Notes under the pieces: model-generated
What the model saw: only the letters and a program-made list of their open reading frames with translations
Databases searched by the model: none
Told to the model about the DNA's origin: nothing
Translations under genes and position numbers: made by a program
Shown here: positions 1 through 64,000 of the stretch, in pieces
Numbering within the stretch: position 1 is the first letter of the stretch
How the letters are laid out: each line of letters opens with the position of its first letter
Assembly (NCBI RefSeq): GCF_009811795.1
Contig: NZ_BLJE01000002.1
Span: 310,001-374,000, forward strand
DNA from: Litoreibacter roseus
Lineage (GTDB): Bacteria; Pseudomonadota; Alphaproteobacteria; Rhodobacterales; Rhodobacteraceae
DNA: 64,000 nt
Direction of reading: 5' to 3'

Positions 1-1
1 C

Positions 2-466
2 TATGACCGGCAGGGCAATGAAATTCCCGATTTCGTACTGAACAAGCCGCAATACCGCGACGCCGAGATACTGGTGGCGGGCGAAAATTTCGGCTGCGGA
101 TCGTCGCGGGAACACGCACCTTGGGCGATCAAGGATTTCGGCATCCGCTGCGTGATCGCGCCCAGCTATGCCGACATCTTCTACAACAACTGCTTCAAAA
201 ACGGGATCCTTCCCATCGCCTTACCGCAAGAACAGGTGGATGTTTTGATGAAGGACGCCGAGAAGGGGGCGAACGCCCGGATGACCGTCGATCTGGAGGC
301 ACAGACGGTCACCACATCGGATGGTGAGGTGTTCAATTTTGAGGTCGATGCCTTTAAAAAACACTGTCTTCTTGAGGGGTTGGACGATATTGGGCTGACC
401 TTAGGTAAGGCTGATGCGATCAAAAAGTTCGAGGCAAGTGCGAGCACTGCTCGGCCATGGATTTGA
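2..466 (+). CDS. leuD: 3-isopropylmalate dehydratase small subunit, 5'-truncated by the window edge
   Basis: Small subunit of isopropylmalate isomerase, which with LeuC converts 2-isopropylmalate to 3-isopropylmalate in leucine synthesis. The frame is open from base 2, so the N-terminus lies outside the window. The visible 154 residues contain the family hallmark [13 protein letters not shown] (about residues 28-40 of this fragment), followed by the conserved [20 protein letters not shown] segment. The protein ends at a normal C-terminal position. leuB lies about 2.2 kb downstream on the same strand, separated by two unrelated genes. The assignment is secure from the swivel-domain motif alone. 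Confidence 0.95.
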
Positions 467-479
467 CACAATAAAAGCT

Positions 480-516
480 ATATCTGGGCCTTTGTCTCTA
501 AATCAGGCCTAGATAT
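480..516 (+). terminator. Candidate terminator hairpin after leuD
   Basis: Two 12-base arms (480-491 and 505-516) can pair with a single mismatch around a 13-base loop, 14 bases after the leuD stop. No clean U-run follows immediately, so intrinsic termination is likely but not certain. Confidence 0.45.
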
Positions 517-627
517 TGCATCGGAACTTTTCCGGTGACACAAGAAAAACACGATTCCTCCCAACAAATTCCCCCCGCCTTATCCAAAGGTTGAGACCAT
601 AGGGGAATTGGGGAAGATTGTATTAAA

Positions 628-1557
628 ATGAAAAAGAACCTGGAGGCTATTGCCAAAAGATCAGGTCAGGAGGAAGAGCGTTTGGGCTCTGTCTCCGATC
701 ACTTTGAGGGGCTGTTTGACGTGATTTCGCGCGTGACGGGGGCGGTTGCCCGCGCATTTTTCGTCGTACTTTTGATTGCGACACCATCTTTGCTGTTGCC
801 GGGACAATCTCAGGACACGACTCAGATCGTTGTTCTGATTGCGTTCTTCGCTGCGCTTATCACATTGATTGAATATTCATCATCTTATCCGGCCTTGATC
901 GAATTCAGAAATGCGCCGCCGCTGAACCGCATCCGGTTCATCACGCTGTTCCTGATCGTCTTTTTCCTGTCGATTGTCTTCCGCGGTTTGTCCGATCCGA
1001 CAACGCTGACGCAGTTCATAACCGTTGTGGGTCTTCTGGTCGGTCACGTGATCGACTTTCCATACAGCCCTGTTCGACTGGTCATTTACCTGATGCCAGA
1101 GGACGTGAGCCCCGATCATCTGAGCCTCGTGCGGGCAAGTGCCGGGATCAGCTACCTTGTGGCGCTGGTATCGCTGGCGGTCTTTATGATTGTCATCCGT
1201 GTCAGCCAGTGGCCGAACCAAGCCGAGCGGTTCAACTTCTGGACGAACCTGCCGACCTTCGACCCAACCATGGGTGGCGACATCGTGACCCGTCTGAACC
1301 GGGATGCGCGCTTTAACATTACGTTAGGGTTTTTACTGCCATTCCTGACGCCACTGATTGTAAAGACGGCGTCGGGCTTCTTCGACACATCCATGAGCCA
1401 AGCGCCGCAGACCTTGGTGTGGATGATCGCAGTATGGACCTTCCTTCCCGCAAGCCTGTTCATGCGCGGTATCGCGATGAACCGGATTGCCGAGATGATC
1501 GAGCATTACCGCACGCGCGGCGCTGGTGCCATCCAGCCAAGTCTCGCGCGGGCCTAG
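628..1557 (+). CDS. Conserved polytopic membrane protein of unknown function
   Basis: The 309-residue product has a charged N-terminus of about 40 residues followed by roughly seven hydrophobic segments (near residues 43-60, 67-85, 101-120, 126-144, 170-190, 225-247 and 262-281). This predicts an inner-membrane protein. I recognise no catalytic motif, transporter signature or named domain. The ATG at 628 is preceded by a GGGGAAG stretch about 12 bases upstream. It sits between leuD and an exported endonuclease/exonuclease/phosphatase-family protein whose reading frame overlaps its 3' end by more than 100 bases, so the two may be cotranscribed. Nothing suggests a role in leucine synthesis; the location seems incidental. 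Confidence 0.7.
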   Translation: MKKNLEAIAKRSGQEEERLGSVSDHFEGLFDVISRVTGAVARAFFVVLLIATPSLLLPGQSQDTTQIVVLIAFFAALITLIEYSSSYPALIEFRNAPPLNRIRFITLFLIVFFLSIVFRGLSDPTTLTQFITVVGLLVGHVIDFPYSPVRLVIYLMPEDVSPDHLSLVRASAGISYLVALVSLAVFMIVIRVSQWPNQAERFNFWTNLPTFDPTMGGDIVTRLNRDARFNITLGFLLPFLTPLIVKTASGFFDTSMSQAPQTLVWMIAVWTFLPASLFMRGIAMNRIAEMIEHYRTRGAGAIQPSLARA

Positions 1558-2612
1558 CAGCCCTCTGCTATCTTGCGCTCGGGTGCCTCACGCAGGCACT
1601 CGCGGCTGACCCTTTTCGGGTTATGAGCTTCAATACGGGGCTGGACCGAAAGGGTCCCGGTTTGTTGGTTCGGGATATCCTTAAGGGCGAAGACGAAGAC
1701 ATCGGGGCGGTTCTTGCCGAGATTGCGGCTGTCTCACCCGATATCGCGGTTCTGCAAGGCATCGACTTTGATCACAATGGCGTCGTTCTGGACGTACTTG
1801 CTGACGCGCTTCGGGATCACGGGCTGGACCTACCTCACCATTTCATGCGCCGGCCGAATACCGGGACGGGAACGGGCTTTGATCTCGATAAGAACGGTCG
1901 CCTTGGTGAGGCGCGAGATGCGCAAGGCTACGGCACGTTCTCGGGGCAAGGTGGCATTGGGATTCTGTCACGCTTTCCGATCCTTGAAGACACCGTTGGC
2001 GACTATTCCGATGTCCTTTGGAAGGACGTGCCCGGCCCCAGCTTGCCCGTGATCGATGGCAAGCCTTATTTTTCAGCTGAGGTGCTGGACGTCCTGCGTC
2101 TGCACACGGTTGGCGCTTGGGTTGTTCCGATCCAGACGCCGGACGGCCCCGTTCAGATCTGGGCGTCTCAAGCAGGTCCGCCGGTGTTTGACGGTCCCGA
2201 AAACCGGAACGGCTTGCGCAACGCAGCAGAGATCAGGTTCTGGACGGATATGGCCGAGGCCGGGTCCGTTCCATTTGTGATCGCTGCGGGTCTGAATGCC
2301 GATCCGCATGATGGGGATGGATCGCATGCGGCGATTTCAACCCTTCTCGCCAGTCCCAATCTTCAGGACCCACGCCCCGCGTCAGACGGCGCGCAGCAGG
2401 CGGCCGATGCGGGGCATGTGACCCCACCGTCGCAGGACACCGTCGATTGGCCGAACTCGGACACCCGCCCTGGAAATTTGCGGGTCGATTATGTTTTGCC
2501 GTCTACTGACCTACGGGTCGTGGATGCTGGGGTTCATTGGCCACCCGACGTCCCGCCGGAGACATTTGGGTCGCGCCACCGGGCTGTCTGGGTTGACGTT
2601 GCCCTTGATTGA
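1434..2612 (+). CDS. Exported endonuclease/exonuclease/phosphatase-family protein
   Basis: The mature part begins ADPFRVMSFNTGLDRKG and carries the EEP-family pattern: an N-terminal SFN, the metal-site region PDIAVLQGIDFD, the RVDYVLPS motif near the C-terminus and the final SRHRAVWVDV. The family cleaves phosphodiesters in nucleic acids, sphingomyelin or other substrates; the substrate here is unknown. A hydrophobic stretch (LAALCYLALGCLTQALAADP) looks like a secretion signal. There is no ATG, GTG, TTG or CTG in frame between 1437 and that signal. The start must therefore be the ATG at 1434 (or GTG 1419), giving a 35-40-residue basic extension and a long overlap with the upstream gene, or else be non-canonical. 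The start is uncertain; the family is fairly sure. Confidence 0.75.
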   Translation: MDLPSRKPVHARYRDEPDCRDDRALPHARRWCHPAKSRAGLAALCYLALGCLTQALAADPFRVMSFNTGLDRKGPGLLVRDILKGEDEDIGAVLAEIAAVSPDIAVLQGIDFDHNGVVLDVLADALRDHGLDLPHHFMRRPNTGTGTGFDLDKNGRLGEARDAQGYGTFSGQGGIGILSRFPILEDTVGDYSDVLWKDVPGPSLPVIDGKPYFSAEVLDVLRLHTVGAWVVPIQTPDGPVQIWASQAGPPVFDGPENRNGLRNAAEIRFWTDMAEAGSVPFVIAAGLNADPHDGDGSHAAISTLLASPNLQDPRPASDGAQQAADAGHVTPPSQDTVDWPNSDTRPGNLRVDYVLPSTDLRVVDAGVHWPPDVPPETFGSRHRAVWVDVALD

Positions 2613-2682
2613 GCTGCCTTCGTCTTGACGCAGGGAACACCGCAGGATAGGCCGCAAACACCTGTTCTGACGGAGCTTTCCC

Positions 2683-3798
2683 ATGTCAAATCTCTCTTTG
2701 TTAATTCTGCCCGGCGACGGCATCGGTCCAGAAGTTATGACCCAGGTCGAACGCGTGATCGATTGGCTGGGCGACCAGAGAGGACTGAAATTTGATGTGT
2801 CGCGCGATCTTGTCGGCGGCGCGGCCTATGACGAGCACGGGGTTCCGCTGGCCGATGAAACCATGGCCAAAGCGCAGGAGGTCGATGCGGTTCTGCTTGG
2901 CGCTGTCGGCGGCCCGGCCTACGACAATCTCGACTTCAGCGTGAAGCCCGAGCGGGGTCTGCTGCGCCTGCGCAAGGAGATGGACCTGTTCTCGAATCTG
3001 CGTCCCGCGCAGTGTTTCGATGCGTTGTCTGATTTTTCGTCTTTGAAGAAAGAAGTAATCTCTGGCCTTGATATCATGATCGTGCGGGAACTGACCTCAG
3101 GCGTTTACTTTGGCGAGCCACGGGGCATTCAGGATGACAATGAGGGCGGTCGCGTAGGCGTTAATACGCAGCGCTATACGACGAACGAGATCCGCCGCGT
3201 GGCGCGCTCTGCCTTTGAACTGGCGCGCCGTCGCAGCAACAAGGTCTGTTCGATGGAAAAGGCCAATGTCATGGAAAGCGGTATTCTGTGGCGGGAAGAG
3301 GTCTCGTGGGTTCACGAGAACGAATACCCGGATGTCGAGCTAAGTCATATGTACGCCGACAATGGCGCTATGCAGCTTGTGCGTGCGCCAAAGCAGTTCG
3401 ACGTGATCGTCACGGACAACCTGTTTGGTGACATCCTGTCCGATTGTGCTGCCATGCTGACCGGATCGCTCGGGATGCTGCCCTCCGCCAGTCTTGGCGC
3501 ACCGATGGAAAATGGTCGGCCAAAGGCGCTGTACGAACCCGTCCATGGTTCGGCGCCAGATATTACCGGCCAAGGCAAGGCGAACCCCATCGCCTGCATC
3601 CTGAGTCTTGCCATGGCGCTGCGCTACTCGTTCGATCAGGGCGAAGAGGCCGCTCGCATTGAAAAGGCTGTTGAGAAAGTGCTGGCCGATGGTGTTCGCA
3701 CGGGTGATCTGATGGGCCCCGATGGTGGAACGCCTGTGTCGACGTCCGGCATGGGCGATGCGATCCTTGATGCACTTTCCGAAAGTGCCAAAAAGTAA
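2683..3798 (+). CDS. leuB: 3-isopropylmalate dehydrogenase
   Basis: Oxidises and decarboxylates (2R,3S)-3-isopropylmalate with NAD+, the third step of leucine synthesis, in the cytoplasm. At 371 residues it is full length. Visible family features are the N-terminal [11 protein letters not shown], the substrate-site segment [14 protein letters not shown], the Lys/Asp region [34 protein letters not shown] with the metal-binding Asp residues, and the NAD-binding [18 protein letters not shown]. The ATG at 2683 begins [13 protein letters not shown], the usual spacing to the glycine loop. leuD lies upstream on the same strand but is separated by two genes, so the two are probably not tightly cotranscribed. 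Confidence 0.97.
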
Positions 3799-3947
3799 GC
3801 CTTCGTTAAGCCGGTTTGCCCTAATCAGTGAGGCTGCAAGGACGCTTGTCAGTGCATGAAGGATTTGCCGCATTTGCGGACAGTGCGAAGCATTGACGCG
3901 CCCGGACCCGCAAGACAGTGTCGGGGCGAAGCTGAGTTGGGGTATCC

Positions 3948-4901
3948 ATGTCAAAGAACGCCAAAGGCGCACTCTATGCCCTGATTGCGTTCGGGATTTT
4001 CGCCACCCATGACGTGATCATCAAGATCCTGGGTGCGGCGGCGTATTCCCCCATCCAGATCGTATTCTTCAGCGTTCTCTTCAGCTTCCCACTGGCCACG
4101 ATGTATCTGATGCGGGACGCCACCAGCGGGACGTTGATCCCCAAACATCCCTATTGGATGATCGCCCGTACATTGGCGGCCGTCGTCACCGGGTTTTGCG
4201 CGTTCTACGCGTTCTCGGTGCTGCCCTTGGCGCAGGTCTACGCCATCCTCTTCGCGTCGCCGCTGCTGATCACAATCCTCGCGATCCCGATTTTGGGTGA
4301 GCAAGTCAAATTGCGCCGCTGGCTTGCGGTGATCGTCGGGCTTTGCGGCGTTCTGGTTGTTCTGCAACCGGGCGAGACCGCGTTGGAACTGGGTCACGCC
4401 GCGGCTTTGGTTGCTGCCGTCTGCGGTGCATTTGCCTCGGTCATCGTGCGTAAGATTGGTCGGGAGGAGCGGCCCGTCGTGATCATGCTTTATCCGATGA
4501 TGGCGAATTTCGTGGTGATGGCCGCGCTCTTGCCGCTGGTCTACCAACCCATGCCCATTCAGGACTTGGCCCGCTTGGGTGTGATTGCCCTTTTCGCATG
4601 GACCGCCGGACGGTTCCTGATCGCGGCCTATAGCACCGGGGAGGCCGTTGTCGTGGCCCCCATGCAGTATTCCCAGATCATCTGGGCAACCGCCTACGGG
4701 TTGTTTTTCTTTGATGAGGCGCCAGGTCTCAACACGATTATTGGATCCGCTATCATCATTTCCAGCGGTCTTTATATCGTGCTCCGCGAAAGCCGGGTGG
4801 AAGAGTCCGAAACCCCTGTTCTGCGCACCCGCAGCCGTCCCGAGACGGGGACAACCCCGCGGATCGCCCCCTCGCTTTGGCCGAGAAAGCCACCCGAATA
4901 G
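3948..4901 (+). CDS. EamA-family (DMT) transporter
   Basis: The 317-residue inner-membrane protein has about ten hydrophobic segments arranged as two EamA repeats, the drug/metabolite transporter layout. Family clues are the opening GALYALIAFGIFATHDVIIK and the internal ILGEQVKLRRWLAVIVGLCG, the characteristic E-x-x-x-x-R-x-W end of repeat one. Repeat two ends near residue 285 and a hydrophilic tail of about 35 residues follows. Such proteins export metabolites or drugs and substrate cannot be read from sequence. The next gene lies convergently with a gap of only four bases. Confidence 0.9.
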   Translation: MSKNAKGALYALIAFGIFATHDVIIKILGAAAYSPIQIVFFSVLFSFPLATMYLMRDATSGTLIPKHPYWMIARTLAAVVTGFCAFYAFSVLPLAQVYAILFASPLLITILAIPILGEQVKLRRWLAVIVGLCGVLVVLQPGETALELGHAAALVAAVCGAFASVIVRKIGREERPVVIMLYPMMANFVVMAALLPLVYQPMPIQDLARLGVIALFAWTAGRFLIAAYSTGEAVVVAPMQYSQIIWATAYGLFFFDEAPGLNTIIGSAIIISSGLYIVLRESRVEESETPVLRTRSRPETGTTPRIAPSLWPRKPPE

Positions 4902-4905
4902 GCCG

Positions 4906-5952
4906 CTAGAGCGCGCGGTTAGCTACATCCTTGATCACGCTTGCAATTATTTTGGCTGTATCCTGCCATGTCGGCAGATCGTTCGCCTTTGCGACGGCTG
5001 CCGCTTTGTACTGCTTGTAGGCTGCGGGGTCGGTCAGCAAGGTTCTTAACGCGCCTGCCAACTGCTCCGGGTCGTTTGGTGGTACTAAAATCCCGGCATC
5101 TCCAACGGTGTCAGGCACGGCCCCCACGGCGCAAGAGATGACCGGTAGCCCGTAGAGCATAGCCTCGCTCAACACCATGCCGTAGCCTTCGTAGCGGGTG
5201 GCGAGCGCAAAGATGCTTGCCGCTGCGAAGCGGTCTGCAAGGTCTAAGGCGCTGAGTTCGCCGGTGAACTGGACCCGGCCCGCCAAGCCAAGTCGCGTCA
5301 GCTGATCAATCAAGGAGGACGCGTAGGCCGCGTCGTGCACCTTTCCCGCGATAACAGCACGCCAATCGAGATCCTTCAGACCGGCGAGCGCGTCGAGCAG
5401 GACGTCGTGCCCTTTGCGCGGGGCGAGAAGCCCCACTGACAGGATCAGCGGTGGGTTCGACGGTTTTGCCGTGATCTTTGGTCGATCAAATCCCGGTAGA
5501 GCAATTGTGATGCGGTCTTCGGGAACGCCGAATTGCTTGGTCAGAATATCGGCGGTGTGAGCGCTGGGCACGAGAACATGGGTAACATGCTTCAGGACGG
5601 CTGCCTCGTTTGCCAAAAGCTCAGCGGCGCGTGATGGCGGCAGACCAGTCTCCAACCCAAGCGGGTGGTGCACCATCGCGATCACGGGCGCCGCCAAATT
5701 AGCTATACCATCGGGGTCGATAGCGCCGGACACGAGCCCATCGAGGATGACCGGACGGTCTGCTGGAATGTCCTGCAAGGCGCGAAGCGTTGCGACCATA
5801 TCGCCTGGCGTAGGGTCAGGAAAGCTGTCGGGCAGTTGCAGATGCTCTGTTGAGCAGTTGATTTCATTGAGCACTCGCAAAACGGTTGCTTCGTAAATGT
5901 AGCCACCGGTGCGTTGGTGCATATCACCGGGGATGGCGAAGACAGCGTTCAT
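4906..5952 (-). CDS. GT4-type glycosyltransferase, last gene of an eight-gene operon
   Basis: The 348-residue cytosolic GT-B enzyme has an N-terminal acceptor domain (MVHHPLGLETGL near residue 93) and a C-terminal nucleotide-sugar domain. The latter contains LILSVGLLAPRKGHDVLLDA, the ATRYEGYGMVLSEAMLYGLP signature (E-x7-E motif of GT4) and a final GILVPPNDPEQLAGAL. Such enzymes transfer a sugar from a nucleotide donor to a lipid or glycan. Its start codon overlaps the stop of the upstream permease gene by four bases (ATGA), so it is translationally coupled to the ABC and lipid genes. In that context a glycolipid acceptor is plausible, but this is inferred only from position. Confidence 0.88.
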   Translation of the reverse strand: MNAVFAIPGDMHQRTGGYIYEATVLRVLNEINCSTEHLQLPDSFPDPTPGDMVATLRALQDIPADRPVILDGLVSGAIDPDGIANLAAPVIAMVHHPLGLETGLPPSRAAELLANEAAVLKHVTHVLVPSAHTADILTKQFGVPEDRITIALPGFDRPKITAKPSNPPLILSVGLLAPRKGHDVLLDALAGLKDLDWRAVIAGKVHDAAYASSLIDQLTRLGLAGRVQFTGELSALDLADRFAAASIFALATRYEGYGMVLSEAMLYGLPVISCAVGAVPDTVGDAGILVPPNDPEQLAGALRTLLTDPAAYKQYKAAAVAKANDLPTWQDTAKIIASVIKDVANRAL

Positions 5953-7496
5953 CCCTGCACCTGTTCGCTTGCGTAAACGCGCAGGATGGCACGCTCGATA
6001 CGCTCAACGACGAGATAGGCCAGCGTGGCGGCGGCGGTTACGACGACAATCGCGCTCCACAGCATGTTGTAGTTCGATGTTGTCGCCGTCAGTGCCATGA
6101 GGTTTCCGATCCCTTTTCCCGTCGCAAGCCATTCCGTCGTCGTGACCGCCAGAAAGGCTGCCGGAATGGCCATGCGGGCCGAGGCGAAGAAAGCGGGCAG
6201 CATTGCCGGGATGCGCGCCCATCTCATCAGCCGCAGGCGCCCGGCCGCGTAGCTGTCGAACATATCGATGATCTGTCCGGGCGTTTGGCGCAAGCCTTGC
6301 AGGCAGGCAATAAGCGTGGGGAAGAAGATCATTACGGCAACGATGATGATCGTGCCCGCTGCACCGCGCCCCAAGGCAAGCACGATCAGGGGTGCTGTTG
6401 TAATGATGGGCACGGATCTCAGCGCAATGGCAGCCGGAAGAACCGTGGCTGACAGGGCTGGGACGAGGGTTAGCAAGATCGCCAGACCCGCGCCAAGCCC
6501 CAGTCCCGCCAAATAGCCCGGTACGGTGAGCGCGCTTGTTTCGGTCAGGGCGGTGCGTAGCGTGCTTCGCGCCTCGTCATTGGTCGTCAGATACCGCCAG
6601 ATGTCCAGCGGCCGCTTGGCAAAGAACCGATTGAGATCGAATATATCCATCACGCTGTGCCACAGGACCAGAACGAGCGCGATCAGTGCAACAGCCTTGC
6701 CCAAGCTTCGGCTCCAATTCTCGCGTCCCTGTACTGGGGGCGGCGTCATAAGAATGCTCGCCGGATGCGCAACCAACCTACGTCCGATCCAGCCGATGAT
6801 GCCGTAGACTAAGATGGATACGGTCGCGGCAAGGCTCGCAAGCGCCCAAGTGGCGTCCACGTCCAGACTGCGCATGGCCCGCAAGGTCAACACCCCCAAG
6901 CCCCTGTCTGCGCCCGTAAACTCGCCGATCATCGCACCCAGAATAGCCGCGGGCGCGGCGATCTGCAGGCCCGCGATCAGATAAGGCAGGCTGGCGCGCG
7001 CGCGGATGTAGAAAAGCTCGGTCATCCTTCCGCGTCCGTAAATGCGCGTGAGGTCCGACCAGTTTTGCGGGATCGCCCGAAGCCCAACGACCAGCGCCAG
7101 ATAGGTCGTGTAGTATACGGCTAGCGCGGCCAGCGCGATCTGCGGGCCATTGCCCGGTCCATAAAGCACGCGCAGGATTGGCCCGGTTGCAACAAGCGGC
7201 AGACAAAAGACGGTCAGCGCCAGTAGGGAAATCGTTCGTTCGCTGCGCGGCAACAAGATCACAGTGCAGGACAGAATGATCGCGCCAAGATTGCCCCAGA
7301 GAAATCCCCAAGCCGCATTGTGCAGCGTCGCGGTGACGGCGCGGGATAGCAGACCAGTGTTTTCAGCCATATGTCGTAGAACGTCTAGGGGGCCCGCGAT
7401 GACAAAGCTGTTTGGGTAGATCTGCGCGACGATCTCCCACAAGGCCAGGGCAGCAAGGGCACTGAGCCAACCGTGGATGCCGCGTGTTCGCGTCAT
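5949..7496 (-). CDS. ABC transporter permease with two fused permease domains
   Basis: The 515-residue inner-membrane protein contains two copies of a BPD-type (TauC/SsuC/ThiX-like) permease domain, residues about 1-255 and 265-515. Each has around six hydrophobic segments and its own cytoplasmic coupling loop: TRIYGRGRMTELFYIRARAS in the first and FDSYAAGRLRLMRWARIPAM in the second. Single-domain permeases of this family are about 250 residues and work as homodimers, so this is a natural tandem fusion forming both halves of the channel. It lies three bases after the ATPase gene and overlaps the glycosyltransferase gene. The binding protein 1 kb upstream is of NMT1/THI5 type, pointing to a small pyrimidine-like, sulfonate-like or other organic substrate. 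Confidence 0.9.
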   Translation of the reverse strand: MTRTRGIHGWLSALAALALWEIVAQIYPNSFVIAGPLDVLRHMAENTGLLSRAVTATLHNAAWGFLWGNLGAIILSCTVILLPRSERTISLLALTVFCLPLVATGPILRVLYGPGNGPQIALAALAVYYTTYLALVVGLRAIPQNWSDLTRIYGRGRMTELFYIRARASLPYLIAGLQIAAPAAILGAMIGEFTGADRGLGVLTLRAMRSLDVDATWALASLAATVSILVYGIIGWIGRRLVAHPASILMTPPPVQGRENWSRSLGKAVALIALVLVLWHSVMDIFDLNRFFAKRPLDIWRYLTTNDEARSTLRTALTETSALTVPGYLAGLGLGAGLAILLTLVPALSATVLPAAIALRSVPIITTAPLIVLALGRGAAGTIIIVAVMIFFPTLIACLQGLRQTPGQIIDMFDSYAAGRLRLMRWARIPAMLPAFFASARMAIPAAFLAVTTTEWLATGKGIGNLMALTATTSNYNMLWSAIVVVTAAATLAYLVVERIERAILRVYASEQVQG

Positions 7497-7499
7497 ATG

Positions 7500-8258
7500 T
7501 CAGGCGGCCACGGCGCCGAGGGCATCCGAAACATCATCACATACGCGCTGGAAGTCTGGCGTGTTCGGGACGGGGATGGTCGTCTGATCCACCGTGATGT
7601 CCGCGACCACCGCAGCAGGTCGGGGGGAAAGGACGAGAATGCGGTCTGACAGCAACACCGCTTCCTGCACAGAGTGCGTGACCAGCACAGCGGTCGTTCC
7701 GCGGTCGCGCCAGAGCGGCGGCAATTCCAGATTGAGCCGATTGCGGGTAATCGCGTCCACAGCCCCAAAAGGCTCATCAAGCAGAACAAGCTCGGGTTCG
7801 GAAATCAAACAGCGGGCAATGGCGGCCCGTTGACGCATCCCGCCCGACAGTTCAGCGGGGCGGCGGTCGCCAAATCCGCTGAGGCCAACCAGATCAATCA
7901 GTGCGTTCACCTGATCAGGATTGCTGGGTTTGCGCGCAAGTTTCAGTCCCAACGCGATGTTGCTGTGTAAAGTGCGCCACGGCAGCAATGATGGGTCCTG
8001 AAAAGCCATGGAGACGGCGCCGCGGCGGGCCAGGGCTTTCGGTGTCTCTGTTCCGATCTGGACGGTCCCGGTGGTTGGATCCTCCAGCCCCGCGATCATG
8101 CGCAGAACTGTCGATTTACCGCACCCGGATGGCCCGACCAGTGCGGTGGTCTGACCTGCTTTCAACATCAGATCCAAAGGCGCCACGGCGTCTACTTTGG
8201 CGTCGCCTGTGCCGAAAACCTTGGAGACACCGTTCAGCTCAACCGCGGCGCCGGACAT
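7500..8258 (-). CDS. ABC transporter ATP-binding protein (SsuB/TauB type)
   Basis: The 252-residue ATPase energises the fused permease next to it. Visible motifs are Walker A GPSGCGKST (about residues 43-51), the Q-loop in AFQDPSLLPWRT, the signature LSGGMRQRAAIARCL, Walker B ELVLLDEPFGAVD and the switch histidine in LVTHSVQEAVLLSD. The QDPSLLPW and HSVQEAVLLSD phrases are typical of ATPases for nitrate, sulfonate, taurine and thiamine-precursor importers. I chose the ATG at 8258, four bases after the binding-protein stop; an upstream in-frame start at 8273 would overlap that gene. Confidence 0.92.
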   Translation of the reverse strand: MSGAAVELNGVSKVFGTGDAKVDAVAPLDLMLKAGQTTALVGPSGCGKSTVLRMIAGLEDPTTGTVQIGTETPKALARRGAVSMAFQDPSLLPWRTLHSNIALGLKLARKPSNPDQVNALIDLVGLSGFGDRRPAELSGGMRQRAAIARCLISEPELVLLDEPFGAVDAITRNRLNLELPPLWRDRGTTAVLVTHSVQEAVLLSDRILVLSPRPAAVVADITVDQTTIPVPNTPDFQRVCDDVSDALGAVAA

Positions 8259-8262
8259 AGGA

Positions 8263-9261
8263 CTACACCGCATGCACCTCTTCCAGAAGGGAGCGATCCC
8301 AAAGTGCGGGTGTCACCTGTCGACCCAAAAGCGCAAGGGTCTCGATGTTTTGTGCAATGCCGTCCTCTGTGAACCAGCCGAAGCCCTCTGCTGCGGTTAG
8401 GTCAGAGAACATCAACGGCAACTGGCGTTCGGCTTGCAGTTTCTGCGCCTCAAGGTCGAGGCCTGCATCGGGGAACATATCGACAGTGAGTACGGCCGCG
8501 GCGTCGGTGTCTTTTTGGTAGTCGTTCCACCCGCGCACCTCACCTTTGAGCAGGCCAACGATCTCGGCGCGCCTGTTGGCGATGCTGTCTTCCGTCGCGA
8601 TATAAGTCTGCGAATAGACCGAATATCCGTGATCCGCCATCAGCATGGTCACGTTGTCTACGCCCTGAATTGTCATGGCAACCGGCAGGTCCGTGGCCCA
8701 GCACAGCAGGCAATCCACCTGACCCGAGACCAGCGGCGCGGCATCGTATTGGGTCGGTACAATTTCGATCTCGTTTATGTCGACATTGTTGAGTGTACAC
8801 AGCGCTTGCAAAACCGGTGTGTTGTTCGTCGACATCCCGATCTTCTTTCCCACCAGACCGGCGGGGCTGTTGACAGGGTTGGCGGCCAGCGAGGCGATGG
8901 CGAACGGATTTTTCTGCATCGCGACGGCAATGATTTTGAAGGGCGCACCCTCAGCAACCGCCGCAGCGGTATAGTCTGCCGCCGAAATGCCGACCAAAGC
9001 AGTCCCAGAAACCACAGGGGGTTCTACAGGTGCGTTTGGGCCGCCCGGCGTCAGCGTGACGTCCAGTCCCTCGTCAGCCCAATATCCATTGGAAGCCGCG
9101 ATATAGCTTCCGCCAAACTGGACCGAATGCAGCCAAGACAATTGCAGGTTTGCGGGGGTGTTCGCCAAGGCGAGGCCTGGGCGCACAAACGCTGCTGCGC
9201 CAAGTGCTGCGGCGCCGGTCGATAGTACGCTTCTGCGGGTCGGAGTACGTGTAAGTTTCAT
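8263..9261 (-). CDS. ABC transporter substrate-binding protein, NMT1/THI5-like
   Basis: The 332-residue periplasmic binding protein begins with a probable Tat signal (TRRSVLSTGAAALGAAAF, cut near LALA-NTP). The mature protein follows the NMT1/THI5 pattern: QLSWLHSVQFGGSYIAASNG, then NGYWADEGLDVTLTPGG, GISAADYTAAAVAEGAPFK and LVGKKIGMSTNNTPVLQAL. Relatives bind thiamine pyrimidine precursors, riboflavin, sulfonates or nitriles, so the ligand is open. Its ATG overlaps the stop of the flippase-like gene upstream (ATGA), tying the importer to the lipid genes. No TPP riboswitch was found in front, which gives no support to thiamine, though an internal operon gene would not need one. Confidence 0.9.
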   Translation of the reverse strand: MKLTRTPTRRSVLSTGAAALGAAAFVRPGLALANTPANLQLSWLHSVQFGGSYIAASNGYWADEGLDVTLTPGGPNAPVEPPVVSGTALVGISAADYTAAAVAEGAPFKIIAVAMQKNPFAIASLAANPVNSPAGLVGKKIGMSTNNTPVLQALCTLNNVDINEIEIVPTQYDAAPLVSGQVDCLLCWATDLPVAMTIQGVDNVTMLMADHGYSVYSQTYIATEDSIANRRAEIVGLLKGEVRGWNDYQKDTDAAAVLTVDMFPDAGLDLEAQKLQAERQLPLMFSDLTAAEGFGWFTEDGIAQNIETLALLGRQVTPALWDRSLLEEVHAV

Positions 9262-10190
9262 TGGACCTCCAGCTTTCGGTCGGACTTTTCAGGTGTGTAT
9301 TCAGCGACTTCTGCCGCTTTTGTATTTTTCGTATCTGTTAGAAGAAACAGGAACGCGGGGCAGGCCGCCAGTAGTATCATGGTTCCATATACGATTCCCG
9401 TCGCCGCCCCCTCGCTGGCCGATGCCGAGGCCATGGGGAACAGAACGACCGCAGCGGCCTCGCGCCACCCCCAACCACCGATCGACAGTGGAACAAGCAT
9501 GGCGGTCAGCACAAGCGGGATCAGCGTGAAGACGGTGCTCGCGGGCAGTATGGCGCCGATCGCGCGGGCGCTTGCATACATGCTGTAGCAGAGCAGCACA
9601 GCGATGGTTGCTGCAAGGAACGCCTGACGCGGCTCGCGCAGATTGCGCACGAGATGTGTGAGGAATCCCCCAATGCGGCCGTCGCCCCTTGCAAAGAAAA
9701 GCACTGCGCCCGCGATGACAGGCATTGCGGCAAGGACCAGCCAGATCCAGCTTGGCCACGCGACACCGCCGGGCACCCAAAGAACCACAACGAAGCCCAG
9801 AAACATCAGGGTGAAGAGGCAGATTTGCCCGATCAGTCTATCTATAATGACCGATTGCGCAGCACGGCTTAGGTCGCCGGTATCCCGGACCCGGACGGCC
9901 CGTGCTGCGTCCCCGGCAACCCCACCCGGTAGGATCATGTTGATCAGTTGGGCCAGGTAGTACTCGCGCACGGCGCGACCGAAGGCGATCTCAAGCCCGA
10001 AGTTCTGGGCGACCCATTGCCATCGTTTGGCCATCAGAAACGTGCTAAGGGTCAGACAGGCGAGTACCACCGCCAGCCAGCTCAGATCTGCACCTCTCAG
10101 TTTTTCCGCAATCTGCGCACTGTCCGTGAAGAGCAGCAGCGCGCCGATCATCGCAGCGGACACAAGGAATTTGAGGGCAAACCGCAGCAT
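9258..10190 (-). CDS. YbhN/LPG-synthase transmembrane-domain family protein (flippase-like)
   Basis: The 310-residue inner-membrane protein has about eight hydrophobic segments and the UPF0104/YbhN family phrases YYLAQLINMILPGGVAGDAA, RAAQSVIIDRLIGQICLF and VPLSIGGWGWREAAAV. These mark the transmembrane half of lysylphosphatidylglycerol synthase without the aminoacyl-transferase domain. Such stand-alone proteins are thought to flip or move lipids. The ATG at 10190 is one base after the upstream stop (10192). In E. coli, ybhN lies beside a cardiolipin synthase gene and an EEP-family gene (ybhP), an arrangement echoed here by the EEP and CDP-alcohol transferase genes upstream. Confidence 0.85.
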   Translation of the reverse strand: MLRFALKFLVSAAMIGALLLFTDSAQIAEKLRGADLSWLAVVLACLTLSTFLMAKRWQWVAQNFGLEIAFGRAVREYYLAQLINMILPGGVAGDAARAVRVRDTGDLSRAAQSVIIDRLIGQICLFTLMFLGFVVVLWVPGGVAWPSWIWLVLAAMPVIAGAVLFFARGDGRIGGFLTHLVRNLREPRQAFLAATIAVLLCYSMYASARAIGAILPASTVFTLIPLVLTAMLVPLSIGGWGWREAAAVVLFPMASASASEGAATGIVYGTMILLAACPAFLFLLTDTKNTKAAEVAEYTPEKSDRKLEVQ

Positions 10191-10191
10191 T

Positions 10192-11799
10192 TTAGCGTGC
10201 CGCCAATGGGCCGGGGGAGGTGAACGCCCGGATGAAGTGATCCCGGAATGCGTCCATACGCCAGACCGGCGCCTCTGCATCTGGGATCAGGCTGGGTGTC
10301 CAGTCCCAATGGCTGATCTGTTCAAGGACCGTATCAGGCGCGATCATGTGGAGTGGTACATCGTGGCTGTCGATCTGAGACACAAAACCCGCGGGCTGAT
10401 GATCGCCGACAACAAGGATAAGTGGAGCTTCATCGCCAAGCTGGGCAACATGCGAAAATGTGGCTTGCAGCGCATAATCAATGGCCAATCGGTACTGTTC
10501 GCGCACGCGGTCCCGGTCGCGCCACACTTCTTTTGGGGTGGGACCTTGGGTGGCGTATTGGGTAAATACGGTTCCATCACCGAGTTGATCCCACTCCAGC
10601 AGTGGCGGGATCGGGACCCAAGGCGCATGGGATGAAATCAGGGCGATCTGTATGAAATCGGGGCGCGGATCCTCGCCCAGAATGTCGCGGTAGGTTCCAA
10701 GGGTGAACTGATCCGGCATGGTCACCCAGTTGAAGCGCGCGCCTTTATAGGGGATGTCCGCTGCCGGATGCACCCGCTCGAACCCCATCAGGCTGCTTTC
10801 CGGCCAGCCCATTGTGATCGCAGGCATGATAGCTGCGGTCCGAAACCCAGCGTCCGCCGCCAGATGGAAAAGTGATTTGCGTCCGCTGCCAAGCATGGCG
10901 TTGTAGCGGCCGTTGTCCGACGTCCAGAGCCCGGTCGACAGCGTGCCATGTGCGAGCCAGCTTTGCCCACCGGCAGTGGGGGATGTCAGCCAACCGGATC
11001 GAATACCGAAACCGGTAGCGCGCAGGGACTGTTCCGCCGTCGTCAGAGTGGCAAGGTGCGTGTCGGTGTAGAGAGGATTTTCAAAGGATGTTCTGCCGTA
11101 GCTTTCGATGTAAATCAGGATCACGTCGCGTGGACCGATCATGTCAAAAAGGCCGGTCGCATCGGCGTAGGGATCCTGCGCCGCGTCTTGGCGGAACTGG
11201 ATCAAGTCCGCTGCCGTGGCCTGCATCTCGACCGCGCGCTTGAACATCAATCGGCTTGTCCATGATGTGCCAGGGGGGCTTTCGGGCAGCTTCCACATCT
11301 TCAATGCATGACCCGCATCGACGACGGTGATGACGCTGAATGCGATAGCAATCAGACCGGCACTTACCCGCACTATCGGGCGACCCCCGACGCATGACCA
11401 CGCGCGAAACGTATAGATTAGAGCGAAGAACAAAACCGCGAGAAGCAGCCCAAACCCTACCAGCAGGATAATGGCCAGTGGGCGACCCACGCTGTTTTCG
11501 AGCAGGTTGAACCCCGCTTCGACCAGAAAGGCATCCAGAACGGGGTTGAACGGTCTATTATACGCGACGAACATCCCGTAATCGGCGACCTTCATCAGCG
11601 CCGCAAGCACGAGGGTCGTCGCGAAGAGAACCGGCAGAAAGAGGCGGGGTCGCAGCGCGACGAGCGTCAGGATCAGAACAGGCAATTCCAGAGGGAAACG
11701 GTTGAGCGCAGTCCATTTCATCGTACCGGGATGGTTCGGAAGGACGAGCACGAGGAACACCAGAACGACGCCCCCACCCAGAAGAAGTATGCGCTTCAT
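10192..11799 (-). CDS. Membrane-anchored sulfatase / LTA-synthase-like phosphotransferase
   Basis: The 535-residue protein has an N-terminal block of about four hydrophobic segments (residues 5-165). A periplasmic alkaline-phosphatase-superfamily domain follows: VILIYIESYGRTSFENP, the probable nucleophile region TAGGQSWLAHGTLSTGLW, a middle GFERVHPAADIPYKG and the metal-ligand motif LVVGDHQPAG. The layout matches LtaS, EptA or MdoB-type enzymes that move a phospho-alcohol head group from lipid to an acceptor, or hydrolyse sulfate or phosphate esters. The start was set at 11799 because ATG there forms an ATGA overlap with the upstream stop. Being next to a CDP-alcohol phosphatidyltransferase favours a lipid head-group role, which is inference. 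Confidence 0.85.
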   Translation of the reverse strand: MKRILLLGGGVVLVFLVLVLPNHPGTMKWTALNRFPLELPVLILTLVALRPRLFLPVLFATTLVLAALMKVADYGMFVAYNRPFNPVLDAFLVEAGFNLLENSVGRPLAIILLVGFGLLLAVLFFALIYTFRAWSCVGGRPIVRVSAGLIAIAFSVITVVDAGHALKMWKLPESPPGTSWTSRLMFKRAVEMQATAADLIQFRQDAAQDPYADATGLFDMIGPRDVILIYIESYGRTSFENPLYTDTHLATLTTAEQSLRATGFGIRSGWLTSPTAGGQSWLAHGTLSTGLWTSDNGRYNAMLGSGRKSLFHLAADAGFRTAAIMPAITMGWPESSLMGFERVHPAADIPYKGARFNWVTMPDQFTLGTYRDILGEDPRPDFIQIALISSHAPWVPIPPLLEWDQLGDGTVFTQYATQGPTPKEVWRDRDRVREQYRLAIDYALQATFSHVAQLGDEAPLILVVGDHQPAGFVSQIDSHDVPLHMIAPDTVLEQISHWDWTPSLIPDAEAPVWRMDAFRDHFIRAFTSPGPLAAR

Positions 11800-12539
11800 T
11801 TTGAGCGCCTTGCCAGCCACAGCGTGTCAATCGCAAAGGACCACATCAACACGGCTGTTGCGGCCAGCGAAACAGGCAGCCGTGCGGCATCGGGCACGAT
11901 CGGGGTCATCAGAAAAATCAGGGCTGCGATTTGAACAACGCAGATGACTTTGCGTCGGAATCTCTGCGGCAAAGGGGCGGAAAGCCATGGAAACACGAAG
12001 GATGCGGCAACGAAGGCATATCGCATGAACCCCAGCGCGAGGATTTCGGGTCCGACTTTCCCGCTTTGCCAGAGAAGCAGCGCCAGCGTCGCGCCAAGAA
12101 GTGCGTCTATCTCCATATCGAAGCGGGCCCCGAAGTCAGACACGAGACTTTCGCGCCGCGCGAGCCAGCCGTCGAGGCCGTCCATCGAGAAGGCAATCGT
12201 GGCGATCACAAAGAGCGTCCAGGAAGATGTTGCCTGCAACTCGGTCTGAAACAGCGCGCCGATAAGGATTGCGCAGAGGCTGGCACGTGTCAGGGTGACG
12301 ATGTTGCAAGCGCCCAAGCCGGCGTGCGGGTAGCCTGTCGCAATCCCACGAACGGCAAGCCCCGACACGCACGCGAACATTGCAACGGTGATGCCAACGG
12401 GCAGAAGCGCTCCGGAATAGATCCAAAGATTTATCCCCGTCGCGCCCACCATCAGGACCAAAGCGGCCGCCGCAAACGATACGGCAGGCCGCGTCTCTAG
12501 CCTAAGACGGTGGGGATGTGACGGATCGCTTTCAATCAT
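11796..12539 (-). CDS. CDP-alcohol phosphatidyltransferase family protein
   Basis: The 247-residue inner-membrane enzyme has about six hydrophobic segments. It contains the complete CDP-alcohol motif D-x2-DG-x2-AR-x8-G-x3-D-x3-D at about residues 119-144 (DGLDGWLARRE, then DFGARFDMEID). The family joins a CDP-activated lipid or alcohol to a second alcohol (glycerol phosphate, inositol, serine, choline). Which one cannot be told, and the gene is not in a pgsA or pssA context. Start and stop overlap both neighbours as ATGA. The rest of the operon (EEP hydrolase, sulfatase-like enzyme, flippase-like protein, glycosyltransferase) suggests it makes an uncommon envelope phospholipid or glycolipid precursor. 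Confidence 0.9.
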   Translation of the reverse strand: MIESDPSHPHRLRLETRPAVSFAAAALVLMVGATGINLWIYSGALLPVGITVAMFACVSGLAVRGIATGYPHAGLGACNIVTLTRASLCAILIGALFQTELQATSSWTLFVIATIAFSMDGLDGWLARRESLVSDFGARFDMEIDALLGATLALLLWQSGKVGPEILALGFMRYAFVAASFVFPWLSAPLPQRFRRKVICVVQIAALIFLMTPIVPDAARLPVSLAATAVLMWSFAIDTLWLARRSK

Positions 12540-13336
12540 GTTGGCTCACCTAGCACGGTGCCCTTTATTGTCACTTTGGCCACCAGCGGGCAATGATCCG
12601 ATGCGATATTGGTTTCCGGCGTGTTCAAAACCCGCGCCTCACGCACGGTCCCCGGTTCATCGCTCATGATGCGGTCGAGGGGTAGGATCGGCGTGCGCGT
12701 CGGGAAGGTGGCAGGGGCCGGTCCGCTAAATTTCCGACCGAGCATGGATTTTGAGAACGCAAAGCCGCCCCATGGACGCCATTCATTTAAATCTCCTAGC
12801 AACACCGTCTGCATAGAAGGCCGCCGTCGGATGTACTGACCCAAGGTACGCATCTGGACGGCCCGCAGGGATTGGCTCAGGGACAGATGCATGGACATCA
12901 GGCGGAACCGGGTCAGGCCATCGGTAAGCTCAAGGCTGACCGCACCGCGGTGACAATGCCCCGCCAGATCGATCAGATCGGTATGGACCACATTGAGACG
13001 AGGCGCGACAAACAGGATTGTCCCCAGAAACCCAGAACTTTCCGGTCCCCATCTCAGTGCCGGGTCAGTGTGGATGCAGTGTAGGCCTGTTGTGGCTTCG
13101 ATGGCAGGGATATCGAGGATTTGCGCGTGTGGCGGGCATTCTTCGTCTGCTTCCTGCAGTGCCAGAACATCTGGCTCTATTGGCGCTATTGCGGTTTCTA
13201 TCGCGTTGACGATCCGTCCCGGATCCCGTTTTCCGTCCCGCCCTTTGGCGCGGTGCACATTCCATGTGGCACATGTCAGGTCAGGACTTTGCACGGTGTC
13301 TCCGGTCACGTTTGTTTGACACCATTGCTTGCTCAT
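12536..13336 (-). CDS. Endonuclease/exonuclease/phosphatase-family protein (YbhP-like)
   Basis: The 266-residue protein shows the EEP fold: TCATWNVHRAKGRDGKRDP at the start, the metal-ligand PDVLALQEADEE, MSMHLSLSQSLRAVQMRTLG, VLLGDLNEWRPWGG, and the C-terminal ASDHCPLVAKV catalytic Asp-His. No signal peptide or membrane segment is evident, so it is probably cytoplasmic. Unlike the EEP protein at 1434, it heads an operon of lipid genes. The E. coli relative ybhP neighbours clsB and ybhN, which supports a role in phospholipid metabolism rather than nucleic acid cleavage. It is the first gene of the eight-gene operon; the promoter should lie between 13337 and 13402, shared divergently with the yceI-family gene. 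Confidence 0.87.
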   Translation of the reverse strand: MSKQWCQTNVTGDTVQSPDLTCATWNVHRAKGRDGKRDPGRIVNAIETAIAPIEPDVLALQEADEECPPHAQILDIPAIEATTGLHCIHTDPALRWGPESSGFLGTILFVAPRLNVVHTDLIDLAGHCHRGAVSLELTDGLTRFRLMSMHLSLSQSLRAVQMRTLGQYIRRRPSMQTVLLGDLNEWRPWGGFAFSKSMLGRKFSGPAPATFPTRTPILPLDRIMSDEPGTVREARVLNTPETNIASDHCPLVAKVTIKGTVLGEPT

Positions 13337-13402
13337 TGGTGCATCCAGTGCATCTTATGTAAATATGAATAAATTGCCCAACTCACCTTGAGGGAGGATC
13401 GA

Positions 13403-13990
13403 ATGAGACACCTTTTTGCCACGGCTCTGTTTGCAACGACTTTTGCAGCAACCGCTGTTTCCGCAGCTCCTGAACGCTATGAGCTCGACCCGGATCATAC
13501 GGCGGTCATGTTCACCGTCGATCATGTCGGTTACGCGGCAACGCTGGGTATCTTCGGCGAAGTGGCGGGCACGTTCATGTACGACATGGAAACACAGGAA
13601 CTGAGCGACGTTCAGGTCACCATCGCCTCAAAAAGCGTGAATACCTTCCATGACGCCCGCGACAACCACGTCAAGGGAAGTGATTTCCTGAATGTGTCAG
13701 AGAGCCCAGAAATCACGTTCACCGCAGAGGGCGGCGATCCCTCGGGTCAGAACAGCGGTACAGTGACCGGTGATCTGACTATTCTGGGCCAGACCCACCC
13801 GATCACGTTGAATGTGACGCTGAACAAGGCGGAGGCGTACCCGTTTGGTCACAAGCGCTTTGTGCTCGGGCTCTCTATCGACGGTTCTCTCAAGCGCAGC
13901 ACCTATGGGATGACCTATGCCGTGGCCAACGGTCTGGTGGGGGATGAGGTTGATATCCGTATTGAGACGGAAGCGATGCGGATAGAATAA
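13403..13990 (+). CDS. YceI-family periplasmic lipid-binding protein
   Basis: The 195-residue product has a signal peptide (cleavage near VSA-APERY) followed by the YceI lipocalin-like domain: YELDPDHTAVMFTVDHVGYA, VTIASKSVNTFHDARDNHVK, SDFLNVSESPEITF, GDLTILGQTHPITLNV and RSTYGMTYAVANGLVGDEVD. YceI proteins bind isoprenoids or similar amphiphiles in a beta-barrel in the periplasm. The start at 13403 follows a GGGAGGAT ribosome site by a few bases; the earlier GTG-type start at 13388 lacks one. It is divergent from the lipid/ABC operon, which may be chance or may reflect a related envelope function. Confidence 0.93.
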   Translation: MRHLFATALFATTFAATAVSAAPERYELDPDHTAVMFTVDHVGYAATLGIFGEVAGTFMYDMETQELSDVQVTIASKSVNTFHDARDNHVKGSDFLNVSESPEITFTAEGGDPSGQNSGTVTGDLTILGQTHPITLNVTLNKAEAYPFGHKRFVLGLSIDGSLKRSTYGMTYAVANGLVGDEVDIRIETEAMRIE

Positions 13991-14004
13991 TCGCAGGCGC
14001 CTTT

Positions 14005-14898
14005 TCATGCCTGCGCCATACGGGCTTGAAGAAACTCGGTGAACCTTGCGACTGATCCGCTGAGCGATTGCGGGTTCCAGATCGCAAGCGTGCTAAGCGG
14101 TTCGGCGGTGGTCTCGATGGGGATCGGGATCAATCCGCGCCGCGCCGCGATCAGTGAGCTTTCTGTCAGTATCGTGATCCCCATGCCGCTGGCTACAAGG
14201 CCTAGGATACCCGCAGAGTTGAACGCTTCCTGCACGATGCGGGGTATGAAGCCGGCGCTTCGGCAGAGCGGCATGAGGTGGGCATAGAAATGTTCCCATT
14301 CTCTTGGGGGGCCGTGGATGAAATCCTCGTTGGCCAATTCGTCTAGCCTGACGGATTGCCGGTTCGCCAACCGGTGGTTCTCATGCACGATGCAGACAAG
14401 CTGATCTTGCTGGATCTCGATCTGCTCGTAGTCCGGTTTGCTGACCGGGCCCGTTACAAAACCGATATCAAGCACTCCGGCGGCCAGCTTCTCCAGCTGT
14501 AACGTCGTGACGTCGTGATGAGGCTGGAGCGTTATGCCGGGCTGTTTGCCGCGAAACGTCTGAAGCAGACTCGGCAGCGTTCCGGCAATCGCGAAGTCAG
14601 TATAGCCGACCCGAATTGTTCCGATTCCGCCCGCGTGGACCTGACGGGTGTTTTCGACGGTGTGATCGACCGCATTCAGGATACCGTGAGTGCCGTCCAA
14701 GAACTCCTGCCCGGCGGGTGTCAGTCGCACGTTGCGGTTGGATCGCTCGAACAGAACAACGCCCAATTCGGCCTCCAGATGCTGGATGGCACGACTTAGC
14801 GCGGGTTGTGCAATCCCCAGACGATCCGCCGCTCTGCGGAAATGAAGCTCCTCCGCGACAGCCAGGAAGTAGCGCATGTGGCGGAGGCCAAATTTCAT
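14005..14898 (-). CDS. LysR-type transcriptional regulator
   Basis: The 297-residue regulator has an N-terminal winged helix-turn-helix (LRHMRYFLAVAEELHFRRAA, then IAQPALSRAIQHLEAELGVV and RLTPAGQEFL) and a C-terminal periplasmic-binding-protein-like effector domain from about residue 92. It is transcribed divergently from the TRAP-type transporter operon starting at 15028. The usual logic of the family makes it the probable regulator of that operon, responding to the imported compound or a catabolite. Its 3' end converges with the yceI-family gene, 14 bases away. Confidence 0.95.
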   Translation of the reverse strand: MKFGLRHMRYFLAVAEELHFRRAADRLGIAQPALSRAIQHLEAELGVVLFERSNRNVRLTPAGQEFLDGTHGILNAVDHTVENTRQVHAGGIGTIRVGYTDFAIAGTLPSLLQTFRGKQPGITLQPHHDVTTLQLEKLAAGVLDIGFVTGPVSKPDYEQIEIQQDQLVCIVHENHRLANRQSVRLDELANEDFIHGPPREWEHFYAHLMPLCRSAGFIPRIVQEAFNSAGILGLVASGMGITILTESSLIAARRGLIPIPIETTAEPLSTLAIWNPQSLSGSVARFTEFLQARMAQA

Positions 14899-15027
14899 TG
14901 ATGCCTAAATATTATCAAAAAGAACCTATTCGATATTATACAAGCAATGCATGCTGTGGCAAATTTTTCGCAACCTAAAACTTACCTCGGGCGATCTGGG
15001 GTCAACCAAAGCGGAGAACACCCCCCA
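14899..15027. promoter_or_regulatory. Divergent LysR / TRAP operon control region
   Basis: This AT-rich 129-base gap lies between the LysR start and the dctP-type start. It contains the direct repeat ATATTAT at 14909-14915 and 14933-14939, 24 bases apart. Placement fits a LysR recognition and activation region, but no canonical T-N11-A site was singled out with confidence. Confidence 0.35.
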
Positions 15028-16026
15028 ATGCATCTGCCCAGACTTCTGTCCGCCGGAGCCGCGCTGACGGCGCTTGTCATGTCCAGCCAAACTGCGCTGG
15101 CAGATGATGTTGTCATCAATCTTGGATACGCCGCCGCCGAGGGCAGCTCCTACAGCGTGCTGGCCAACAAGTTTGAAGAGCTGGCCGAGGAATACTCGGA
15201 CGGATCGATAGATGTGAAGGTCCGGTGTTGCGGTCAGTTGCTCGGCGAGGATGAGGCGTTCAAGGCGATGCAGCTTGGCACCGTTGACATGCACGTGATC
15301 ACCGGCAACAACGTCTCGCCGCACTTTCCGCTGATGGATGCATTCGTGTTGCCCTACATCTTTGAGGACAAGGCCCACGCCTACCGCGTTCTGGAAGGCG
15401 AGGTCGGTCAGCAATTCGCGTCCGCGCTGTTGGATGCGACTGGTGTGCACCTTCTGACCTATGGCTTTGTTGGCGACCGGGATTTTTATAACTCCCGCAA
15501 CCCGATCACCAACATGGCGGACATGTCGGGCCTAAAAGTCCGTGTTCCGAAAAATCAGGTGATGATCGATACATTCACGGAATTTGGCGCAGCACCGATC
15601 CCGCTGCCTTGGGCCGATACGCCGACCGCGCTGCAGACCGGTACGGTGGAAGGCGCAGACAACGGCACGTCCTTCATCAAGTCCCAGAAGTTCTATGAGA
15701 TCATGCCGCATTTCACGGCTCTGGAGCATTTCACCTATTTCTCTCCGCTGTTTGCAAGTCAGCGGGTGATGGACAAACTGGATGATGCCCAGAAAGACGC
15801 GGTGATGCGCGCCGCGCGGGATGCAGGCATCTACCAGAAAGAAGAAATGACCCGACAAACGGACGAGATCCGGGCTTTCCTGACCGGTGAGGGTGGGATG
15901 AAAACGGCTGAATTTGATCGGACCGATTTTATCGCTGCCGGACAACGGGTGCAGGATAGATATGCCTCTGACAAAGGGGCCGAGTTCACGGAACTTGTGA
16001 CAGCCATTCGAGACGCTGCGGAGTAG
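15028..16026 (+). CDS. TRAP transporter substrate-binding protein, DctP family
   Basis: The 332-residue periplasmic protein has a signal peptide (MHLPRLLSAGAALTALVMSS, cleavage near ALA-DDV). The DctP core follows: GSIDVKVRCCGQLLGEDEAF, GTVDMHVITGNNVSPHFPLM, LPYIFEDKAHAYRVLEGEVG, the ligand-binding Arg in GLKVRVPKNQVM, and PLPWADTPTALQTGTVEGADN. The family binds carboxylates and related small acids. The start at 15028 gives the signal peptide directly and follows GCGGAGAA; the longer reading frame from 14947 does not. The substrate may be the acid or amide handled by the dimethylformamidase-like protein encoded at the end of the operon. Confidence 0.94.
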   Translation: MHLPRLLSAGAALTALVMSSQTALADDVVINLGYAAAEGSSYSVLANKFEELAEEYSDGSIDVKVRCCGQLLGEDEAFKAMQLGTVDMHVITGNNVSPHFPLMDAFVLPYIFEDKAHAYRVLEGEVGQQFASALLDATGVHLLTYGFVGDRDFYNSRNPITNMADMSGLKVRVPKNQVMIDTFTEFGAAPIPLPWADTPTALQTGTVEGADNGTSFIKSQKFYEIMPHFTALEHFTYFSPLFASQRVMDKLDDAQKDAVMRAARDAGIYQKEEMTRQTDEIRAFLTGEGGMKTAEFDRTDFIAAGQRVQDRYASDKGAEFTELVTAIRDAAE

Positions 16027-16049
16027 GACCACCACTCTCTGACGAGTAT

Positions 16050-16080
16050 GGGCGCGCTTTACATTTAGGTAGGCGCGTCC
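16050..16080 (+). terminator. Intercistronic hairpin between TRAP binding protein and permease genes
   Basis: A 7-base GC-rich stem (16050-16056 with 16074-16080, one G-T pair) sits midway in the 78-base gap. Hairpins here commonly act as partial terminators or mRNA stabilisers that raise binding-protein levels over permease levels. Confidence 0.45.
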
Positions 16081-16104
16081 ACTTTCCCCCGCTCGGAGGC
16101 CAAG

Positions 16105-16587
16105 ATGCTGTCAAAGCTGGATCGCTACTTCGAAGAGGTCCTCTGCACGATTTTTCTATGTATCGTTGTCTGCTCTGTGCTGATGCAGGTCGTGCTGCGG
16201 TTCTTCTTCCATTCTGCGGCTGTCTGGGCTGAAGAGACGGCCGTCTACGGCATGATCTTCGCCGTCTACCTTGGTGCCACGATGGCCGTGCGGGACCGTG
16301 CGCATATTCGTATCACACTGCTGGTCAACAGATTGCCCCGTGCGCTTCAGGTCGGCTGTATTGTCTTGGCCGATCTGCTTTGGGTCGGGTTCGTCATCTT
16401 CATGATATTCCAGACCACGACTTACACGCAGCTTCTGTTCAACGTGACCTATCAAACACCGGGGCTGGGAATTGAGCAGCGCTGGATCCAGATGTTCATT
16501 CCGATCCTGTTCGGTTTGATGCTGTTCCGCATCTTTCAGGTCTATTGGCGCTGGCGGTCTGACGGGTTCCGGGATTTGCCGTTGTGA
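16105..16587 (+). CDS. TRAP transporter small permease subunit (DctQ family)
   Basis: The 160-residue inner-membrane protein has four hydrophobic segments, the DctQ standard. Family phrases are MQVVLRFFFHSAAVWAEETA, followed by YLGATMAVRDRAHIRI, and the final segment FIPILFGLMLFRIFQVYWRW. It pairs with the large permease encoded immediately downstream; the large-subunit GTG start overlaps this stop by four bases. A GGAGG ribosome site precedes the ATG at 16105. Confidence 0.93.
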   Translation: MLSKLDRYFEEVLCTIFLCIVVCSVLMQVVLRFFFHSAAVWAEETAVYGMIFAVYLGATMAVRDRAHIRITLLVNRLPRALQVGCIVLADLLWVGFVIFMIFQTTTYTQLLFNVTYQTPGLGIEQRWIQMFIPILFGLMLFRIFQVYWRWRSDGFRDLPL

Positions 16588-17876
16588 ACGGCCCGCTTCT
16601 CATGGCGGCGGTCTTCGTCTTTACGATGGCCATTGGTGTTCCTATCCCGTTCGCCGCAGGGCTGGCCACCGTCGCGGGTCTGATGATCGCAGACATCCCG
16701 ATGACCTTGATGGCGCAGGCGGCCTGGACTGCGTTCGAGCCGTTTCCCTTGGTGACCATCCCCCTTTTCATTCTGGCGGGCCAGTTGATGGAACAGGGGG
16801 GTATGTCCGAGAAACTGGTTAATATCGCCCAGAAACTGGTTGGCGCTTACAAAGGCGGGCTGGGTTTGGTGACAGTCGTGGCCTGCATGTTCTTCGCGGC
16901 TCTGTCAGGGTCTGGTCCTGCGACGACAGCGGCGATCGGGTCCATTACGATTCCGGCCATGCAGGAAGAAGGCTACCGTTCCCGTTTTGCAGGGGCGATT
17001 GCAGCGGCGGCTGGCGCGCTGGGGTCGATGATCCCGCCGTCTAACTTGTTGATCATCTTCGCGCTGGTGACAGACGTGTCTATTCCGCGGCTGTTTCTGG
17101 CGGGCATCGTTCCGGGCATCATATTGGGCTTCATGTTGATGATTGTGGTCTTCCTGCTGTCGGTTCGACACGGGTATGGTGGCACGGGGGAAAAGTTCCG
17201 ATGGGGTCCACTGTTGGAGGCATTGTGGGAGGGCAAATGGGCCGTCCTTGCCCCAGTGATCATCCTTGGGGGTATTTACGCCGGAATTTTCACACCGTCT
17301 GAGGCGGCCGGCGTGGCTGTGGCGTATGGCTTCTTTGTCGGCCTTTTCATCTACAAGGGCCTGACGTGGGCCAAGCTGTTCTCTGCGTTCAAGTTCACTG
17401 CGATCGTCATCGGCACCGTGCTGTTCATTCTGGGGTCGACCAAGGCGTTTGGACAGCTCGTCACGATCTTTGACATCCCCGCCTCAGTGCTTGGTTTGTT
17501 TCAAGGACTGGCGGAGTTCCCGTGGTTGGTGATGCTGATGATCGGTATTTTTTACATCATCGTCGGCATGTGGTTGGAAAGCATTCCACAGATCATTATC
17601 TTCACTGCTGTTTTCTTCCCGTTGGTCACGAGTCTTGGCATTGATCCCGTGGTCTTTGGTATCTTCACGGTGATGACCTGCGAGATTGGATTTCTTACCC
17701 CGCCCATTGGGGTCAATCTCTTTGTGGCAGCGCGAATAAGCCGGGTGTCGATCGAAGATATCTCGGTCGGTGTTTTACCGTTGCTGGTCCCGTATCTGGT
17801 GATGATCCTGATGTTGGTGTTCTACAACGAGTGGGTGACGTTCCTGCCTGATCTTGTTTACGGACCATCCCTATGA
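16584..17876 (+). CDS. TRAP transporter large permease subunit (DctM family)
   Basis: The 430-residue protein has about 12 membrane segments and the DctM pattern: PLVTIPLFILAGQLMEQGGM, FFAALSGSGPATTAAIGSIT, AAGALGSMIPPSNLLIIFAL, FTPSEAAGVAVAYGFFVG and FLTPPIGVNLFVAA. It is the ion-coupled membrane channel of the transporter and works with the small subunit and the DctP-type binding protein. It starts with GTG inside the dctQ stop (GTGA) and its stop overlaps the next gene's ATG (ATGA), so transporter and dimethylformamidase-like gene are translated as one unit. Confidence 0.95.
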   Translation: MNGPLLMAAVFVFTMAIGVPIPFAAGLATVAGLMIADIPMTLMAQAAWTAFEPFPLVTIPLFILAGQLMEQGGMSEKLVNIAQKLVGAYKGGLGLVTVVACMFFAALSGSGPATTAAIGSITIPAMQEEGYRSRFAGAIAAAAGALGSMIPPSNLLIIFALVTDVSIPRLFLAGIVPGIILGFMLMIVVFLLSVRHGYGGTGEKFRWGPLLEALWEGKWAVLAPVIILGGIYAGIFTPSEAAGVAVAYGFFVGLFIYKGLTWAKLFSAFKFTAIVIGTVLFILGSTKAFGQLVTIFDIPASVLGLFQGLAEFPWLVMLMIGIFYIIVGMWLESIPQIIIFTAVFFPLVTSLGIDPVVFGIFTVMTCEIGFLTPPIGVNLFVAARISRVSIEDISVGVLPLLVPYLVMILMLVFYNEWVTFLPDLVYGPSL

Positions 17877-19996
17877 GCGGGCAAAAGGAAAACCCGCCCC
17901 TTCTTGGTTATTGTGAGCAGATGTCCGCACGGCCGGGCGAGACGCTTGAATTTAAGGTCTCCTCATCTGTGAAATCGCCTGTCACGGCTCGCCTGGTGCG
18001 GTCCATCAGCGCCGATCCGAACCCGGATGGGCCGGGGATTGTAGAAGAAGATGCCTCGGCGTTCTTCGAACCGACCTCTTTCCCGTCCACGCACCAGCCG
18101 TTTTTTCCGGGATCCTATGCGGTGGCATCGCAAGCGATCTCTGTCGCGGGCCGGCATGACATTACGCTGAGCGCCGTCGTGTTTCCGACTTTGCGCTCAG
18201 ACCGGCCCCAGACCGTACTGAGCATCGGTAACCTTGATCTGCAAATTGACACGGACGGCGCGCTTGCCCTGGGGGCCGGCGATCAGGTTACAACTTCCGG
18301 ACAGCCCTTGAAGTTGCGCCAATGGGTCATGCTGGAGGCAACGCTTGGGGCGAACCGTCTTCTTTTGCGGCATGTACCGATTGGACGGACCTCGGGTCCA
18401 GCGGTTGAAACCACTCATGACATACAATCGGATTTGACCACCTTGGGCCGCCCAGTTGTTGCGGCCAAGATGTTATCGGACGGTGCGGCGACCCAGCATT
18501 TCAGCGGAAAGATCGAAGCGCCGAGCGTAAGCGTCGATGGCACCTGCGTTGCGGAGTGGGATTTTTCCAAAGAGATATCGACCACGACGGTCGCGGCTCA
18601 AACCGGACCAGAGCTGCAGCTTGTCAACTTTCCGACGCGCGCGATGACCAGTTCCGCATGGGACGGAAGCGAGATGAACTGGACCCACAAGCCTGCCCAC
18701 TATGCGGCGATCCACTTCCATGAAGACGACATCTATGACTTCAAATGGCAGACAAGCTTTGACTTTGCAGTTCCAGATGACATGCCATCCGGTGTCTACA
18801 TCATGCGGCTTGAGGCCGATGGGCACGAGGACGCCATCCCTTTTTTCGTGTGTCCGAAGCTGGGGCGTCCCACGGCAAAGCTATGCGTACTCGTATCGAC
18901 GTTTACCTATGCGGTTTACGGCAATCACGCGCGCCCGGACTATGATCCCAGTTGGCAGGACCGGATGGATGAATGGCAGGCCTATCCCCATAATCCGGTT
19001 GATCATCAGAACTATGGGCTGTCGACGTATAACTACCACTCTGACGGGTCAGGCATTTGTCACGCATCCCATAGACGGCCGCTTTTCAACCTGCGTCCAG
19101 GATTTCTGACGTTCGGGGCCACGTCTTGTTCTGGCCTGCGGCACTTCCAGGCGGACGGCCATTTGATCAGTTGGCTGCACGCGAAGGGCATCGACTACGA
19201 TCTGGTCACAGATATGGATTTGCACCGGGACGGGTTTGGGGCGATCAAAGGTTACCGGGCCGTCACGACCGCGACGCACCCTGAGTACCATACAAAGAAT
19301 TCCCTTGATGCTTTGCGGAACTATCGGGATGGGGGCGGCCATCTGCTCTATCTAGGGGCGAACGGATTCTATTGGCGCATTGCGATCCATGAAGAAAACG
19401 ACAGCCTGCTGGAGATCCGGCGCGCCGAAGACGGCATTCGTGCCTGGGCGGCGGAGCCGGGTGAATACTACAATGCATTTGATGGGACCTATGGCGGGCT
19501 TTGGCGTCGCAATGCGCGCCCACCTCAGGATCTCGTGGGCATAGGGTTCGCCGCACAGGGGGATTTCACCGGTGATCCTTACGTTCGGACGTGTCGAGAT
19601 CCCGCCTATGACTGGATTTTCGACGGGATTGAGGATGACGTCATAGGGGATTTCGGGTTCTCAGGCGGTGGGGCTGCCGGTTTCGAACTGGACCATATCG
19701 ATGGCCACCTTGGCACGCCGGACAGCGCGGTTCTTCTTGCCCGCTCGGTCACCAGGGACGAAGACTTCATGCTGGTGCCTGAAGAACAGCTGACGCACTT
19801 AACCAATCTCAGCGGCGGCCCGGAAGCGGATGCTTTGCACGCGGACATGATCCATTTTGACGTGCCGGGCGGCGGTTCCGTTTTCGCAACCGGGTCCATT
19901 ACCTTTTGCGGATGTCTCCCGTGGAACAACTTCGAAAACAACGTCTCGCAATTGCTGCAAAACGTGATGCGCCGAAAGCTATCTGACCCGCACTAA
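17873..19996 (+). CDS. N,N-dimethylformamidase beta-subunit-like protein
   Basis: The 707-residue protein resembles the large subunit of N,N-dimethylformamidase. Residues about 75-230 look like a LamG/concanavalin-type beta domain (RHDITLSAVVFPTL). The C-terminal half, about 300-700, holds CVLVSTFTYAVYGNHARPDY, YDLVTDMDLHRDGFGAI, GGGHLLYLGANGFYWRIAIH and SGGGAAGFELDHIDGHLG, with the Tyr- and Glu-rich positions expected of the mononuclear iron site of that family. No signal peptide is seen, so it should be cytosolic. No small (alpha) subunit gene is visible nearby. Coupling to a TRAP importer and a LysR regulator suggests it hydrolyses an imported amide or similar compound; true DMF activity is not assured. 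Confidence 0.78.
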   Translation: MSGQKENPPLLGYCEQMSARPGETLEFKVSSSVKSPVTARLVRSISADPNPDGPGIVEEDASAFFEPTSFPSTHQPFFPGSYAVASQAISVAGRHDITLSAVVFPTLRSDRPQTVLSIGNLDLQIDTDGALALGAGDQVTTSGQPLKLRQWVMLEATLGANRLLLRHVPIGRTSGPAVETTHDIQSDLTTLGRPVVAAKMLSDGAATQHFSGKIEAPSVSVDGTCVAEWDFSKEISTTTVAAQTGPELQLVNFPTRAMTSSAWDGSEMNWTHKPAHYAAIHFHEDDIYDFKWQTSFDFAVPDDMPSGVYIMRLEADGHEDAIPFFVCPKLGRPTAKLCVLVSTFTYAVYGNHARPDYDPSWQDRMDEWQAYPHNPVDHQNYGLSTYNYHSDGSGICHASHRRPLFNLRPGFLTFGATSCSGLRHFQADGHLISWLHAKGIDYDLVTDMDLHRDGFGAIKGYRAVTTATHPEYHTKNSLDALRNYRDGGGHLLYLGANGFYWRIAIHEENDSLLEIRRAEDGIRAWAAEPGEYYNAFDGTYGGLWRRNARPPQDLVGIGFAAQGDFTGDPYVRTCRDPAYDWIFDGIEDDVIGDFGFSGGGAAGFELDHIDGHLGTPDSAVLLARSVTRDEDFMLVPEEQLTHLTNLSGGPEADALHADMIHFDVPGGGSVFATGSITFCGCLPWNNFENNVSQLLQNVMRRKLSDPH

Positions 19997-21243
19997 CCAG
20001 CCCCATCTGTGGCGCGCCATCTTTTATAGGTTTTGGTGCGTTTCGCCGTCCGGAACCGCTCCTTTATCAGGGCCAGCGGCGCGAAAACACCCGGGTTTGG
20101 CGAAGCACCGACCGCCATCCGTTCCAACTGCTCCTTGGCCAGAGCCATCGTCGCGAGTCCCGCGAGGGCGCGGTTTTTCCAGGTGACTTGCGGCACATGG
20201 ATTACATCCTGAGTACCGTCCTTCCAGCCGTTGACCAGATCCGGCGCGAACGCAAATGCACGCGCGAGCCCTAGCATGGCCACACCGGTGTCGTCCGCCA
20301 GTGCGGCGCGCGCAGTTTCAATCCGGGTAATGCCGCCGGTGATCATGAGCGGCATCTCGGCCACCTGCGCGATGTCACGGGCAAACTCGACGAAGTACGC
20401 TTCGCGCTTGACCGTGCTTTCGGTTTGGGATCGTCCCTGCATGGCGGGGCTTTCATAGCTGCCGCCGGACAGCTCGACCAAGTCGACGCCCTTGCCGTTC
20501 AGATGCGCGACGACCCATTTCGCGTCTTCCGCGTCGAAACCACCTTTCTGGAAATCCGCTGAGTTCAGTTTGACGGCGACACAGAAGCCGGGTGCCACGG
20601 AGTTCCGGACCGCTGCAACGACATCAAAAAGAAGCCGCGCCCGATTTTCGAGCGATCCGCCCCATTGATCTGTTCGCTGGTTGGTTAACGGAGACAGAAA
20701 CTGTGACAGCAGGTAACCGTGGGCGGCGTGAATCTCGACACCCGTGAACCCGGCCTCTTCTGCGCGGCTCGCGGTTGTTGCGAAGGCTTCGATCAGTGAC
20801 GCGATTTCCCCTGCATTTAGCGCTCTTGGTTTGGCGAAGAGCTTACTAAACCCCGGAATATTCACCGCGACATCGGACGCAGAAACGGCGTCCTCCCCCA
20901 TGTCTGCATAGACCTGCCGGCCCGGGTGATTGATCTGCATCCAGAATTGCGAACCGTTTGTACGACCGGCCTTAGCCCATTCGCGAAACGGATCGAGAGG
21001 TGCTTTGTGATCCAGAACGACCCCGCCCGGCCCCGTCAGCGCGTCTGGTGCGACCATGACATTTCCGGTGATCAGAAGGCTCGCGCCGCTTGCGGCCCAC
21101 CGTCGATACAGCGTCTGCAGCCGTTCGCCCGGGACTTGCCCCCAATCTGCAAGGTTTTCTTCCATCGCGGCCTTCGCGATGCGGTTTGACAGCACTGAGC
21201 CGTTGGGCAGATGAAGGTCTTCAAACAGTCGGTCTGCAGTCAT
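19993..21243 (-). CDS. NADH:flavin oxidoreductase, old yellow enzyme family
   Basis: The 416-residue FMN-dependent TIM-barrel enzyme shows LSNRIAKAAMEENLADWGQV at the FMN end, QINHPGRQ, the substrate/FMN motif GFTGVEIHAAHGYLLSQFLS, and the following N-Q-R-T-D-Q-W-GGSLENRARL phrase. MLGLARAFAFAPDLV follows near residue 325. The His-Ala-Ala-His and GGSLENR patterns mark the bacterial OYE class that reduces activated C=C bonds or dimethylamine-like substrates. There is no C-terminal FeS/flavodoxin part, so it is not a trimethylamine-dehydrogenase-type fusion. It is convergent with the dimethylformamidase-like gene, their ends overlapping by four bases; a joint pathway is possible but unproven. 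Confidence 0.9.
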   Translation of the reverse strand: MTADRLFEDLHLPNGSVLSNRIAKAAMEENLADWGQVPGERLQTLYRRWAASGASLLITGNVMVAPDALTGPGGVVLDHKAPLDPFREWAKAGRTNGSQFWMQINHPGRQVYADMGEDAVSASDVAVNIPGFSKLFAKPRALNAGEIASLIEAFATTASRAEEAGFTGVEIHAAHGYLLSQFLSPLTNQRTDQWGGSLENRARLLFDVVAAVRNSVAPGFCVAVKLNSADFQKGGFDAEDAKWVVAHLNGKGVDLVELSGGSYESPAMQGRSQTESTVKREAYFVEFARDIAQVAEMPLMITGGITRIETARAALADDTGVAMLGLARAFAFAPDLVNGWKDGTQDVIHVPQVTWKNRALAGLATMALAKEQLERMAVGASPNPGVFAPLALIKERFRTAKRTKTYKRWRATDGAG

Positions 21244-21327
21244 TTACGGCCGTCCTTTCGAATATGTCTGCACATCTTCTGCACAAGACCGAAGCTTTAG
21301 CTGCACGTCAGATGGTGACAAGGCGGT

Positions 21328-22749
21328 ATGGAGCAAAAACGTGATACCCTGATTTTGTGCGGTCTGGCGCTTGCGTCGGTTATCTTGGCCATCGAGCCCC
21401 TGAGCTGGCTGATGACAAGCTGGCGTGATCCGTCCTACCAGTCCTACGGCGGCGTATATTGTGCCGTTCTTCTGGGTTTGGTTTGCCTGTCCCTGAAAAG
21501 CACCCCGCTTGGCAAACCAACCTCAGCAGGGCGCGTTTTTGCTCTATTTCTCATTGCGGCCGGTATCCGGCTGGCCGGGCAAGTTCTGGCCATCAATATT
21601 CTCAGTGCCCTTGCGCTGGCGCTGGATGTCTTTGCACTGGCAACGCTCTTGCGCCTCGATCAGCGCAAGTTCGCAGTGTCACCGACTTGGGTGGCCGTGT
21701 TTTTTCTGTTTGCCTTGCCGTTGGGGCCGATCCTTCAGCGCGTCGCTGGGTTTCCTCTTCAGATGATTTCCGCCGATCTTGCGTGCCACATGCTGTCGCC
21801 GTTCTTTGCGGATTTGCTGTGCGAGGGTGTGCGGCTGCGCGTGAACGGCGTTGACGTTCTGGTTGATCTGCCCTGTTCCGGTGCCTCGGGCCTTTTGCTC
21901 ATGGTAAGCCTGTGGGCGTTCCTGAATGTTATCTACAGACCCCGTCTGCTGCCCGCCTTGGCTGGCGGTGCGTTCGTTGTTCTCGTCAGTATCGTTGGAA
22001 ACGGGGTTCGGATAAGCCTGCTGGCGTCTGGTTTGGCCTTGGGCATCGACACAATGGCGCCCTTGCTGCACGCAGCCATTGGCATTGTCGCCCTTATGGT
22101 CGCTGCCTTGCCTGTCGTCTTGCTCTACAAGCCATCTGCCGCTGTGCCGAAATGCAGATCCTTTCCTTTTCCGAAATTGCCCAGGACCTTGCGGGTCCCT
22201 GCCGTCGTCGCGGCCATCATTGCGGCGGTCGCGATTGTAAATATTCCGAAGACACCCATTGATCGCTCGCCGCCAGTTGTGCAAGCGGAACTGCCGCGGC
22301 AGCTTCTGGGCGAGGTCGTGCAGCCCGTGGTGCTCAGCCAGACCGAGCAAAACTATTTCACGACCTATGGCGGTACGGCGCAGAAAGTTCAGTACGGACC
22401 GTTGGGCGTGAATATCGTGCGAACCTCATCGCCGCTGCGGCATCTGCATTCGCCCGCGACCTGCCTGCTGGGTATGGGGTATTCGGTCCGGTTTCTGGGC
22501 ACGCGCTTCGATCCCTTGCCGACGTCGGTCTATGAGGCGACGGGCCCCGACGGTCGTGTCTGGACCGTCGCGGTCAGCTTTGTCTCGGACGATGGCTATC
22601 AAACGGCAAGCGTGGGTGAGGCGGTTTGGAGTTGGCTCAACGGATCGTCCCAGACGTGGCAGTCCGTTCAACGGATCACCCCACATTCCCTGCCGGATCA
22701 AGACCGTATCGCGTTTGAGCAGGCAGCCCTCTCGGCCCTCGACCTTTGA
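21328..22749 (+). CDS. Exosortase with C-terminal EpsI-like domain
   Basis: The 473-residue inner-membrane protein has about eight hydrophobic segments in residues 5-275 and the exosortase catalytic triad: Cys183 in VDLPCSGASGLLLM, Arg228 in GNGVRISLL and His248 in LLHAAIGI. A further hydrophobic segment near residue 290 is followed by an extracytoplasmic EpsI-like (DUF3485-type) region (HLHSPATCLLGMGYSVRF). Exosortases are transpeptidase-like enzymes that cut PEP-CTERM tails and deliver proteins to the envelope. The gene lies 17 bases upstream of a VIT/VWA protein ending in such a tail, a one-enzyme, one-substrate arrangement. It recalls the exosortase T group, an assignment I could not verify. 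It starts 84 bases from the divergent oxidoreductase gene. Confidence 0.88.
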   Translation: MEQKRDTLILCGLALASVILAIEPLSWLMTSWRDPSYQSYGGVYCAVLLGLVCLSLKSTPLGKPTSAGRVFALFLIAAGIRLAGQVLAINILSALALALDVFALATLLRLDQRKFAVSPTWVAVFFLFALPLGPILQRVAGFPLQMISADLACHMLSPFFADLLCEGVRLRVNGVDVLVDLPCSGASGLLLMVSLWAFLNVIYRPRLLPALAGGAFVVLVSIVGNGVRISLLASGLALGIDTMAPLLHAAIGIVALMVAALPVVLLYKPSAAVPKCRSFPFPKLPRTLRVPAVVAAIIAAVAIVNIPKTPIDRSPPVVQAELPRQLLGEVVQPVVLSQTEQNYFTTYGGTAQKVQYGPLGVNIVRTSSPLRHLHSPATCLLGMGYSVRFLGTRFDPLPTSVYEATGPDGRVWTVAVSFVSDDGYQTASVGEAVWSWLNGSSQTWQSVQRITPHSLPDQDRIAFEQAALSALDL

Positions 22750-22766
22750 CATGTGAAAGGATCACC

Positions 22767-24782
22767 ATGCGACTATTTTTTCTTACTCTTTACGCGTTTG
22801 GCTTTGCCACGGTCTCCATGGCTATAGGCGCGGAGCGTGACGATATCGCGGGCCGTGTGATTGCGCATGTCGACGGAAAAACCGTTGATCTTCCGCTTCT
22901 GGACAGTGGCGTGGCGGTCAATATCGAAGGCGATATGGCGACGGTCGAAATCACGCAAACCTTCTCAAACCCGTCACGTGTCCCGCTAGAGGCGCGGTAT
23001 CTTTTCCCGCTTAACCAACACGCAGCGGTGTACGGAATGCAGATGGAGGTTGGCGATGAGATCGTACAGGCCAAGATCAGGAAGAAGGCAGTTGCGGAAG
23101 CCGAATTCGTACAGGCGTCCCAACAGGGCAAAGCTGCGGCTCTTCTGACCCAACATCGCCCCAACATGTTCACGCAGCGCATTGCCAATCTCATGCCCGG
23201 TCTGCCGGTCAAAGTCGTGCTGCGATACGTACAGATGGTTCCAAAGATCGACGGACGGCATGAATTGGTCATACCATTGATCGTTGGGCCCCGCTACGAG
23301 AGCCCGGACGTCCAGATCGCGGAGGATCCGTCTCCACAACAGGACAATATGTGGACGGTCAGCAAGGTCCCCGTCTATCCTCATGTGGCGGGCTTGGATG
23401 TGCCGGAAACCTACACATCTGAACGGGTTTCGCTTGCTCTGCAGCTTATCAGTGGGGTGTCGGTATCGGAATTCGGCAGCGCGACGCATGATCTTCTTGT
23501 AGATAGCAGCGATGGCTCAATCAGCGCCACATTCGTAGACGGCAAAGTGATGGATAACCGCGACTTGGTCATCCACTATACGATGGGCGGGACAGACCTT
23601 CAGGCGGCCAGCCTGTCACACACGGATGATCGCGGTGGTTTTCTTTCGGTAATGGTCGAGCCACCTTCGATGCCAGACGATGCTGTCGCGATACCGCGCG
23701 AACTGGTGTTTGTGTTGGACACGTCCGGATCCATGGGTGGCGCACCGCTTGAGGCGAGTAAGCGATTTATGGATGCCGCGCTCGAAGGCCTGCGTCCGGG
23801 GGATTACTTCAGGGTTATCCCGTTCTCGAATTCGACTCAACGGTTCGCGAATGGCTCTACGCCTGCAACCGCGTCTAATATCCGAAAAGGCAGACGTTAT
23901 GTAAACGGATTGAAGGCAGGCGGCGGAACTGAGATCGACAATGCGATCCAGACCGCGTTTGCGACCCGTCAACCCTCCGACACGATGCGGATCGTTGTGT
24001 TTCTGAGTGATGGATATATCGGTGATGAAGCGCGTGTTCTGAGGACCATTCGAAATCAGATCGGTCAGGCTCGGATCTACGCATTTGGCGTGGGCAACTC
24101 GGTCAACCGCTATCTGCTTGATGCGATGGCTGATGAGGGGCGTGGATATGCCCGTTACGTTGGCGTCGATGAAACTGCTGGTGAGGTCGCGGATATGCTG
24201 GCGGCTGACTTGAAAACGCCGCTTTTGACCGATCTGTCCATCGATTGGGGTGGTCTGGAGGTGACCGACGTCACCCCGACACGCCTGCCGGATCTTTTTG
24301 CCGGGGGTAGTCTGCGGATCTATGCGCGTCATTCCGGCAATGTCCCGCACGCTCAGACAACACTTAAGGGTCTTGTCCAAGGCCATCAAGCCGAGATGCC
24401 GATTCCGGTCACGTTAACCACCGCCGAGACCGATGCCGCTTTGCCTTTGATCTGGGCGCGCAACAGGATTTCGGATCTCACTCGTCAGATTGCAGTTGGC
24501 AGTGATGCGGTTAACGCCGAAGCGGAAATCACCGAGCTTGGCTTGGCGTTCTCGCTGCAGACCCGATATACGTCCTTCGTCGCGGTTTCCGAAAAGCAGG
24601 TGAATGCCAGTGGCCAACCTTCCACGCCCGCCGATGTCCCGCTTCCCATGGTGTCTGGCGTGTCCGCCGGGGCTTACCCGCAGGCCTTTGCAGGCTCATC
24701 ATCTCCGGAACCCGCAGCGATCATAGGCTTCATCGCGCTGGCGCTTACAACGATCTTCGGACTGCGTCGGCGAATTTTCTGA
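22767..24782 (+). CDS. VIT/VWA-domain protein with PEP-CTERM-type sorting tail
   Basis: The 671-residue protein has a signal peptide (cleavage near SMA-IGAERD) and an N-terminal VIT domain (VEITQTFSNPSRVPLEARYL, VVLRYVQMVPKIDG). A VWA domain follows with the MIDAS motif VLDTSGSMGG (Asp318), SDGYIGDEARVL and a terminal part related to inter-alpha-trypsin inhibitor heavy chains. The last 27 residues are an exosortase-type tail: SSPEP, a hydrophobic span (AAIIGFIALALTTIFGL) and basic RRRIF. It should be exported, processed by the adjacent exosortase and placed on the outer surface. The start at 22767 follows GAAAGGA. A second VIT/VWA protein with a different tail lies 6 kb downstream. Confidence 0.9.
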   Translation: MRLFFLTLYAFGFATVSMAIGAERDDIAGRVIAHVDGKTVDLPLLDSGVAVNIEGDMATVEITQTFSNPSRVPLEARYLFPLNQHAAVYGMQMEVGDEIVQAKIRKKAVAEAEFVQASQQGKAAALLTQHRPNMFTQRIANLMPGLPVKVVLRYVQMVPKIDGRHELVIPLIVGPRYESPDVQIAEDPSPQQDNMWTVSKVPVYPHVAGLDVPETYTSERVSLALQLISGVSVSEFGSATHDLLVDSSDGSISATFVDGKVMDNRDLVIHYTMGGTDLQAASLSHTDDRGGFLSVMVEPPSMPDDAVAIPRELVFVLDTSGSMGGAPLEASKRFMDAALEGLRPGDYFRVIPFSNSTQRFANGSTPATASNIRKGRRYVNGLKAGGGTEIDNAIQTAFATRQPSDTMRIVVFLSDGYIGDEARVLRTIRNQIGQARIYAFGVGNSVNRYLLDAMADEGRGYARYVGVDETAGEVADMLAADLKTPLLTDLSIDWGGLEVTDVTPTRLPDLFAGGSLRIYARHSGNVPHAQTTLKGLVQGHQAEMPIPVTLTTAETDAALPLIWARNRISDLTRQIAVGSDAVNAEAEITELGLAFSLQTRYTSFVAVSEKQVNASGQPSTPADVPLPMVSGVSAGAYPQAFAGSSSPEPAAIIGFIALALTTIFGLRRRIF

Positions 24783-24830
24783 ATGCAGGCCGTGCTGGAC
24801 AAAATTCAACCGAGTTGCAAAAGAAACAGC

Positions 24831-25511
24831 ATGAGCGCCCGTATTCTCATCACTGACGATGATCCGCACATCCGCGATGTCATTCGTATCGCGACCGAGG
24901 CCGCCGGGATGCAGACGATTGAGGCCGCAAATGGTGAACTCGCCTTATCCCATATCGGTCGTGAAGCTGTCGATCTGGTCGTCCTCGATGTCGGGATGCC
25001 CCAGATGGATGGGTTTGACTGCTGCAAGGCCATTCGCGCGAAGTCCAACGTTCCGATCCTTTTTCTGACGGCCCAGGATGATGAAGTTGACCGCGTTTTG
25101 GGGTTTCAGCTGGGCGGCGACGACTACGTGTCAAAACCGTTCAGCCCCCGTGAACTGGTGCTTCGCATCAAGGCTATTCTGGCGCGTGGCAGACCCGCGA
25201 CCGAGGCCGTTCGGACACATGGGGCGCTGGAGTTAGACGCGCCCGGCCATAGCTGCCGGATCGGCGGGCTGGAGATGGCGCTGACGGCGACCGAATTTGC
25301 CCTTCTTGAACGACTTCTCCAGCATCCAGATCAGGTACTGGATCGAAACCAGTTGATCGACGGCATATACGGGCACAACACGACATTGTCCGGTCGCACT
25401 GTTGATAGCCATATCCGAAATATCCGGGCGAAGGCAGCGGCGCTGAATTGTCACAACATCATCGTCACAGTTCATGGCGTGGGTGTGAAGCTTGGTCCGT
25501 GCGGCGGTTGA
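24831..25511 (+). CDS. OmpR/PhoB-family response regulator
   Basis: The 226-residue regulator has a receiver domain with acidic pocket ITDDDPHIRD, phospho-acceptor Asp53 in VLDVGMPQMDG, the Thr in LFLTAQDD and the Lys in DDYVSKPFSPRELVLR. A C-terminal winged helix follows (LTATEFALLERLLQHPDQVL, TVDSHIRNIRAKA). The start at 24831 gives the standard receiver N-terminus; the longer frame from 24783 adds 16 residues without family support. It follows the VIT/VWA gene by 48 bases and overlaps the histidine kinase gene, so the two-component pair may be cotranscribed with the exosortase module and could control it or the TAXI-TRAP genes downstream. Confidence 0.93.
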   Translation: MSARILITDDDPHIRDVIRIATEAAGMQTIEAANGELALSHIGREAVDLVVLDVGMPQMDGFDCCKAIRAKSNVPILFLTAQDDEVDRVLGFQLGGDDYVSKPFSPRELVLRIKAILARGRPATEAVRTHGALELDAPGHSCRIGGLEMALTATEFALLERLLQHPDQVLDRNQLIDGIYGHNTTLSGRTVDSHIRNIRAKAAALNCHNIIVTVHGVGVKLGPCGG

Positions 25512-27040
25512 GTGGCGTTCGGCGCAAATGGCGGCCGTCCATGGTCATGGTCGTCGCGCTTGTTTGCGGCGCGCTGATCTCGGTTCCGCTTCTGGCGCTT
25601 TTGGGGGCGCGGTTAACCTCCAACCAGTTTGTACGCGAAACTGAACAATCTCTGATCAATCAAGCCGCAATCTACGCAAAGCTCTTCGCGGCGTCTTTCG
25701 AAGAACTTGACGGGCCGCTGATCGGAACACCTTTGTCGGAAGAGCGCGCCGCGCATTGGAATGCGAACCTGCATCCCGCGCGGGCTCGGCTCAACGTGCG
25801 ATCGATAAGGGTGCTGCCGCCGCGGCCCGATGGGGCACCTGTGGATGAACCCGTGGAGCCGCGATATGCCAGTATCCGCCCGCAACTGATCCAAGTAGCT
25901 CGGGATGCGCGCAAGACCACGTTGGCGGGCGTGGTCTTCCTTGATGCCGATGGGCGAGACGCGAGTGGGGAAGGACCTGTTTCCTTCGCCAGCTTGCCCG
26001 AAGTGCAAGCCGCGCTGAATGGCGAAATTGGCGCCGTGCTGCGTGCGCGGGGGGATGACTATGATCCGCATCCTTTTTCTTCACTCAGTCGGGACACCGG
26101 ATACCGCATTTTTCTGACGTATCCCGTGATCTCTCAGGATCGGGTTGTTGGCGTTATCTATCTGTCGCGCACACCGCTCAATCTGGGTAAGTTTCTGTTT
26201 CAAGAAAGGTTCGCCCTCGTCACGATGCTGATTTCCACGCTGGTGGGCGCAGCACTTATCGGGTTTCTCCTTTTCCGGCTGATATCCCGCCCGATCTATG
26301 CGTTGCGGGACCATTCCCACGCGGTGGCGTTGGGGCAGGCGCCAAGTTCCATGTCGCAGGCGCATTATGGCATTCGGGAATTGGCAGAGTTGGGCGAGAG
26401 CGTTTCAACTATGGCAAATGCTCTGTCTCAGAGGTCCCGGGAAATCTCGACTTATACGGATCACGTCACCCATGAATTGAAATCCCCTGTGACGGCGATT
26501 ATCGGCGCGGCGGAGTTGCTGGAAGACGACGCCGTGGACCCGGTCAATCGGGACAAGCTGTTGAAAAATATCAACGCGGAAGCGCGGCGGATGAATCTTT
26601 TGCTGGGTCGCCTGCGTGAGATGACCCGCGTTCGATCCGCGCCACACGACGGGCCGGGCATGTTGACAAACATGTTGCCTGAGATTGAAGGCTTGGCGGT
26701 CCGCGTAACGAAAGGGTCGGACGAGACAGTGCCGCTGTCGGAACAGCACGGTCAGATGATCCTTGATCACATGGCACAGAATGCGCGCGGACATGGGGCG
26801 GACCAGATGCAGGTTTCCTTCGAAGGCGGTGTCTTGAAGGTTTTGGACAACGGGGACGGCATTCCCGAAGGTAATATCGAGCGGGTGTCTGAACCCTTCT
26901 TTACCACCCGAAGAGATGATGGTGGCACTGGCATGGGGCTCGCGATCGTTTCGGCTATTCTGGAAAGCTATGGCACCTCGCTTGTCTGTGTGCCGAATGA
27001 CGGCGGTGCTCTTTTCGAAATTCGCTTCGCACATCCCTAG
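25499..27040 (+). CDS. Membrane sensor histidine kinase
   Basis: The 513-residue kinase has a first membrane segment (MVMVVALVCGALISVPLLAL), a periplasmic sensor of about 190 residues and a second segment near residues 238-260. A HAMP linker, a HisKA domain with His325 in VTHELKSPVTAIIG, and a HATPase_c domain (DNGDGIPE, EPFFTTRRDDGGTGMGLAIV) follow. The N-box reads HMAQNARGHGA, a slightly unusual form. The start is taken as the GTG at 25499, overlapping the response-regulator stop by 13 bases; GTG, TTG or ATG codons slightly downstream are alternatives. The sensor domain is not recognised, so the signal is unknown. Confidence 0.9.
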   Translation: MRRLSGVRRKWRPSMVMVVALVCGALISVPLLALLGARLTSNQFVRETEQSLINQAAIYAKLFAASFEELDGPLIGTPLSEERAAHWNANLHPARARLNVRSIRVLPPRPDGAPVDEPVEPRYASIRPQLIQVARDARKTTLAGVVFLDADGRDASGEGPVSFASLPEVQAALNGEIGAVLRARGDDYDPHPFSSLSRDTGYRIFLTYPVISQDRVVGVIYLSRTPLNLGKFLFQERFALVTMLISTLVGAALIGFLLFRLISRPIYALRDHSHAVALGQAPSSMSQAHYGIRELAELGESVSTMANALSQRSREISTYTDHVTHELKSPVTAIIGAAELLEDDAVDPVNRDKLLKNINAEARRMNLLLGRLREMTRVRSAPHDGPGMLTNMLPEIEGLAVRVTKGSDETVPLSEQHGQMILDHMAQNARGHGADQMQVSFEGGVLKVLDNGDGIPEGNIERVSEPFFTTRRDDGGTGMGLAIVSAILESYGTSLVCVPNDGGALFEIRFAHP

Positions 27041-27119
27041 GGATATAGGCAGATCTTTTCAGTCGCTTGCCTTGCGGCGCTTGAGCCTCCAAAGTCATGA
27101 AAAGTCTGGGAGGATCAAC

Positions 27120-28076
27120 ATGTCATTCACAACACGTTTTGCTGTTCTTGCGTCACTCGCCGCGATCATTGTCGCACCCGCGTGGGCCGAAACCCGTGTC
27201 ACCTACAAATCTGCAAAGGTGGGATCGTCCTATTACCAGATGGCGGTCCAGATTTCCGAAGCGATGAAGGCTGGGACGGATAGCGAGGTGTCTGTCACGG
27301 TCGAGGAAAGCCAAGGTTCTGTCCAGAATGTGATGGAGGTTCGGGCACGGGGCGCTGACTACGTGTTTACCACACCGCCTGCGCTGGTCGGTTTGGCACA
27401 GGCCGGCAAGGCGATGTTCGAAGGCAAGGGTGATCCTGCCTTCGATGAGATCCGCGCCTTGTTCCCCATTCCGTCCTTGACCATGCATTTCGTCATGTCC
27501 GAGGCCAGTGGCGTGAAAAGCTTCTCAGAGATGGAAGGCAAGACAATCCTTCTGGGAAGCGGTTCTTTCGGGGCGCGTGAAGGGGCCAAATACCTCGAAC
27601 TTTTCGGGTTGCAGGACAAGGTGACCATCGCGGACTCTGAGCTTTCAAATGCCGTCAGTGCTTTGAAGAACGGCCAGATCGACGGGTTTGTTACGGCCGG
27701 ATCTTATCCCGCGCCGAACGTCATAGAAGCGGCCGCATCGACGGGTGTCACGGTTTTGTCCCTGAGCGAGGATCAGATTGCGAAATCCAAACGGACGCCA
27801 TTGACGATCCCTGCTGGCACATATGCTGGGCAGTCAGAAGCCATCACCACGACGTCTTTGCCTGTCGTGGCCTATACGACATCTAAGATGGATGACGAGA
27901 CAGCCTATCTTTTGACCAAAACGTACTGGGATATGAAAGCCGATATGGCAGGTGACGCCGCATGGTGGGACGGCGTGTCCACCGAGATGCTGAGCACGAT
28001 CACAACGACAATTCATCCAGGTGCGGTGCGCTACTACAAGGAGATCGGCGCTACTTTGAGCGATGCGCATATGTAG
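27120..28076 (+). CDS. TAXI-family TRAP transporter binding protein
   Basis: The 318-residue periplasmic protein has a signal peptide (MSFTTRFAVLASLAAIIVAP, cleavage near AWA-ETR). The TAXI pattern follows: YKSAKVGSSYYQMAVQISEA, VEESQGSVQNVMEVRARGAD, FVMSEASGVKSFSEMEGKTI, VLLGSGSFGAREGAKYL-like DNA-encoded loop and IPAGTYAGQSEAITTTSLPV. Members feed a fused 4TM-12TM permease, encoded next. The ATG at 27120 follows GGGAGGA; the upstream reading frame from 26916 runs inside the kinase gene and is not used. The ligand is unknown; some characterised family members bind glutamate or other dicarboxylic compounds. Confidence 0.92.
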   Translation: MSFTTRFAVLASLAAIIVAPAWAETRVTYKSAKVGSSYYQMAVQISEAMKAGTDSEVSVTVEESQGSVQNVMEVRARGADYVFTTPPALVGLAQAGKAMFEGKGDPAFDEIRALFPIPSLTMHFVMSEASGVKSFSEMEGKTILLGSGSFGAREGAKYLELFGLQDKVTIADSELSNAVSALKNGQIDGFVTAGSYPAPNVIEAAASTGVTVLSLSEDQIAKSKRTPLTIPAGTYAGQSEAITTTSLPVVAYTTSKMDDETAYLLTKTYWDMKADMAGDAAWWDGVSTEMLSTITTTIHPGAVRYYKEIGATLSDAHM

Positions 28077-28109
28077 TCTGGTTGCCGCGTTGTCTGAGCT
28101 ATTTGAGAC

Positions 28110-29897
28110 TTGATACCGGGATCTGCTGATCGCGCAGGTGGCGTCTGGGTCGCCTTGGGCGCGCTGACATGTGTGTTCCACATCGGTTTGATCTTTTCCG
28201 GGCTGGTTCCGAACCTTGTTGCACGCCCACTCCACATGGCGCTGATCCTGCCGTGGGTTTTTCTTATCGCACCCCTCAGCAAGGTCGGTGCCGTTCTCTG
28301 TGCAATTGGCGTTCTGGGTTGTGTCTGGATTGCGTGGAACCATGTGGACCTGCGCAATCAGTACGGCTTTCTTGAGGGCCAGTTTCAGATCGTCCTGGCA
28401 GTTGTGTTGCTTGTCATTGTGCTTGATGCGGCGCGCAGGATGATCGGTTGGCCGCTGCCTGTCGTGGCATTGTTCGCCCTGCTCTATGGCGTCTTGGGGC
28501 ACCATATTCCCGGAGAGTTTGGCCATGCGGGCACGCCCATACGCAGCTTTCTGGGGACGCTCGTTATCGCGGAAGGAGGCCTTTGGGGGAGCCTGACTGG
28601 TGTTTCAGTCGGGGTCGTGGCCATCTTTGTGATCTTTGGGGCGGTGTTGAACGCTGGTGAGGCCGGGCAGGGCTTTATGAATGTAGCTGCCGCCGCCGCA
28701 GGTCGGTTAAATGGCGGCGCGGCGAAGGTGGCGGTTCTATCATCGGCCTTGTTTGGATCGATATCTGGATCGGCGTCGGCCAATGTTGCATCAACCGGGG
28801 CGGTCACTTTGCCTGCGATGACCAAACTGGGCTATCCCAAGCGGCTGGCTGCGGCAGTCGAGGCTGTGGCATCTTCCGGTGGGCAAATCATGCCGCCGTT
28901 GATGGGGGCAGGCGCCTTTGTAATGGTTGAGCTCACCGGCGTGCCGTACGCACAAATTATCGTCGCTGCGCTTTTGCCCGCGATCCTCTACTTTCTTGCC
29001 GTCTGGATGGGCATAAACGCCTATGCGCAGCGCTACGACCTGAAGGGCGTGCCCGAGGACCAGCGACCGGATCGTCGCACCGTCCTAGTGACCTCCGTCT
29101 TCTTTCTGGTCCCTTTTTCGGTTCTGCTTTTCTCGATGTTTGTGCTGGGTTTCACGCCACAATACGCAGCGGCGCTTGCGATTTTTTCCGGGGTCGCCGC
29201 GCTCTTTTTTGACACCGCTTTCAAGGTGCAGATCGGCGGCGGGCTTCAACGACTTCGCCGCGCCATGGTTAATGCGGGTCAACAGGTTGCGATGATCGCG
29301 TCAATCATATTGTGCGCATCAATCATAATAGGCGTTCTGGGCATTACCGGGCTGGGTATCAAGATAACTTCGGGTATCCTCTCGGGTTCTGGTGGTGCAC
29401 TCTGGCCCGCTTTGTTGCTGACAGCGCTGGCTTGCCTGCTGCTGGGGATGGAGGTTCCGACGACCGCTGCCTATGTGATTTGCGTATCGGTCGCGGGACC
29501 CGCGCTGATTGAACTGGGGCTGGATCCCTTACAAGCGCATCTCTTTGTCTTTTGGTTCGCACTGCTTTCTACAATCACGCCACCGGTTTGTGGTGCTGTG
29601 TTTATCGCGGCCGGTATGATCGGGGAAAACTGGCTGAAGGTGGCGATAACTGCGATGGCGCTGGGCGTTGGTTTGTATCTGATACCTCTTGGAATGATCG
29701 CCAACGAAAACCTGATCCGCTTGCGAGAGCACCCGCTTGAAGCACTGATCGCATTTCTGCGTTTGGCGATCGGCCTCTCTTTGATTTCGTATGCATTGAT
29801 CGGCCGCTATCAAATCCTCTTGCGCGCACTCATGATTTTGTTGGGGCTCGGGCTCTTATTTTCAGGTGTAGTGCTGGTTTATCTGAGGCAACCATGA
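28110..29897 (+). CDS. TRAP transporter fused permease (4TM-12TM), TAXI type
   Basis: The 595-residue membrane protein combines the small (DctQ-like) and large (DctM-like) subunits in one chain, as in TAXI systems. N-terminal segments up to about residue 130 are followed by the DctM core: MNVAAAAAGRLNGGAAKVAV, LFGSISGSASANVASTGAVT, ASSGGQIMPPLMGAGAFVMV and MEVPTTAAYVICVSVAGPAL. STITPPVCGAVFIAAGMI closes the core. The start is TTG at 28110, 33 bases after the binding-protein stop; no ATG or GTG lies at a better position, so this start is moderately certain. The order binding protein then fused permease is standard. Confidence 0.9.
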   Translation: MIPGSADRAGGVWVALGALTCVFHIGLIFSGLVPNLVARPLHMALILPWVFLIAPLSKVGAVLCAIGVLGCVWIAWNHVDLRNQYGFLEGQFQIVLAVVLLVIVLDAARRMIGWPLPVVALFALLYGVLGHHIPGEFGHAGTPIRSFLGTLVIAEGGLWGSLTGVSVGVVAIFVIFGAVLNAGEAGQGFMNVAAAAAGRLNGGAAKVAVLSSALFGSISGSASANVASTGAVTLPAMTKLGYPKRLAAAVEAVASSGGQIMPPLMGAGAFVMVELTGVPYAQIIVAALLPAILYFLAVWMGINAYAQRYDLKGVPEDQRPDRRTVLVTSVFFLVPFSVLLFSMFVLGFTPQYAAALAIFSGVAALFFDTAFKVQIGGGLQRLRRAMVNAGQQVAMIASIILCASIIIGVLGITGLGIKITSGILSGSGGALWPALLLTALACLLLGMEVPTTAAYVICVSVAGPALIELGLDPLQAHLFVFWFALLSTITPPVCGAVFIAAGMIGENWLKVAITAMALGVGLYLIPLGMIANENLIRLREHPLEALIAFLRLAIGLSLISYALIGRYQILLRALMILLGLGLLFSGVVLVYLRQP

Positions 29898-29922
29898 TCT
29901 GCCGAACCTGAAAGCCGGCTCA

Positions 29923-30564
29923 TTATCCGGCCATCTGGCCGACGCGTTGTGTGATCATTTGGTAAGCCCGATGGCCGAACATGAAACCGGTGGCAAGTGC
30001 CAGTCCTACTGAATACCCCAACAGATGGCTGAGGACGTGCGGCGGCCAGTCGAGACCCCCAGAGATCAGCGGAGGATTTGTCAGCTCCCAGCCGATTTTG
30101 GCCAGACCCGCCGCTAGCAATGCAGCCCATAATTTTCGTGAGCCGTTTTGTACGCCGTAGATACACAGTGCTGCGAACAAAGTGTTAAGCACGCCGGACA
30201 AACCGCAATAGAGCGCGATTGAGGGGTCCAGAAGCACACCGAGCGAGATGACCATGCCGCCCGCGCAGACCAACCAGATCAGCTTGCGCGATCCGATCCA
30301 TCTTTCGAGCGGGATGCCGAGGGCAAACAGCCCAATCAGGTTTGGCATTAAATGCGCGGTGTCGAGATGGACAAGATGGGCAGTAACCAGACGCCAGACT
30401 TGCCCTTCCATGAGATCCCCGTCCGCATGGGCAAAGATTTCGAAACTGCCGGGCGCAAGCTGGGTCAAAGCGTGGACCACGAGGACAAGCGCGCCGAAGC
30501 CGAGCGTGGCGGGGGCCGCATATGCGGCCTCCGCGCTGCCCCGAAGAGAGGAGAGAACGTTCAC
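29923..30564 (-). CDS. Rhombosortase (rhomboid-family sorting protease)
   Basis: The 213-residue inner-membrane rhomboid protease has about six segments. It contains the conserved HLVHLDTAHLMPNLIGL (His71, Asn75), the catalytic Ser123 in YCGLSGVLNTLFAAL and the catalytic His180 in HVLSHLLGYSVGLAL. Short rhomboids with GLSGxL serine motifs lying beside a GlyGly-CTERM protein define rhombosortases, which cleave that tail during surface delivery. The upstream gene on the same strand encodes exactly such a substrate, and the GTG start here overlaps its stop (GTGA). This pairing makes rhombosortase more likely than a general rhomboid. Confidence 0.87.
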   Translation of the reverse strand: MNVLSSLRGSAEAAYAAPATLGFGALVLVVHALTQLAPGSFEIFAHADGDLMEGQVWRLVTAHLVHLDTAHLMPNLIGLFALGIPLERWIGSRKLIWLVCAGGMVISLGVLLDPSIALYCGLSGVLNTLFAALCIYGVQNGSRKLWAALLAAGLAKIGWELTNPPLISGGLDWPPHVLSHLLGYSVGLALATGFMFGHRAYQMITQRVGQMAG

Positions 30565-32801
30565 GAGCGGCCTCGCTTACCTTTGGTTCCGAACAAGCTC
30601 GCAAATCCTGCCAATGCGGCCAAGATCATGCCGAGGATACCCACATTGCCGGAGCCACCTCCACCGCCGCCACTGCGGGTCGGCGTATAGTTCGGCGCTG
30701 GCGACTGGAACATCGGCTGGGTCGTATCTGTCCGGTTCGATTGTACCGGCGCGCCAGCACGCTGTGCGGCTGCGTTGGTCTCTGTCTCTACGCGGTCGCG
30801 ATTGCGCCGCTCAATGCCCAATTCTTCGAAACGTTCCTGTCGCAAGGCAACCATGGCGGTGAGCGGTGTCAGAACGCCATGTTCAACAGACAGGTCGATC
30901 ACGTCGGTTTTCATGTCCGCGCTCTCACCCAAAAGCGCCATCTGCTCCATTCGGTTTTCGATCGCTTGAAATGCCCAAAGGCGCTCGATCTCAGGATTTC
31001 GTGTGGCGGTCTTGGGCAAGGACGCGACTGTCTCATACTGCACGCTCTCGCCCGCAATTTCGCCTGTCAGGGTCACACGCACATCGCCCTCGCCCCAATA
31101 ACGACCCAGAACGGACAACTGTTCACCCCGGTAGAGGGTTCGGATATCTTCGGCCTGGATGTCGGCGATGCGGACGTCGCCCTCCACGGCGTCGAGCTCG
31201 ATGTTGAGCCCGTTCAGCGCTTCATACCCGACCTTGTTTGCGGCTTCGACAAGCACACCCAATACATCGTCGGAGTTTGAGACAGAGACCGATGTCCCGC
31301 CGGACAAGCGGGTCATAGGCTCTAGCAACGGGCGATTTGCGCCAGTGCCCATAACGGCGGTGAACAGTCGGGTGTCCTGATTTTGAACGAGATCAAGGAA
31401 CCGCTTCGTTTCGGTCACGCCCACATTTGCCTCACCATCGGTGACCAGCACGATGGCACCTGTGCGATCAGCGTCGAGTGATCGTATAGCCAGGTCGAGC
31501 CCGGCATAGAGATTGGTGCTGCCCTCGGTCTGCAGAGCGCGGGCGCCCGCGGTCCATCGCGCCACGTTCTCAGGTGTCGCAGAGACCAGGCCGCCCGTCA
31601 GGTCGCGGGCGTTGTCACTGAAGGTGACGATTGAGAAGCGATCTTCGGGTGTCAGTTGAGCCAACGCGCGCGCGACGCCTTCCCCCAGAGTGGACAGCTT
31701 GGAGCCCATCGAACCCGACACATCGAGCACAAAGGCGAAGTCGCGCCCCCCGGTGATGGGTCCCAGATCCATGCCCGGTGTCAGGGTAAGCATGAACGTG
31801 CCTCGTCCTTCCGCGTCGGCCTTGTATGGTACAAGATCCACGCGGGCAGGCTGGTTCGCTACCTGACGCCAATACAGAACAATATCCGTATCAAGCCGCG
31901 TTGAATGCGCGTCCATCCGCCGTGCAGAAACCGGCATTTCGCCTTCAACGCCGGACTCGATGACCGCGCCGTCCAGTATGACTTCGCTGCCGCCAATTGC
32001 GTCCCATTCGCTTTCAGCGTCCGGATTATGCGCCGTTGGCGTCAGTACCGGTGCGGTGCCTGCGTCGTCTTGCGCGGGTAGGTCGATCACGTTGCGTCCG
32101 TCGCCCAGCGAGATGCGCCAGCCATCCGCCGTTCGTTCCGTGTGGGCGTTTGGATGCGCGGGCAGGCGCACCGCCTCTATCGGGTAGTCGGTGCGCAACT
32201 CCATGTCGAAGGCGAACCGGCCCGTTATGTCCTCGCTCATGTCCCAGAAAGCGATCCGGTCTTCGTTCGTGCTTTGGCGTTCCAGCGGATAAACGTAGCG
32301 TCCGATGCCACCTTCAAGGCGCGCGGGTTGCACATAGGTCAGCCGCACCATCACGTCGCCGCCTGCTGGAACAGGGGTCACCCGCATGTCGAACGCGTAA
32401 TGGTTGTCCTGTTCAGCAATAGCTGCCTCGCGGCCTGCTGCACGCTCATCCTCATAGATCTGACGGCCACGCTCGCGCTCAATAACCTCGCCAACGACCG
32501 GCTGGCCATCGATCCAATAGGTAAACTCTGTCACCGCAGCCTTTTCCGGCACTGGGAACGAATAGCGGGCCTCCGCTGCGGCTGCGCCGGGATTGGCGAA
32601 GCGCTGCTCAATCGTGGTGATCGCATAGCCATCTTCGAGGACCACCTGAACCTCGTGATCTGCAAGTTCGAGCGGTTGCTGCGTACCTGCGGGCGTTAAC
32701 AAACCCGCCGCTTCGGCAGCGGGCGAGATCACCAGAGGCGCCACGCCAAGCGACGCCGCCAAGGCGAGAGATGAGACAGTCGGGATGAAGGATCGGATCA
32801 T
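30561..32801 (-). CDS. VIT/VWA-domain protein with GlyGly-CTERM sorting tail
   Basis: The 746-residue protein has a signal peptide (cleavage near AEA-AGLL) and a VIT domain (TTIEQRFANPGAAAAEARYS, PVPAGGDVMVRLTYVQPARL). A VWA domain follows with MIDAS motif FVLDVSGSMGSK and VLVTDGEANVGVTET, then a C-terminal ITIH-like region. The end is a sorting tail: a run of six glycines with serine and asparagine, a hydrophobic span (VGILGMILAALAGFASLFG) and basic KGKRGRS. It is read by the overlapping rhombosortase gene. The start at 32801 has AGGAG eight bases upstream; the earlier in-frame ATG at 32825 lies inside an operator-like palindrome. It is a domain-level paralogue of the exosortase substrate at 22767. 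Confidence 0.9.
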   Translation of the reverse strand: MIRSFIPTVSSLALAASLGVAPLVISPAAEAAGLLTPAGTQQPLELADHEVQVVLEDGYAITTIEQRFANPGAAAAEARYSFPVPEKAAVTEFTYWIDGQPVVGEVIERERGRQIYEDERAAGREAAIAEQDNHYAFDMRVTPVPAGGDVMVRLTYVQPARLEGGIGRYVYPLERQSTNEDRIAFWDMSEDITGRFAFDMELRTDYPIEAVRLPAHPNAHTERTADGWRISLGDGRNVIDLPAQDDAGTAPVLTPTAHNPDAESEWDAIGGSEVILDGAVIESGVEGEMPVSARRMDAHSTRLDTDIVLYWRQVANQPARVDLVPYKADAEGRGTFMLTLTPGMDLGPITGGRDFAFVLDVSGSMGSKLSTLGEGVARALAQLTPEDRFSIVTFSDNARDLTGGLVSATPENVARWTAGARALQTEGSTNLYAGLDLAIRSLDADRTGAIVLVTDGEANVGVTETKRFLDLVQNQDTRLFTAVMGTGANRPLLEPMTRLSGGTSVSVSNSDDVLGVLVEAANKVGYEALNGLNIELDAVEGDVRIADIQAEDIRTLYRGEQLSVLGRYWGEGDVRVTLTGEIAGESVQYETVASLPKTATRNPEIERLWAFQAIENRMEQMALLGESADMKTDVIDLSVEHGVLTPLTAMVALRQERFEELGIERRNRDRVETETNAAAQRAGAPVQSNRTDTTQPMFQSPAPNYTPTRSGGGGGGSGNVGILGMILAALAGFASLFGTKGKRGRS

Positions 32802-32811
32802 TTTGCACTCC

Positions 32812-32861
32812 TGAACGTTGTTCATATTTTTCAGATAGCAGTAGCTTGAACGTTGTTCAAG
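32812..32861 (-). promoter_or_regulatory. Tandem operator-like palindromes upstream of the GlyGly-CTERM VIT/VWA gene
   Basis: Two copies of TGAACGTTGTTCA occur at 32812-32824 and 32847-32859. The second extends to the 17-base inverted repeat CTTGAAC-N3-GTTCAAG (32845-32861). Centres are 35 bases apart, and the first copy touches the ribosome-binding site of the gene starting at 32801. The form (TTGAAC-N3-GTTCAA) resembles TetR-family operators. No TetR gene is in the window. Confidence 0.65.
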
Positions 32862-33139
32862 AAAAATTTTAAAGAGAAATCACGCCACCCTAACAAGTGC
32901 TTTAGCCCAAAAAACGTGATCGAGAAATCTTACAAAATATTGATATAATTATATAATAGGAAAGTATTGACCTCTTTTCGAAGCGCCGCTCAGGGTCAAA
33001 CTAAGAAAATTAACTATTCGATATGTCGGTCCGTTCGTGCCTCTTGTCGAAGGAATGATCTTCGCCAACCGCGTCGAACGAATCTCTTGAACTGGCTCGG
33101 TACAGCTTTCGGTCATTACGTTCAGTTGGCTTAAAGACG
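32862..33139. other. AT-rich non-coding stretch
   Basis: About 280 bases, distinctly AT-rich in the first half (around 32870-33010, including TATATAATTATA-like runs). No supported reading frame or RNA gene was found. It probably carries the promoter of the VIT/VWA gene on the left and borders a transposase remnant on the right. Confidence 0.5.
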
Positions 33140-33360
33140 CTGGCCAGAGATGGGAGGATATGAGGCGCTAGATAGACGGGAAGGGGCGTCCCCTACGGGA
33201 TCAATCGAAAGACCCGAAACTTCGGCGCTATGATAAAATCTACGACCGCGTCGGGCTCTTATTGGCCGCCCGTTGGTAGGCTTGCGTAAAATATTGCGGG
33301 CTAGCCGACTACATAAACGAACTCGAAGAGACTACTTCCTGATCGGCCTGAGATCATTTC
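33140..33360 (+). pseudogene. Degraded IS5-family-like transposase 3' remnant
   Basis: Short peptides typical of the C-terminal part of IS5-type transposases appear in order but in shifting frames. They are GGYEALDRR, then GVPYGINRKTRN, RRYDKIYDR, VGRLA and finally ILRASRLHKRTRRDYFLIGL. The last matches the family pattern R-x-A-T-R-Y-D-K-x-x-R-N-F-L. Several stops and frameshifts interrupt them. No inverted repeats bounding an element were found, so only a relic is present. The peptide order argues against chance, but the identification is from memory of the family and is tentative. Confidence 0.5.
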
Positions 33361-33361
33361 C

Positions 33362-34795
33362 TCAGTCGCTTTCGACAGTATCCGTGTCAACGAGGATCCA
33401 TGCGCTCAGGGCACTGGCTGCGGCAAGGCCTGCTCCGGCCCAAGCGGCAGCAGCCAGCCCGGCAGTCAGATTATCTGATGATCCAATCAGGACGAGCCCC
33501 AAAAACGCGGTGGCTACAAGGCCAGCGATCCGAGAAATGGCATTGTTGATTCCAGATGCAACACCGGAATAGCGGTCCCCCGCGCTGGCCAGAACAGCCG
33601 ATGTCAAAGGTGCGACGCTGGCCGCCATCCCAAGTGCCAGCAAAACAAGCGCTGGAAAGATATCCCGCCAATAGCTGATATCGTTGGCGGGAATGAGGGT
33701 GAAGAACAGAAACCCGCACCCAACCAGAACCGAGCCCATGGTCAGGATCAGCCGGGTTCCTAGCCGTTCGGCGAGGGTTCCGCCGACCATTCGTGACAGG
33801 AGTCCAAGTATCAGGGGAAACGGCAGAATCGCCGCCCCTGCCGCGGTCGCACCATATCCTAGGTCGCGGATCAAAACGTAAGGCAGCAAGACAAGCAGAC
33901 CGCCGAGGGCCATATAGAGAAACAGGGTCAGCAAAGAGAGGCCGGAGAACGTCGAGCTACCGAAAAGCGCAAGGGGGGTCATTGCGGCGTCACCCTTGCG
34001 GTGTTCTACATAAAGAAATGCACCGACCAAGACCAAGCCCGCGACGCTGGCCCCAATGACAGTCGGAGTTGGGCCGCGTCCGGGCAGAGCGATCAGCGCC
34101 CAGATCAGCGCCAAGAGCCCTGCACCGATCAAACCGGCACCCAACCAATCCAGTGGCGCGCGGTCGCCTACACTTGCTCTGCTTTCCCGAACAGAGCGAC
34201 GTGCAACCAAATAGGCAAAAATGGCCACGGGCACCACGGCAACGAACGCCCACCGCCATCCCGCGACATCTACAATGATCCCGCCCAGAAGAGGCGCTAA
34301 AGCGCCCGCCGCAGCCCCTGCAGCAGCCCAAGTTCCGACCGCCCGTCCGCGCTCCTTTCCCGAAAAGCCGTCTGCGATGATTGCAAGCGATGTCGGTGCA
34401 ATCATGGCGGCTCCGACTCCTTCAAGCGCGCGACCGATCAGTAAAACCGGGAAGTTCCATGCAACGGCGCACAGAAGGCATGCCGCGGCAAAAATCACGA
34501 GGCCCATTTGAAAAACGCGCTTGCGCCCGTAATGATCCCCTGCGGCCCCAAAGATCAACACAAGTGCGCCCAAAGGCAGCAGGTAGGCGTTCACGATCCA
34601 CTGCGCACCTGTCGCACCAGTGCCGAATTCATCCTGCATCACAGGCAACGCCACGTTGATGATAGAGCCCACTACGAAGGCAAGGCTTGATCCTGCGACA
34701 GTTGCGATCAGCGTCCCGCGCTTGTCGGGACACGGGCTGTCAGCTTCAGGTTTGCCAGCAACAACGTTGCAAGGGAGAGGCAATGCGTTTGTCAT
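33362..34795 (-). CDS. MFS transporter, DHA2 (EmrB/QacA-like) family
   Basis: The 477-residue inner-membrane protein has about 14 hydrophobic segments. It carries the major-facilitator signatures GAAGDHYGRKRVFQMG (loop 2-3, motif A) and motif C-like GALAPLLGGIIVDVAGWRW, with SIINVALPVMQDEFGTGATG in segment one, as in drug:H+ antiporters. The start at 34795 follows AAGGGGGA by seven bases; the longer frame from 34870 has no support. The gene ends beside the transposase remnant. Substrate is unknown. It is divergent from hmuS, and nothing links it to heme except adjacency. Confidence 0.9.
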   Translation of the reverse strand: MTNALPLPCNVVAGKPEADSPCPDKRGTLIATVAGSSLAFVVGSIINVALPVMQDEFGTGATGAQWIVNAYLLPLGALVLIFGAAGDHYGRKRVFQMGLVIFAAACLLCAVAWNFPVLLIGRALEGVGAAMIAPTSLAIIADGFSGKERGRAVGTWAAAGAAAGALAPLLGGIIVDVAGWRWAFVAVVPVAIFAYLVARRSVRESRASVGDRAPLDWLGAGLIGAGLLALIWALIALPGRGPTPTVIGASVAGLVLVGAFLYVEHRKGDAAMTPLALFGSSTFSGLSLLTLFLYMALGGLLVLLPYVLIRDLGYGATAAGAAILPFPLILGLLSRMVGGTLAERLGTRLILTMGSVLVGCGFLFFTLIPANDISYWRDIFPALVLLALGMAASVAPLTSAVLASAGDRYSGVASGINNAISRIAGLVATAFLGLVLIGSSDNLTAGLAAAAWAGAGLAAASALSAWILVDTDTVESD

Positions 34796-35238
34796 TCTAT
34801 GTCCCCCTTGCCGTCGCCCCGGGTCCGTTGCTTGCCCAAGAACGCCATGGATCAACGCCGAAATCAACACCGCGACAGGGACAACAGCCTATGCCCGCGT
34901 ATACGTCTATGCCTGCTCAATCTTGTTGGTCATCTAAACCCCTTAAGATGCTTCTGGAGGCGTTCTGTGTCTTTCGCTGCGTGAACCAACGTCCCGGTTG
35001 GGCGTCTTTAAGCATTGAAACCGTAACCAAAAGGCTCGACGGGCTGTCTGGTCAGATTCAAAGCAGTTTACGGCTCAAACGGAACAGCGCGCCAATAAGA
35101 CCAGGTTGACGTGTGTGATAGCACGTCTTGTCACGGCAAGATAAACCGACTATTTCTATCAGGAAAGAGGTATCGTCCCAGCCAAGCCACAGTGCCAAGC
35201 CATCCAAGTTAAGTATAACAACCGGAGCTTGGCCTGCT
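34796..35238. other. Long intergenic region between the MFS gene and hmuS
   Basis: A 443-base divergent gap. Open frames here are shadows without family features. The inverted repeat GACGTG-N8-CACGTC at 35108-35127 lies about 110 bases before hmuS and could be a regulator site. No recognisable Irr (ICE) or Fur box was found by eye. Confidence 0.4.
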
Positions 35239-36279
35239 GTGTCCGCACCAACTTTAAATGCCGAAGACATTCGTGCGCATCGATCCGCGGCGCCTGATGC
35301 CCGTGATCGTGACTTTGCGGAGCGCCTTGGGATCAGTGAAGCCGCGCTTGTTGCAGCGTATTGTGGACACGGCGTGACACGGATCGACCCCAATCCCGAT
35401 GCGGTTATGAGCGCGGTCCAAGAGCTTGGCGAAGTTATGGCCCTGACCCGCAATGCCTCCTGCGTGCATGAAAAGATCGGTGTCTATGACAACTACCACC
35501 CAGGCCACCACGCCGCGATGATCCTGACCGAAGATATCGACCTTCGGATTTTCCCCCGTCATTGGCAGCATGCGTTTCTGGTCGAGCGGGAAAGCGATGG
35601 TGGCCTTCGCCGAAGCGTACAGGTCTTTGATGCCGCCGGTGACGCGGTGCACAAGACTATACTGCGTAACGGATCAAACCACGCGGCATTCACCGGACTT
35701 GTGTCGCGTCTGGCCTCGGAGAACCAATCGCAGGACTGCATCTTCAACACGCGTGCGCCTGACGAGCCTGCTAAAATTGCGACCGACAAGGTTGATATCT
35801 TGCGTAAAGAATGGCGACGCCTGACGGATACGCATCAGTTCTTGCGCCTGGTCTCTAGACTCAAGATGAACCGATTGGGTGCATATCACGTGGCCGGGCC
35901 AGCCTTTGCCCGGAAGCTGGCATCCAATGCGGTCAGTGCATTGCTGACCGACTTGCAACGTACCGAAACCGAGGTGATGCTGTTTGTCGGCAATCCCGGC
36001 TGTATTCAGATCCATACAGGTGCCTTGTGCTCTCTGAGGCCCATGGGCTCTTGGCTCAACGTGATGGATCCCCGCTTCAACTTACATTTGCGTAGCGAAG
36101 CGGTGTCGGAGGTTTGGGCGGTGCATAAACCCAGACAGCGCGGCACGGCCATATCGGTGGAAGCATTTGACGCGAAGGGTGCGCTGATCTTCCAAGTCTT
36201 CGGCGTTCCGAAAGAGGGACGCGACAGCCGCCCGGCGTTTCGTGCCATTGTCGAAGGATTGCAGGAGGTTGCAGCATGA
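35239..36279 (+). CDS. hmuS: Hemin-degrading factor / heme chaperone
   Basis: Cytoplasmic protein that binds or breaks down heme delivered by HmuUV. The 346 residues contain the two HemS/ChuS repeats: AYCGHGVTRIDPNPDAVMSA, VMALTRNASCVHEKIGVYDN and ILTEDIDLRIFPRHWQHAFL in repeat one, and VMLFVGNPGCIQIHTGALCS and DPRFNLHLRSEAVSEVWAVH in repeat two. The start is taken as the GTG at 35239, giving the family's usual length of about 345; the longer frame from 35128 adds a non-homologous leader. It is the first gene of hmuSTUV; hmuT overlaps its stop (ATGA). Iron-dependent control is expected from the family. Confidence 0.93.
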   Translation: MSAPTLNAEDIRAHRSAAPDARDRDFAERLGISEAALVAAYCGHGVTRIDPNPDAVMSAVQELGEVMALTRNASCVHEKIGVYDNYHPGHHAAMILTEDIDLRIFPRHWQHAFLVERESDGGLRRSVQVFDAAGDAVHKTILRNGSNHAAFTGLVSRLASENQSQDCIFNTRAPDEPAKIATDKVDILRKEWRRLTDTHQFLRLVSRLKMNRLGAYHVAGPAFARKLASNAVSALLTDLQRTETEVMLFVGNPGCIQIHTGALCSLRPMGSWLNVMDPRFNLHLRSEAVSEVWAVHKPRQRGTAISVEAFDAKGALIFQVFGVPKEGRDSRPAFRAIVEGLQEVAA

Positions 36280-37130
36280 TCGACCGACGCGGGTTTGTTG
36301 CTTTGACGTTCGCTTTCGGCGGCATGGGCACGCAGCTTCTGGCTTCACGCGACACCCGTGACGTCATTGCAATCGGAGGCGATGTGACCGAGATCATCTT
36401 CGCGTTGAACCAAGGGCACCGCCTTTTGGCGCGCGACACAACATCGACCTATCCCGCTGCCGCCCGCGACCTGCCCGACGTGGGCTACATGCGCCGTTTA
36501 TCAGCGGAAGGTGTCCTGTCCTTTGCGCCATCTCTTATTGTGTCAGCAGAAGGCGCAGGTCCGCCGGAGGTTATCGACATCCTTCGCGCCGCATCGGTTG
36601 AGTTTGCTGAAATACCGACGGGATACGATGCGGAAGCGATTGCGCAGAAAATCCATGCGGTCGGTGCGGCTCTGGCGGTGCCTGGCAAAGCTGCGAAATT
36701 GACCGCCGACACCCATGCGGCTTTGACTGCGGCCGTTGATCGTGCCGCGCGCACTGACGCGATGCCAAAGCGTGTATTGTTCGTCTTGTCGACTCAGGGT
36801 GGCCGTATCCTGGCCTCTGGCACGAACACGGGCGCCCACGGGATCATTCAGATGGCGGGCGGAACAAACGCAGTATCGGAATTCGAGGGGTACAAGCCTT
36901 TGTCGGATGAGGCCGTTAGTGCCGCGGCACCCGATGTTATTCTGATGATGGACCGCAGTGGTGATCATGCGGCGACGGATGAAGAGCTCTTCGCACTACC
37001 AGCCATATCCTCAACCCCGGCTGCGCAATCAGGCGATGTTGTGCGCATGAACGGGTTGTTGCTGTTAGGGTTTGGCCCGCGCACGGCGGACGCTGTCACA
37101 GCGCTGAACCGTGCGCTCTATCCGACCTAA
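36276..37130 (+). CDS. hmuT: Hemin ABC transporter periplasmic binding protein
   Basis: The 284-residue protein begins MIDRRGFVALTFAFGGMG, a short Tat-like signal. It shows the class III binding-protein (BtuF/HmuT) pattern: VIAIGGDVTEIIFALNQGHR, RDLPDVGYMRRLSAEGVLSF, APSLIVSAEGAGPPEVIDIL and the conserved GTNTGAHGIIQMAGGTNAV. The Tyr and Arg positions typical of heme binding (GYMRRLSAEG) are present. It delivers heme from the TonB-dependent receptor to HmuUV. It overlaps hmuS by four bases and is followed six bases later by hmuU. Confidence 0.93.
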   Translation: MIDRRGFVALTFAFGGMGTQLLASRDTRDVIAIGGDVTEIIFALNQGHRLLARDTTSTYPAAARDLPDVGYMRRLSAEGVLSFAPSLIVSAEGAGPPEVIDILRAASVEFAEIPTGYDAEAIAQKIHAVGAALAVPGKAAKLTADTHAALTAAVDRAARTDAMPKRVLFVLSTQGGRILASGTNTGAHGIIQMAGGTNAVSEFEGYKPLSDEAVSAAAPDVILMMDRSGDHAATDEELFALPAISSTPAAQSGDVVRMNGLLLLGFGPRTADAVTALNRALYPT

Positions 37131-37136
37131 GCCCCT

Positions 37137-38195
37137 TTGGCTTTGGCCGATCATCTGCCCGACAGCCGCGCCACCCGCGCCCGGCATATGCATCTGTGGT
37201 TATCGGTTGCGTTGATTGTCGTGGGAATTTTCAGCCTAACTGTTGGGGCCACGGAGGTATCGCTTGGTTCCGCACTGTGGAAAGTCGTCCAGGGCGAAGC
37301 GCTGACCCGGATGGAAGCTATCGTGCTTTGGGACATCCGTGCGCCCCGGCTCGCCCTTGGCCTTATGGTCGGCGCCGCATTGGCGATGAGCGGGGCGGTG
37401 ATGCAAGGCTTATTCCGTAATCCGTTGGCTGATCCCGGCCTTGTTGGCGTTAGCGCTGGCGCTGGTTTGGGTGCAATAACGGCCATCGTCTTGGCTGGGC
37501 TCGCACCGATGTGGCTGGCATTGGCTGTTGGCGATCAGTTGGTGCCCGTCGCGGCTTTTTTGGGGGGCTGGGCCAGCACGCTATTGCTTTATCGCGTCTC
37601 GACCCGGCGCGGCCGTACCTCTGTCGCGACGATGCTGCTTGCAGGGATTGCCCTTGGTGCTTTGGCTGGCGCGCTGTCGGGTGTCCTTGTTTATATCTCG
37701 GACGATCGCCAGTTGAGAGATCTCACCTTCTGGGGTTTGGGATCATTGGGCGGCGCCAACTGGACAAAGGTTCTGACCGCCGGGCCGATCATTATGGTTT
37801 CTGTTGTCGTGGCCGCATCACTTGGACGGGGTCTAAACGGTCTCGCGTTGGGAGAGGCGACAGCGGCGCATATCGGTTTGAACGTGCAATGGATCAAGAA
37901 TACGGCCATTCTGACGGTAGCAGCGGCCACAGGCGCCGCAGTGGCGGTGTCCGGCGGGATTGGTTTCATTGGCATCGTCGTGCCACATCTTTTGCGGCTA
38001 GGCACCGGTCCGGATCATCGACCTCTGCTGATCAACGCGTCTCTTCTGGGTGCGCTGCTTTTGGTGCTGGCCGATATGATCGCGCGGGTCATTATTGCTC
38101 CTGCTGAGTTGCCGATTGGTATCGTGACAGCAGTCCTTGGTGCGCCGGTGTTCCTGTGGATTTTGCTACGCCAGCACGCGATGGTGGATCTGTGA
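37137..38195 (+). CDS. hmuU: Hemin ABC transporter permease
   Basis: The 352-residue FecCD-type permease has about ten membrane segments. Family phrases are LWDIRAPRLALGLMVGAALA, SGAVMQGLFRNPLADPGLVG, VSAGAGLGAITAIVLAG, GLGSLGGANWTKVLTAGP and GFIGIVVPHLLRLGTGPDHR. It forms the inner-membrane heme channel with HmuV. The start is a TTG at 37137, six bases after hmuT; an ATG at 37188 is the alternative and would trim a basic leader of 17 residues. The leader resembles those of relatives, so TTG is preferred. Confidence 0.92.
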   Translation: MALADHLPDSRATRARHMHLWLSVALIVVGIFSLTVGATEVSLGSALWKVVQGEALTRMEAIVLWDIRAPRLALGLMVGAALAMSGAVMQGLFRNPLADPGLVGVSAGAGLGAITAIVLAGLAPMWLALAVGDQLVPVAAFLGGWASTLLLYRVSTRRGRTSVATMLLAGIALGALAGALSGVLVYISDDRQLRDLTFWGLGSLGGANWTKVLTAGPIIMVSVVVAASLGRGLNGLALGEATAAHIGLNVQWIKNTAILTVAAATGAAVAVSGGIGFIGIVVPHLLRLGTGPDHRPLLINASLLGALLLVLADMIARVIIAPAELPIGIVTAVLGAPVFLWILLRQHAMVDL

Positions 38196-38992
38196 CCTTG
38201 TCAGTGCACAATCTATCCGTGCGTTATGGGCGTAAGACTGTCATCGACGGACTGGAATTCGAAGCGCGACCTGGTGCGCTGCTTGCTATTGTTGGGCCAA
38301 ACGGGTCGGGGAAATCGACCCTGATCAAAGCGATCTGTGGTGATCTTCCGTATGAGGGGTCGATAGTTTTCAATGGCACCGAGGTAGCCGATGCCCGCCC
38401 TCGGGACTTGGCTGGCGTGCGGGGCGTGCTGCCGCAAGCCTCAACTCTCGCGTTTCCATTTCACGCGATTGAGGTGGTACGCATTGGACTAAGCTCTGGT
38501 GTGGGTGCGGATCACGCTGATCGTGCCCATGCGGCGATGGCGCGCGTAGGCCTTACGGGCTATGCGAACCGCTACTACCAAGAGCTTTCGGGCGGTGAAC
38601 AACAACGTGTGCAACTGGCCCGCGTACTGGCTCAGGTTTGGGAACCGGTCACGGCCGACGGCCCGCGCTGGCTCATGTTGGACGAGCCTGTCTCCAGCCT
38701 CGACATCGCGCACCAGTTGCAGATCATGACCATCGCGCGCGACTTTGCTCAAGCGGGCGGTGGCGTTGTCGCGGTAATGCATGACCTGAACCTGACCGGG
38801 CTCTTTGCGGATCATGTGCTCGTTATGGCGGAGGGTCAGGCATTGGCCACAGGTCGCCCGGTTGATGTGATGACCGACGTTACCTTGTCACGCGCGTATG
38901 GATGCGACCTTCAGGTCAACACTGTCCCACAAAGTGTAACCCCATTTGTTCTTCCGCATAATGCGCGAGCCGCTGCATCAAAGAGAGTTTAG
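38192..38992 (+). CDS. hmuV: Hemin ABC transporter ATP-binding protein
   Basis: The 266-residue ATPase has Walker A GPNGSGKSTLIKAI, Q-loop LPQASTLAFPFHAIEVV, signature LSGGEQQRVQLARVLAQVW, Walker B RWLMLDEPVSSLDIAHQ and the switch His in AVMHDLNLTGLFADHV. The insertion WEPVTADGPRWLML between signature and Walker B is typical of HmuV. The GTG at 38192 overlaps the hmuU stop as GTGA; the longer frame from 38156 lies inside hmuU. It powers heme import and closes the hmuSTUV operon. Confidence 0.94.
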   Translation: MTLSVHNLSVRYGRKTVIDGLEFEARPGALLAIVGPNGSGKSTLIKAICGDLPYEGSIVFNGTEVADARPRDLAGVRGVLPQASTLAFPFHAIEVVRIGLSSGVGADHADRAHAAMARVGLTGYANRYYQELSGGEQQRVQLARVLAQVWEPVTADGPRWLMLDEPVSSLDIAHQLQIMTIARDFAQAGGGVVAVMHDLNLTGLFADHVLVMAEGQALATGRPVDVMTDVTLSRAYGCDLQVNTVPQSVTPFVLPHNARAAASKRV

Positions 38993-39083
38993 CGTGCGTA
39001 AACGGCTCTAATAATATGCCCCAACACTTACGTATCGACCCACTTAAATCCCATCTAACCGCACAACTAAAAAAGGATTTTCA

Positions 39084-39404
39084 ATGTACATCGCCATGAA
39101 CCGCTTCACCGTTGCTCGGGAAAATGAACAGGCTTTCGAGGATCTTTGGCTCGGTCGCGACAGTCATCTGAAAGGGATGGACGGGTTCGTCGAGTTTCAG
39201 ATGCTCAAGGGGCCCGAAGGGGAAGATGAAACGCGGCTCTATGCCTCGCACACAGTCTGGTCGTCCGAAGAGACCTTTCGCGCCTGGACCCGATCGGACG
39301 CGTTTCGTGCGGCCCATAGGGGCGCGGGGACCACAACGAAGCTACATAAAGGGGCGCCAAAGTTCGAAGGCTTCTCTGTCATTCAGGAAATCGCGGCTGA
39401 CTAA
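39084..39404 (+). CDS. IsdG/HmuD-like heme-degrading monooxygenase
   Basis: The 106-residue protein is a dimeric alpha/beta-barrel (ABM-superfamily) type. It holds the IsdG catalytic triad at matching spacing: Asn6 (MNRFTV), Trp68 (FRAWTRS) and His78 (RAAHRG). Such enzymes break heme oxidatively to release iron in the cytosol. It lies 91 bases after hmuV on the same strand, beside tonB-exbBD, which fits heme-iron use. A GGA sequence lies upstream of the ATG. The older ABM-domain label (antibiotic biosynthesis) would be less specific. Confidence 0.88.
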   Translation: MYIAMNRFTVARENEQAFEDLWLGRDSHLKGMDGFVEFQMLKGPEGEDETRLYASHTVWSSEETFRAWTRSDAFRAAHRGAGTTTKLHKGAPKFEGFSVIQEIAAD

Positions 39405-39441
39405 CCTCTGCAAAACACACCCGTCTGACGAGAACCCGGCA

Positions 39442-40374
39442 TCAACGCCCTTTGATCGGAATGGAGAACGACCGCTGTGCGCCTTTTGGTGGTATTGGAA
39501 ATGGTGCAGCCCGCTGGATGATCTGAAGAGCCACGCGATCCAGCTCAGCGGACCCGGAGCTGCTGACGAGTGAAATGGCGCTCAACCCACCATTTGTTGC
39601 GATGCGGAAAGCGATCGTTGCCGTTCCGCGAGTCCTTAAACTGGGTCGACGCACACGCTGGATCCTGCTCATGACCTGACCTGGATAATTGGATGCCGCC
39701 GCGTTGCCCTCTTGTGTTGACCGAGGACTACCCGTTGTCCGCTGTGCATGCGGGGTCGAAGTCACCCCATCTGATTGTCCAGCGCGCGCGTTCGTCTGTG
39801 CTTCATTGCCTTGCGGCGTAGCATCAGCCCGGCGCGCGCGATCTGGTGTGGGTGGCTTATCGCTCATCGCGTTGCGCTCCACAAACTCGCGCTTGCGCGG
39901 TTTAGGTCGAAGGGATTTGGAGACCTCGGTTTCCGTAGGATCTTCGGCCTGAAGTATTCCGACGGGTGCTGTCGGTGCAATCGGAGTGGTTTGCATTGGC
40001 CTCATGGGCGCCAAAGTGGTGAGATTTGGTGTTGCGGCCGTGTCCGTCGCTGATGGTACCATTGTTACTGTTCCGTCGGATACAGGCTTTGCTTCAGGTA
40101 GTGCAGAAACGGTCTCCGTGATCTTCTGCACGTCTTGTTGTTTGGCCATCTGCTCGACCACGAGCGGTTGGTTGATCTCGGTCGCTTCGACCCGCGTCAG
40201 AGTCCCTTCTGCCATATCAGCAAACGCATTCCCCAAGGAGGCCTGCGTCGCGCCGACTTGCCCGCCCGCAATTTCGATATCCGCCGCAAAATCCATCCTT
40301 ACCAGCCCCGCCAGATGAAGGACCGCAGCAGCGATCAAGGCAAGTCCAGCGATCCAGCGAGAGGTAGCGATCAT
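39442..40374 (-). CDS. tonB: TonB-like energy transducer
   Basis: The 310-residue protein has one N-terminal membrane anchor (residues about 7-26) and a long Pro/Thr/Ala-rich periplasmic spacer. A C-terminal TonB domain (about 225-310) follows: SNYPGQVMSRIQRVRRPSLR, GTATIAFRIATNGGLSAISL and SSGSAELDRVALQIIQRAAP. TonB spans the periplasm to power outer-membrane receptors. It overlaps the ExbD-like gene by four bases as ATGA, the last member of exbB-exbD-exbD-tonB. With hmuSTUV and the receptor at 43715 it should energise heme uptake. The spacer is charged (KPRKREFVERN) rather than a strict Pro-Lys repeat. Confidence 0.9.
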   Translation of the reverse strand: MIATSRWIAGLALIAAAVLHLAGLVRMDFAADIEIAGGQVGATQASLGNAFADMAEGTLTRVEATEINQPLVVEQMAKQQDVQKITETVSALPEAKPVSDGTVTMVPSATDTAATPNLTTLAPMRPMQTTPIAPTAPVGILQAEDPTETEVSKSLRPKPRKREFVERNAMSDKPPTPDRARRADATPQGNEAQTNARAGQSDGVTSTPHAQRTTGSPRSTQEGNAAASNYPGQVMSRIQRVRRPSLRTRGTATIAFRIATNGGLSAISLVSSSGSAELDRVALQIIQRAAPFPIPPKGAQRSFSIPIKGR

Positions 40375-40754
40375 TGCAGCCCGCGCTCTGTGACGATGAT
40401 CACTTTACGCGCGCCCGCGCGGCGCAGATCCTGGCCAATCGCTACCAATTGTGCAGCGGGCAAAGTCTGGTCTGGCACAATCCGAACCTCGGTTTGCGCA
40501 TCTTGTTCGAGCGTTGACATGTACGTTGCAGCATCCGGCATGCCCACGCCACGAAAGCTCATCTGACCGTCGGAGTGTATGACCAGAGCATCGGGTGGCG
40601 GCCGAGCATCAAGATCTCTTGTGTTTACCAAAGACAAATCCCGATCCAATGGTGGTGAAAGTGTGCCAGCAACCATGAAAAAGACGAGCATTAGAAAGAC
40701 GATGTTGATGAGCGCAATAGTAGGCTCGCGTTTAGATCGAAGAGCTCGCATCAT
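40371..40754 (-). CDS. exbD: ExbD/TolR-family protein (second copy)
   Basis: The 127-residue inner-membrane protein has one N-terminal segment with the functional Asn in the EPTIALINIVFLMLVFFMVA motif (ExbD normally has Asp here) and a periplasmic domain. It partners ExbB in the proton channel. The tandem ExbD copy directly upstream has Asp (PLIDVIFLLLLFFML). The substitution in this copy suggests that it is a non-protonating partner in a mixed complex. It overlaps both neighbours by four bases. Confidence 0.85.
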   Translation of the reverse strand: MMRALRSKREPTIALINIVFLMLVFFMVAGTLSPPLDRDLSLVNTRDLDARPPPDALVIHSDGQMSFRGVGMPDAATYMSTLEQDAQTEVRIVPDQTLPAAQLVAIGQDLRRAGARKVIIVTERGLQ

Positions 40755-41131
40755 GCATCGCCCAGAACAGTGACACGCGCCGTTGGTATACTGCGCAGAA
40801 CCACCAGCAGGTCGGTCAAACGTTGAGCGGTCACGTCCCTACGCAGACTGACAATGATGGGTTGCACTAACTCCGTGTCTATTCGCCCCGTCAAAGAGGC
40901 TTCAAGCCCATTCAATCCGAAGGGCTCACCGTTTACTGTCAGCGTCGCCTCACCGAGTTGCAAAAAAAGTGGAGCCACCGTTTCTGCGTCTGTTTGTCGT
41001 CCGGCTCCGGTTGTGCTCAACTCGATCTCGGCGAACTTCGAAAAGGTCGAGGTCAGCATGAAAAACAACAAGAGCAGAAAGATTACGTCAATAAGCGGTG
41101 TCACCGACAACCGTCGTCGTGTCCTAACCAT
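40751..41131 (-). CDS. exbD: ExbD/TolR-family protein (first copy)
   Basis: The 126-residue protein begins MVRTRRRLSVTPLIDVIFLL with the single membrane span carrying the conserved proton-relay Asp, then a periplasmic domain with FAEIELSTTGAGRQTD. It works with ExbB and TonB. The start at 41131 overlaps the exbB stop by eight bases; an upstream in-frame start at 41152 lies deeper in exbB. Two ExbD subunits encoded in tandem occur in several heme-type TonB systems. Confidence 0.9.
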   Translation of the reverse strand: MVRTRRRLSVTPLIDVIFLLLLFFMLTSTFSKFAEIELSTTGAGRQTDAETVAPLFLQLGEATLTVNGEPFGLNGLEASLTGRIDTELVQPIIVSLRRDVTAQRLTDLLVVLRSIPTARVTVLGDA

Positions 41132-41777
41132 GGCTCGGCACCATATCCACATGCATCATTCGTTGATCACGCTGATCCAGTGGCGCCAATGCGGTCAGAA
41201 TGAGTGTATTGGCCAAAACTCGTTCCTCATCCATTCGGCCCTCGAACCACGCCAGTATCAGTGAGGTGGGCATCGCAACCACCAAGCCCACGGCAGTTGT
41301 CAGCAAGGCGACCCAGATGCCGCCCGCCAAGATAGACGGGTCCACTTGCGCCCCCGCTGCCTGCAATGACTGGAACGCTTCGATCATTCCCAGAACAGTT
41401 CCAAAAAGTCCCAAGAGGGGGGCTATATGGGCCACCGAGTCTAAGAACCGAAATCCTCTTTCAAGACGCGTGAACGCCTCTTCTGACATCGCGGCCAACC
41501 TGTTTCTGTCGCCGCCATTGAAGGCTGCTGTCAGGATAGGCGCCAGATAGCTGCCCGACTGTTCCAGCGCATCGTAAGCTCGGGCCCGGTCGCCTTGATC
41601 CCACGCCGTCAGCGCAATCCTTAAAGCGCGGTGTCGACCGACATGCGCTGCCGAAAACTGCCATAACTTGTAAATTACAACGGCGAGGGTCAAAACTGAT
41701 ACGGCGATCAACAGCATGACCACCGGGCCACCCAGATCAAATACTCTCGCAACCTGTGTAAGAATCCCATCGATCAT
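41124..41777 (-). CDS. exbB: ExbB/MotA/TolQ-family proton-channel protein
   Basis: The 217-residue inner-membrane protein has three hydrophobic segments (near residues 18-38, 105-125 and 150-172) and the family signature FLDSVAHIAPLLGLFGTVLG followed by MIEAFQSLQ and GGIWVALLTTAVGLVVAMP. It forms the proton channel with the two ExbD proteins to energise TonB. The first gene product of the operon (143 residues, unknown) ends at its start codon with a one-base overlap (TGATG). Confidence 0.93.
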   Translation of the reverse strand: MIDGILTQVARVFDLGGPVVMLLIAVSVLTLAVVIYKLWQFSAAHVGRHRALRIALTAWDQGDRARAYDALEQSGSYLAPILTAAFNGGDRNRLAAMSEEAFTRLERGFRFLDSVAHIAPLLGLFGTVLGMIEAFQSLQAAGAQVDPSILAGGIWVALLTTAVGLVVAMPTSLILAWFEGRMDEERVLANTLILTALAPLDQRDQRMMHVDMVPSHG

Positions 41778-42208
41778 CAGCCCAAGACCTCGACTGAAAC
41801 GCGGCTCGACGGCACCAACCCACCTTCACAGGCGTCTGCTGCCAGACCTTCGGCCCTACATGTCTGCACTCCGTTGAACAGGACGCGCCCGAGGTTTCCG
41901 CAAGTCAAGTCTGGTACTGCAAACTGTCGCACCCTAGGGCGCCCCATCGGCAATGCGCCAAAGTCAAAGAGTGTTAGCTGAGCCACGCGGCCATCCGCCT
42001 CGAACAGTACGGTCTCATAAACAAGTTGGTCTATGTCGACGGTCTGTCTGTTCGTAACCAGGAATGTTAAAGTGCATGTTCCGTCGCCTTCGGTGACGGT
42101 GTTCAGTTCGATCGCGACCTTATTTGTCAGGTCTCTTTCATCTGCCACGGTCTCGAATGGCAGCAAACATACAAAAAGTCCCAAAAGCCGTAAGGCAGTC
42201 CTGTTCAT
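41777..42208 (-). CDS. Small exported protein of unknown function heading the exb-tonB operon
   Basis: The 143-residue product has a signal peptide (MNRTALRLLGLFVCLLPFET, cleavage near TVA-DER). The mature beta-rich domain contains CTLTFLVTNRQTVDIDQLVY and four cysteines (in GTCTL, LTCGN, QTCRA and DACEG), probably forming disulfides. I do not recognise a named family. The start at 42208 follows GGGGAG. It is translationally coupled to exbB, so it probably serves the heme TonB system in the periplasm, for example as a partner of TonB, HmuT or the receptor. That role is inferred only from operon position. Confidence 0.72.
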   Translation of the reverse strand: MNRTALRLLGLFVCLLPFETVADERDLTNKVAIELNTVTEGDGTCTLTFLVTNRQTVDIDQLVYETVLFEADGRVAQLTLFDFGALPMGRPRVRQFAVPDLTCGNLGRVLFNGVQTCRAEGLAADACEGGLVPSSRVSVEVLG

Positions 42209-42369
42209 TTCAAGCTCCCCTGCATTTGCAATAGGCGTACCTGGCGTTGGCTGGGGACCCGTCGTCCAAAAAATACATATCTGGAACGATGGCCGCAATA
42301 CCTGATAATTTTACTTTGAATTGAGGAAACGTATGTCATACACCAAACGCATAGCCATAGGAGACCGCT

Positions 42370-43107
42370 ATGACGTTCATTACGAATGTCGGTGGCGTTG
42401 CGGCGAAAATCGATGAAAACGACCGATACGCCACCGAAAATACGGTGCCGTCTCGTTTGATACTCGGTCGCCTTCTGGGGCAGGAGCAGGGCGCGCCTGA
42501 GTTCGTTGATTTCTATATCGCGGAAATGCGCAAAGTGACGAACGTTGTAGATCAGATTCCCGCCGAAGATCGCCCGATGGTCGGCGTTGAAAACGCGGCC
42601 GGTTGACAGCCCGATTTCTGTTGTAGGTCCTTTGGTCCTTACAACTATGGACGATTTGTTGAGCTGGCGGGCGGAACCAACTACGCCACAACACTGGCAA
42701 ATGCATACTCGGTCGATTTATCGATGGAAGGTATCATTGAAGCCGATCCCGACCACATTGTCGGCACATGCGCCAACTGGGCCGAGGCGACGCCTCAAGT
42801 GACGTCAACTTTGCTCGGATACGACGCGGATCCGGCGGTGAACGCCGAAAAAATCAGAGCGCTGGCGATGTGTCGCGGATTCAGGGATCTGCGGGCGGTG
42901 CAAGATGGCAATTATCACTCAATCTATCATCAGTTCTACAACTCGCCCTACCACTTCATTGCATTACAGCAGATCGCAAAATGGCTTCATCCCGATGACT
43001 TCGAGGATCTTGACCCGCAAGAAACCTTTGACCGGATGCATGAGCGCTTCATGCCTTACGAAAACTCCGGTCAATTCTGGCTAAGCGCCAACGCGCCTGC
43101 CAGCTGA
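42370..43107 (+). pseudogene. Decayed siderophore/cobalamin-type ABC binding protein, N-terminally truncated with an in-frame stop
   Basis: One reading frame runs from 42370 to 43107, interrupted only by a TGA at 42604-42606. Across it the peptide is a recognisable class III binding-protein C-terminal two-thirds: ENTVPSRLILGRLLGQEQGA, IPAEDRPMVGVENAAG before the stop, then PDFCCRSFGPYNYGRFVELA, DPDHIVGTCANWAEA and YNSPYHFIALQQIAKWLHPD. A normal protein of this kind has about 150 more N-terminal residues and a signal peptide, which are missing. The family serves iron-siderophore uptake. With the ATPase fragment 40 bases downstream and no permease gene between, this is the scar of a deleted importer. 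A TGA read as an amino acid is unlikely here. Confidence 0.8.
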
Positions 43108-43150
43108 CAAAGGAAACCTGTGGCGTTTCATGCGCCGCAGGTCTGTTCAT

Positions 43151-43594
43151 ATGACAGTTCAATACACGAAAGACATCGACGCATCTGCTATTGTCGCAGC
43201 TTACCGCCGCCGGTCTGAGGCCTACATATCCGAATTGCCCGGCGGACAGTCGCAAATGGTTTCGGTGGCGCAGGCTCTCATCCGGGAGGCGGACATCCAC
43301 CTGTTTGATGAACCGACCTCAACCCTTGATCTGCACCATCTGCTTGATGTGCTGAGCCGCATTCGCAATACCATCGCCGCGCGTGGGGCCATTGGTATCG
43401 TCGCGTTGCACGATCTCAACCTCTCGGCTCGCTTTGCCGATCACCTGATCCTCTTGCAGCACGGAAAAGTTCTGGCCCAAGGCGCCCCGACCAGTGTCTT
43501 GCATCGGCCTGAAATCTCGCAGACGTATAGGGTGGATATCCGCATAACCATAGGCCCAAGAGAGGATCTGGTTGTCTATGCCTATGGGCCATAA
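43151..43594 (+). pseudogene. Truncated ABC ATPase (FecE-type), Walker A missing
   Basis: The frame from about 43151 encodes the C-terminal half of an iron-siderophore ATPase. It has the signature-like ISELPGGQSQMVSVAQALIR (LSGGQ read as LPGGQ), Walker B DIHLFDEPTSTLDL and the switch His in IVALHDLNLSARFADHLILL. Walker A and Q-loop are absent, so it cannot bind ATP normally. The permease gene that should precede it is missing, and the broken binding-protein gene lies directly upstream. An internal deletion probably joined the two fragments. A protein may still be made, but it should be inactive. Confidence 0.8.
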
Positions 43595-43666
43595 AGCGGT
43601 TCTTTGATTGGCTGTACCTGCCCGCAGCGCGTGTGCAACCGCCCGCCTTGTCCTCGGCCAATCCGT

Positions 43667-43699
43667 AAAGCAGAGCGTCTAAGCTAGACACTCTGCTTT
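43667..43699. terminator. Bidirectional terminator hairpin
   Basis: A strong hairpin between convergent units: arms AAAGCAGAG (43667-43675) and CTCTGCTTT (43691-43699) pair perfectly, and an inner TCTA/TAGA pair extends the stem. The A-run on one side and T-run on the other serve both strands: the ATPase fragment (+) and the TonB-dependent receptor (-). Confidence 0.75.
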
Positions 43700-43714
43700 G
43701 ACGCCACGCATCGT

Positions 43715-45742
43715 TCAAAACTGGTGTGATACAGACACTTTGAAGGTGCGCCCCGACTGGGGAAGCTCGTTGGGATAGATCGTGTAGTCTTCGTCAAATA
43801 CGTTGTCGATCCCCGCACGAAAGACGGATCCCTCCAGAGGGCCGTCAGACGGCACCCATGATCCAAACATATCGAGCAGACCATATGACTCGCCCGGTGA
43901 TCCTCCTTCAGGGACATCGTCTTGGTCCGCGGCAAATGTTGCACGCAGTCCCAATTCTAAATCATCAAGCGGACGGTAGCCCAATGTCGTGACCAGTCGT
44001 TCCTGTGGGATGGATCCTAACGCCTCCCCATTTTTCTGCTTTCCACGGGGCATGCTCAAACCCAGCCCCGCAAACCAGAGCCCCGCGTCATAGTCCATCT
44101 CGGCTTCGAAACCGTAAAGTTCCGCATCGACGTTTCTTTGCGATGTCGTGCCAAACACAAAGCCAGTAAAAGCGCTGGAAAAATCGAAATCGGTCACGAC
44201 GCTGTCGATGAAATTGTCCACTTCGGCATAGTAGGCGTTCACAGAGAACCGCAGTATATCTCCGGGCCGCGCAAAATCGGCACGCTCAAATCGCGCGCCC
44301 AGTTCTACTTGTGTTGATTCCTCTTCCTCAAGATCTGGGTTTGGAACGAAACTGTTCACTCCCGTCAGTCCGGGGCCAAAATCGACGGAGAAATGCTCCC
44401 CATCGTTATAGAGTTCGGTCAGAGTCGGCGCACGAAACGCGCGAGCCAGGTTTCCAAAAAGCTGCCAAGTGTCGTTCGGTCGATAACTGAACCCGATCCT
44501 GGGCGAGAAGAATGTCTCATCCACATCGGCAAGCGTTGGATCATCGACATCCCGGCTGTAGTCGTCGTGCCGGACACCAGCAATGAAATCCAAACGGTTC
44601 GTTACGCCAAAAGTCGCTTCTGCAAACAGGCCAGTTGTATCCGCCTGAGAGTCTGGAAACTGTACGCGGTCGTCCCCATTTCGCGTTCCGCTTTGCGTAT
44701 CGCGGAAGACCTCGATGCCGTAGACAAGACTCACCGGTATGCCGATGTCAAATCTGGATCGATTGACAACTTCAAAGCCAAAGGTGTCGTATTCGGTCTG
44801 ATCTGCGCGCCCATCGACCAACCGGTCTTCACGGATATCCAGCTCGTTGCCGTAAATGAGTACGGAAAGATCCACGAGGTTCGAGTTCCGCGGGTTCCAG
44901 TCCCACGACAAGCGCCCGGTGAAAATCTCGGCGGAACGCTCCACATCCCGCTCACCACGCGATGCAGAATCCGCAGCGGCAGGTGTCGTTCCTTCATCGT
45001 CATAGTGGGACAGGCTCAGCTCGAACCGATGATCAGGTGTCGGTTCGAATCCAAACTTCAACACGCCGTTCACCTTATCGACTTCTGATCGCAAAATGTC
45101 ATCGCCGGCTCCGTCATCAAGCGGTGCGTCGAACTGTCGGGTGCCGATGAAGGCAAGCGTGTCGAACTTTCCCCAGTCCCCATAGACCGTGGCAGTGGGG
45201 CTGTAGACCTCACCATTGTCCGAAAAGCCGAAACGTAGGCGGGCACCGGTGGTCTGGCCTGCGCTCAGCAAGTCTGTGGCATCCTTCGTGTCAACAGCGA
45301 TCACACCACCGATGGCGCCGGATCCGAAGAGGGTTGATCCGCCGCCTCGCACGACCTCAACGCGTTGCACGATATCCGGGTCGAAAAAGAACCTCCCCCG
45401 GTGCGCCTGATTAAAATTCAAGCGACCACCGTCGACGCGCAAGACGACTTGTTCGTCCTGAAAGCCACGAATATTGGGTTCCTGTGCGATGCCGCGCGGC
45501 CCGCCCTCAATCACCACGCCCGGAATGTCACCGATCAACTCTTCATAAGTATCCGCCTGCCGTCGTTCCAGATTTTCGCCTTCGGCCACGGTCGCCGCAA
45601 CCGGCGTATCTCGGATATCCCTGTCGTCCCGCAGCGCTGTTCCTAGAATGAGTGGCGGCAACTCTACCGGATCTTCTTGCGCTTGAGCCGCGCCTGCTAA
45701 AGCAGCCGTCAAGGCCGCGCATCTGAATACGCAAATTTGCAT
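43715..45742 (-). CDS. TonB-dependent heme/hemoglobin-type outer-membrane receptor
   Basis: The 675-residue receptor has a signal peptide (cleavage near AQA-QED) and a plug domain beginning DIRDTPVAATVAEGENLERR and PGVVIEGGPRGIAQEPNIRG. The segment DIVQRVEVVRGGGSTLFGSG follows, then a beta-barrel ending in FKVSVSHQF with the usual terminal Phe. The barrel motif VPNPDLEEEESTQVELGARF resembles the NPNL region of heme receptors (HemR/ShuA class). Position next to tonB-exbBD and hmuSTUV makes heme the likeliest ligand. The start is set at 45742 (MQICVF), with GGGGACA just upstream; ATG 45757 is an alternative. The siderophore-type ABC remnant beside it raises a second possibility. Confidence 0.9.
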   Translation of the reverse strand: MQICVFRCAALTAALAGAAQAQEDPVELPPLILGTALRDDRDIRDTPVAATVAEGENLERRQADTYEELIGDIPGVVIEGGPRGIAQEPNIRGFQDEQVVLRVDGGRLNFNQAHRGRFFFDPDIVQRVEVVRGGGSTLFGSGAIGGVIAVDTKDATDLLSAGQTTGARLRFGFSDNGEVYSPTATVYGDWGKFDTLAFIGTRQFDAPLDDGAGDDILRSEVDKVNGVLKFGFEPTPDHRFELSLSHYDDEGTTPAAADSASRGERDVERSAEIFTGRLSWDWNPRNSNLVDLSVLIYGNELDIREDRLVDGRADQTEYDTFGFEVVNRSRFDIGIPVSLVYGIEVFRDTQSGTRNGDDRVQFPDSQADTTGLFAEATFGVTNRLDFIAGVRHDDYSRDVDDPTLADVDETFFSPRIGFSYRPNDTWQLFGNLARAFRAPTLTELYNDGEHFSVDFGPGLTGVNSFVPNPDLEEEESTQVELGARFERADFARPGDILRFSVNAYYAEVDNFIDSVVTDFDFSSAFTGFVFGTTSQRNVDAELYGFEAEMDYDAGLWFAGLGLSMPRGKQKNGEALGSIPQERLVTTLGYRPLDDLELGLRATFAADQDDVPEGGSPGESYGLLDMFGSWVPSDGPLEGSVFRAGIDNVFDEDYTIYPNELPQSGRTFKVSVSHQF

Positions 45743-46124
45743 TGTGTGTCCCCGCATTATGTCCCCGTTGGGCGCGGGGCCTGCCGGGTACGGGTGGGGC
45801 GCGCAATCGCAGCTTCGTACGATACCTGATAAAAAAAGTAAAGATTGATTGCCGTTCGATTGGAAGGTTCAAATTGACCTGCCGCAACTTTGAGGCGGAA
45901 AGACAAACCCGCTAGATCTGATCTCAGCGAATACCCATCGAGCCATTGGCTTTGCGACAGATACCCGCGATCCATATCTAGATATTTCGGCGAAAAAATT
46001 AAATTCTATCTTCGATTTTGACTTTAATCTTATAGATATTAACTAGGAAGTAAGTGTAATAACATCCGTGCATAAATTTAGAAATGAAAATATCGTGACC
46101 ATGCACTGCAAATTCTATGGTATT
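45743..46124. promoter_or_regulatory. Receptor upstream region, AT-rich toward the flagellar genes
   Basis: The 382-base gap holds the receptor promoter. The perfect 12-base palindrome ATATCTAGATAT is at 45974-45985. From about 45985 to 46124 the sequence is strongly AT-rich, continuous in composition with flgI. No clear Irr or Fur box was identified; no RNA gene seen. Confidence 0.4.
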
Positions 46125-47231
46125 TCACTGTACAATAAACTCAGCGTGTAAGGCTCCGGCCGCTTTAATGCTCTTAAGTATATCAATCATATCAATTGGT
46201 GAAATACCTAATGCATTTAGGCCGGCGATCACGTCAGACAAGGACGTACTGTCAGGTAACTCCGCTAACCCTCGCCCTTGATCCTCAGCAACCGTCGCGC
46301 GGGTGCGGGGTACCACGACAGTTGTTCCCTCACTAAAGGGGCTTGGTTGCACAACTAGCGGGGCCTCTTCGATCGTCAGGGTAAGGTTACCTTGTGCGAC
46401 CGCAACTCTGGAAATACGCACATCGCGACCCATAACTATTGTTCCAGATCTCTGGTCTACCACGACTTGCGCCTTCTGCTCGGGCTCGACAGTAAGATTT
46501 TCAATTCGACTAAGTAAATGAGCCGGCGATTTGAAATCGCCAGCCTCAAGATCGATTTCAACGGTACCCGCATCCAGCATTAATGCAACGCGACCACCGA
46601 CCAGCTGGTTTATAACGGCCTCGATTTTAGAAGCGGTAGAGAAGTCTGGGGATCTAAGTGCCAACCTAATACTTGTAAGGTCTTGAAACGAAAAATCGAC
46701 TTCCCTTTCGATCCTTCCGCCAGATGGAACTATACCCGACGTTGGAACGCCATGTACTACCCGTGCCGCATCACCTTCTGCGGATATTCCACCAGCGATA
46801 ACTGAGCCTTGGGCAACAGCGTAAATGTCGCCATCTGCAGCATTCAAGGGAGTCATAATTAGTGTACCGCCAAGAAGGCTCTTGGCGTCACCTATAGCCG
46901 ATACAGTGATATCAATCTTACTGCCTGCTCTGCTGAATGGTGGAAGTGTTGCGGTTACAAGAACGGCCGCCACATTTTTTGGGCGGAACTGCTCACCGGT
47001 CACATTAACACCAAGCCGCTCTAGTATATTCGACATCATCTCTTCGGTGAAGGGTGCGTTTCGTAGGCCATCGCCGGTACCATTGAGCCCGACAACCAAA
47101 CCGTATCCAACAAGATCATTTCCGCGTACGCCATCAAATTCTACAAGATCTTTTAATCGCACTTCAGATGCATTTAGTGAGAGAGTAAAGTAGCAAGAGA
47201 GGAATAATATAATTATTGTGATGAAGCGCAT
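46125..47231 (-). CDS. flgI: Flagellar P-ring protein
   Basis: The 368-residue periplasmic protein has a signal sequence (cleavage near LNA-SEV) and the FlgI pattern RLKDLVEFDGVRGNDLVGYG, GLVVGLNGTGDGLRNAPFT, NILERLGVNV, KNVAAVLVTATLPPFSRAGS and the C-terminal LNALGISPIDMIDILKSIKA. It forms the P ring around the flagellar rod. It is the last gene of motB-flgE-flgK-flgL-flgI; its ATG overlaps the flgL stop by one base. Base composition is clearly more AT-rich than the rest of the window, while the protein looks intact. Confidence 0.96.
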   Translation of the reverse strand: MRFITIIILFLSCYFTLSLNASEVRLKDLVEFDGVRGNDLVGYGLVVGLNGTGDGLRNAPFTEEMMSNILERLGVNVTGEQFRPKNVAAVLVTATLPPFSRAGSKIDITVSAIGDAKSLLGGTLIMTPLNAADGDIYAVAQGSVIAGGISAEGDAARVVHGVPTSGIVPSGGRIEREVDFSFQDLTSIRLALRSPDFSTASKIEAVINQLVGGRVALMLDAGTVEIDLEAGDFKSPAHLLSRIENLTVEPEQKAQVVVDQRSGTIVMGRDVRISRVAVAQGNLTLTIEEAPLVVQPSPFSEGTTVVVPRTRATVAEDQGRGLAELPDSTSLSDVIAGLNALGISPIDMIDILKSIKAAGALHAEFIVQ

Positions 47232-48241
47232 TATCTCAGATACTCCGTCAGATTCAGTCTCGAGGTTTTAGCTGTGATAAGGTAGAGACTTTCCAGCCCC
47301 AATTGTACTTCTTCTAGGCGAGACGCTACTTCGTATGTATCTACGGATGTTATTCTGCTTTGTGCTTCGGTCAGAGATAGCACAATCGCGGCTGATCGAG
47401 CTTCGGCGGTTTCAAGCGCTTCCTGCGAAAGTCCTATATTTGCTTGAATATCAATTATGTCGGAACGACCGTTTATAAGGCCCTCCGATGCGGCAATCAA
47501 GATATCGTCACGGCCAGATGGATCAGCGGTTAAGGCACCTTCGGAAATCAGTACGACGGAGGCGAGATCCTTTAAGAGCTGTCGGATTTCGTCAGCATCT
47601 GCCGTAAGTGTTGGCTTGACGGATGTATTTGGACCAATCTGAGTGTTCTGGGCCGCAATAGGGCCACCTTGATAGGCATCCGTCTCGAAACCACCACCTG
47701 CTGAGAAGAACCAATCGTTCATTGCTGCTTCAAAATCTGGTCCGGTTGTCGCAGTCGCAGTTGCCGCCGTCAGGGAAGCAAGAATATCGTCCGATGAGGC
47801 CAGCGCCGCGCCATCAATCTCCGTACCGGCAAATAAAGATACTCCACCGACGGAGCTGTTCAGATAAGACACAACCGCGTCAAACTTCTCTCGTGATGTC
47901 GCAAGTTGAGCGGATACAGCACCGCTTTGGTCAAGCGTAGTTGCCGCTAGCAAATCTGTTCCAAAACTTCCAACTGTATTTTGGATCGCCTCGAGCGCGC
48001 CCTGTGTTGCATCAAGACGCGGCTTTACTTCTGCGCGCACCAAAGAATAGGCGTCCTGCAATTCGAGCTCACGCGTAATCGAAGCAGAAGGTGCAAAATC
48101 GCCTCCGGTCCGCTTCCCGAGATCGCTGGTCTTACCCGTCACCAGCTCACTGGTGAGTCTGGCTAGCTCTGACTTAAGGCTTGCGTTTTGCTGCCGAGAG
48201 ATCAGGCTCTGGGCGAGATTGCCTAGGCTGGAGAACTGCAT
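47231..48241 (-). CDS. flgL: Flagellar hook-filament junction protein
   Basis: The 336-residue flagellin-like protein has an N-terminal coiled region (NLAQSLISRQQNASLKSELA, RLTSELVTGKTSDLGKRTGG) and a C-terminal helix (AEARSAAIVLSLTEAQSRIT, YEVASRLEEVQLGLESLYLI). It connects hook and filament with FlgK. The start is one base after the flgK stop and the end overlaps flgI. The central region is divergent, as usual for HAP3 in alphaproteobacteria, which is why confidence is slightly below its neighbours. Confidence 0.9.
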   Translation of the reverse strand: MQFSSLGNLAQSLISRQQNASLKSELARLTSELVTGKTSDLGKRTGGDFAPSASITRELELQDAYSLVRAEVKPRLDATQGALEAIQNTVGSFGTDLLAATTLDQSGAVSAQLATSREKFDAVVSYLNSSVGGVSLFAGTEIDGAALASSDDILASLTAATATATTGPDFEAAMNDWFFSAGGGFETDAYQGGPIAAQNTQIGPNTSVKPTLTADADEIRQLLKDLASVVLISEGALTADPSGRDDILIAASEGLINGRSDIIDIQANIGLSQEALETAEARSAAIVLSLTEAQSRITSVDTYEVASRLEEVQLGLESLYLITAKTSRLNLTEYLR

Positions 48242-48242
48242 T

Positions 48243-49697
48243 TTATATCCTCAGAATTGATTGCATCATTTCGTCTACGACTTGGATGACGCGTGCGTTG
48301 GCCGCATAGGCCTGCTCGACCAATAGTAATTTTTGCATTTCTTGATCCGTATCAACGCCGGACTGCAGCTCTACTTCTGTCAGTGCGCGTTGTTGGGTCG
48401 CTGCAAATGTTTGCTGCCGCTCTGAGAGCTGTCGAGAAGATCCGAAGCCGGACAATACGTCGGAAATAAGATTTGAAAAGGATCCTGTCGTTTCGAGGGC
48501 GGTGGAGGACGGTGCGTCAAGAGACGATAGCGCATCAGAGAGTGCGGTAAGAATGGTGGTATCGCCCGGCGCGCCTGGTGTAATGCTTTGTAAACCATCC
48601 CGCAGTTTCCGATATTCGCCGCTCTCTGATGGATCAACCGCTGCGTTCACCTGTATCCGGGATGCGAGACCGATCTCATTGAGTGGATCCAGCACTGTTG
48701 CATTGTCAGTGAAGAGTCCAGGGTCGGTAGCTGTGAGCGTAGGGTCTACGCCTGTTTTGGACACTCTCTCGATAAGGTCACGCGCAAGGCCGTCAAGTTG
48801 TTCTTGCGCTTCCGGCGCATAGATATCCCGAACAGCAAATAGGCCGGAAAGCGAGCCACCTGCCAGCGCCGCGGCGGGCGAGCCGACTGTCGTCGCACTG
48901 CCCTCAATCGTTACTCCGGAAAGGGCCCCTGATGTAAGTGTCATGTCCGGCGTGATGAATGCGGTTCTGTCGAAGGATAGTTTGGCAGCGGTGTCGTCCA
49001 ACAGAACAGTTCCGTTGCTGGTCATTAAAGCGACCCCGCCGTAGTCGCGCGGTAGTTGCTGGAGGGGAACAATCTCGCTGACAGCGTCAATCTCCGACTG
49101 CCGTTGATCCATCAGCGTTGACGCATCACCGCCCGCCGCAAGCGTTCGTCTGATTTCCTTGTTGAGGTCCTCGACATTCTGCAAAGCGCTGTTCAGATCC
49201 TCGACTTGTTTGCTTATCTTCGTGTCGGCCTCAACGCGGATCGTGCTGATTTCGTCGGAGGTCTTATTCAGCTGCGTTGCGACCTCCTGAGCGGCATTCA
49301 CCACGGCAGCCAGCTTTGTGTCACTATTTGGGGTGCCTGCCGCAGCAATGAGGCTTGCTTCCAATGTGGCCACTTTCGATGTCAGGGAGGCCGCGTCGTC
49401 AGGCGTTCCCATGGTTTGCTCCAGCCGTAGGAAGAAACCAGCTTTAGTGCTCGCCTCCCCGTAGCTTGCGTCGGCTTGCCTGCGATCAGAAATAGCGGTT
49501 TCATTCACCTGACGTTCGACGCCAGTGATCTGAACGCCGGCACCAACGGCGCCGGCGGTTCTTGAGGCAAGTTGTATCTCCCGCCGACCGTACCCTTCTG
49601 TCAGGGAGTTCGCGACGTTCGAGGAAATAACCTCGGCGGATCGCGACGCTGCCGTCAGTCCGGATACCGCGTTTGCCAATGCACTGGAGATACTCAT
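48243..49697 (-). CDS. flgK: Flagellar hook-associated protein 1
   Basis: The 484-residue protein has the rod/hook N-terminal motif MSISSALANAVSGLTAASRS followed by EVISSNVANSLTEGYGRREI, and the C-terminal VDTDQEMQKLLLVEQAYAAN then ARVIQVVDEMMQSILRI, as in FlgK. It is secreted through the flagellar apparatus and sits at the hook-filament junction. It lies between flgE and flgL with short gaps (22 bases and one base), so the genes form one operon. Confidence 0.95.
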   Translation of the reverse strand: MSISSALANAVSGLTAASRSAEVISSNVANSLTEGYGRREIQLASRTAGAVGAGVQITGVERQVNETAISDRRQADASYGEASTKAGFFLRLEQTMGTPDDAASLTSKVATLEASLIAAAGTPNSDTKLAAVVNAAQEVATQLNKTSDEISTIRVEADTKISKQVEDLNSALQNVEDLNKEIRRTLAAGGDASTLMDQRQSEIDAVSEIVPLQQLPRDYGGVALMTSNGTVLLDDTAAKLSFDRTAFITPDMTLTSGALSGVTIEGSATTVGSPAAALAGGSLSGLFAVRDIYAPEAQEQLDGLARDLIERVSKTGVDPTLTATDPGLFTDNATVLDPLNEIGLASRIQVNAAVDPSESGEYRKLRDGLQSITPGAPGDTTILTALSDALSSLDAPSSTALETTGSFSNLISDVLSGFGSSRQLSERQQTFAATQQRALTEVELQSGVDTDQEMQKLLLVEQAYAANARVIQVVDEMMQSILRI

Positions 49698-49719
49698 GAC
49701 GCTCGTCCTTCAGTCGGAG

Positions 49720-51024
49720 TTATCGTTTGATATTCGTTGTTTCCTGAAGCATCTCATCGACGGTCTGAATGACCTTCGCGTTGGATGAGTACGCTCGTTG
49801 GGTCTGGATCAGCGAGGTCAATTCACCGGCGACGTCGGTCGCGGACTCTTCAAGAGCGAACCCAACAATATCCCCGGTCGGTCCATCGCCCGCATCCCAC
49901 AAAAAGAAAGAACCGCTTTCGATGGAAGGTCTATAGGTCTGATTGTCCAGCGAGATCAGTCCATTCGGATTGGGCAGGTCGACCAGAGGGATCTGATAAA
50001 CGCTGCGCGTGATACCGTTGTCGAATGTCGCTTTGACTAGACCATTGGAGTCAACATCAACTGCAATCATGTTGCCCACTGGCGATCCGTCTTTTGTAAT
50101 CTGTGTGGGTGCAAAGTTGTCAGAAAGCTGTGTGATGCCGGTGGCAGTGTTCAACGCGCCGATCGTAACATCGATAGGACCACTGCCGACATTCATGCTC
50201 AAAACGCCTGTTGTCCCGTCATACGTGTCTGTGAAGGGTGCATTTACCGATACAGACCGAAGCGTGCCGCCGCTGCCGCGTGCGTCATTGAATTCCAGTG
50301 TGTAATTCGCAACCTCAGTACCGAGATCAGAGTCGGTGATGGACATCGTCCAAATGTTGGAGCTACCGGCTACGGTTGTATCCGGCGTAAAAACCGCAAG
50401 GACATTTTGCGATGTGCCAAGATTGTCGAAGTACTCGATTGACAGCTCATATGGGTCACCGCTTGCGCCGAATGCCGTTTCGGTTGCAGGTAGGTTCACC
50501 CCGAGGTTCATTCTTGTCGTAGGTTCACCCGCGAACTGGTTGACGTTGATCTGGACCGGCTCAAGCCCATCCGAGGTGTCGCGTGGGAAGGTCGGGACAG
50601 TTCCGTCGGCTTCTGCAGGCCACCCCATCAGGATCATTCCCGTCTCGCTCTTCAGATAACCTTCGGAGTCCGTTCGAAAGGAACCTGTCGTCGCAAGGCG
50701 GAAGGGGAACTCATCCCCGCGCTGACCGACAGCAGATTCGGTGGTCACAGGCAGGAACCCCCGTCCGCGAACGGCGAGATCCGTCGAGTTAGCCGTCGTC
50801 AGCAATGCGCCTGGCTGATCTATCAGACGTTGAGAGGTAACGCGAACCCCGCCTGCCGAGTACTGGCCCGTCCCACTGCTGAGAACCATGGAATGAAAGT
50901 CCGTGTCGGCGCGCTTGTAGCCGTTTGTATTCGAGTTCGCGATGTTATCGGAGATCGTCGCCAGTTTACTTGCGTTGGCCGCAAGGCCTGAAACGCCTGC
51001 GTTCAAGGAGGAAGAGATCGTCAT
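49720..51024 (-). CDS. flgE: Flagellar hook protein
   Basis: The 434-residue protein shows the hook/basal-body N-terminus (MTISSSLNAGVSGLAANASK, then ISDNIANSNTNGYKRADTDF) and the C-terminal helix AGELTSLIQTQRAYSSNAKV ending IQTVDEMLQETTNIKR. The middle holds FlgE-type domains (GMILMGWPAEADG, VAGSSNIWTMSITDSD). It polymerises into the hook. The start at 51024 is the family-standard MTISSSL; the frame upstream to 51060 is a leader without support. About 85 bases separate it from motB. Confidence 0.95.
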   Translation of the reverse strand: MTISSSLNAGVSGLAANASKLATISDNIANSNTNGYKRADTDFHSMVLSSGTGQYSAGGVRVTSQRLIDQPGALLTTANSTDLAVRGRGFLPVTTESAVGQRGDEFPFRLATTGSFRTDSEGYLKSETGMILMGWPAEADGTVPTFPRDTSDGLEPVQINVNQFAGEPTTRMNLGVNLPATETAFGASGDPYELSIEYFDNLGTSQNVLAVFTPDTTVAGSSNIWTMSITDSDLGTEVANYTLEFNDARGSGGTLRSVSVNAPFTDTYDGTTGVLSMNVGSGPIDVTIGALNTATGITQLSDNFAPTQITKDGSPVGNMIAVDVDSNGLVKATFDNGITRSVYQIPLVDLPNPNGLISLDNQTYRPSIESGSFFLWDAGDGPTGDIVGFALEESATDVAGELTSLIQTQRAYSSNAKVIQTVDEMLQETTNIKR

Positions 51025-51109
51025 AGCTGCGCCTTTCTGATGCACCCGTCTTGCAGCCACTATGCGTGCGTGACCTTAATACCGGGCTAATAGATAAAAT
51101 GAGATGTAT

Positions 51110-51940
51110 TTAGGTCTGCTCTCGAAGCAGAATGATTTCCAAGCGATTGTTTCTGTTTGATATTTTATTCTTCAGATACGGTTTCTGCTGCCCATACCCG
51201 ATCACCCGCTGAACCCGGGTTTCCGGCAGTTCAGCGCCCTCGAACATTTCGCGAACCGTCTGTGCGCGCGATGTTGTGAGTGACCAAGACGGGTTTTCAA
51301 TAAGAAGGGGTGAGAACGTGCGCGTGTGTGCGGCAACCGAGAGCTTATTTTCAACAAGGAGGAATACTTCAGTCAAGATATCCACGATTTCCGTCAGGAT
51401 CGGGTTGGGCTCCGTTGTCTGCGCGTCAAAGAGAGGCGCGCCATCGAGATCGAACACTTCTATCATCAAGCCCTCATCGGTGACGCGGGTGATAATGTGC
51501 TTCAACGCCATCTCTGCCACGAGGCTTTCACCGCCCCGGCCGATGATGTTTGCTTCCAGTTCCTCGAGTTTTTGTTGTTCCTCGTTCTGCTGAATACCTG
51601 AGTTGCCTGACGCTTCGTTCCGACCGGGCGGATTGTCCAGCAGCCCACCAATTCCACTTTGCGCGAGAGTTTCTTCCGAGAAAATTGTGTTCCCACCGAA
51701 GGCACCGTCCCCGCCGCCGGACACTCTGGCAACGGGAATCGTAGGGCTAAAATAGTCCGCGAGGCCCTTTCGCTGGTTTTCGGTCGTCGCGTTCAACAGC
51801 CACATCAGCATGAAGAAGGCCATCATCGCTGTCACGAAATCTGCATAAGCGACTTTCCAGGCGCCACCGTGATGCCCGCCGCCGCCAACGACCTTCTTGC
51901 GTTTGATGATAATCGGTCGAGTGTCGTTGCTGCTCATCAT
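51110..51940 (-). CDS. motB: Flagellar motor stator protein MotB
   Basis: The 276-residue protein has one N-terminal membrane segment carrying the proton-relay Asp in AYADFVTAMMAFFMLMWLLN and the periplasmic plug region. A C-terminal OmpA-like peptidoglycan-binding domain (SWSLTTSRAQTVREMFEGAE, RVIGYGQQKPYLKNKISNRN, NRLEIIL) follows. It is the stator partner of MotA, which is not in this window. It is the first gene of the flagellar operon here. The gene lies tail-to-head with znuA, whose stop is at 52024. Confidence 0.94.
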   Translation of the reverse strand: MMSSNDTRPIIIKRKKVVGGGGHHGGAWKVAYADFVTAMMAFFMLMWLLNATTENQRKGLADYFSPTIPVARVSGGGDGAFGGNTIFSEETLAQSGIGGLLDNPPGRNEASGNSGIQQNEEQQKLEELEANIIGRGGESLVAEMALKHIITRVTDEGLMIEVFDLDGAPLFDAQTTEPNPILTEIVDILTEVFLLVENKLSVAAHTRTFSPLLIENPSWSLTTSRAQTVREMFEGAELPETRVQRVIGYGQQKPYLKNKISNRNNRLEIILLREQT

Positions 51941-52023
51941 GGCCTCTTCGCGGAATGCTTCAGAGGTATGAGATGCAGGTGAACTTATGCTTAATGACGC
52001 TCGAAAGAGGTATTATTTGTTCT

Positions 52024-52902
52024 TCAGATGTTCCCGCAGGCTGTAAACGCTTTGGCCACGTCAATCAAGAGGTCGGCGTAAAGGTTTGGACCGGCTTCTA
52101 AGTTGGCCCCCAGTATATCCGTTTGGCTGATCTGGACATCACGATCGAGGCCCTTGATATCTTGAGCGCCGCCGACCGTAGGCACAATCAGGCAAACGGG
52201 TTGATCCCCGCTGAGCTCGCCTTGCAAATCTTTCAGGCGTTTCGCCGACGGCGCGGCGTCATCTACATTTGTGATCGCCCCGATGGTTTCAACCGAGAAC
52301 CGTTCTTCAAAATATCTGAGTGCATCGTGCTGAACGACGATGGACCCGGTGACCTGAGATACTTGGTCGTGGGTATCGGCTTCAATCTTTTCCAGCGCGG
52401 CGGCCGCCCTTAAGGCATTTTCTTCGTAGATCTTGTCGTGTTCCGGATCAGCGGCAGACAGGATCCGGGCAATTTCGCCAAGCCAGATCTTCGCATTCTG
52501 CGGATCAAGCCAAGCATGCGGATCTACGGGGCCGTGGGAATGACCGTGGTCATGATCAGAATGATCTTCGGCTTCGTGAATAATGGTTTCTGGTACATCC
52601 AGAAGGCTTACTTTCTGGGCATTTTCTCCAAGATTCTCCAACGAATCGTGCAACCAAGGCGTCAGTGCTTCGCCGATCCAGAACACGACAGCTGCGTCTT
52701 GTAAGGATTGCGCGTCGGAGGGACGCATTGCGTGGGAGTGGGGCGATGCGCCCGCCGGAAGAAGGAGGCTGGGCTGGCCGACACCGTCCATCACCGACGC
52801 AACCAGACTATGGACCGGCGCGATATCTGTAACGACTTTTGGCACCTCCGCCACTGCGGTCCCAACAGTCAAAAACCAAACTAAAACGGAGATACGCGCC
52901 AT
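52024..52902 (-). CDS. znuA: Zinc ABC transporter periplasmic binding protein
   Basis: The 292-residue protein has a signal peptide (cleavage near AVA-EVP) and the ZnuA pattern: VTDIAPVHSLVASVMDGVGQ, PAGASPHSHAMRPSDAQSLQ, a His/Asp-rich loop (HSDHDHGHSHGPVDPHAWLD) and VQHDALRYFEERFSVETIGA. Zn-ligand histidines occur in each. It gives zinc to ZnuBC. It is divergent from zur-znuC-znuB across a shared palindromic operator at 52943-52964, so uptake is expected to be repressed by Zur when zinc is plentiful. Confidence 0.96.
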   Translation of the reverse strand: MARISVLVWFLTVGTAVAEVPKVVTDIAPVHSLVASVMDGVGQPSLLLPAGASPHSHAMRPSDAQSLQDAAVVFWIGEALTPWLHDSLENLGENAQKVSLLDVPETIIHEAEDHSDHDHGHSHGPVDPHAWLDPQNAKIWLGEIARILSAADPEHDKIYEENALRAAAALEKIEADTHDQVSQVTGSIVVQHDALRYFEERFSVETIGAITNVDDAAPSAKRLKDLQGELSGDQPVCLIVPTVGGAQDIKGLDRDVQISQTDILGANLEAGPNLYADLLIDVAKAFTACGNI

Positions 52903-52942
52903 TGCATTGCCTTCATGTCTAGATTACTCAGAGACTCACTAT

Positions 52943-52964
52943 TTGATATGTTATAATATATCAA
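52943..52964. promoter_or_regulatory. Zur operator between znuA and zur
   Basis: A near-perfect 22-base AT-rich palindrome: left arm TTGATATGTTA, right arm TAATATATCAA, with mismatches at one symmetric pair. It lies between the divergent znuA (start 52902) and zur (start 52982) genes, 40 and 17 bases away. Form and position match known Zur boxes (TGTTATA-type palindromes). Confidence 0.8.
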
Positions 52965-52981
52965 TACGGAGATTTAACGAA

Positions 52982-53470
52982 ATGGCATCCGGCTTCGAGG
53001 CGCATGATCACACGGATTGTATAAGGACTGCGATGGCTCGGGTGGAAAAGCATTGCGCGGAAAAATCGTTGCGGTTGACCAAGTCCCGCCGACGTGTGCT
53101 CGAACTGTTGCTGTCAGAACATAAGGCGCTTGGAGCGTATGATATCCTCGCGCAACTTGCCGCGGAAGGCTGGAACGCGCAGCCGCCAGTTGCCTACCGC
53201 GCTTTGGATTTTCTTGTCAAAAATGGGTTCGCCCATAAGCTTGAACGGGTGAACGCCTACGTTGCGTGTATCAATCCGGACGCGGATCACCTTCCATCTT
53301 TCATGATTTGCCGTGATTGCGACGCCGTGGCGGAGGCGCGCTCGCCCGCACATGCCCGGGCTTTCAAGGCGGCGGCTGAAGCGGCTGGGTTTGAGATCGA
53401 AAAAACTGTTCTGGAAGCGCAAGGACTCTGCCCAAGTTGCCAATCCGCAGAGAACGAGACACAGCGATGA
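52982..53470 (+). CDS. zur: Zinc uptake regulator, Fur family
   Basis: The 162-residue repressor has the Fur-family winged helix (SLRLTKSRRRVLELLLSEHK, ALGAYDILAQLAAEGWNAQP, PVAYRALDFLVKNGFAHKLE) and a C-terminal metal domain. That domain has the zinc-binding FMICRDCDAVAEA and QGLCPSCQS pairs. With zinc bound it represses znuA and its own operon through the palindrome just upstream. The start at 52982 follows a CGGAGA sequence; the longer frame from 52583 runs back into znuA. Its stop overlaps the znuC start (ATGA). Confidence 0.94.
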   Translation: MASGFEAHDHTDCIRTAMARVEKHCAEKSLRLTKSRRRVLELLLSEHKALGAYDILAQLAAEGWNAQPPVAYRALDFLVKNGFAHKLERVNAYVACINPDADHLPSFMICRDCDAVAEARSPAHARAFKAAAEAAGFEIEKTVLEAQGLCPSCQSAENETQR

Positions 53471-54183
53471 GGATGGTAGACGTCAACAAAGTCAGCGTTT
53501 CGCTTGGCGGGAAGCCTGTGCTGCAGAACGTCAGTTTTCATCTAGATGCCGGTGAAATCGTGACAATCGTTGGCCCAAACGGGTCGGGAAAATCGACTGT
53601 CCTGCGCGCCATTGTCGGTGCGATCAAGCCTGACGCGGGCCAGGTGGTTATGCCTGGCAGTTTGCGCTTGGGCTACGTTCCGCAAAAGCTTCATATTGAT
53701 CAGACGCTTCCCATTACCGTGGCGCGGTTTCTGTCTTTGCCCAAAAAGCGATCCGGGGCAAAAATCGCTGAAGCCTTGTCGCAAGCGGGCGTGGAAGGGC
53801 TTGAACGACAACAAATGACATCCTTGTCCGGTGGGCAGTTTCAAAGGGTCCTACTGGCCCGCGCTTTGTTGGAAGACCCGCAATTGCTGATCCTCGACGA
53901 AGCAACCCAAGGGCTAGATCAGGTTGGGTCCGCCGCGTTTTATCGCCAAGTGGAAGACGTGCGCGCATCCCTCAATTGTGCTGTTCTGATGGTCAGCCAC
54001 GAGCTTCATGTCGTAATGAGCGCATCGGATCGTGTGATTTGCCTGAATGGGCATGTCTGCTGCCACGGCAGTCCGGAAACGGTGGCCTCCGCACCTGAGT
54101 ACCGGGCCCTGTTCGGGACGGGCACTCAAGGCGCACTTGCGCTATATCGCCATGACCACGATCACTCGCATGAGACCCATTGA
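53467..54183 (+). CDS. znuC: Zinc ABC transporter ATP-binding protein
   Basis: The 238-residue ATPase has Walker A GPNGSGKSTVLRAI, Q-loop YVPQKLHIDQTLPITVARFL, signature SLSGGQFQRVLLARALLEDP, Walker B LLILDEATQGLDQVGSAAFY and the switch His in LMVSHELHVVMSASDRVI. The C-terminal tail HDHDHSHETH is His-rich, as in many zinc ATPases. The ATG at 53467 overlaps the zur stop; a methionine two codons later is an alternative. It energises zinc uptake with ZnuB. Confidence 0.95.
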   Translation: MRMVDVNKVSVSLGGKPVLQNVSFHLDAGEIVTIVGPNGSGKSTVLRAIVGAIKPDAGQVVMPGSLRLGYVPQKLHIDQTLPITVARFLSLPKKRSGAKIAEALSQAGVEGLERQQMTSLSGGQFQRVLLARALLEDPQLLILDEATQGLDQVGSAAFYRQVEDVRASLNCAVLMVSHELHVVMSASDRVICLNGHVCCHGSPETVASAPEYRALFGTGTQGALALYRHDHDHSHETH

Positions 54184-54980
54184 TGTTTGACGATTTTCTG
54201 GTGCGTGCGACCGTCGCGGGGATTGGCGTTGCGTTGGGCGCCGCCCCTTTGGGATGCTTTGTGGTGTGGCGCCGCATGGCCTATTTCGGTGACGCCACAG
54301 CGCATGCAGCTGTGCTGGGCGTTGCTCTGTCTTTGGCCACGTCTATTCCTGTTTTTACAGGCGTTCTGGTTGTCGCGCTCTCGATGGCGCTGCTTATCAC
54401 ATCTCTCAACGGCCGTGGTGTTGCCATGGATACACTTTTGGGGGTCGTTGCGCATTCGTCTCTCGCCTTCGGCCTGGTTGCAGTGTCTTTCCTCAACGGA
54501 ATTCGCGTGGATCTGATGTCCTACCTGTTCGGTGACATTCTCGCTGTCGGCCACGTTGATCTAATCGTCATCTGGATAGGTGCGCTGGCCGCTTTGGCAT
54601 TGACGCTCTGGTTCTGGTCACCGCTTTTGTTGTCGACCTTGAACCCGGACCTTGCCCGCGCCGCTGGCGTCAACCCCAAGCGGCAGGAACTCATCCTGAC
54701 CCTTGCCTTGGCGTTGATCGTTGCTGTGGCCATCAAGATTGTTGGCGTTCTTTTGATTGCGGCCCTTTTGGTAATACCGGCCGCAGCCGCACGCCCCCTC
54801 AGTCAAACGCCGGAGGTCATGGCCGTCCTTGCAGCGATAATAGCCGTCGGTTCGGTCATTGGCGGTTTGCAGGCGTCCTTGCTGATCGATACCCAGACAG
54901 GACCTTCCATTGTCTGTTGCGCGGCGATTGCGTTCTTTCTCAGCCATGCCGTTCGACCGCTTCTTGCCAAGCGCTTTTGA
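54183..54980 (+). CDS. znuB: Zinc ABC transporter permease
   Basis: The 265-residue ABC-3-type permease has about eight hydrophobic segments and the family phrases GAAPLGCFVVWRRMAYFGDA, AHAAVLGVALSLATSIPVFT, SYLFGDILAVGHVDLIVIWI and AAGVNPKRQELILTLALALI. It forms the inner-membrane zinc channel. Its ATG at 54183 shares one base with the znuC stop (TGATG). It closes the zur-znuC-znuB operon, with a small membrane protein gene directly after. Confidence 0.95.
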   Translation: MFDDFLVRATVAGIGVALGAAPLGCFVVWRRMAYFGDATAHAAVLGVALSLATSIPVFTGVLVVALSMALLITSLNGRGVAMDTLLGVVAHSSLAFGLVAVSFLNGIRVDLMSYLFGDILAVGHVDLIVIWIGALAALALTLWFWSPLLLSTLNPDLARAAGVNPKRQELILTLALALIVAVAIKIVGVLLIAALLVIPAAAARPLSQTPEVMAVLAAIIAVGSVIGGLQASLLIDTQTGPSIVCCAAIAFFLSHAVRPLLAKRF

Positions 54981-55346
54981 ATGTACGAAGGCGATAGCTT
55001 TTTTACGCTCAGCCCGCTTGGTCAGGCCGGATTGCTGGTTCTTTCCGTGCTTCTTGCGATCTTCACTATCATCATCGCGCGGAAAGCGATGCGCGGTTGG
55101 AGTGCGCCCTTGCTCGCTATCATGGTGTTCTACGGCTTCGTCTGGCTGTCACCGCAACTTTACTATCAATTCTACCGGGTGATCATTGATGGGTTGCCGC
55201 AGCAATGGGTCGTGGGGCAGCCTCCATCGGTCGAGCTCATCTTCGACATTCTTAGCTTCCAGGGCCCCTCAAATTTGTCATTTCACGGCCAGGCTATCCT
55301 TGGGTGGTGCCTGATCATCCTGTCTCTCGTCAGGTTGAGGCGTTAG
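54981..55346 (+). CDS. Small membrane protein of unknown function after znuB
   Basis: The 121-residue product starts at the base after the znuB stop and has three hydrophobic segments: about residues 14-34, 42-58 and 105-118, with WLSPQLYYQFYRVIIDGLPQ between. No named family is recognised. Its last 69 bases overlap the convergent FrhB-like gene. Coupling to znuB hints at a zinc or envelope role, but there is no motif to support one. Confidence 0.7.
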   Translation: MYEGDSFFTLSPLGQAGLLVLSVLLAIFTIIIARKAMRGWSAPLLAIMVFYGFVWLSPQLYYQFYRVIIDGLPQQWVVGQPPSVELIFDILSFQGPSNLSFHGQAILGWCLIILSLVRLRR

Positions 55347-56516
55347 GTCATAGGGAGCGGTCAAATCCCAGATATGTTCCGGGATCATGTTCTTCACGCG
55401 CTTCGGGTGCTGCCGTCTGAGATGCAGAACCGTCTCGATCGCCTTCATTTCGACTCGCGCCTTCGCAAACTCCAAACCGCGTGGTCCGATCTTGGGCATC
55501 AGCCATGCCATCAATCCACGCATAAAGTTGGGCATCTGACGCAGTGGCAAGCCACCGGCAGCCCGTTCGGTATTTGATAGAAAGCCTTTCACCGGACCTC
55601 TTCTGTTTCCGGCTGTACCAATCTGATCAAGGCGCATTTCGCCCTTGATGCCATCGAGCATGCCTTGCCCCCGCGCATTCCGGACAAGGATCCACTGCTC
55701 ACCCTCACCGGCCATGTAGCCGACTGTGATATCAGACAGCACATTCGTGTAGTCCACGCAGGTTTTGCAGCTCAGAGGGAAGAAATCGTCGGGTAGCTCC
55801 GAAAGCTTCAGCTTCAGAAACGGTATGTCCTGCGACGTGCCGTCCTCAAACCGGATTTCCACATGATAATCCGCGCGAAACTCCAAATAGGTGATCGTCT
55901 CTGGTTTAGCCGAAAGTGTTCCAAGAAACGTATGGAAATTCTCGGTCGTAGTGTTGTCGGAGCAAGGCGTGCCGATAACAAAGATCGCCTCGAACCCGAG
56001 TTCTTTTTCGATCCGGCGCAGTGCGTAAACCTGACAGGGTATCCCGATCACCACGATCCGCTTGTGGCCAGCTGCCGCCGCGGGTTCCAATAGACTAAGC
56101 AGGGGCGCATAGCCCATCCGCATTCCCCGGGCGATCGGCATGGCGGCCGGATCCGTGACAATAATCGGCTGGGGTCGCCATTTGTCATTTGGATGAGGCC
56201 CAACTGTCAAAACTGCATCAACTGTACCGGTTTCAAGCAGCTTCTGCGCAAGGCGGGTTGTGATACCGGTCCATTGAGCCCCTTCCGCCGGTTTGTCTAG
56301 CGCGGCCTTGTGCATCGAAATAACTGGTCCGAAGAAGAGTTCATCCGGTCTGCGCGCCCGGCCTTGGACCACACGCTCCATTTCGGGGTAGTCTGGCTTG
56401 ATAAACTGGCAGGCCATACCACAGGACTTGGACAGCTTCATCCGGGAGAGACCGCAATCGGTGCAAATCTGGCGCGCCTCGGCGTCTGGAAGGGGCGGGG
56501 CAGTATAGCCTGTCAT
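55278..56516 (-). CDS. FrhB/BciB-like flavo-iron-sulfur protein (coenzyme F420 hydrogenase beta-subunit family)
   Basis: The 412-residue protein follows the FrhB family: N-terminal ICTDCGLSRMKLSKSCGMAC with clustered cysteines for FeS, the FAD/substrate region DAVLTVGPHPNDKWRPQPII, and IVVIGIPCQVYALRRIEKEL. AIFVIGTPCSDNTTTENFHT and a second cysteine set in SCKTCVDYTNVLSDITVGYM follow. The same layout is found in BciB, the 8-vinyl reductase of (bacterio)chlorophyll synthesis, and in F420 and formate dehydrogenase beta subunits. No other photosynthesis gene is in the window, so the reaction is open. The start at 56516 gives the cysteine motif near the N-terminus; the longer frame upstream crosses the asd gene. 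The 3' end overlaps the small membrane protein gene. Confidence 0.82.
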   Translation of the reverse strand: MTGYTAPPLPDAEARQICTDCGLSRMKLSKSCGMACQFIKPDYPEMERVVQGRARRPDELFFGPVISMHKAALDKPAEGAQWTGITTRLAQKLLETGTVDAVLTVGPHPNDKWRPQPIIVTDPAAMPIARGMRMGYAPLLSLLEPAAAAGHKRIVVIGIPCQVYALRRIEKELGFEAIFVIGTPCSDNTTTENFHTFLGTLSAKPETITYLEFRADYHVEIRFEDGTSQDIPFLKLKLSELPDDFFPLSCKTCVDYTNVLSDITVGYMAGEGEQWILVRNARGQGMLDGIKGEMRLDQIGTAGNRRGPVKGFLSNTERAAGGLPLRQMPNFMRGLMAWLMPKIGPRGLEFAKARVEMKAIETVLHLRRQHPKRVKNMIPEHIWDLTAPYDLTPQPDERQDDQAPPKDSLAVK

Positions 56517-56658
56517 GAGTTCACGGTATCTGTCGCTTGTCCAAAATGTCAATTTCAGATGACACTTTGGGTAGGTCTTACAATCGCTCTTCCCTCCGGG
56601 ACCCAATCCCGTTATCAGGCCGCGTCTGCAAGACAAGTGCCGTAAAGGATCAAGTGAC

Positions 56659-57681
56659 ATGGGATACAAGATTGTCGTTGTCGGCGCGACCGGGAATGTC
56701 GGCCGTGAAATGCTCAATATTCTGGCGGAACGCCAGTTTCCAGTGGATGAAATCGCGGCGCTTGCGTCGCGGCGCTCGCTTGGAACAGAAGTTTCGTTTG
56801 GCGATACGACACTTGTCACGAAAGACCTGAATGAATTTGACTTCGCAGGCTGGGATATCGCCCTCTTTGCGATTGGCTCCGACGGTACGAAAGAGCATGG
56901 ACCGCGTGCCGCGAAAGCCGGTTGTGTGGTGATCGATAACTCTTCGCTCTACCGCTACGATCCTGACGTTCCGCTGATTGTCCCCGAGGTGAATGCTGAC
57001 GCGATTACCGGCTATTCGAAGAAGAACATTATCGCGAACCCCAACTGCTCGACCGCGCAGATGGTTGTCGCCCTCAAGCCGCTTCATGATCGCGCACGGA
57101 TCAAGCGCGTTGTTGTGAGCACGTACCAATCTGTTTCCGGCGCTGGCAAAGCCGGGATGGATGAATTGTGGAACCAAACGAAGGGCATCTATGTGCCCGG
57201 ACAGGAACGGGCGGCTGACAAGTTCACGAAACAGATTGCGTTCAATGTCATTCCCCACATCGATGCCTTCATGGAAGACGGATCGACCAAAGAAGAATGG
57301 AAGATGGTCGCGGAAACGAAAAAGATCATTGATCCGGCCATCAAGGTCACGGCGACATGTGTCCGTGTGCCTGTTTTCGTGGGCCACTCCGAAGCGATAA
57401 ACATCGAGTTCGAAGACTTTCTGGACGAGGATGAGGCGCGTGATATCTTGCGTGAAGCGCCCGGTGTGATGGTTATAGACAAGCGGGAGGATGGTGGATA
57501 CGTCACGCCGGTCGAAGCCGCCGGAGATTTTGCGACCTTTATCAGTCGCATTCGCCAGGACTCAACGATTGAAAATGGCCTGAACCTGTGGTGCGTATCT
57601 GACAATTTGCGCAAGGGCGCCGCTTTGAACGCCGTGCAGATCGCCGAAACGCTTGGGGCGCGCGTTCTTAAGAAGGGGTGA
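56659..57681 (+). CDS. asd: Aspartate-semialdehyde dehydrogenase
   Basis: Cytosolic enzyme that reduces aspartyl phosphate to the semialdehyde, the branch point for lysine/diaminopimelate, threonine and methionine. The 340 residues contain the N-terminal NADP loop VVVGATGNVGREMLNILAER, the catalytic Cys in IIANPNCSTAQMVVALKPLH and TYQSVSGAGKAGMDELWNQT. CVRVPVFVGHSEAINIEFED with the active-site His is also present. The gene starts 143 bases from the divergent FrhB-like gene and is followed by the convergent acidic protein gene. Confidence 0.97.
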   Translation: MGYKIVVVGATGNVGREMLNILAERQFPVDEIAALASRRSLGTEVSFGDTTLVTKDLNEFDFAGWDIALFAIGSDGTKEHGPRAAKAGCVVIDNSSLYRYDPDVPLIVPEVNADAITGYSKKNIIANPNCSTAQMVVALKPLHDRARIKRVVVSTYQSVSGAGKAGMDELWNQTKGIYVPGQERAADKFTKQIAFNVIPHIDAFMEDGSTKEEWKMVAETKKIIDPAIKVTATCVRVPVFVGHSEAINIEFEDFLDEDEARDILREAPGVMVIDKREDGGYVTPVEAAGDFATFISRIRQDSTIENGLNLWCVSDNLRKGAALNAVQIAETLGARVLKKG

Positions 57682-57688
57682 CCCCTCT

Positions 57689-58369
57689 TTAGACCATATC
57701 GGTTTCAATGAAGATATCAGGAGCTTCCTCGACGTGGATGATGTCGGCGGCTTCGGGTGCTTGTTCCGTATCCGCCAATGGGTCGCTCTGTTCGAAAATG
57801 AGACCGAGGTCGGGCATGGAGGAGCCGTCGTCTTCCATAGGCCGGAAGTCGAACCGATCGGTCGGATCCTCTGCTTCAAACATGCTCATGAGAACGCCGG
57901 AGACTTCTACACCGTCAATCTGGGGCAGCGAAATTGAAAACCCGTCCGGCATGTCCGTATGATCAAGGCGCGTCATGAATGCGTTTGCCAAGGTTGAGTT
58001 GGCGAGATCGGGTGTGCTCATATCTGGCAGCGGTGTGTCCGATATGGAAAAGAGCTGATCGGTTACTGTGCCGTTTTCGTTGTTGAAACCAAAACAGATT
58101 ACGTTTGTTTGCCCTTGGTCGCTGGCGCTTAGACCAAATATCTCGACGCGGTCTGGCTGCGGAGCGTCATTTACATGGACGCCATCCATGACCAGATTAT
58201 AATCCGACAGCGAAATCGCTGCGGAATCCGGTTCAATTTCTACATATGCAAAATCCAGTGTTTCCACACCAGTCCGCATGACCACATCAAGTGTGCTGGG
58301 CGCGACGGTCGTCACCTGACTCAATTCGTCCGAGGTTATCTTGTAGCCGGAAATAGAAAAAACAGTCAT
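57689..58369 (-). CDS. Acidic protein of unknown function, one lysine only
   Basis: The 226-residue product is strongly acidic, rich in Asp, Glu, Ser and Thr, and has a single lysine (residue 10). No signal peptide or membrane segment is present. The sequence starts MTVFSISGYKITSDELSQVT, has a loosely repeated GVEV/DGVHV-type pattern and ends DIFIETDMV. Such composition, with an acidic hydrophobic C-terminus, is common in proteins exported by type I secretion, but the GGxGxD calcium repeats are absent. I recognise no domain. It is convergent with asd by seven bases and otherwise stands alone. Confidence 0.65.
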   Translation of the reverse strand: MTVFSISGYKITSDELSQVTTVAPSTLDVVMRTGVETLDFAYVEIEPDSAAISLSDYNLVMDGVHVNDAPQPDRVEIFGLSASDQGQTNVICFGFNNENGTVTDQLFSISDTPLPDMSTPDLANSTLANAFMTRLDHTDMPDGFSISLPQIDGVEVSGVLMSMFEAEDPTDRFDFRPMEDDGSSMPDLGLIFEQSDPLADTEQAPEAADIIHVEEAPDIFIETDMV

Positions 58370-58495
58370 GTGTTGCCCCTTGTTATCGCACTGAGGGGTT
58401 CTGGACCGGCGAAGTTAACTGGTGCTGACTGCCGAAAGCAATTCTGGGAAAAATTTTAGAAAAAGGTCGGTGGTTTAGCGAGGTGATAGAATGGG

Positions 58496-58807
58496 TCAAA
58501 ATCTCTCGGCACGAAGAACTTCGCAATCCGTCACAGAAACCACTCCGATATGGCGCTCGACAACTTCAAGTGCGGCGTTCAGCAGGCCATCTAATCGATC
58601 AGATCGCAGAATGCAGGTGACGCTGATCATGCCTGATGCTGTGCTGACCTGACCATCTCGCGACCATCGTCCGGATCGACCGGAGCCGCCCAAAACCGGC
58701 AAAATTGTATAAGCGTCGATCCCGGCATCATTCATGGCGCGGACAAGACGGCGCTGGGCCGGGGCTTCGATGATGATTTCAACACGTTTGGCCGGATGGG
58801 TTTGCAT
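58496..58807 (-). CDS. sbtB: P-II-like protein, SbtB type
   Basis: The 103-residue protein has the P-II fold pattern: KRVEIIIEAPAQRRLVRAMN as beta-1/alpha-1, a T-loop region LGGSGRSGRWSRDGQVSTAS, then MISVTCILRSDRLDGLLNAA and VERHIGVVSVTDCEVLRAER. It begins one base after the SbtA-like gene ends, the standard sbtA-sbtB arrangement. SbtB binds adenine nucleotides (including cAMP) and docks onto SbtA to close bicarbonate uptake. It lacks the uridylylated Tyr of GlnB. It is unusual in a heterotrophic alphaproteobacterium; the role is inferred from the pairing. Confidence 0.85.
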   Translation of the reverse strand: MQTHPAKRVEIIIEAPAQRRLVRAMNDAGIDAYTILPVLGGSGRSGRWSRDGQVSTASGMISVTCILRSDRLDGLLNAALEVVERHIGVVSVTDCEVLRAERF

Positions 58808-58808
58808 T

Positions 58809-59786
58809 CTAACCTCCTGTAGCGAAGCGCGCGATGGCTAGGTAAATCGGTAAGCCAATCGTCAGGTTGAACGGGAATGTAACGCCAAGCGACAGCGTCA
58901 GATAGATAGAAGGATTGGCTTCCGGCAAGGCAACCCGCATAGCGGCTGGGACGGCGATATAGCTAGCGGATGCCGAAAGGGTCATCAACAACATCGCCCC
59001 CCCGGTCGACAAACCAAGAAGCAACGCCGCGCCGAGGCCTGCGAGACTGCCGACAAGCGGCATTGTCACCCCAAAAACGATGGCACCAGCCCCCAGCAGA
59101 CGAGCAGAGGTCCGAAGACCACGTCCGGCCACGAGCCCCATATCCAGTAGAAACAGACACAGGACACCGGTGAACGGCGCCACAATAAAGCTTGCGATAC
59201 TGTCCAATCCGTCTTGGCCCGTGACGGCCCCGATAATGAAGGAGCCGACCAAAAGAACGATTGAGCCGTTAAGCAGGATCTCGCGCCAGAGCCCGGGCTC
59301 CATCTCGTCATCTCCGTTGCCGCGCGAGATCAGCCAGAGGGCAGACAAAATGGCTGGCGCTTCCATGACTGCGGCGGTGGCCACCATGTAACCTTCTGCG
59401 GTCAATCCGGCGCTTTCCAGAACGGTGGTGCCTGCAACAAACGTGACGATAGAGATCGATCCGTAATGCGCGGCGACCGCGGCTGCGTCCGTCCTGCTGA
59501 GGTTGGTGAGCACTTTCAGCAATGCAAATGCCACGAAGGGCAGCAGGGCAGACAGAATCAGACCGGCGATCAGTGTCCCGACAAGCCGGGCATCAATCCC
59601 GTTCGCTGCGACAGCGGCGCCGCCTTTGAAGCCAATCGCGAACAGAAGATAGATCGAAAGCGCTTTCGCAGCGGCCTCAGGGACCGTCAGATCTGACCGG
59701 GCAAGCGCGGCGGCAACGCCCAGAGCAAATGACAAAATCACAGGTGAAATCAGGTTGGCCGCAGCCAGCGCTAGGATTCCGTCCAT
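58809..59786 (-). CDS. sbtA: Sodium-dependent bicarbonate transporter, SbtA family
   Basis: The 325-residue inner-membrane protein has about ten segments in two inverted repeats and the SbtA pattern: NLISPVILSFALGVAAALAR, AAAKALSIYLLFAIGFKGGA, AAVAAHYGSISIVTFVAGTT, FIVAPFTGVLCLFLLDMGLV and ITVGLPIYLAIA-like end. It takes up HCO3- with Na+. It is cotranscribed with the SbtB-like gene downstream and lies near a beta-carbonic anhydrase gene upstream on the same strand, so together they supply inorganic carbon. This may serve anaplerotic CO2 fixation rather than autotrophy. Confidence 0.9.
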   Translation of the reverse strand: MDGILALAAANLISPVILSFALGVAAALARSDLTVPEAAAKALSIYLLFAIGFKGGAAVAANGIDARLVGTLIAGLILSALLPFVAFALLKVLTNLSRTDAAAVAAHYGSISIVTFVAGTTVLESAGLTAEGYMVATAAVMEAPAILSALWLISRGNGDDEMEPGLWREILLNGSIVLLVGSFIIGAVTGQDGLDSIASFIVAPFTGVLCLFLLDMGLVAGRGLRTSARLLGAGAIVFGVTMPLVGSLAGLGAALLLGLSTGGAMLLMTLSASASYIAVPAAMRVALPEANPSIYLTLSLGVTFPFNLTIGLPIYLAIARFATGG

Positions 59787-59850
59787 ACTGCCCTCGTTTT
59801 TTGTGTCTGACCGTTGTTCAGCAAAAGACCCTTGGCCTCAAGTGCTTTGC

Positions 59851-60498
59851 TCAGACAGCCGTAAATTCATCGGTTTCGGTCGACAACGCCCAGAGGTCGC
59901 CTTTCGCGATATCATTATAGAGACCGTGAAGGCTGAGGCGTCCTTCCTCGATCGCGTGTCGGACAAACGGGAAGGTGGTTAGGTTGCTCAGCGAAATACG
60001 GATGGACGCGTGTTCCAGCGCCTCAAGCCGCTCGCTTTCGGATCCGTCTGGCAGGCCTTCAAAGCCCGGTCGCAGAATATCCATCCACCGCCCGACGAAG
60101 CTGGATTTTTTTTCAAGCTCCGGCGCGTTGCCCGAACACATGTCATAACATCCCTGAACACCGCCACAGCGGGAATGACCAAGCACGATGATATGGGCAA
60201 CGCCCAGTGACTCGACCGCGTATTCAATGGCAGCTGATGTGCCATGGTGGTCGCCATCGGGCTCGTAGGGCGGGACAAGGTTCGCGATATTGCGATGAAT
60301 GAAGAACTCACCCTGCTCGGCTCCAAAGATCGAGGTCACGTGGACCCTGCTGTCACAGCACGAAATGACCATCGCACGGGGCCGCTGCCCCTCTTCAGCA
60401 AGCTTTCGATGCCACGCCTCGTTTTCCGCGAATGTAGTTGCCTTCCAGCCGTGATAGCGCTGGATCAGATAGGCAGGCAGCGGTTTCAATCCATCCAT
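59851..60498 (-). CDS. Beta-class carbonic anhydrase
   Basis: The 215-residue zinc enzyme interconverts CO2 and HCO3-. Zinc ligands and catalytic residues are Cys47, Asp49 and Arg51 in SCCDSRV, then His108 and Cys111 in LGHSRCGGVQG, with IANLVPPYEPDGDHHGTSAA between. This is the type II-like beta fold. The start at 60498 (MDGLKPLP) follows GGGAG; the in-frame start at 60522 is eight codons upstream. The gene lies 64 bases upstream of sbtA on the same strand, an apparent carbon-acquisition cluster. A palindrome at 60531-60544 lies in the upstream region. Confidence 0.94.
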   Translation of the reverse strand: MDGLKPLPAYLIQRYHGWKATTFAENEAWHRKLAEEGQRPRAMVISCCDSRVHVTSIFGAEQGEFFIHRNIANLVPPYEPDGDHHGTSAAIEYAVESLGVAHIIVLGHSRCGGVQGCYDMCSGNAPELEKKSSFVGRWMDILRPGFEGLPDGSESERLEALEHASIRISLSNLTTFPFVRHAIEEGRLSLHGLYNDIAKGDLWALSTETDEFTAV

Positions 60499-60530
60499 AG
60501 TCGTCTCCCGATTCAGGCCCAACTACTTTC

Positions 60531-60544
60531 AATTCAATTGAATT
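60531..60544. promoter_or_regulatory. Perfect 14-base palindrome upstream of carbonic anhydrase
   Basis: AATTCAATTGAATT is a perfect palindrome 33 bases before the carbonic anhydrase start and about 100 before the divergent Hpt-like gene. It may be an operator, but a chance AT-rich palindrome cannot be excluded. Confidence 0.3.
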
Positions 60545-60642
60545 TCGAGTGATTTCTGATTTTCGACGAAACACTTTTTTCATGTGGAAACGGCAGTTTT
60601 GACCCAACACAGCCGCGGGGTGCGGGTGGAAAGGGGTGGACG

Positions 60643-61023
60643 ATGTCCGATATTATAAAACTGAAATTCGTGGAAAGGGTCATTCTTGATCCAGACCGAT
60701 TGGTCGAATTATGTGTATCGCTTGGCGATGCTGGTGCAGAAGAACTGATCTCGCTGACAATGGAAGAACTGTCATGTGGCTTGGGCCGTGTTGAAGAGGC
60801 GTACACCGCTCAAAATTGGTCGATCATGTCCGCTGAGGCCCGCCAATTGTCCAATGCAGCGGATCACATCGGGATGCAGACCTTCGTGACAGTCGTTGCC
60901 GATGTTGTGACATGCGTCGAGCAACAAGACTTCATTGCCCTGAGCGCCACGCTGGAACGCCTGCGTCGCATCGCGGACAAATCCTTGAATGCAATGTGGG
61001 ACATGCAAGACATCCCTGGGTGA
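60643..61023 (+). CDS. Degenerate Hpt-domain protein, phospho-acceptor His replaced
   Basis: The 126-residue protein is predicted to be all helical and follows the Hpt pattern (VILDPDRLVELCVSLGDAGA, then LISLTMEELSCGLGRVEEAY). The kinase-accepting site A-x-x-H-x-L-K-G reads EARQLSNAADHIGM here, with Arg67 in place of His. The rest of the helix bundle (VVADVVTCVEQQDFIALSAT) is conserved. It therefore probably cannot carry phosphate and may act by binding, like known Hpt-fold adaptors. It stands alone upstream of an M17 aminopeptidase gene (70-base gap) and may be cotranscribed. Confidence 0.7.
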   Translation: MSDIIKLKFVERVILDPDRLVELCVSLGDAGAEELISLTMEELSCGLGRVEEAYTAQNWSIMSAEARQLSNAADHIGMQTFVTVVADVVTCVEQQDFIALSATLERLRRIADKSLNAMWDMQDIPG

Positions 61024-61093
61024 TTTCCGACTTTGATTTGCAGCACTTTCAATTACAGGTAGTGTCTGCAAATCTGAGATAGGAAATTTAAGA

Positions 61094-62476
61094 ATGCCCA
61101 CTTTTGCCGCGCCCGATGCGTCAGCCCATCCACTTCATTTGCTGCGGCCTGATCGTCTGGACAGTTGGCTCTCTGATCAGAGCACGCATGTGCAGCGATG
61201 GGTCAAGGCAAATGGTTTCACAGGGCGCGAAGGGGAGGTTTGCTTGATCCCGGGTACGGATGGCGGCGTTGACGCGATCGCAGCGGGGTTGGGTGACACA
61301 TCCGCCGCCGCGCGCGGTCGGTTTCACCTCGCATCGATTGCCCAAAAGCTGCCCGAGGGGACCTATAAGATTGCCAGCCACGGTGAGGCTGAAGACCTGC
61401 AAGAGCATGCATTGGGTTGGCTGCTGTCCCGCTACAAATTCAACCGCTACAAATCAGGGGAGCCGCACTCCGCAAAGCTTATCTGCCCGGACGGCGTAGA
61501 TGCGGACAGGCTCAGCGCGATTGCGGCGGGTGAGTTTCTGACGCGAGATCTCATCAACACGCCTGCAAACGATATGAGCCCACCCCAGTTGGAGGCCGCC
61601 GCGCGACAATTGGCGCAGAATCACGACGCTCAGGTCGACGTCATCACCGGTGAGGCATTGCTGGAAAAAGGTTTCCCACTCGTACACGCCGTCGGGCGGG
61701 CTTCCGCCGATGCCCCAAGACTAATCGATCTGACATGGGGAACCGACGGCCCGGCGCTCACGCTCGTTGGTAAGGGCGTCTGCTTTGATACGGGCGGTCT
61801 CAATATCAAACCCGCGTCCTCTATGGGGTTGATGAAAAAAGACATGGGCGGCGCCGCGACGGTCCTCGGGCTGGCGCATATGATCATGGCACTCAAGTTA
61901 CCGGTTCGTCTGCGAGTTCTTGTCCCTGCCGTCGAAAACTCGATCAGCAGCAACGCGTTTCGCCCTCAGGATGTTCTCATCTCCCGCGCTGGCAAAACAG
62001 TGGAGATCAACAATACAGATGCAGAGGGTCGCCTGGTTCTGGCCGATGCGCTGACCTACGCCGATGAGGCAAAGCCCGATGCTCTGATCTGCATGGCGAC
62101 CTTGACCGGCGCGGCGCGTGTCGCCGTGGGACCAGACTTGGCGCCGTTTTATACAGATGACGATGAGTTGGCTCAGGCCTTGCAACATGCGGCGAAGGCT
62201 GTGCGTGATCCCGTTTGGCGGATGCCATTCCACACACCGTACGAGACCATGATAGAACCGGCGGTCGCTGATTTGGACAACGCGCCCGGCGGTGGATTTG
62301 CGGGCTCCATCACCGCAGCACTTTTCTTGCGCCGTTTCGTGGAGCACACGGCCAAATTCGCACATTTCGACATATATGGATGGCAGCCCAATCCACTCCC
62401 CGCCCGACCGAAAGGCGGTTTGGGTCAAGGGGCCCGGGCGCTGCTAGACGCACTACCGAAAGTTCTCAACCTATGA
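61094..62476 (+). CDS. M17-family leucyl aminopeptidase
   Basis: The 460-residue enzyme has the M17 two-metal site: VGKGVCFDTGGLNIKPASSM with the metal-binding Lys and Asp, KKDMGGAATVLGLAHMIMAL, and the signature EINNTDAEGRLVLADALTYA. It cleaves N-terminal residues of peptides in the cytosol. The length is slightly short relative to PepA (about 500), owing to a reduced N-terminal domain. The next gene, an NlpC/P60 hydrolase, overlaps its stop by four bases (ATGA), so cell-wall peptide recycling is a possible shared role. Confidence 0.95.
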   Translation: MPTFAAPDASAHPLHLLRPDRLDSWLSDQSTHVQRWVKANGFTGREGEVCLIPGTDGGVDAIAAGLGDTSAAARGRFHLASIAQKLPEGTYKIASHGEAEDLQEHALGWLLSRYKFNRYKSGEPHSAKLICPDGVDADRLSAIAAGEFLTRDLINTPANDMSPPQLEAAARQLAQNHDAQVDVITGEALLEKGFPLVHAVGRASADAPRLIDLTWGTDGPALTLVGKGVCFDTGGLNIKPASSMGLMKKDMGGAATVLGLAHMIMALKLPVRLRVLVPAVENSISSNAFRPQDVLISRAGKTVEINNTDAEGRLVLADALTYADEAKPDALICMATLTGAARVAVGPDLAPFYTDDDELAQALQHAAKAVRDPVWRMPFHTPYETMIEPAVADLDNAPGGGFAGSITAALFLRRFVEHTAKFAHFDIYGWQPNPLPARPKGGLGQGARALLDALPKVLNL

Positions 62477-63300
62477 CCGACGCCCGCTTAACGCCTTCCA
62501 ACGAACGTGTGGCCGCCGCCTATTTAGAAGGTCAGGTCGATGCGCCGCGATATGTTGAAGGGGAGTTGCTGCAATGTACCTGTGCGGCCGCCGATATCCT
62601 TGGCAAACCCGGAGGGCGCCGCACGTCTCAACTTCTGTTTGGTGATCTGTTCAACGTTCTTGAGGTACACAAGGGCCATGCGTTTGGGCAGTCGGTCTAT
62701 GACGGCTACTGCGGTTATATTCGTGAAGATCTTTTGGGACGTGCCGAGGACGCGACCCATTGGGTATCTGTTCCTGCAACCCATTTGTACCCCGCACCTC
62801 ATTTGAAGGTCATGACCCAAGGCGCGCTATATTTCGGATCAGAAGTATCTGTGATCGGCATTGAAGGCACGTGGTCTCGCCTGTCGGGCGGGCAGTGTGT
62901 CCCAAGCGTCCATCTCCAGCCCATTGGTGAACGTCGGAAGGATCCCGTCGCTGTTGCGGATTTGCTGTTGGGTACGCCATATCTTTGGGGCGGCTCCAGC
63001 CGCTACGGCATCGATTGCTCGGGCTTGATCCAGATTTGCTGGCGTGCCTGTGGGCGCGAATGTCCGCGCGACAGCGATATGCAGGAACAGGACATCGGAC
63101 ATCCTGTCGAGATGGAAGATATTCGCCGCGGTGACCTGGTCTTTTGGGACGGGCACGTTGGTCTGATGACATCAGATAGCATTATGATCCATGCCAACGC
63201 GCATCACATGGCTGTGGCCTATGAGCCTTTGGAAGACGCAATCCAACGGATCGACGAGGCTGGCGATGGTCCAGTTACATCGATCAAAAGACCCGAATGA
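62473..63300 (+). CDS. NlpC/P60-family (C40) peptidoglycan hydrolase
   Basis: The 275-residue protein has two SH3-like regions (residues about 40-150) followed by the NlpC/P60 domain. The domain has the catalytic Cys in SSRYGIDCSGLIQICWRACG, the His in GDLVFWDGHVGLMTSDSIMI and the third polar His in HANAHHMAVA. There is no signal peptide, so it is probably cytoplasmic and acts on muropeptides, cutting D-Glu/meso-DAP bonds as recycling endopeptidases do. The coupling to the upstream aminopeptidase supports peptide recycling. The start at 62473 is the ATGA overlap. Confidence 0.92.
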   Translation: MTDARLTPSNERVAAAYLEGQVDAPRYVEGELLQCTCAAADILGKPGGRRTSQLLFGDLFNVLEVHKGHAFGQSVYDGYCGYIREDLLGRAEDATHWVSVPATHLYPAPHLKVMTQGALYFGSEVSVIGIEGTWSRLSGGQCVPSVHLQPIGERRKDPVAVADLLLGTPYLWGGSSRYGIDCSGLIQICWRACGRECPRDSDMQEQDIGHPVEMEDIRRGDLVFWDGHVGLMTSDSIMIHANAHHMAVAYEPLEDAIQRIDEAGDGPVTSIKRPE

Positions 63301-63303
63301 CAG

Positions 63304-63648
63304 TCATTCGACGACGCGGATCAGTTTCTTTTCCAGAACCCTGAGAACCTGCTTTAGATCAGCACCCCGCTTCAGAATGCGACCATCCATACCAATCACG
63401 GCATATTGCTGTTGCTTGGCGGCAAGCTTTGGTCGTTTCTCGATGCGGTAGATTGGATGTTCCGCCGCGCGTCGAAAAATCGAGAAAACGGCGACGTCTT
63501 TTAGCATCGAAATCCCGTAGTCCCGCCATTCGCCAGCGGATACCATGCGACCATAAAGTGTAAGGATGTCCCCGAGCTCTCGACGGTGAAACGCGACTCG
63601 GTCCGGTATCTGATGCCCTTGCAGCGGAATTGGTGAATTATAGCTCAT
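63304..63648 (-). CDS. DUF2794-family protein
   Basis: The 114-residue protein matches DUF2794 of alphaproteobacteria: VAFHRRELGDILTLYGRMVS, AGEWRDYGISMLKDVAVFSI, FRRAAEHPIYRIEKRPKLAA and RILKRGADLKQVLRVLEKKL. The family has no known function. The start at 63648 gives the family-standard MSYNSP end; the frame to 63684 is a longer alternative. It is convergent with the NlpC/P60 gene, three bases apart. Confidence 0.9.
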   Translation of the reverse strand: MSYNSPIPLQGHQIPDRVAFHRRELGDILTLYGRMVSAGEWRDYGISMLKDVAVFSIFRRAAEHPIYRIEKRPKLAAKQQQYAVIGMDGRILKRGADLKQVLRVLEKKLIRVVE

Positions 63649-63852
63649 CGTGCAACCCTGACGTGAACACGGCTCATTTTGCAAGAGTTGTCCACAGGCG
63701 ATCCTATCGAAACCCCAGCAATTCCGCGCGTTTTCCCTGTTTTGGCCATGATTGGTTGCGACCTATTCCATGTGTAGCGAGTGAGAGCTCAACCCGGTGC
63801 GGCAGTATCAGCCCCCACCCAGATGGTCGCACCGGACTACACGGGACTACGG

Positions 63853-63878
63853 CCCCATCCTGAGTTTTCAGGGTGGGG
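63853..63878 (-). terminator. Candidate terminator hairpin after the edge gene
   Basis: Arms of 11 bases (63853-63863 and 63868-63878) pair with one mismatch around a four-base loop, just downstream of the stop of the minus-strand gene at the right edge. No U-run follows on that strand, so this is a weak candidate. Confidence 0.4.
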
Positions 63879-63882
63879 TTGC

Positions 63883-64000
63883 TCACTTCAAGGGGTCGTC
63901 AGGCACAGCAAATGTTAGTGACGCCCAAAGCGAGTACCATACCGGATCGTCCTTGGGCTTTTGTGCCTCAAGCGGGACCATAGCGACCGCATCAACAAGA
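63883..64000 (-). CDS. 3' end of an unidentified gene (C-terminal fragment)
   Basis: The minus strand is open from the window edge to a TGA at 63883-63885. It encodes about 38 residues beginning VDAVAMVPLEAQKPKDDP and ending FAVPDDPLK. The sequence is too short to assign a family. It is supported as coding only by the open frame, the sensible codon use and the hairpin downstream. Confidence 0.45.
   Translation of the reverse strand, partial: LVDAVAMVPLEAQKPKDDPVWYSLWASLTFAVPDDPLK

Follow-up and report, generated by a model that had tools for sequence, protein, structure and literature searches.

How does one bacterial cell come to carry, within 12 kb, two VIT/VWA surface proteins and two different sorting enzymes, both of which score above the cut-offs of their models? 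This question is raised by the window analyzed here, a 64,000-nucleotide stretch of the Litoreibacter roseus genome. A sequence-only reading of the same DNA had reported this arrangement and had interpreted it as a duplicated scaffold with exchanged tails; the observation holds, while the interpretation mostly fails. With a probability of roughly 80%, the locus consists of two independently derived and separately controlled single-target anchoring modules that are neighbours by chance.

Two modules and their known counterparts

The features of the locus are the following, with positions counted in the window.

21328-24782, + strand: XrtT module genes (enzyme and PEP-tailed VIT/VWA protein), by profile matches
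21328..22749, + strand: exosortase T (XrtT), membrane enzyme (NF033770, 657.3 bits, cut-off 250; Pfam Exosortase_EpsH)
22746..24782, + strand: VIT/VWA surface protein, presumed XrtT target (Pfam; gene adjoins XrtT)
22911..23228, + strand: its VIT domain (genome place 332911-333228)
23700..24155, + strand: its VWA domain, with DTSGS (Pfam, residues 319-470)
24705..24773, + strand: its PEP-CTERM-type sorting tail (TIGR02595, residues 654-676)
24783..25511, + strand: CreB-like response regulator of the XrtT cassette (CreB model 207.6 bits, below the cut-off of 273)
25448..27040, + strand: CreC-like sensor histidine kinase of the XrtT cassette (profile and Pfam matches)
26916..29897, + strand: TAXI-type TRAP solute-binding protein and fused permease (TIGR02122, 168.5 bits; TIGR02123, 479.8 bits)
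29923-32801, - strand: rhombosortase module genes (enzyme and Gly-rich-tailed VIT/VWA protein), by profile matches
29923..30564, - strand: rhombosortase, rhomboid-family intramembrane protease (TIGR03902, 102.6 bits, cut-off 84; Pfam Rhomboid)
30561..32825 (32801 likely start), - strand: VIT/VWA surface protein, presumed rhombosortase target (Pfam; relatives)
32334..32663, - strand: its VIT domain (genome place 342334-342663)
31275..31742, - strand: its VWA domain, with DVSGS (Pfam, residues 362-517)
30564..30683, - strand: its GlyGly-CTERM-type tail, Gly-rich with a hydrophobic helix and basic end (by eye; hydrophobic segment 728-746)
32812..32824: predicted operator palindrome, copy 1, TGAACGTTGTTCA (two bases shared with the upstream ATG)
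32846..32860: predicted operator palindrome, copy 2, TTGAACGTTGTTCAA, one of three genome places with TTGAAC-N3-GTTCA

The two enzymes are unrelated proteases, as had been proposed: an exosortase T with Cys183, which we take to be catalytic, within a PCSG motif, and a rhombosortase with Ser123, presumably the residue with the catalytic role, within a GLSG motif. Their presumed targets share the order VIT then VWA in Pfam, with PF08487 (102.9 bits in the XrtT target and 105.7 bits in the rhombosortase target) and a VWA family above the gathering cut-off in both. A motif scan places DTSGS in the former and DVSGS in the latter, both of which we assume to be MIDAS-type motifs; the ITIH-like end that had been added to this common order is absent from the Pfam matches of either protein at E <= 0.1. 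The listed start of the XrtT target is a TTG, and the ATG at 22767 is the likely one; for the rhombosortase target 32801 is the likelier start because the upstream ATG at 32825 overlaps the palindrome.

The tails are unlike, and each protein adjoins the enzyme type expected for its tail. The XrtT target ends in SSSPEPAAIIGFIALALTTIFGLRRRIF, which scores 19.3 bits with the PEP-CTERM model TIGR02595 (cut-off 16) when the tail is taken alone, versus 15.3 bits for the whole protein. The rhombosortase target ends in SGGGGGGSGNVGILGMILAALAGFASLFGTKGKRGRS, in which a tripartite layout is recognized by eye and by hydropathy (the tails of relatives were judged by eye). The GlyGly-CTERM model yields no listed match to it, at E <= 1 for the whole protein or E <= 10 for the tail, a result that says little because four plain Gly-rich-tailed relatives (L065, L068, L086 and L129) are likewise unmatched; at E <= 10 the tail matches SVAGG only, with 11.3 bits (cut-off 150).

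Each module is conserved elsewhere. XrtT, its target, the regulator and the kinase recur together in all ten other XrtT loci, which were reached via their VIT genes. The two-component pair (24783-27040) is assigned to the XrtT cassette because homologues of the regulator and of the kinase (one of these cut by a contig end) occur in 10/10 of them. When 295 genomes were searched separately for XrtT, five scored above the cut-off, with a VIT gene beside XrtT in 5/5. In the proposed mechanism, the signal peptide of the target would export it and its PEP-type tail helix would hold it for processing by XrtT, leading to envelope attachment, and the adjacent CreB/CreC-like system would control expression. 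The TAXI-TRAP genes (26916-29897) follow the pair, as had been noted, and are bystanders that are part of neither module: the ten other XrtT loci show no TAXI match in blastp with the window's proteins, a single distant (27%) TRAP permease ORF occurring in L052, and the best 80 of 125 rhombosortase-target loci show no TAXI-TRAP match of at least 35% identity, the reporting floor. As a system component they are rejected by the relatives' loci of both modules.

The 125 rhombosortase-target loci, of which the best 80 were used, were found through an alignment scan of contigs that confirmed relatives; a single-sequence scan of contigs confirmed none. A rhombosortase is adjacent in 31 of the 75 loci among these 80 that have at least 700 bases downstream, and one scores above the cut-off in 45 of 50 genomes with a rhombosortase-type VIT/VWA protein. 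Among plasmids, the target matches 55 records, all below 60% identity, and a search of plasmid records gave no match to XrtT. The second module pairs the rhombosortase with its presumed VIT/VWA target: the enzyme would cut the Gly-rich tail, and a phospholipid-type group would be joined to the new C-terminus, as is reported for VesB of Vibrio cholerae, on which a mass of 197 Da, glycerophosphoethanolamine, is described (PMC6219818).

Both modules resemble known systems. The first agrees with the exosortase T system (NF033770) in its enzyme, above the curated cut-off, its adjacent VIT/VWA target and its regulator and kinase homologues, and differs in being followed by TAXI-TRAP genes and a rhombosortase module, which the fetched stretches of the other loci lack. 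It shares a VIT/VWA target and a two-component system with the proteobacterial dedicated sortase system (class GN sortase TIGR03784, target TIGR03788, regulator TIGR03787, kinase TIGR03785), but its enzyme is an exosortase and the two window VIT/VWA proteins reach 449.2 bits (XrtT target) and 203.4 bits with TIGR03788, neither passing the cut-off of 551.65; with TIGR03787 (cut-off 335.7) the window regulator scores 117 bits, versus 386 and 393 for two regulators beside sortase-type VIT genes. The second module resembles the dedicated GlyGly-CTERM/rhombosortase pair of Haft and colleagues (2011), with a rhombosortase above its cut-off beside a presumed target, and VIT/VWA homologues are among the GlyGly-CTERM families described in that paper (PMC3237569); it departs from that account in a tail with no listed GlyGly match and a TetR-linked palindrome upstream. 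That paper already describes a VIT/VWA family whose members end in GlyGly, LPXTG or PEP tails, and this set of tails is therefore not new. VesB likewise has a Gly-rich tail and a rhombosortase, but it is itself a protease and depends on type II secretion.

Origin of the two VIT/VWA proteins

The duplication proposed by the sequence-only reading, in which a VIT/VWA gene was copied at the locus and one copy swapped tail and enzyme, draws on the identical domain order and on the alignment of the two neighbours (24% identity over 629 aligned positions, E 1e-25, 99 bits). Closer relatives of both are found elsewhere, however: at 66-70% identity in three genus mates for the XrtT target, and at 76% in Jannaschia aquimarina (L065) for the rhombosortase target. 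Against 26 sortase-type and other PEP-tailed proteins of our tree the XrtT target scores 213-355 bits, compared with the 99 bits it shares with its neighbour. The tree has 66 rows chosen from fetched loci and labelled from the adjacent enzyme, from homology and from visual inspection of the tail, such that clustering is partly by construction; each window protein lies inside its own supported clade (SH-aLRT 97-100), and their placement as sisters is rejected under the model used (AU p 3.6e-83), the constraint costing 797 log-likelihood units. Nor is repeated tail exchange seen: two changes suffice to explain the three tail states across 63 labelled rows, with labels that derive partly from homology. 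A local duplication is thus extremely improbable.

At a deeper level, a single clade of XrtT targets and rhombosortase targets is not rejected (AU p 0.348), in a test that was left with one distant outgroup on a long branch (L172), L020 having been omitted for a branch longer still; L148, labelled as an outgroup, falls among the sortase-type rows. The two modules look like independently derived representatives of known kinds that met here, not copies of each other. Arrival of both as one island is unsupported by G+C content, which is 0.566-0.609 in the modules and 0.555 and 0.584 in the flanks. When loci of the three genus mates and J. aquimarina are compared with the window's flanks around the cassettes, matches are of 29-32%, none of them close.

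Linkage of the modules in other genomes

The linked locus was not found again: XrtT occurs in 0/80 of the rhombosortase-target loci (best 80 of 125), and blastp with the window's rhombosortase gives no match within the fetched stretches of the ten other XrtT loci (0/10). The modules do co-occur at the level of the genome, in 2 of the 50 genomes examined (of 80 with rhombosortase-target relatives, best 80 of 125 loci), on separate contigs in each case; XrtT cassettes were traced in these via second VIT genes, so that an XrtT without a VIT gene is invisible to the count. A failure to recur elsewhere, named by the sequence-only reading as a refutation, therefore applies to the locus and not to the genome.

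An alternative is that the two VIT/VWA proteins form a functional unit, cooperating or substituting for one another by condition, one under a two-component system and the other under TetR. A second VIT protein is present in 28 of the 50 genomes, and among the 27 of these second loci that were fetched (a 219-residue frame in G752 being left out) a terminal sortase-like xPxTA motif is recognized by eye in 16, while 2 belong to XrtT cassettes; the two modules are also predicted to be controlled differently. Yet the linkage is 0/80 and 0/10, the remaining 22 genomes have one VIT protein only, and in 20 other genomes of the genus one VIT protein is present in 3 and none in 17. We regard a functional unit as unlikely and infer a fortuitous juxtaposition, though co-occurrence within 12 kb might still be meaningful.

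A palindrome linked to TetR genes

The palindrome upstream of the rhombosortase target, present in two copies in the window versus 0.04 expected, is a new element here. Among the best 80 of 125 loci, TGAAC-N3-GTTCA is found in 23/23 rhombosortase-target loci with a divergent TetR gene versus 5/53 without one (Fisher 5.8e-15, with loci counted without correction for relatedness). Of the 49 occurrences in 1.396 Mb, 48 fall within windows of up to 560 bases upstream of VIT/VWA genes in the 80 loci; a swapped control pattern occurs three times in total. Adjacency of a rhombosortase shows no strong association with TetR (12/20 loci with TetR, 19/52 without, in the same 80). The parts of the literature searched yielded neither a described regulator of rhombosortase systems nor a TetR-linked palindrome upstream of their targets.

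The window itself has two palindromes but lacks a TetR gene, and a decayed copy adjoining the 32801 gene was sought by tblastn with no convincing remnant (best E 0.27, not adjacent). Genome-wide, TTGAAC-N3-GTTCA, a pattern whose count excludes the shorter core of copy 1, occurs in three distinct places, namely copy 2 and two sites that flank the best TetR homologue. This homologue, the best of 7 matches, has 29% identity to the J. aquimarina TetR over its residues 41-211, and together with its palindromes, which lie near an acyltransferase gene, adjoins probable phospholipid-synthesis genes. The rhombosortase module appears to be controlled in trans, by a TetR-family repressor whose gene lies outside the window and which would act at the palindromes.

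The palindrome could instead be the site of another regulator, or a general site of a TetR subfamily, with the 32801 gene not controlled by it here. In relatives from the genus and family the TetR gene that it flanks has PspA/IM30-family genes, not VIT/VWA genes, as neighbours, and in a fetched subset of 20 palindrome stretches from other genomes 13 are without a TetR or lipid-gene homologue; because of the latter, the pattern alone is no proof. The position of 48/49 occurrences upstream of a VIT/VWA gene and the excess of copies in the window weigh against this alternative, which we judge improbable.

More tentatively, regulators of a single TetR subfamily (TetR_C_33 type), with operators of the form TTGAAC-N3-GTTCAA, may control different genes in different lineages, namely the pair of VIT/VWA protein and rhombosortase, a gene of the PspA/IM30 family, and a neighbouring pair of phospholipid genes of the PlsC/CdsA type; in the window's genome the control would be in trans. 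The rhombosortase VIT/VWA system would then be an envelope-stress module, and phospholipid surface anchoring would be coupled to the status of membrane lipid synthesis.

The locus is a natural example of a single cell whose two anchoring chemistries are both expected to work on one type of protein scaffold, and it is suited to asking whether the tail alone determines the enzyme. Of greater use is the palindrome, which is common to rhombosortase targets, PspA-family genes and probable phospholipid genes: as a conserved, predicted repressor-type site, it makes the trigger of a rhombosortase system directly testable.

Two modules with different sorting enzymes

The sequence-only reading had placed two VIT/VWA surface proteins close together, each beside its own sorting enzyme, and its coordinates for both modules are borne out by the ORFs and domain models.

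21328-22749, + strand: exosortase T (XrtT), passing the curated cut-off
22746-24782, + strand: VIT/VWA protein with a PEP-type tail
24783-27040, + strand: CreB-like regulator, then CreC-like kinase
26916-29897, + strand: TAXI-type TRAP pair, after the kinase
29923-30564, - strand: rhombosortase, passing the curated cut-off
30561-32825, - strand: VIT/VWA protein with a Gly-rich tail; start at 32801 likely
32812-32860: palindrome TGAAC-N3-GTTCA, two copies, upstream of the rhombosortase target gene

As listed, the TAXI ORF shares 125 bases with the kinase gene (window 25448-28076), so that it probably starts at a point farther downstream. The ORFs at 35128-40374 (a haem-degrading protein, a TonB-like protein and ABC transporter genes) suggest a locus for haem uptake. 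Exosortases act on PEP tails, and the PEP tail here scores 19.3 bits by itself and 15.3 within the whole protein (cut-off 16). For the tail of the rhombosortase target no match to the GlyGly-CTERM domain is listed, and the same holds for four relatives with plain Gly-rich tails. In PMC6219818, rhombosortase is reported to cleave VesB within the GlyGly motif, the new end gaining a glycerophosphoethanolamine-containing group; by analogy, the window's Gly-tailed protein may undergo the same cut and receive the same end group.

Ancestry of the two targets

The two targets are 24% identical in pairwise alignment. In quick maximum-likelihood trees built with the tails removed (66 proteins, and 65 with the longest outgroup left out), the XrtT target falls inside a clade of 11 XrtT targets (SH-aLRT 100 in both) and the rhombosortase target inside a clade of 26 (SH-aLRT 97 and 100, respectively), where a Jannaschia aquimarina protein is its nearest neighbor. 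A constraint making the two window proteins sisters was rejected (p 3.6e-83), and with it, under the model used, the earlier proposal that the scaffold was duplicated here; constraining the two clades together was not rejected (p 0.348, 65-protein tree), so the clades may still be sisters at depth. Over 63 labelled tree rows the three tail states need two changes: each clade keeps its tail type, and this speaks against frequent tail exchange, although the count is not free of bias, the labels having been partly assigned by homology. At two loci, L056 and L058, the enzyme next to a PEP-tailed VIT/VWA protein is exosortase Q (XrtQ), which scores 397 and 370 bits against a cut-off of 270 and is a fourth enzyme class found with this scaffold.

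Distribution of the modules

XrtT exceeds the cut-off in 5 of 295 Rhodobacteraceae genomes, the window's included, and adjoins a VIT gene in all 5; another 75 of the 295 match the model, all below cut-off. VIT genes of any kind occur in 10 of the 295 and, within the genus, in 4 of 21 genomes: the window's, which has two, and three others that carry an XrtT cassette. All 10 XrtT loci besides the window contain homologues of the regulator and the kinase (one kinase is truncated by a contig end). These loci were all reached via their VIT genes, and in the 9.7 to 19 kb fetched for each, blastp found neither a rhombosortase nor a TAXI gene; L052 is the sole locus among them with a distant TRAP permease ORF. 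The window's CreB-like regulator differs from that of the sortase system, scoring 117 bits for TIGR03787, where two regulators adjoining sortase-type VIT genes reach 386 and 393.

Rhombosortase exceeds the cut-off in only two of the 295 family genomes, the window's and G188, the latter having no VIT match; 264 further family genomes and 14 of 14 control genomes match the model below cut-off only. In the GTDB species collection a scan turned up 125 loci with a relative of the rhombosortase target, of which the best 80 were kept. Within these 80, rhombosortase adjoins the relative in 31 of the 75 loci with at least 700 bases downstream; of 50 genomes taken from the same set, 45 carry a rhombosortase over cut-off somewhere and 28 a second VIT protein. 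Sixteen of the 27 second VIT loci fetched have a sortase-like xPxTA end, judged by eye, and both of the two adjoining sortases that were tested exceed the cut-off for class GN; two further loci, in Roseibium sp. MMSF_3412 and an Azospirillaceae MAG, hold XrtT cassettes. Among the genomes sampled it is thus common to find two VIT/VWA systems that differ in their anchor. At locus L051 (9178-11382) the gene for a relative of the rhombosortase target is truncated and followed by a gene that is presumably transposase-like.

A look for the paired locus in relatives had been proposed: both modules do occur in those two other genomes, but there the XrtT cassette is off the contig bearing the rhombosortase target, and among the loci examined the modules adjoin only in the window. 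The joint locus is most simply a chance neighborhood. It is, as had been supposed, new within the material searched, although the variety of tails is not: PMC3237569 had already reported, in 2011, VIT/VWA homologues with GlyGly, LPXTG and PEP tails, as well as single-target rhombosortase pairs. Of the papers listed in a search on XrtT, none is devoted to it, judging by title.

A shared palindrome and a TetR candidate in trans

The two palindrome copies in the window compare with 0.04 expected, and neither the neighboring genes nor a remnant search yielded a TetR gene near the rhombosortase target. For 76 relatives (from the best 80 of 125 loci) the upstream sequence runs to at least 700 bases; a divergent TetR-family gene is present in 23 of these, every one of which carries the palindrome, as against 5 of the 53 without such a gene. 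The Fisher value for this association is too strong, the genomes being related rather than independent. Across the 80 loci, 48 of 49 palindrome occurrences lie inside the stretches of up to 560 bases upstream of these genes, and a swapped control pattern occurs 3 times. All three divergent regulators scanned match TetR_C_33. Rhombosortase is adjacent in 12 of 20 loci with TetR and 19 of 52 without (again from the best 80), not a strong association.

The best of seven matches to the J. aquimarina TetR in the window's genome (G000) lies on contig C1 at 114450-114986 (E 5.5e-15, 29% identity). A pattern search run separately from this homology search found the longer form, TTGAAC-N3-GTTCA, at three distinct places genome-wide: the window has one, and the other two flank this same TetR gene; the reversed control pattern was found at 0 places. 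One flanking site precedes an acyltransferase gene and, after that, a CTP-transferase-family gene, which by family we take to be PlsC-like and CdsA-like, respectively. The TetR at this locus (L180, C1:114312-115013) is an orphan beside PlsC/CdsA-like genes, with the longer palindrome on either side.

Of 20 stretches around palindromes in other genomes, 7 have a TetR homologue and 13 have neither that nor lipid genes. Six genus mates bear sites (G001, G002, G005, G007, G013 and G014; seven stretches, two from G014), and in four of them (L181-L184) TetR stands with both a PspA/IM30-family gene and the PlsC/CdsA-like pair; the G005 palindromes are upstream of an ORF for a membrane protein that has no Pfam match, and no recognised partner gene was found in the G014 stretches. 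In two family members (L188, L190) the palindrome accompanies TetR and a PspA-like gene, the lipid gene pair being absent from the stretches fetched. Neither this palindrome nor the putative trans-acting TetR was met in the literature listings searched. That one palindrome should be common to probable phospholipid genes and to a system with a possible phospholipid anchor is no more than a hint.
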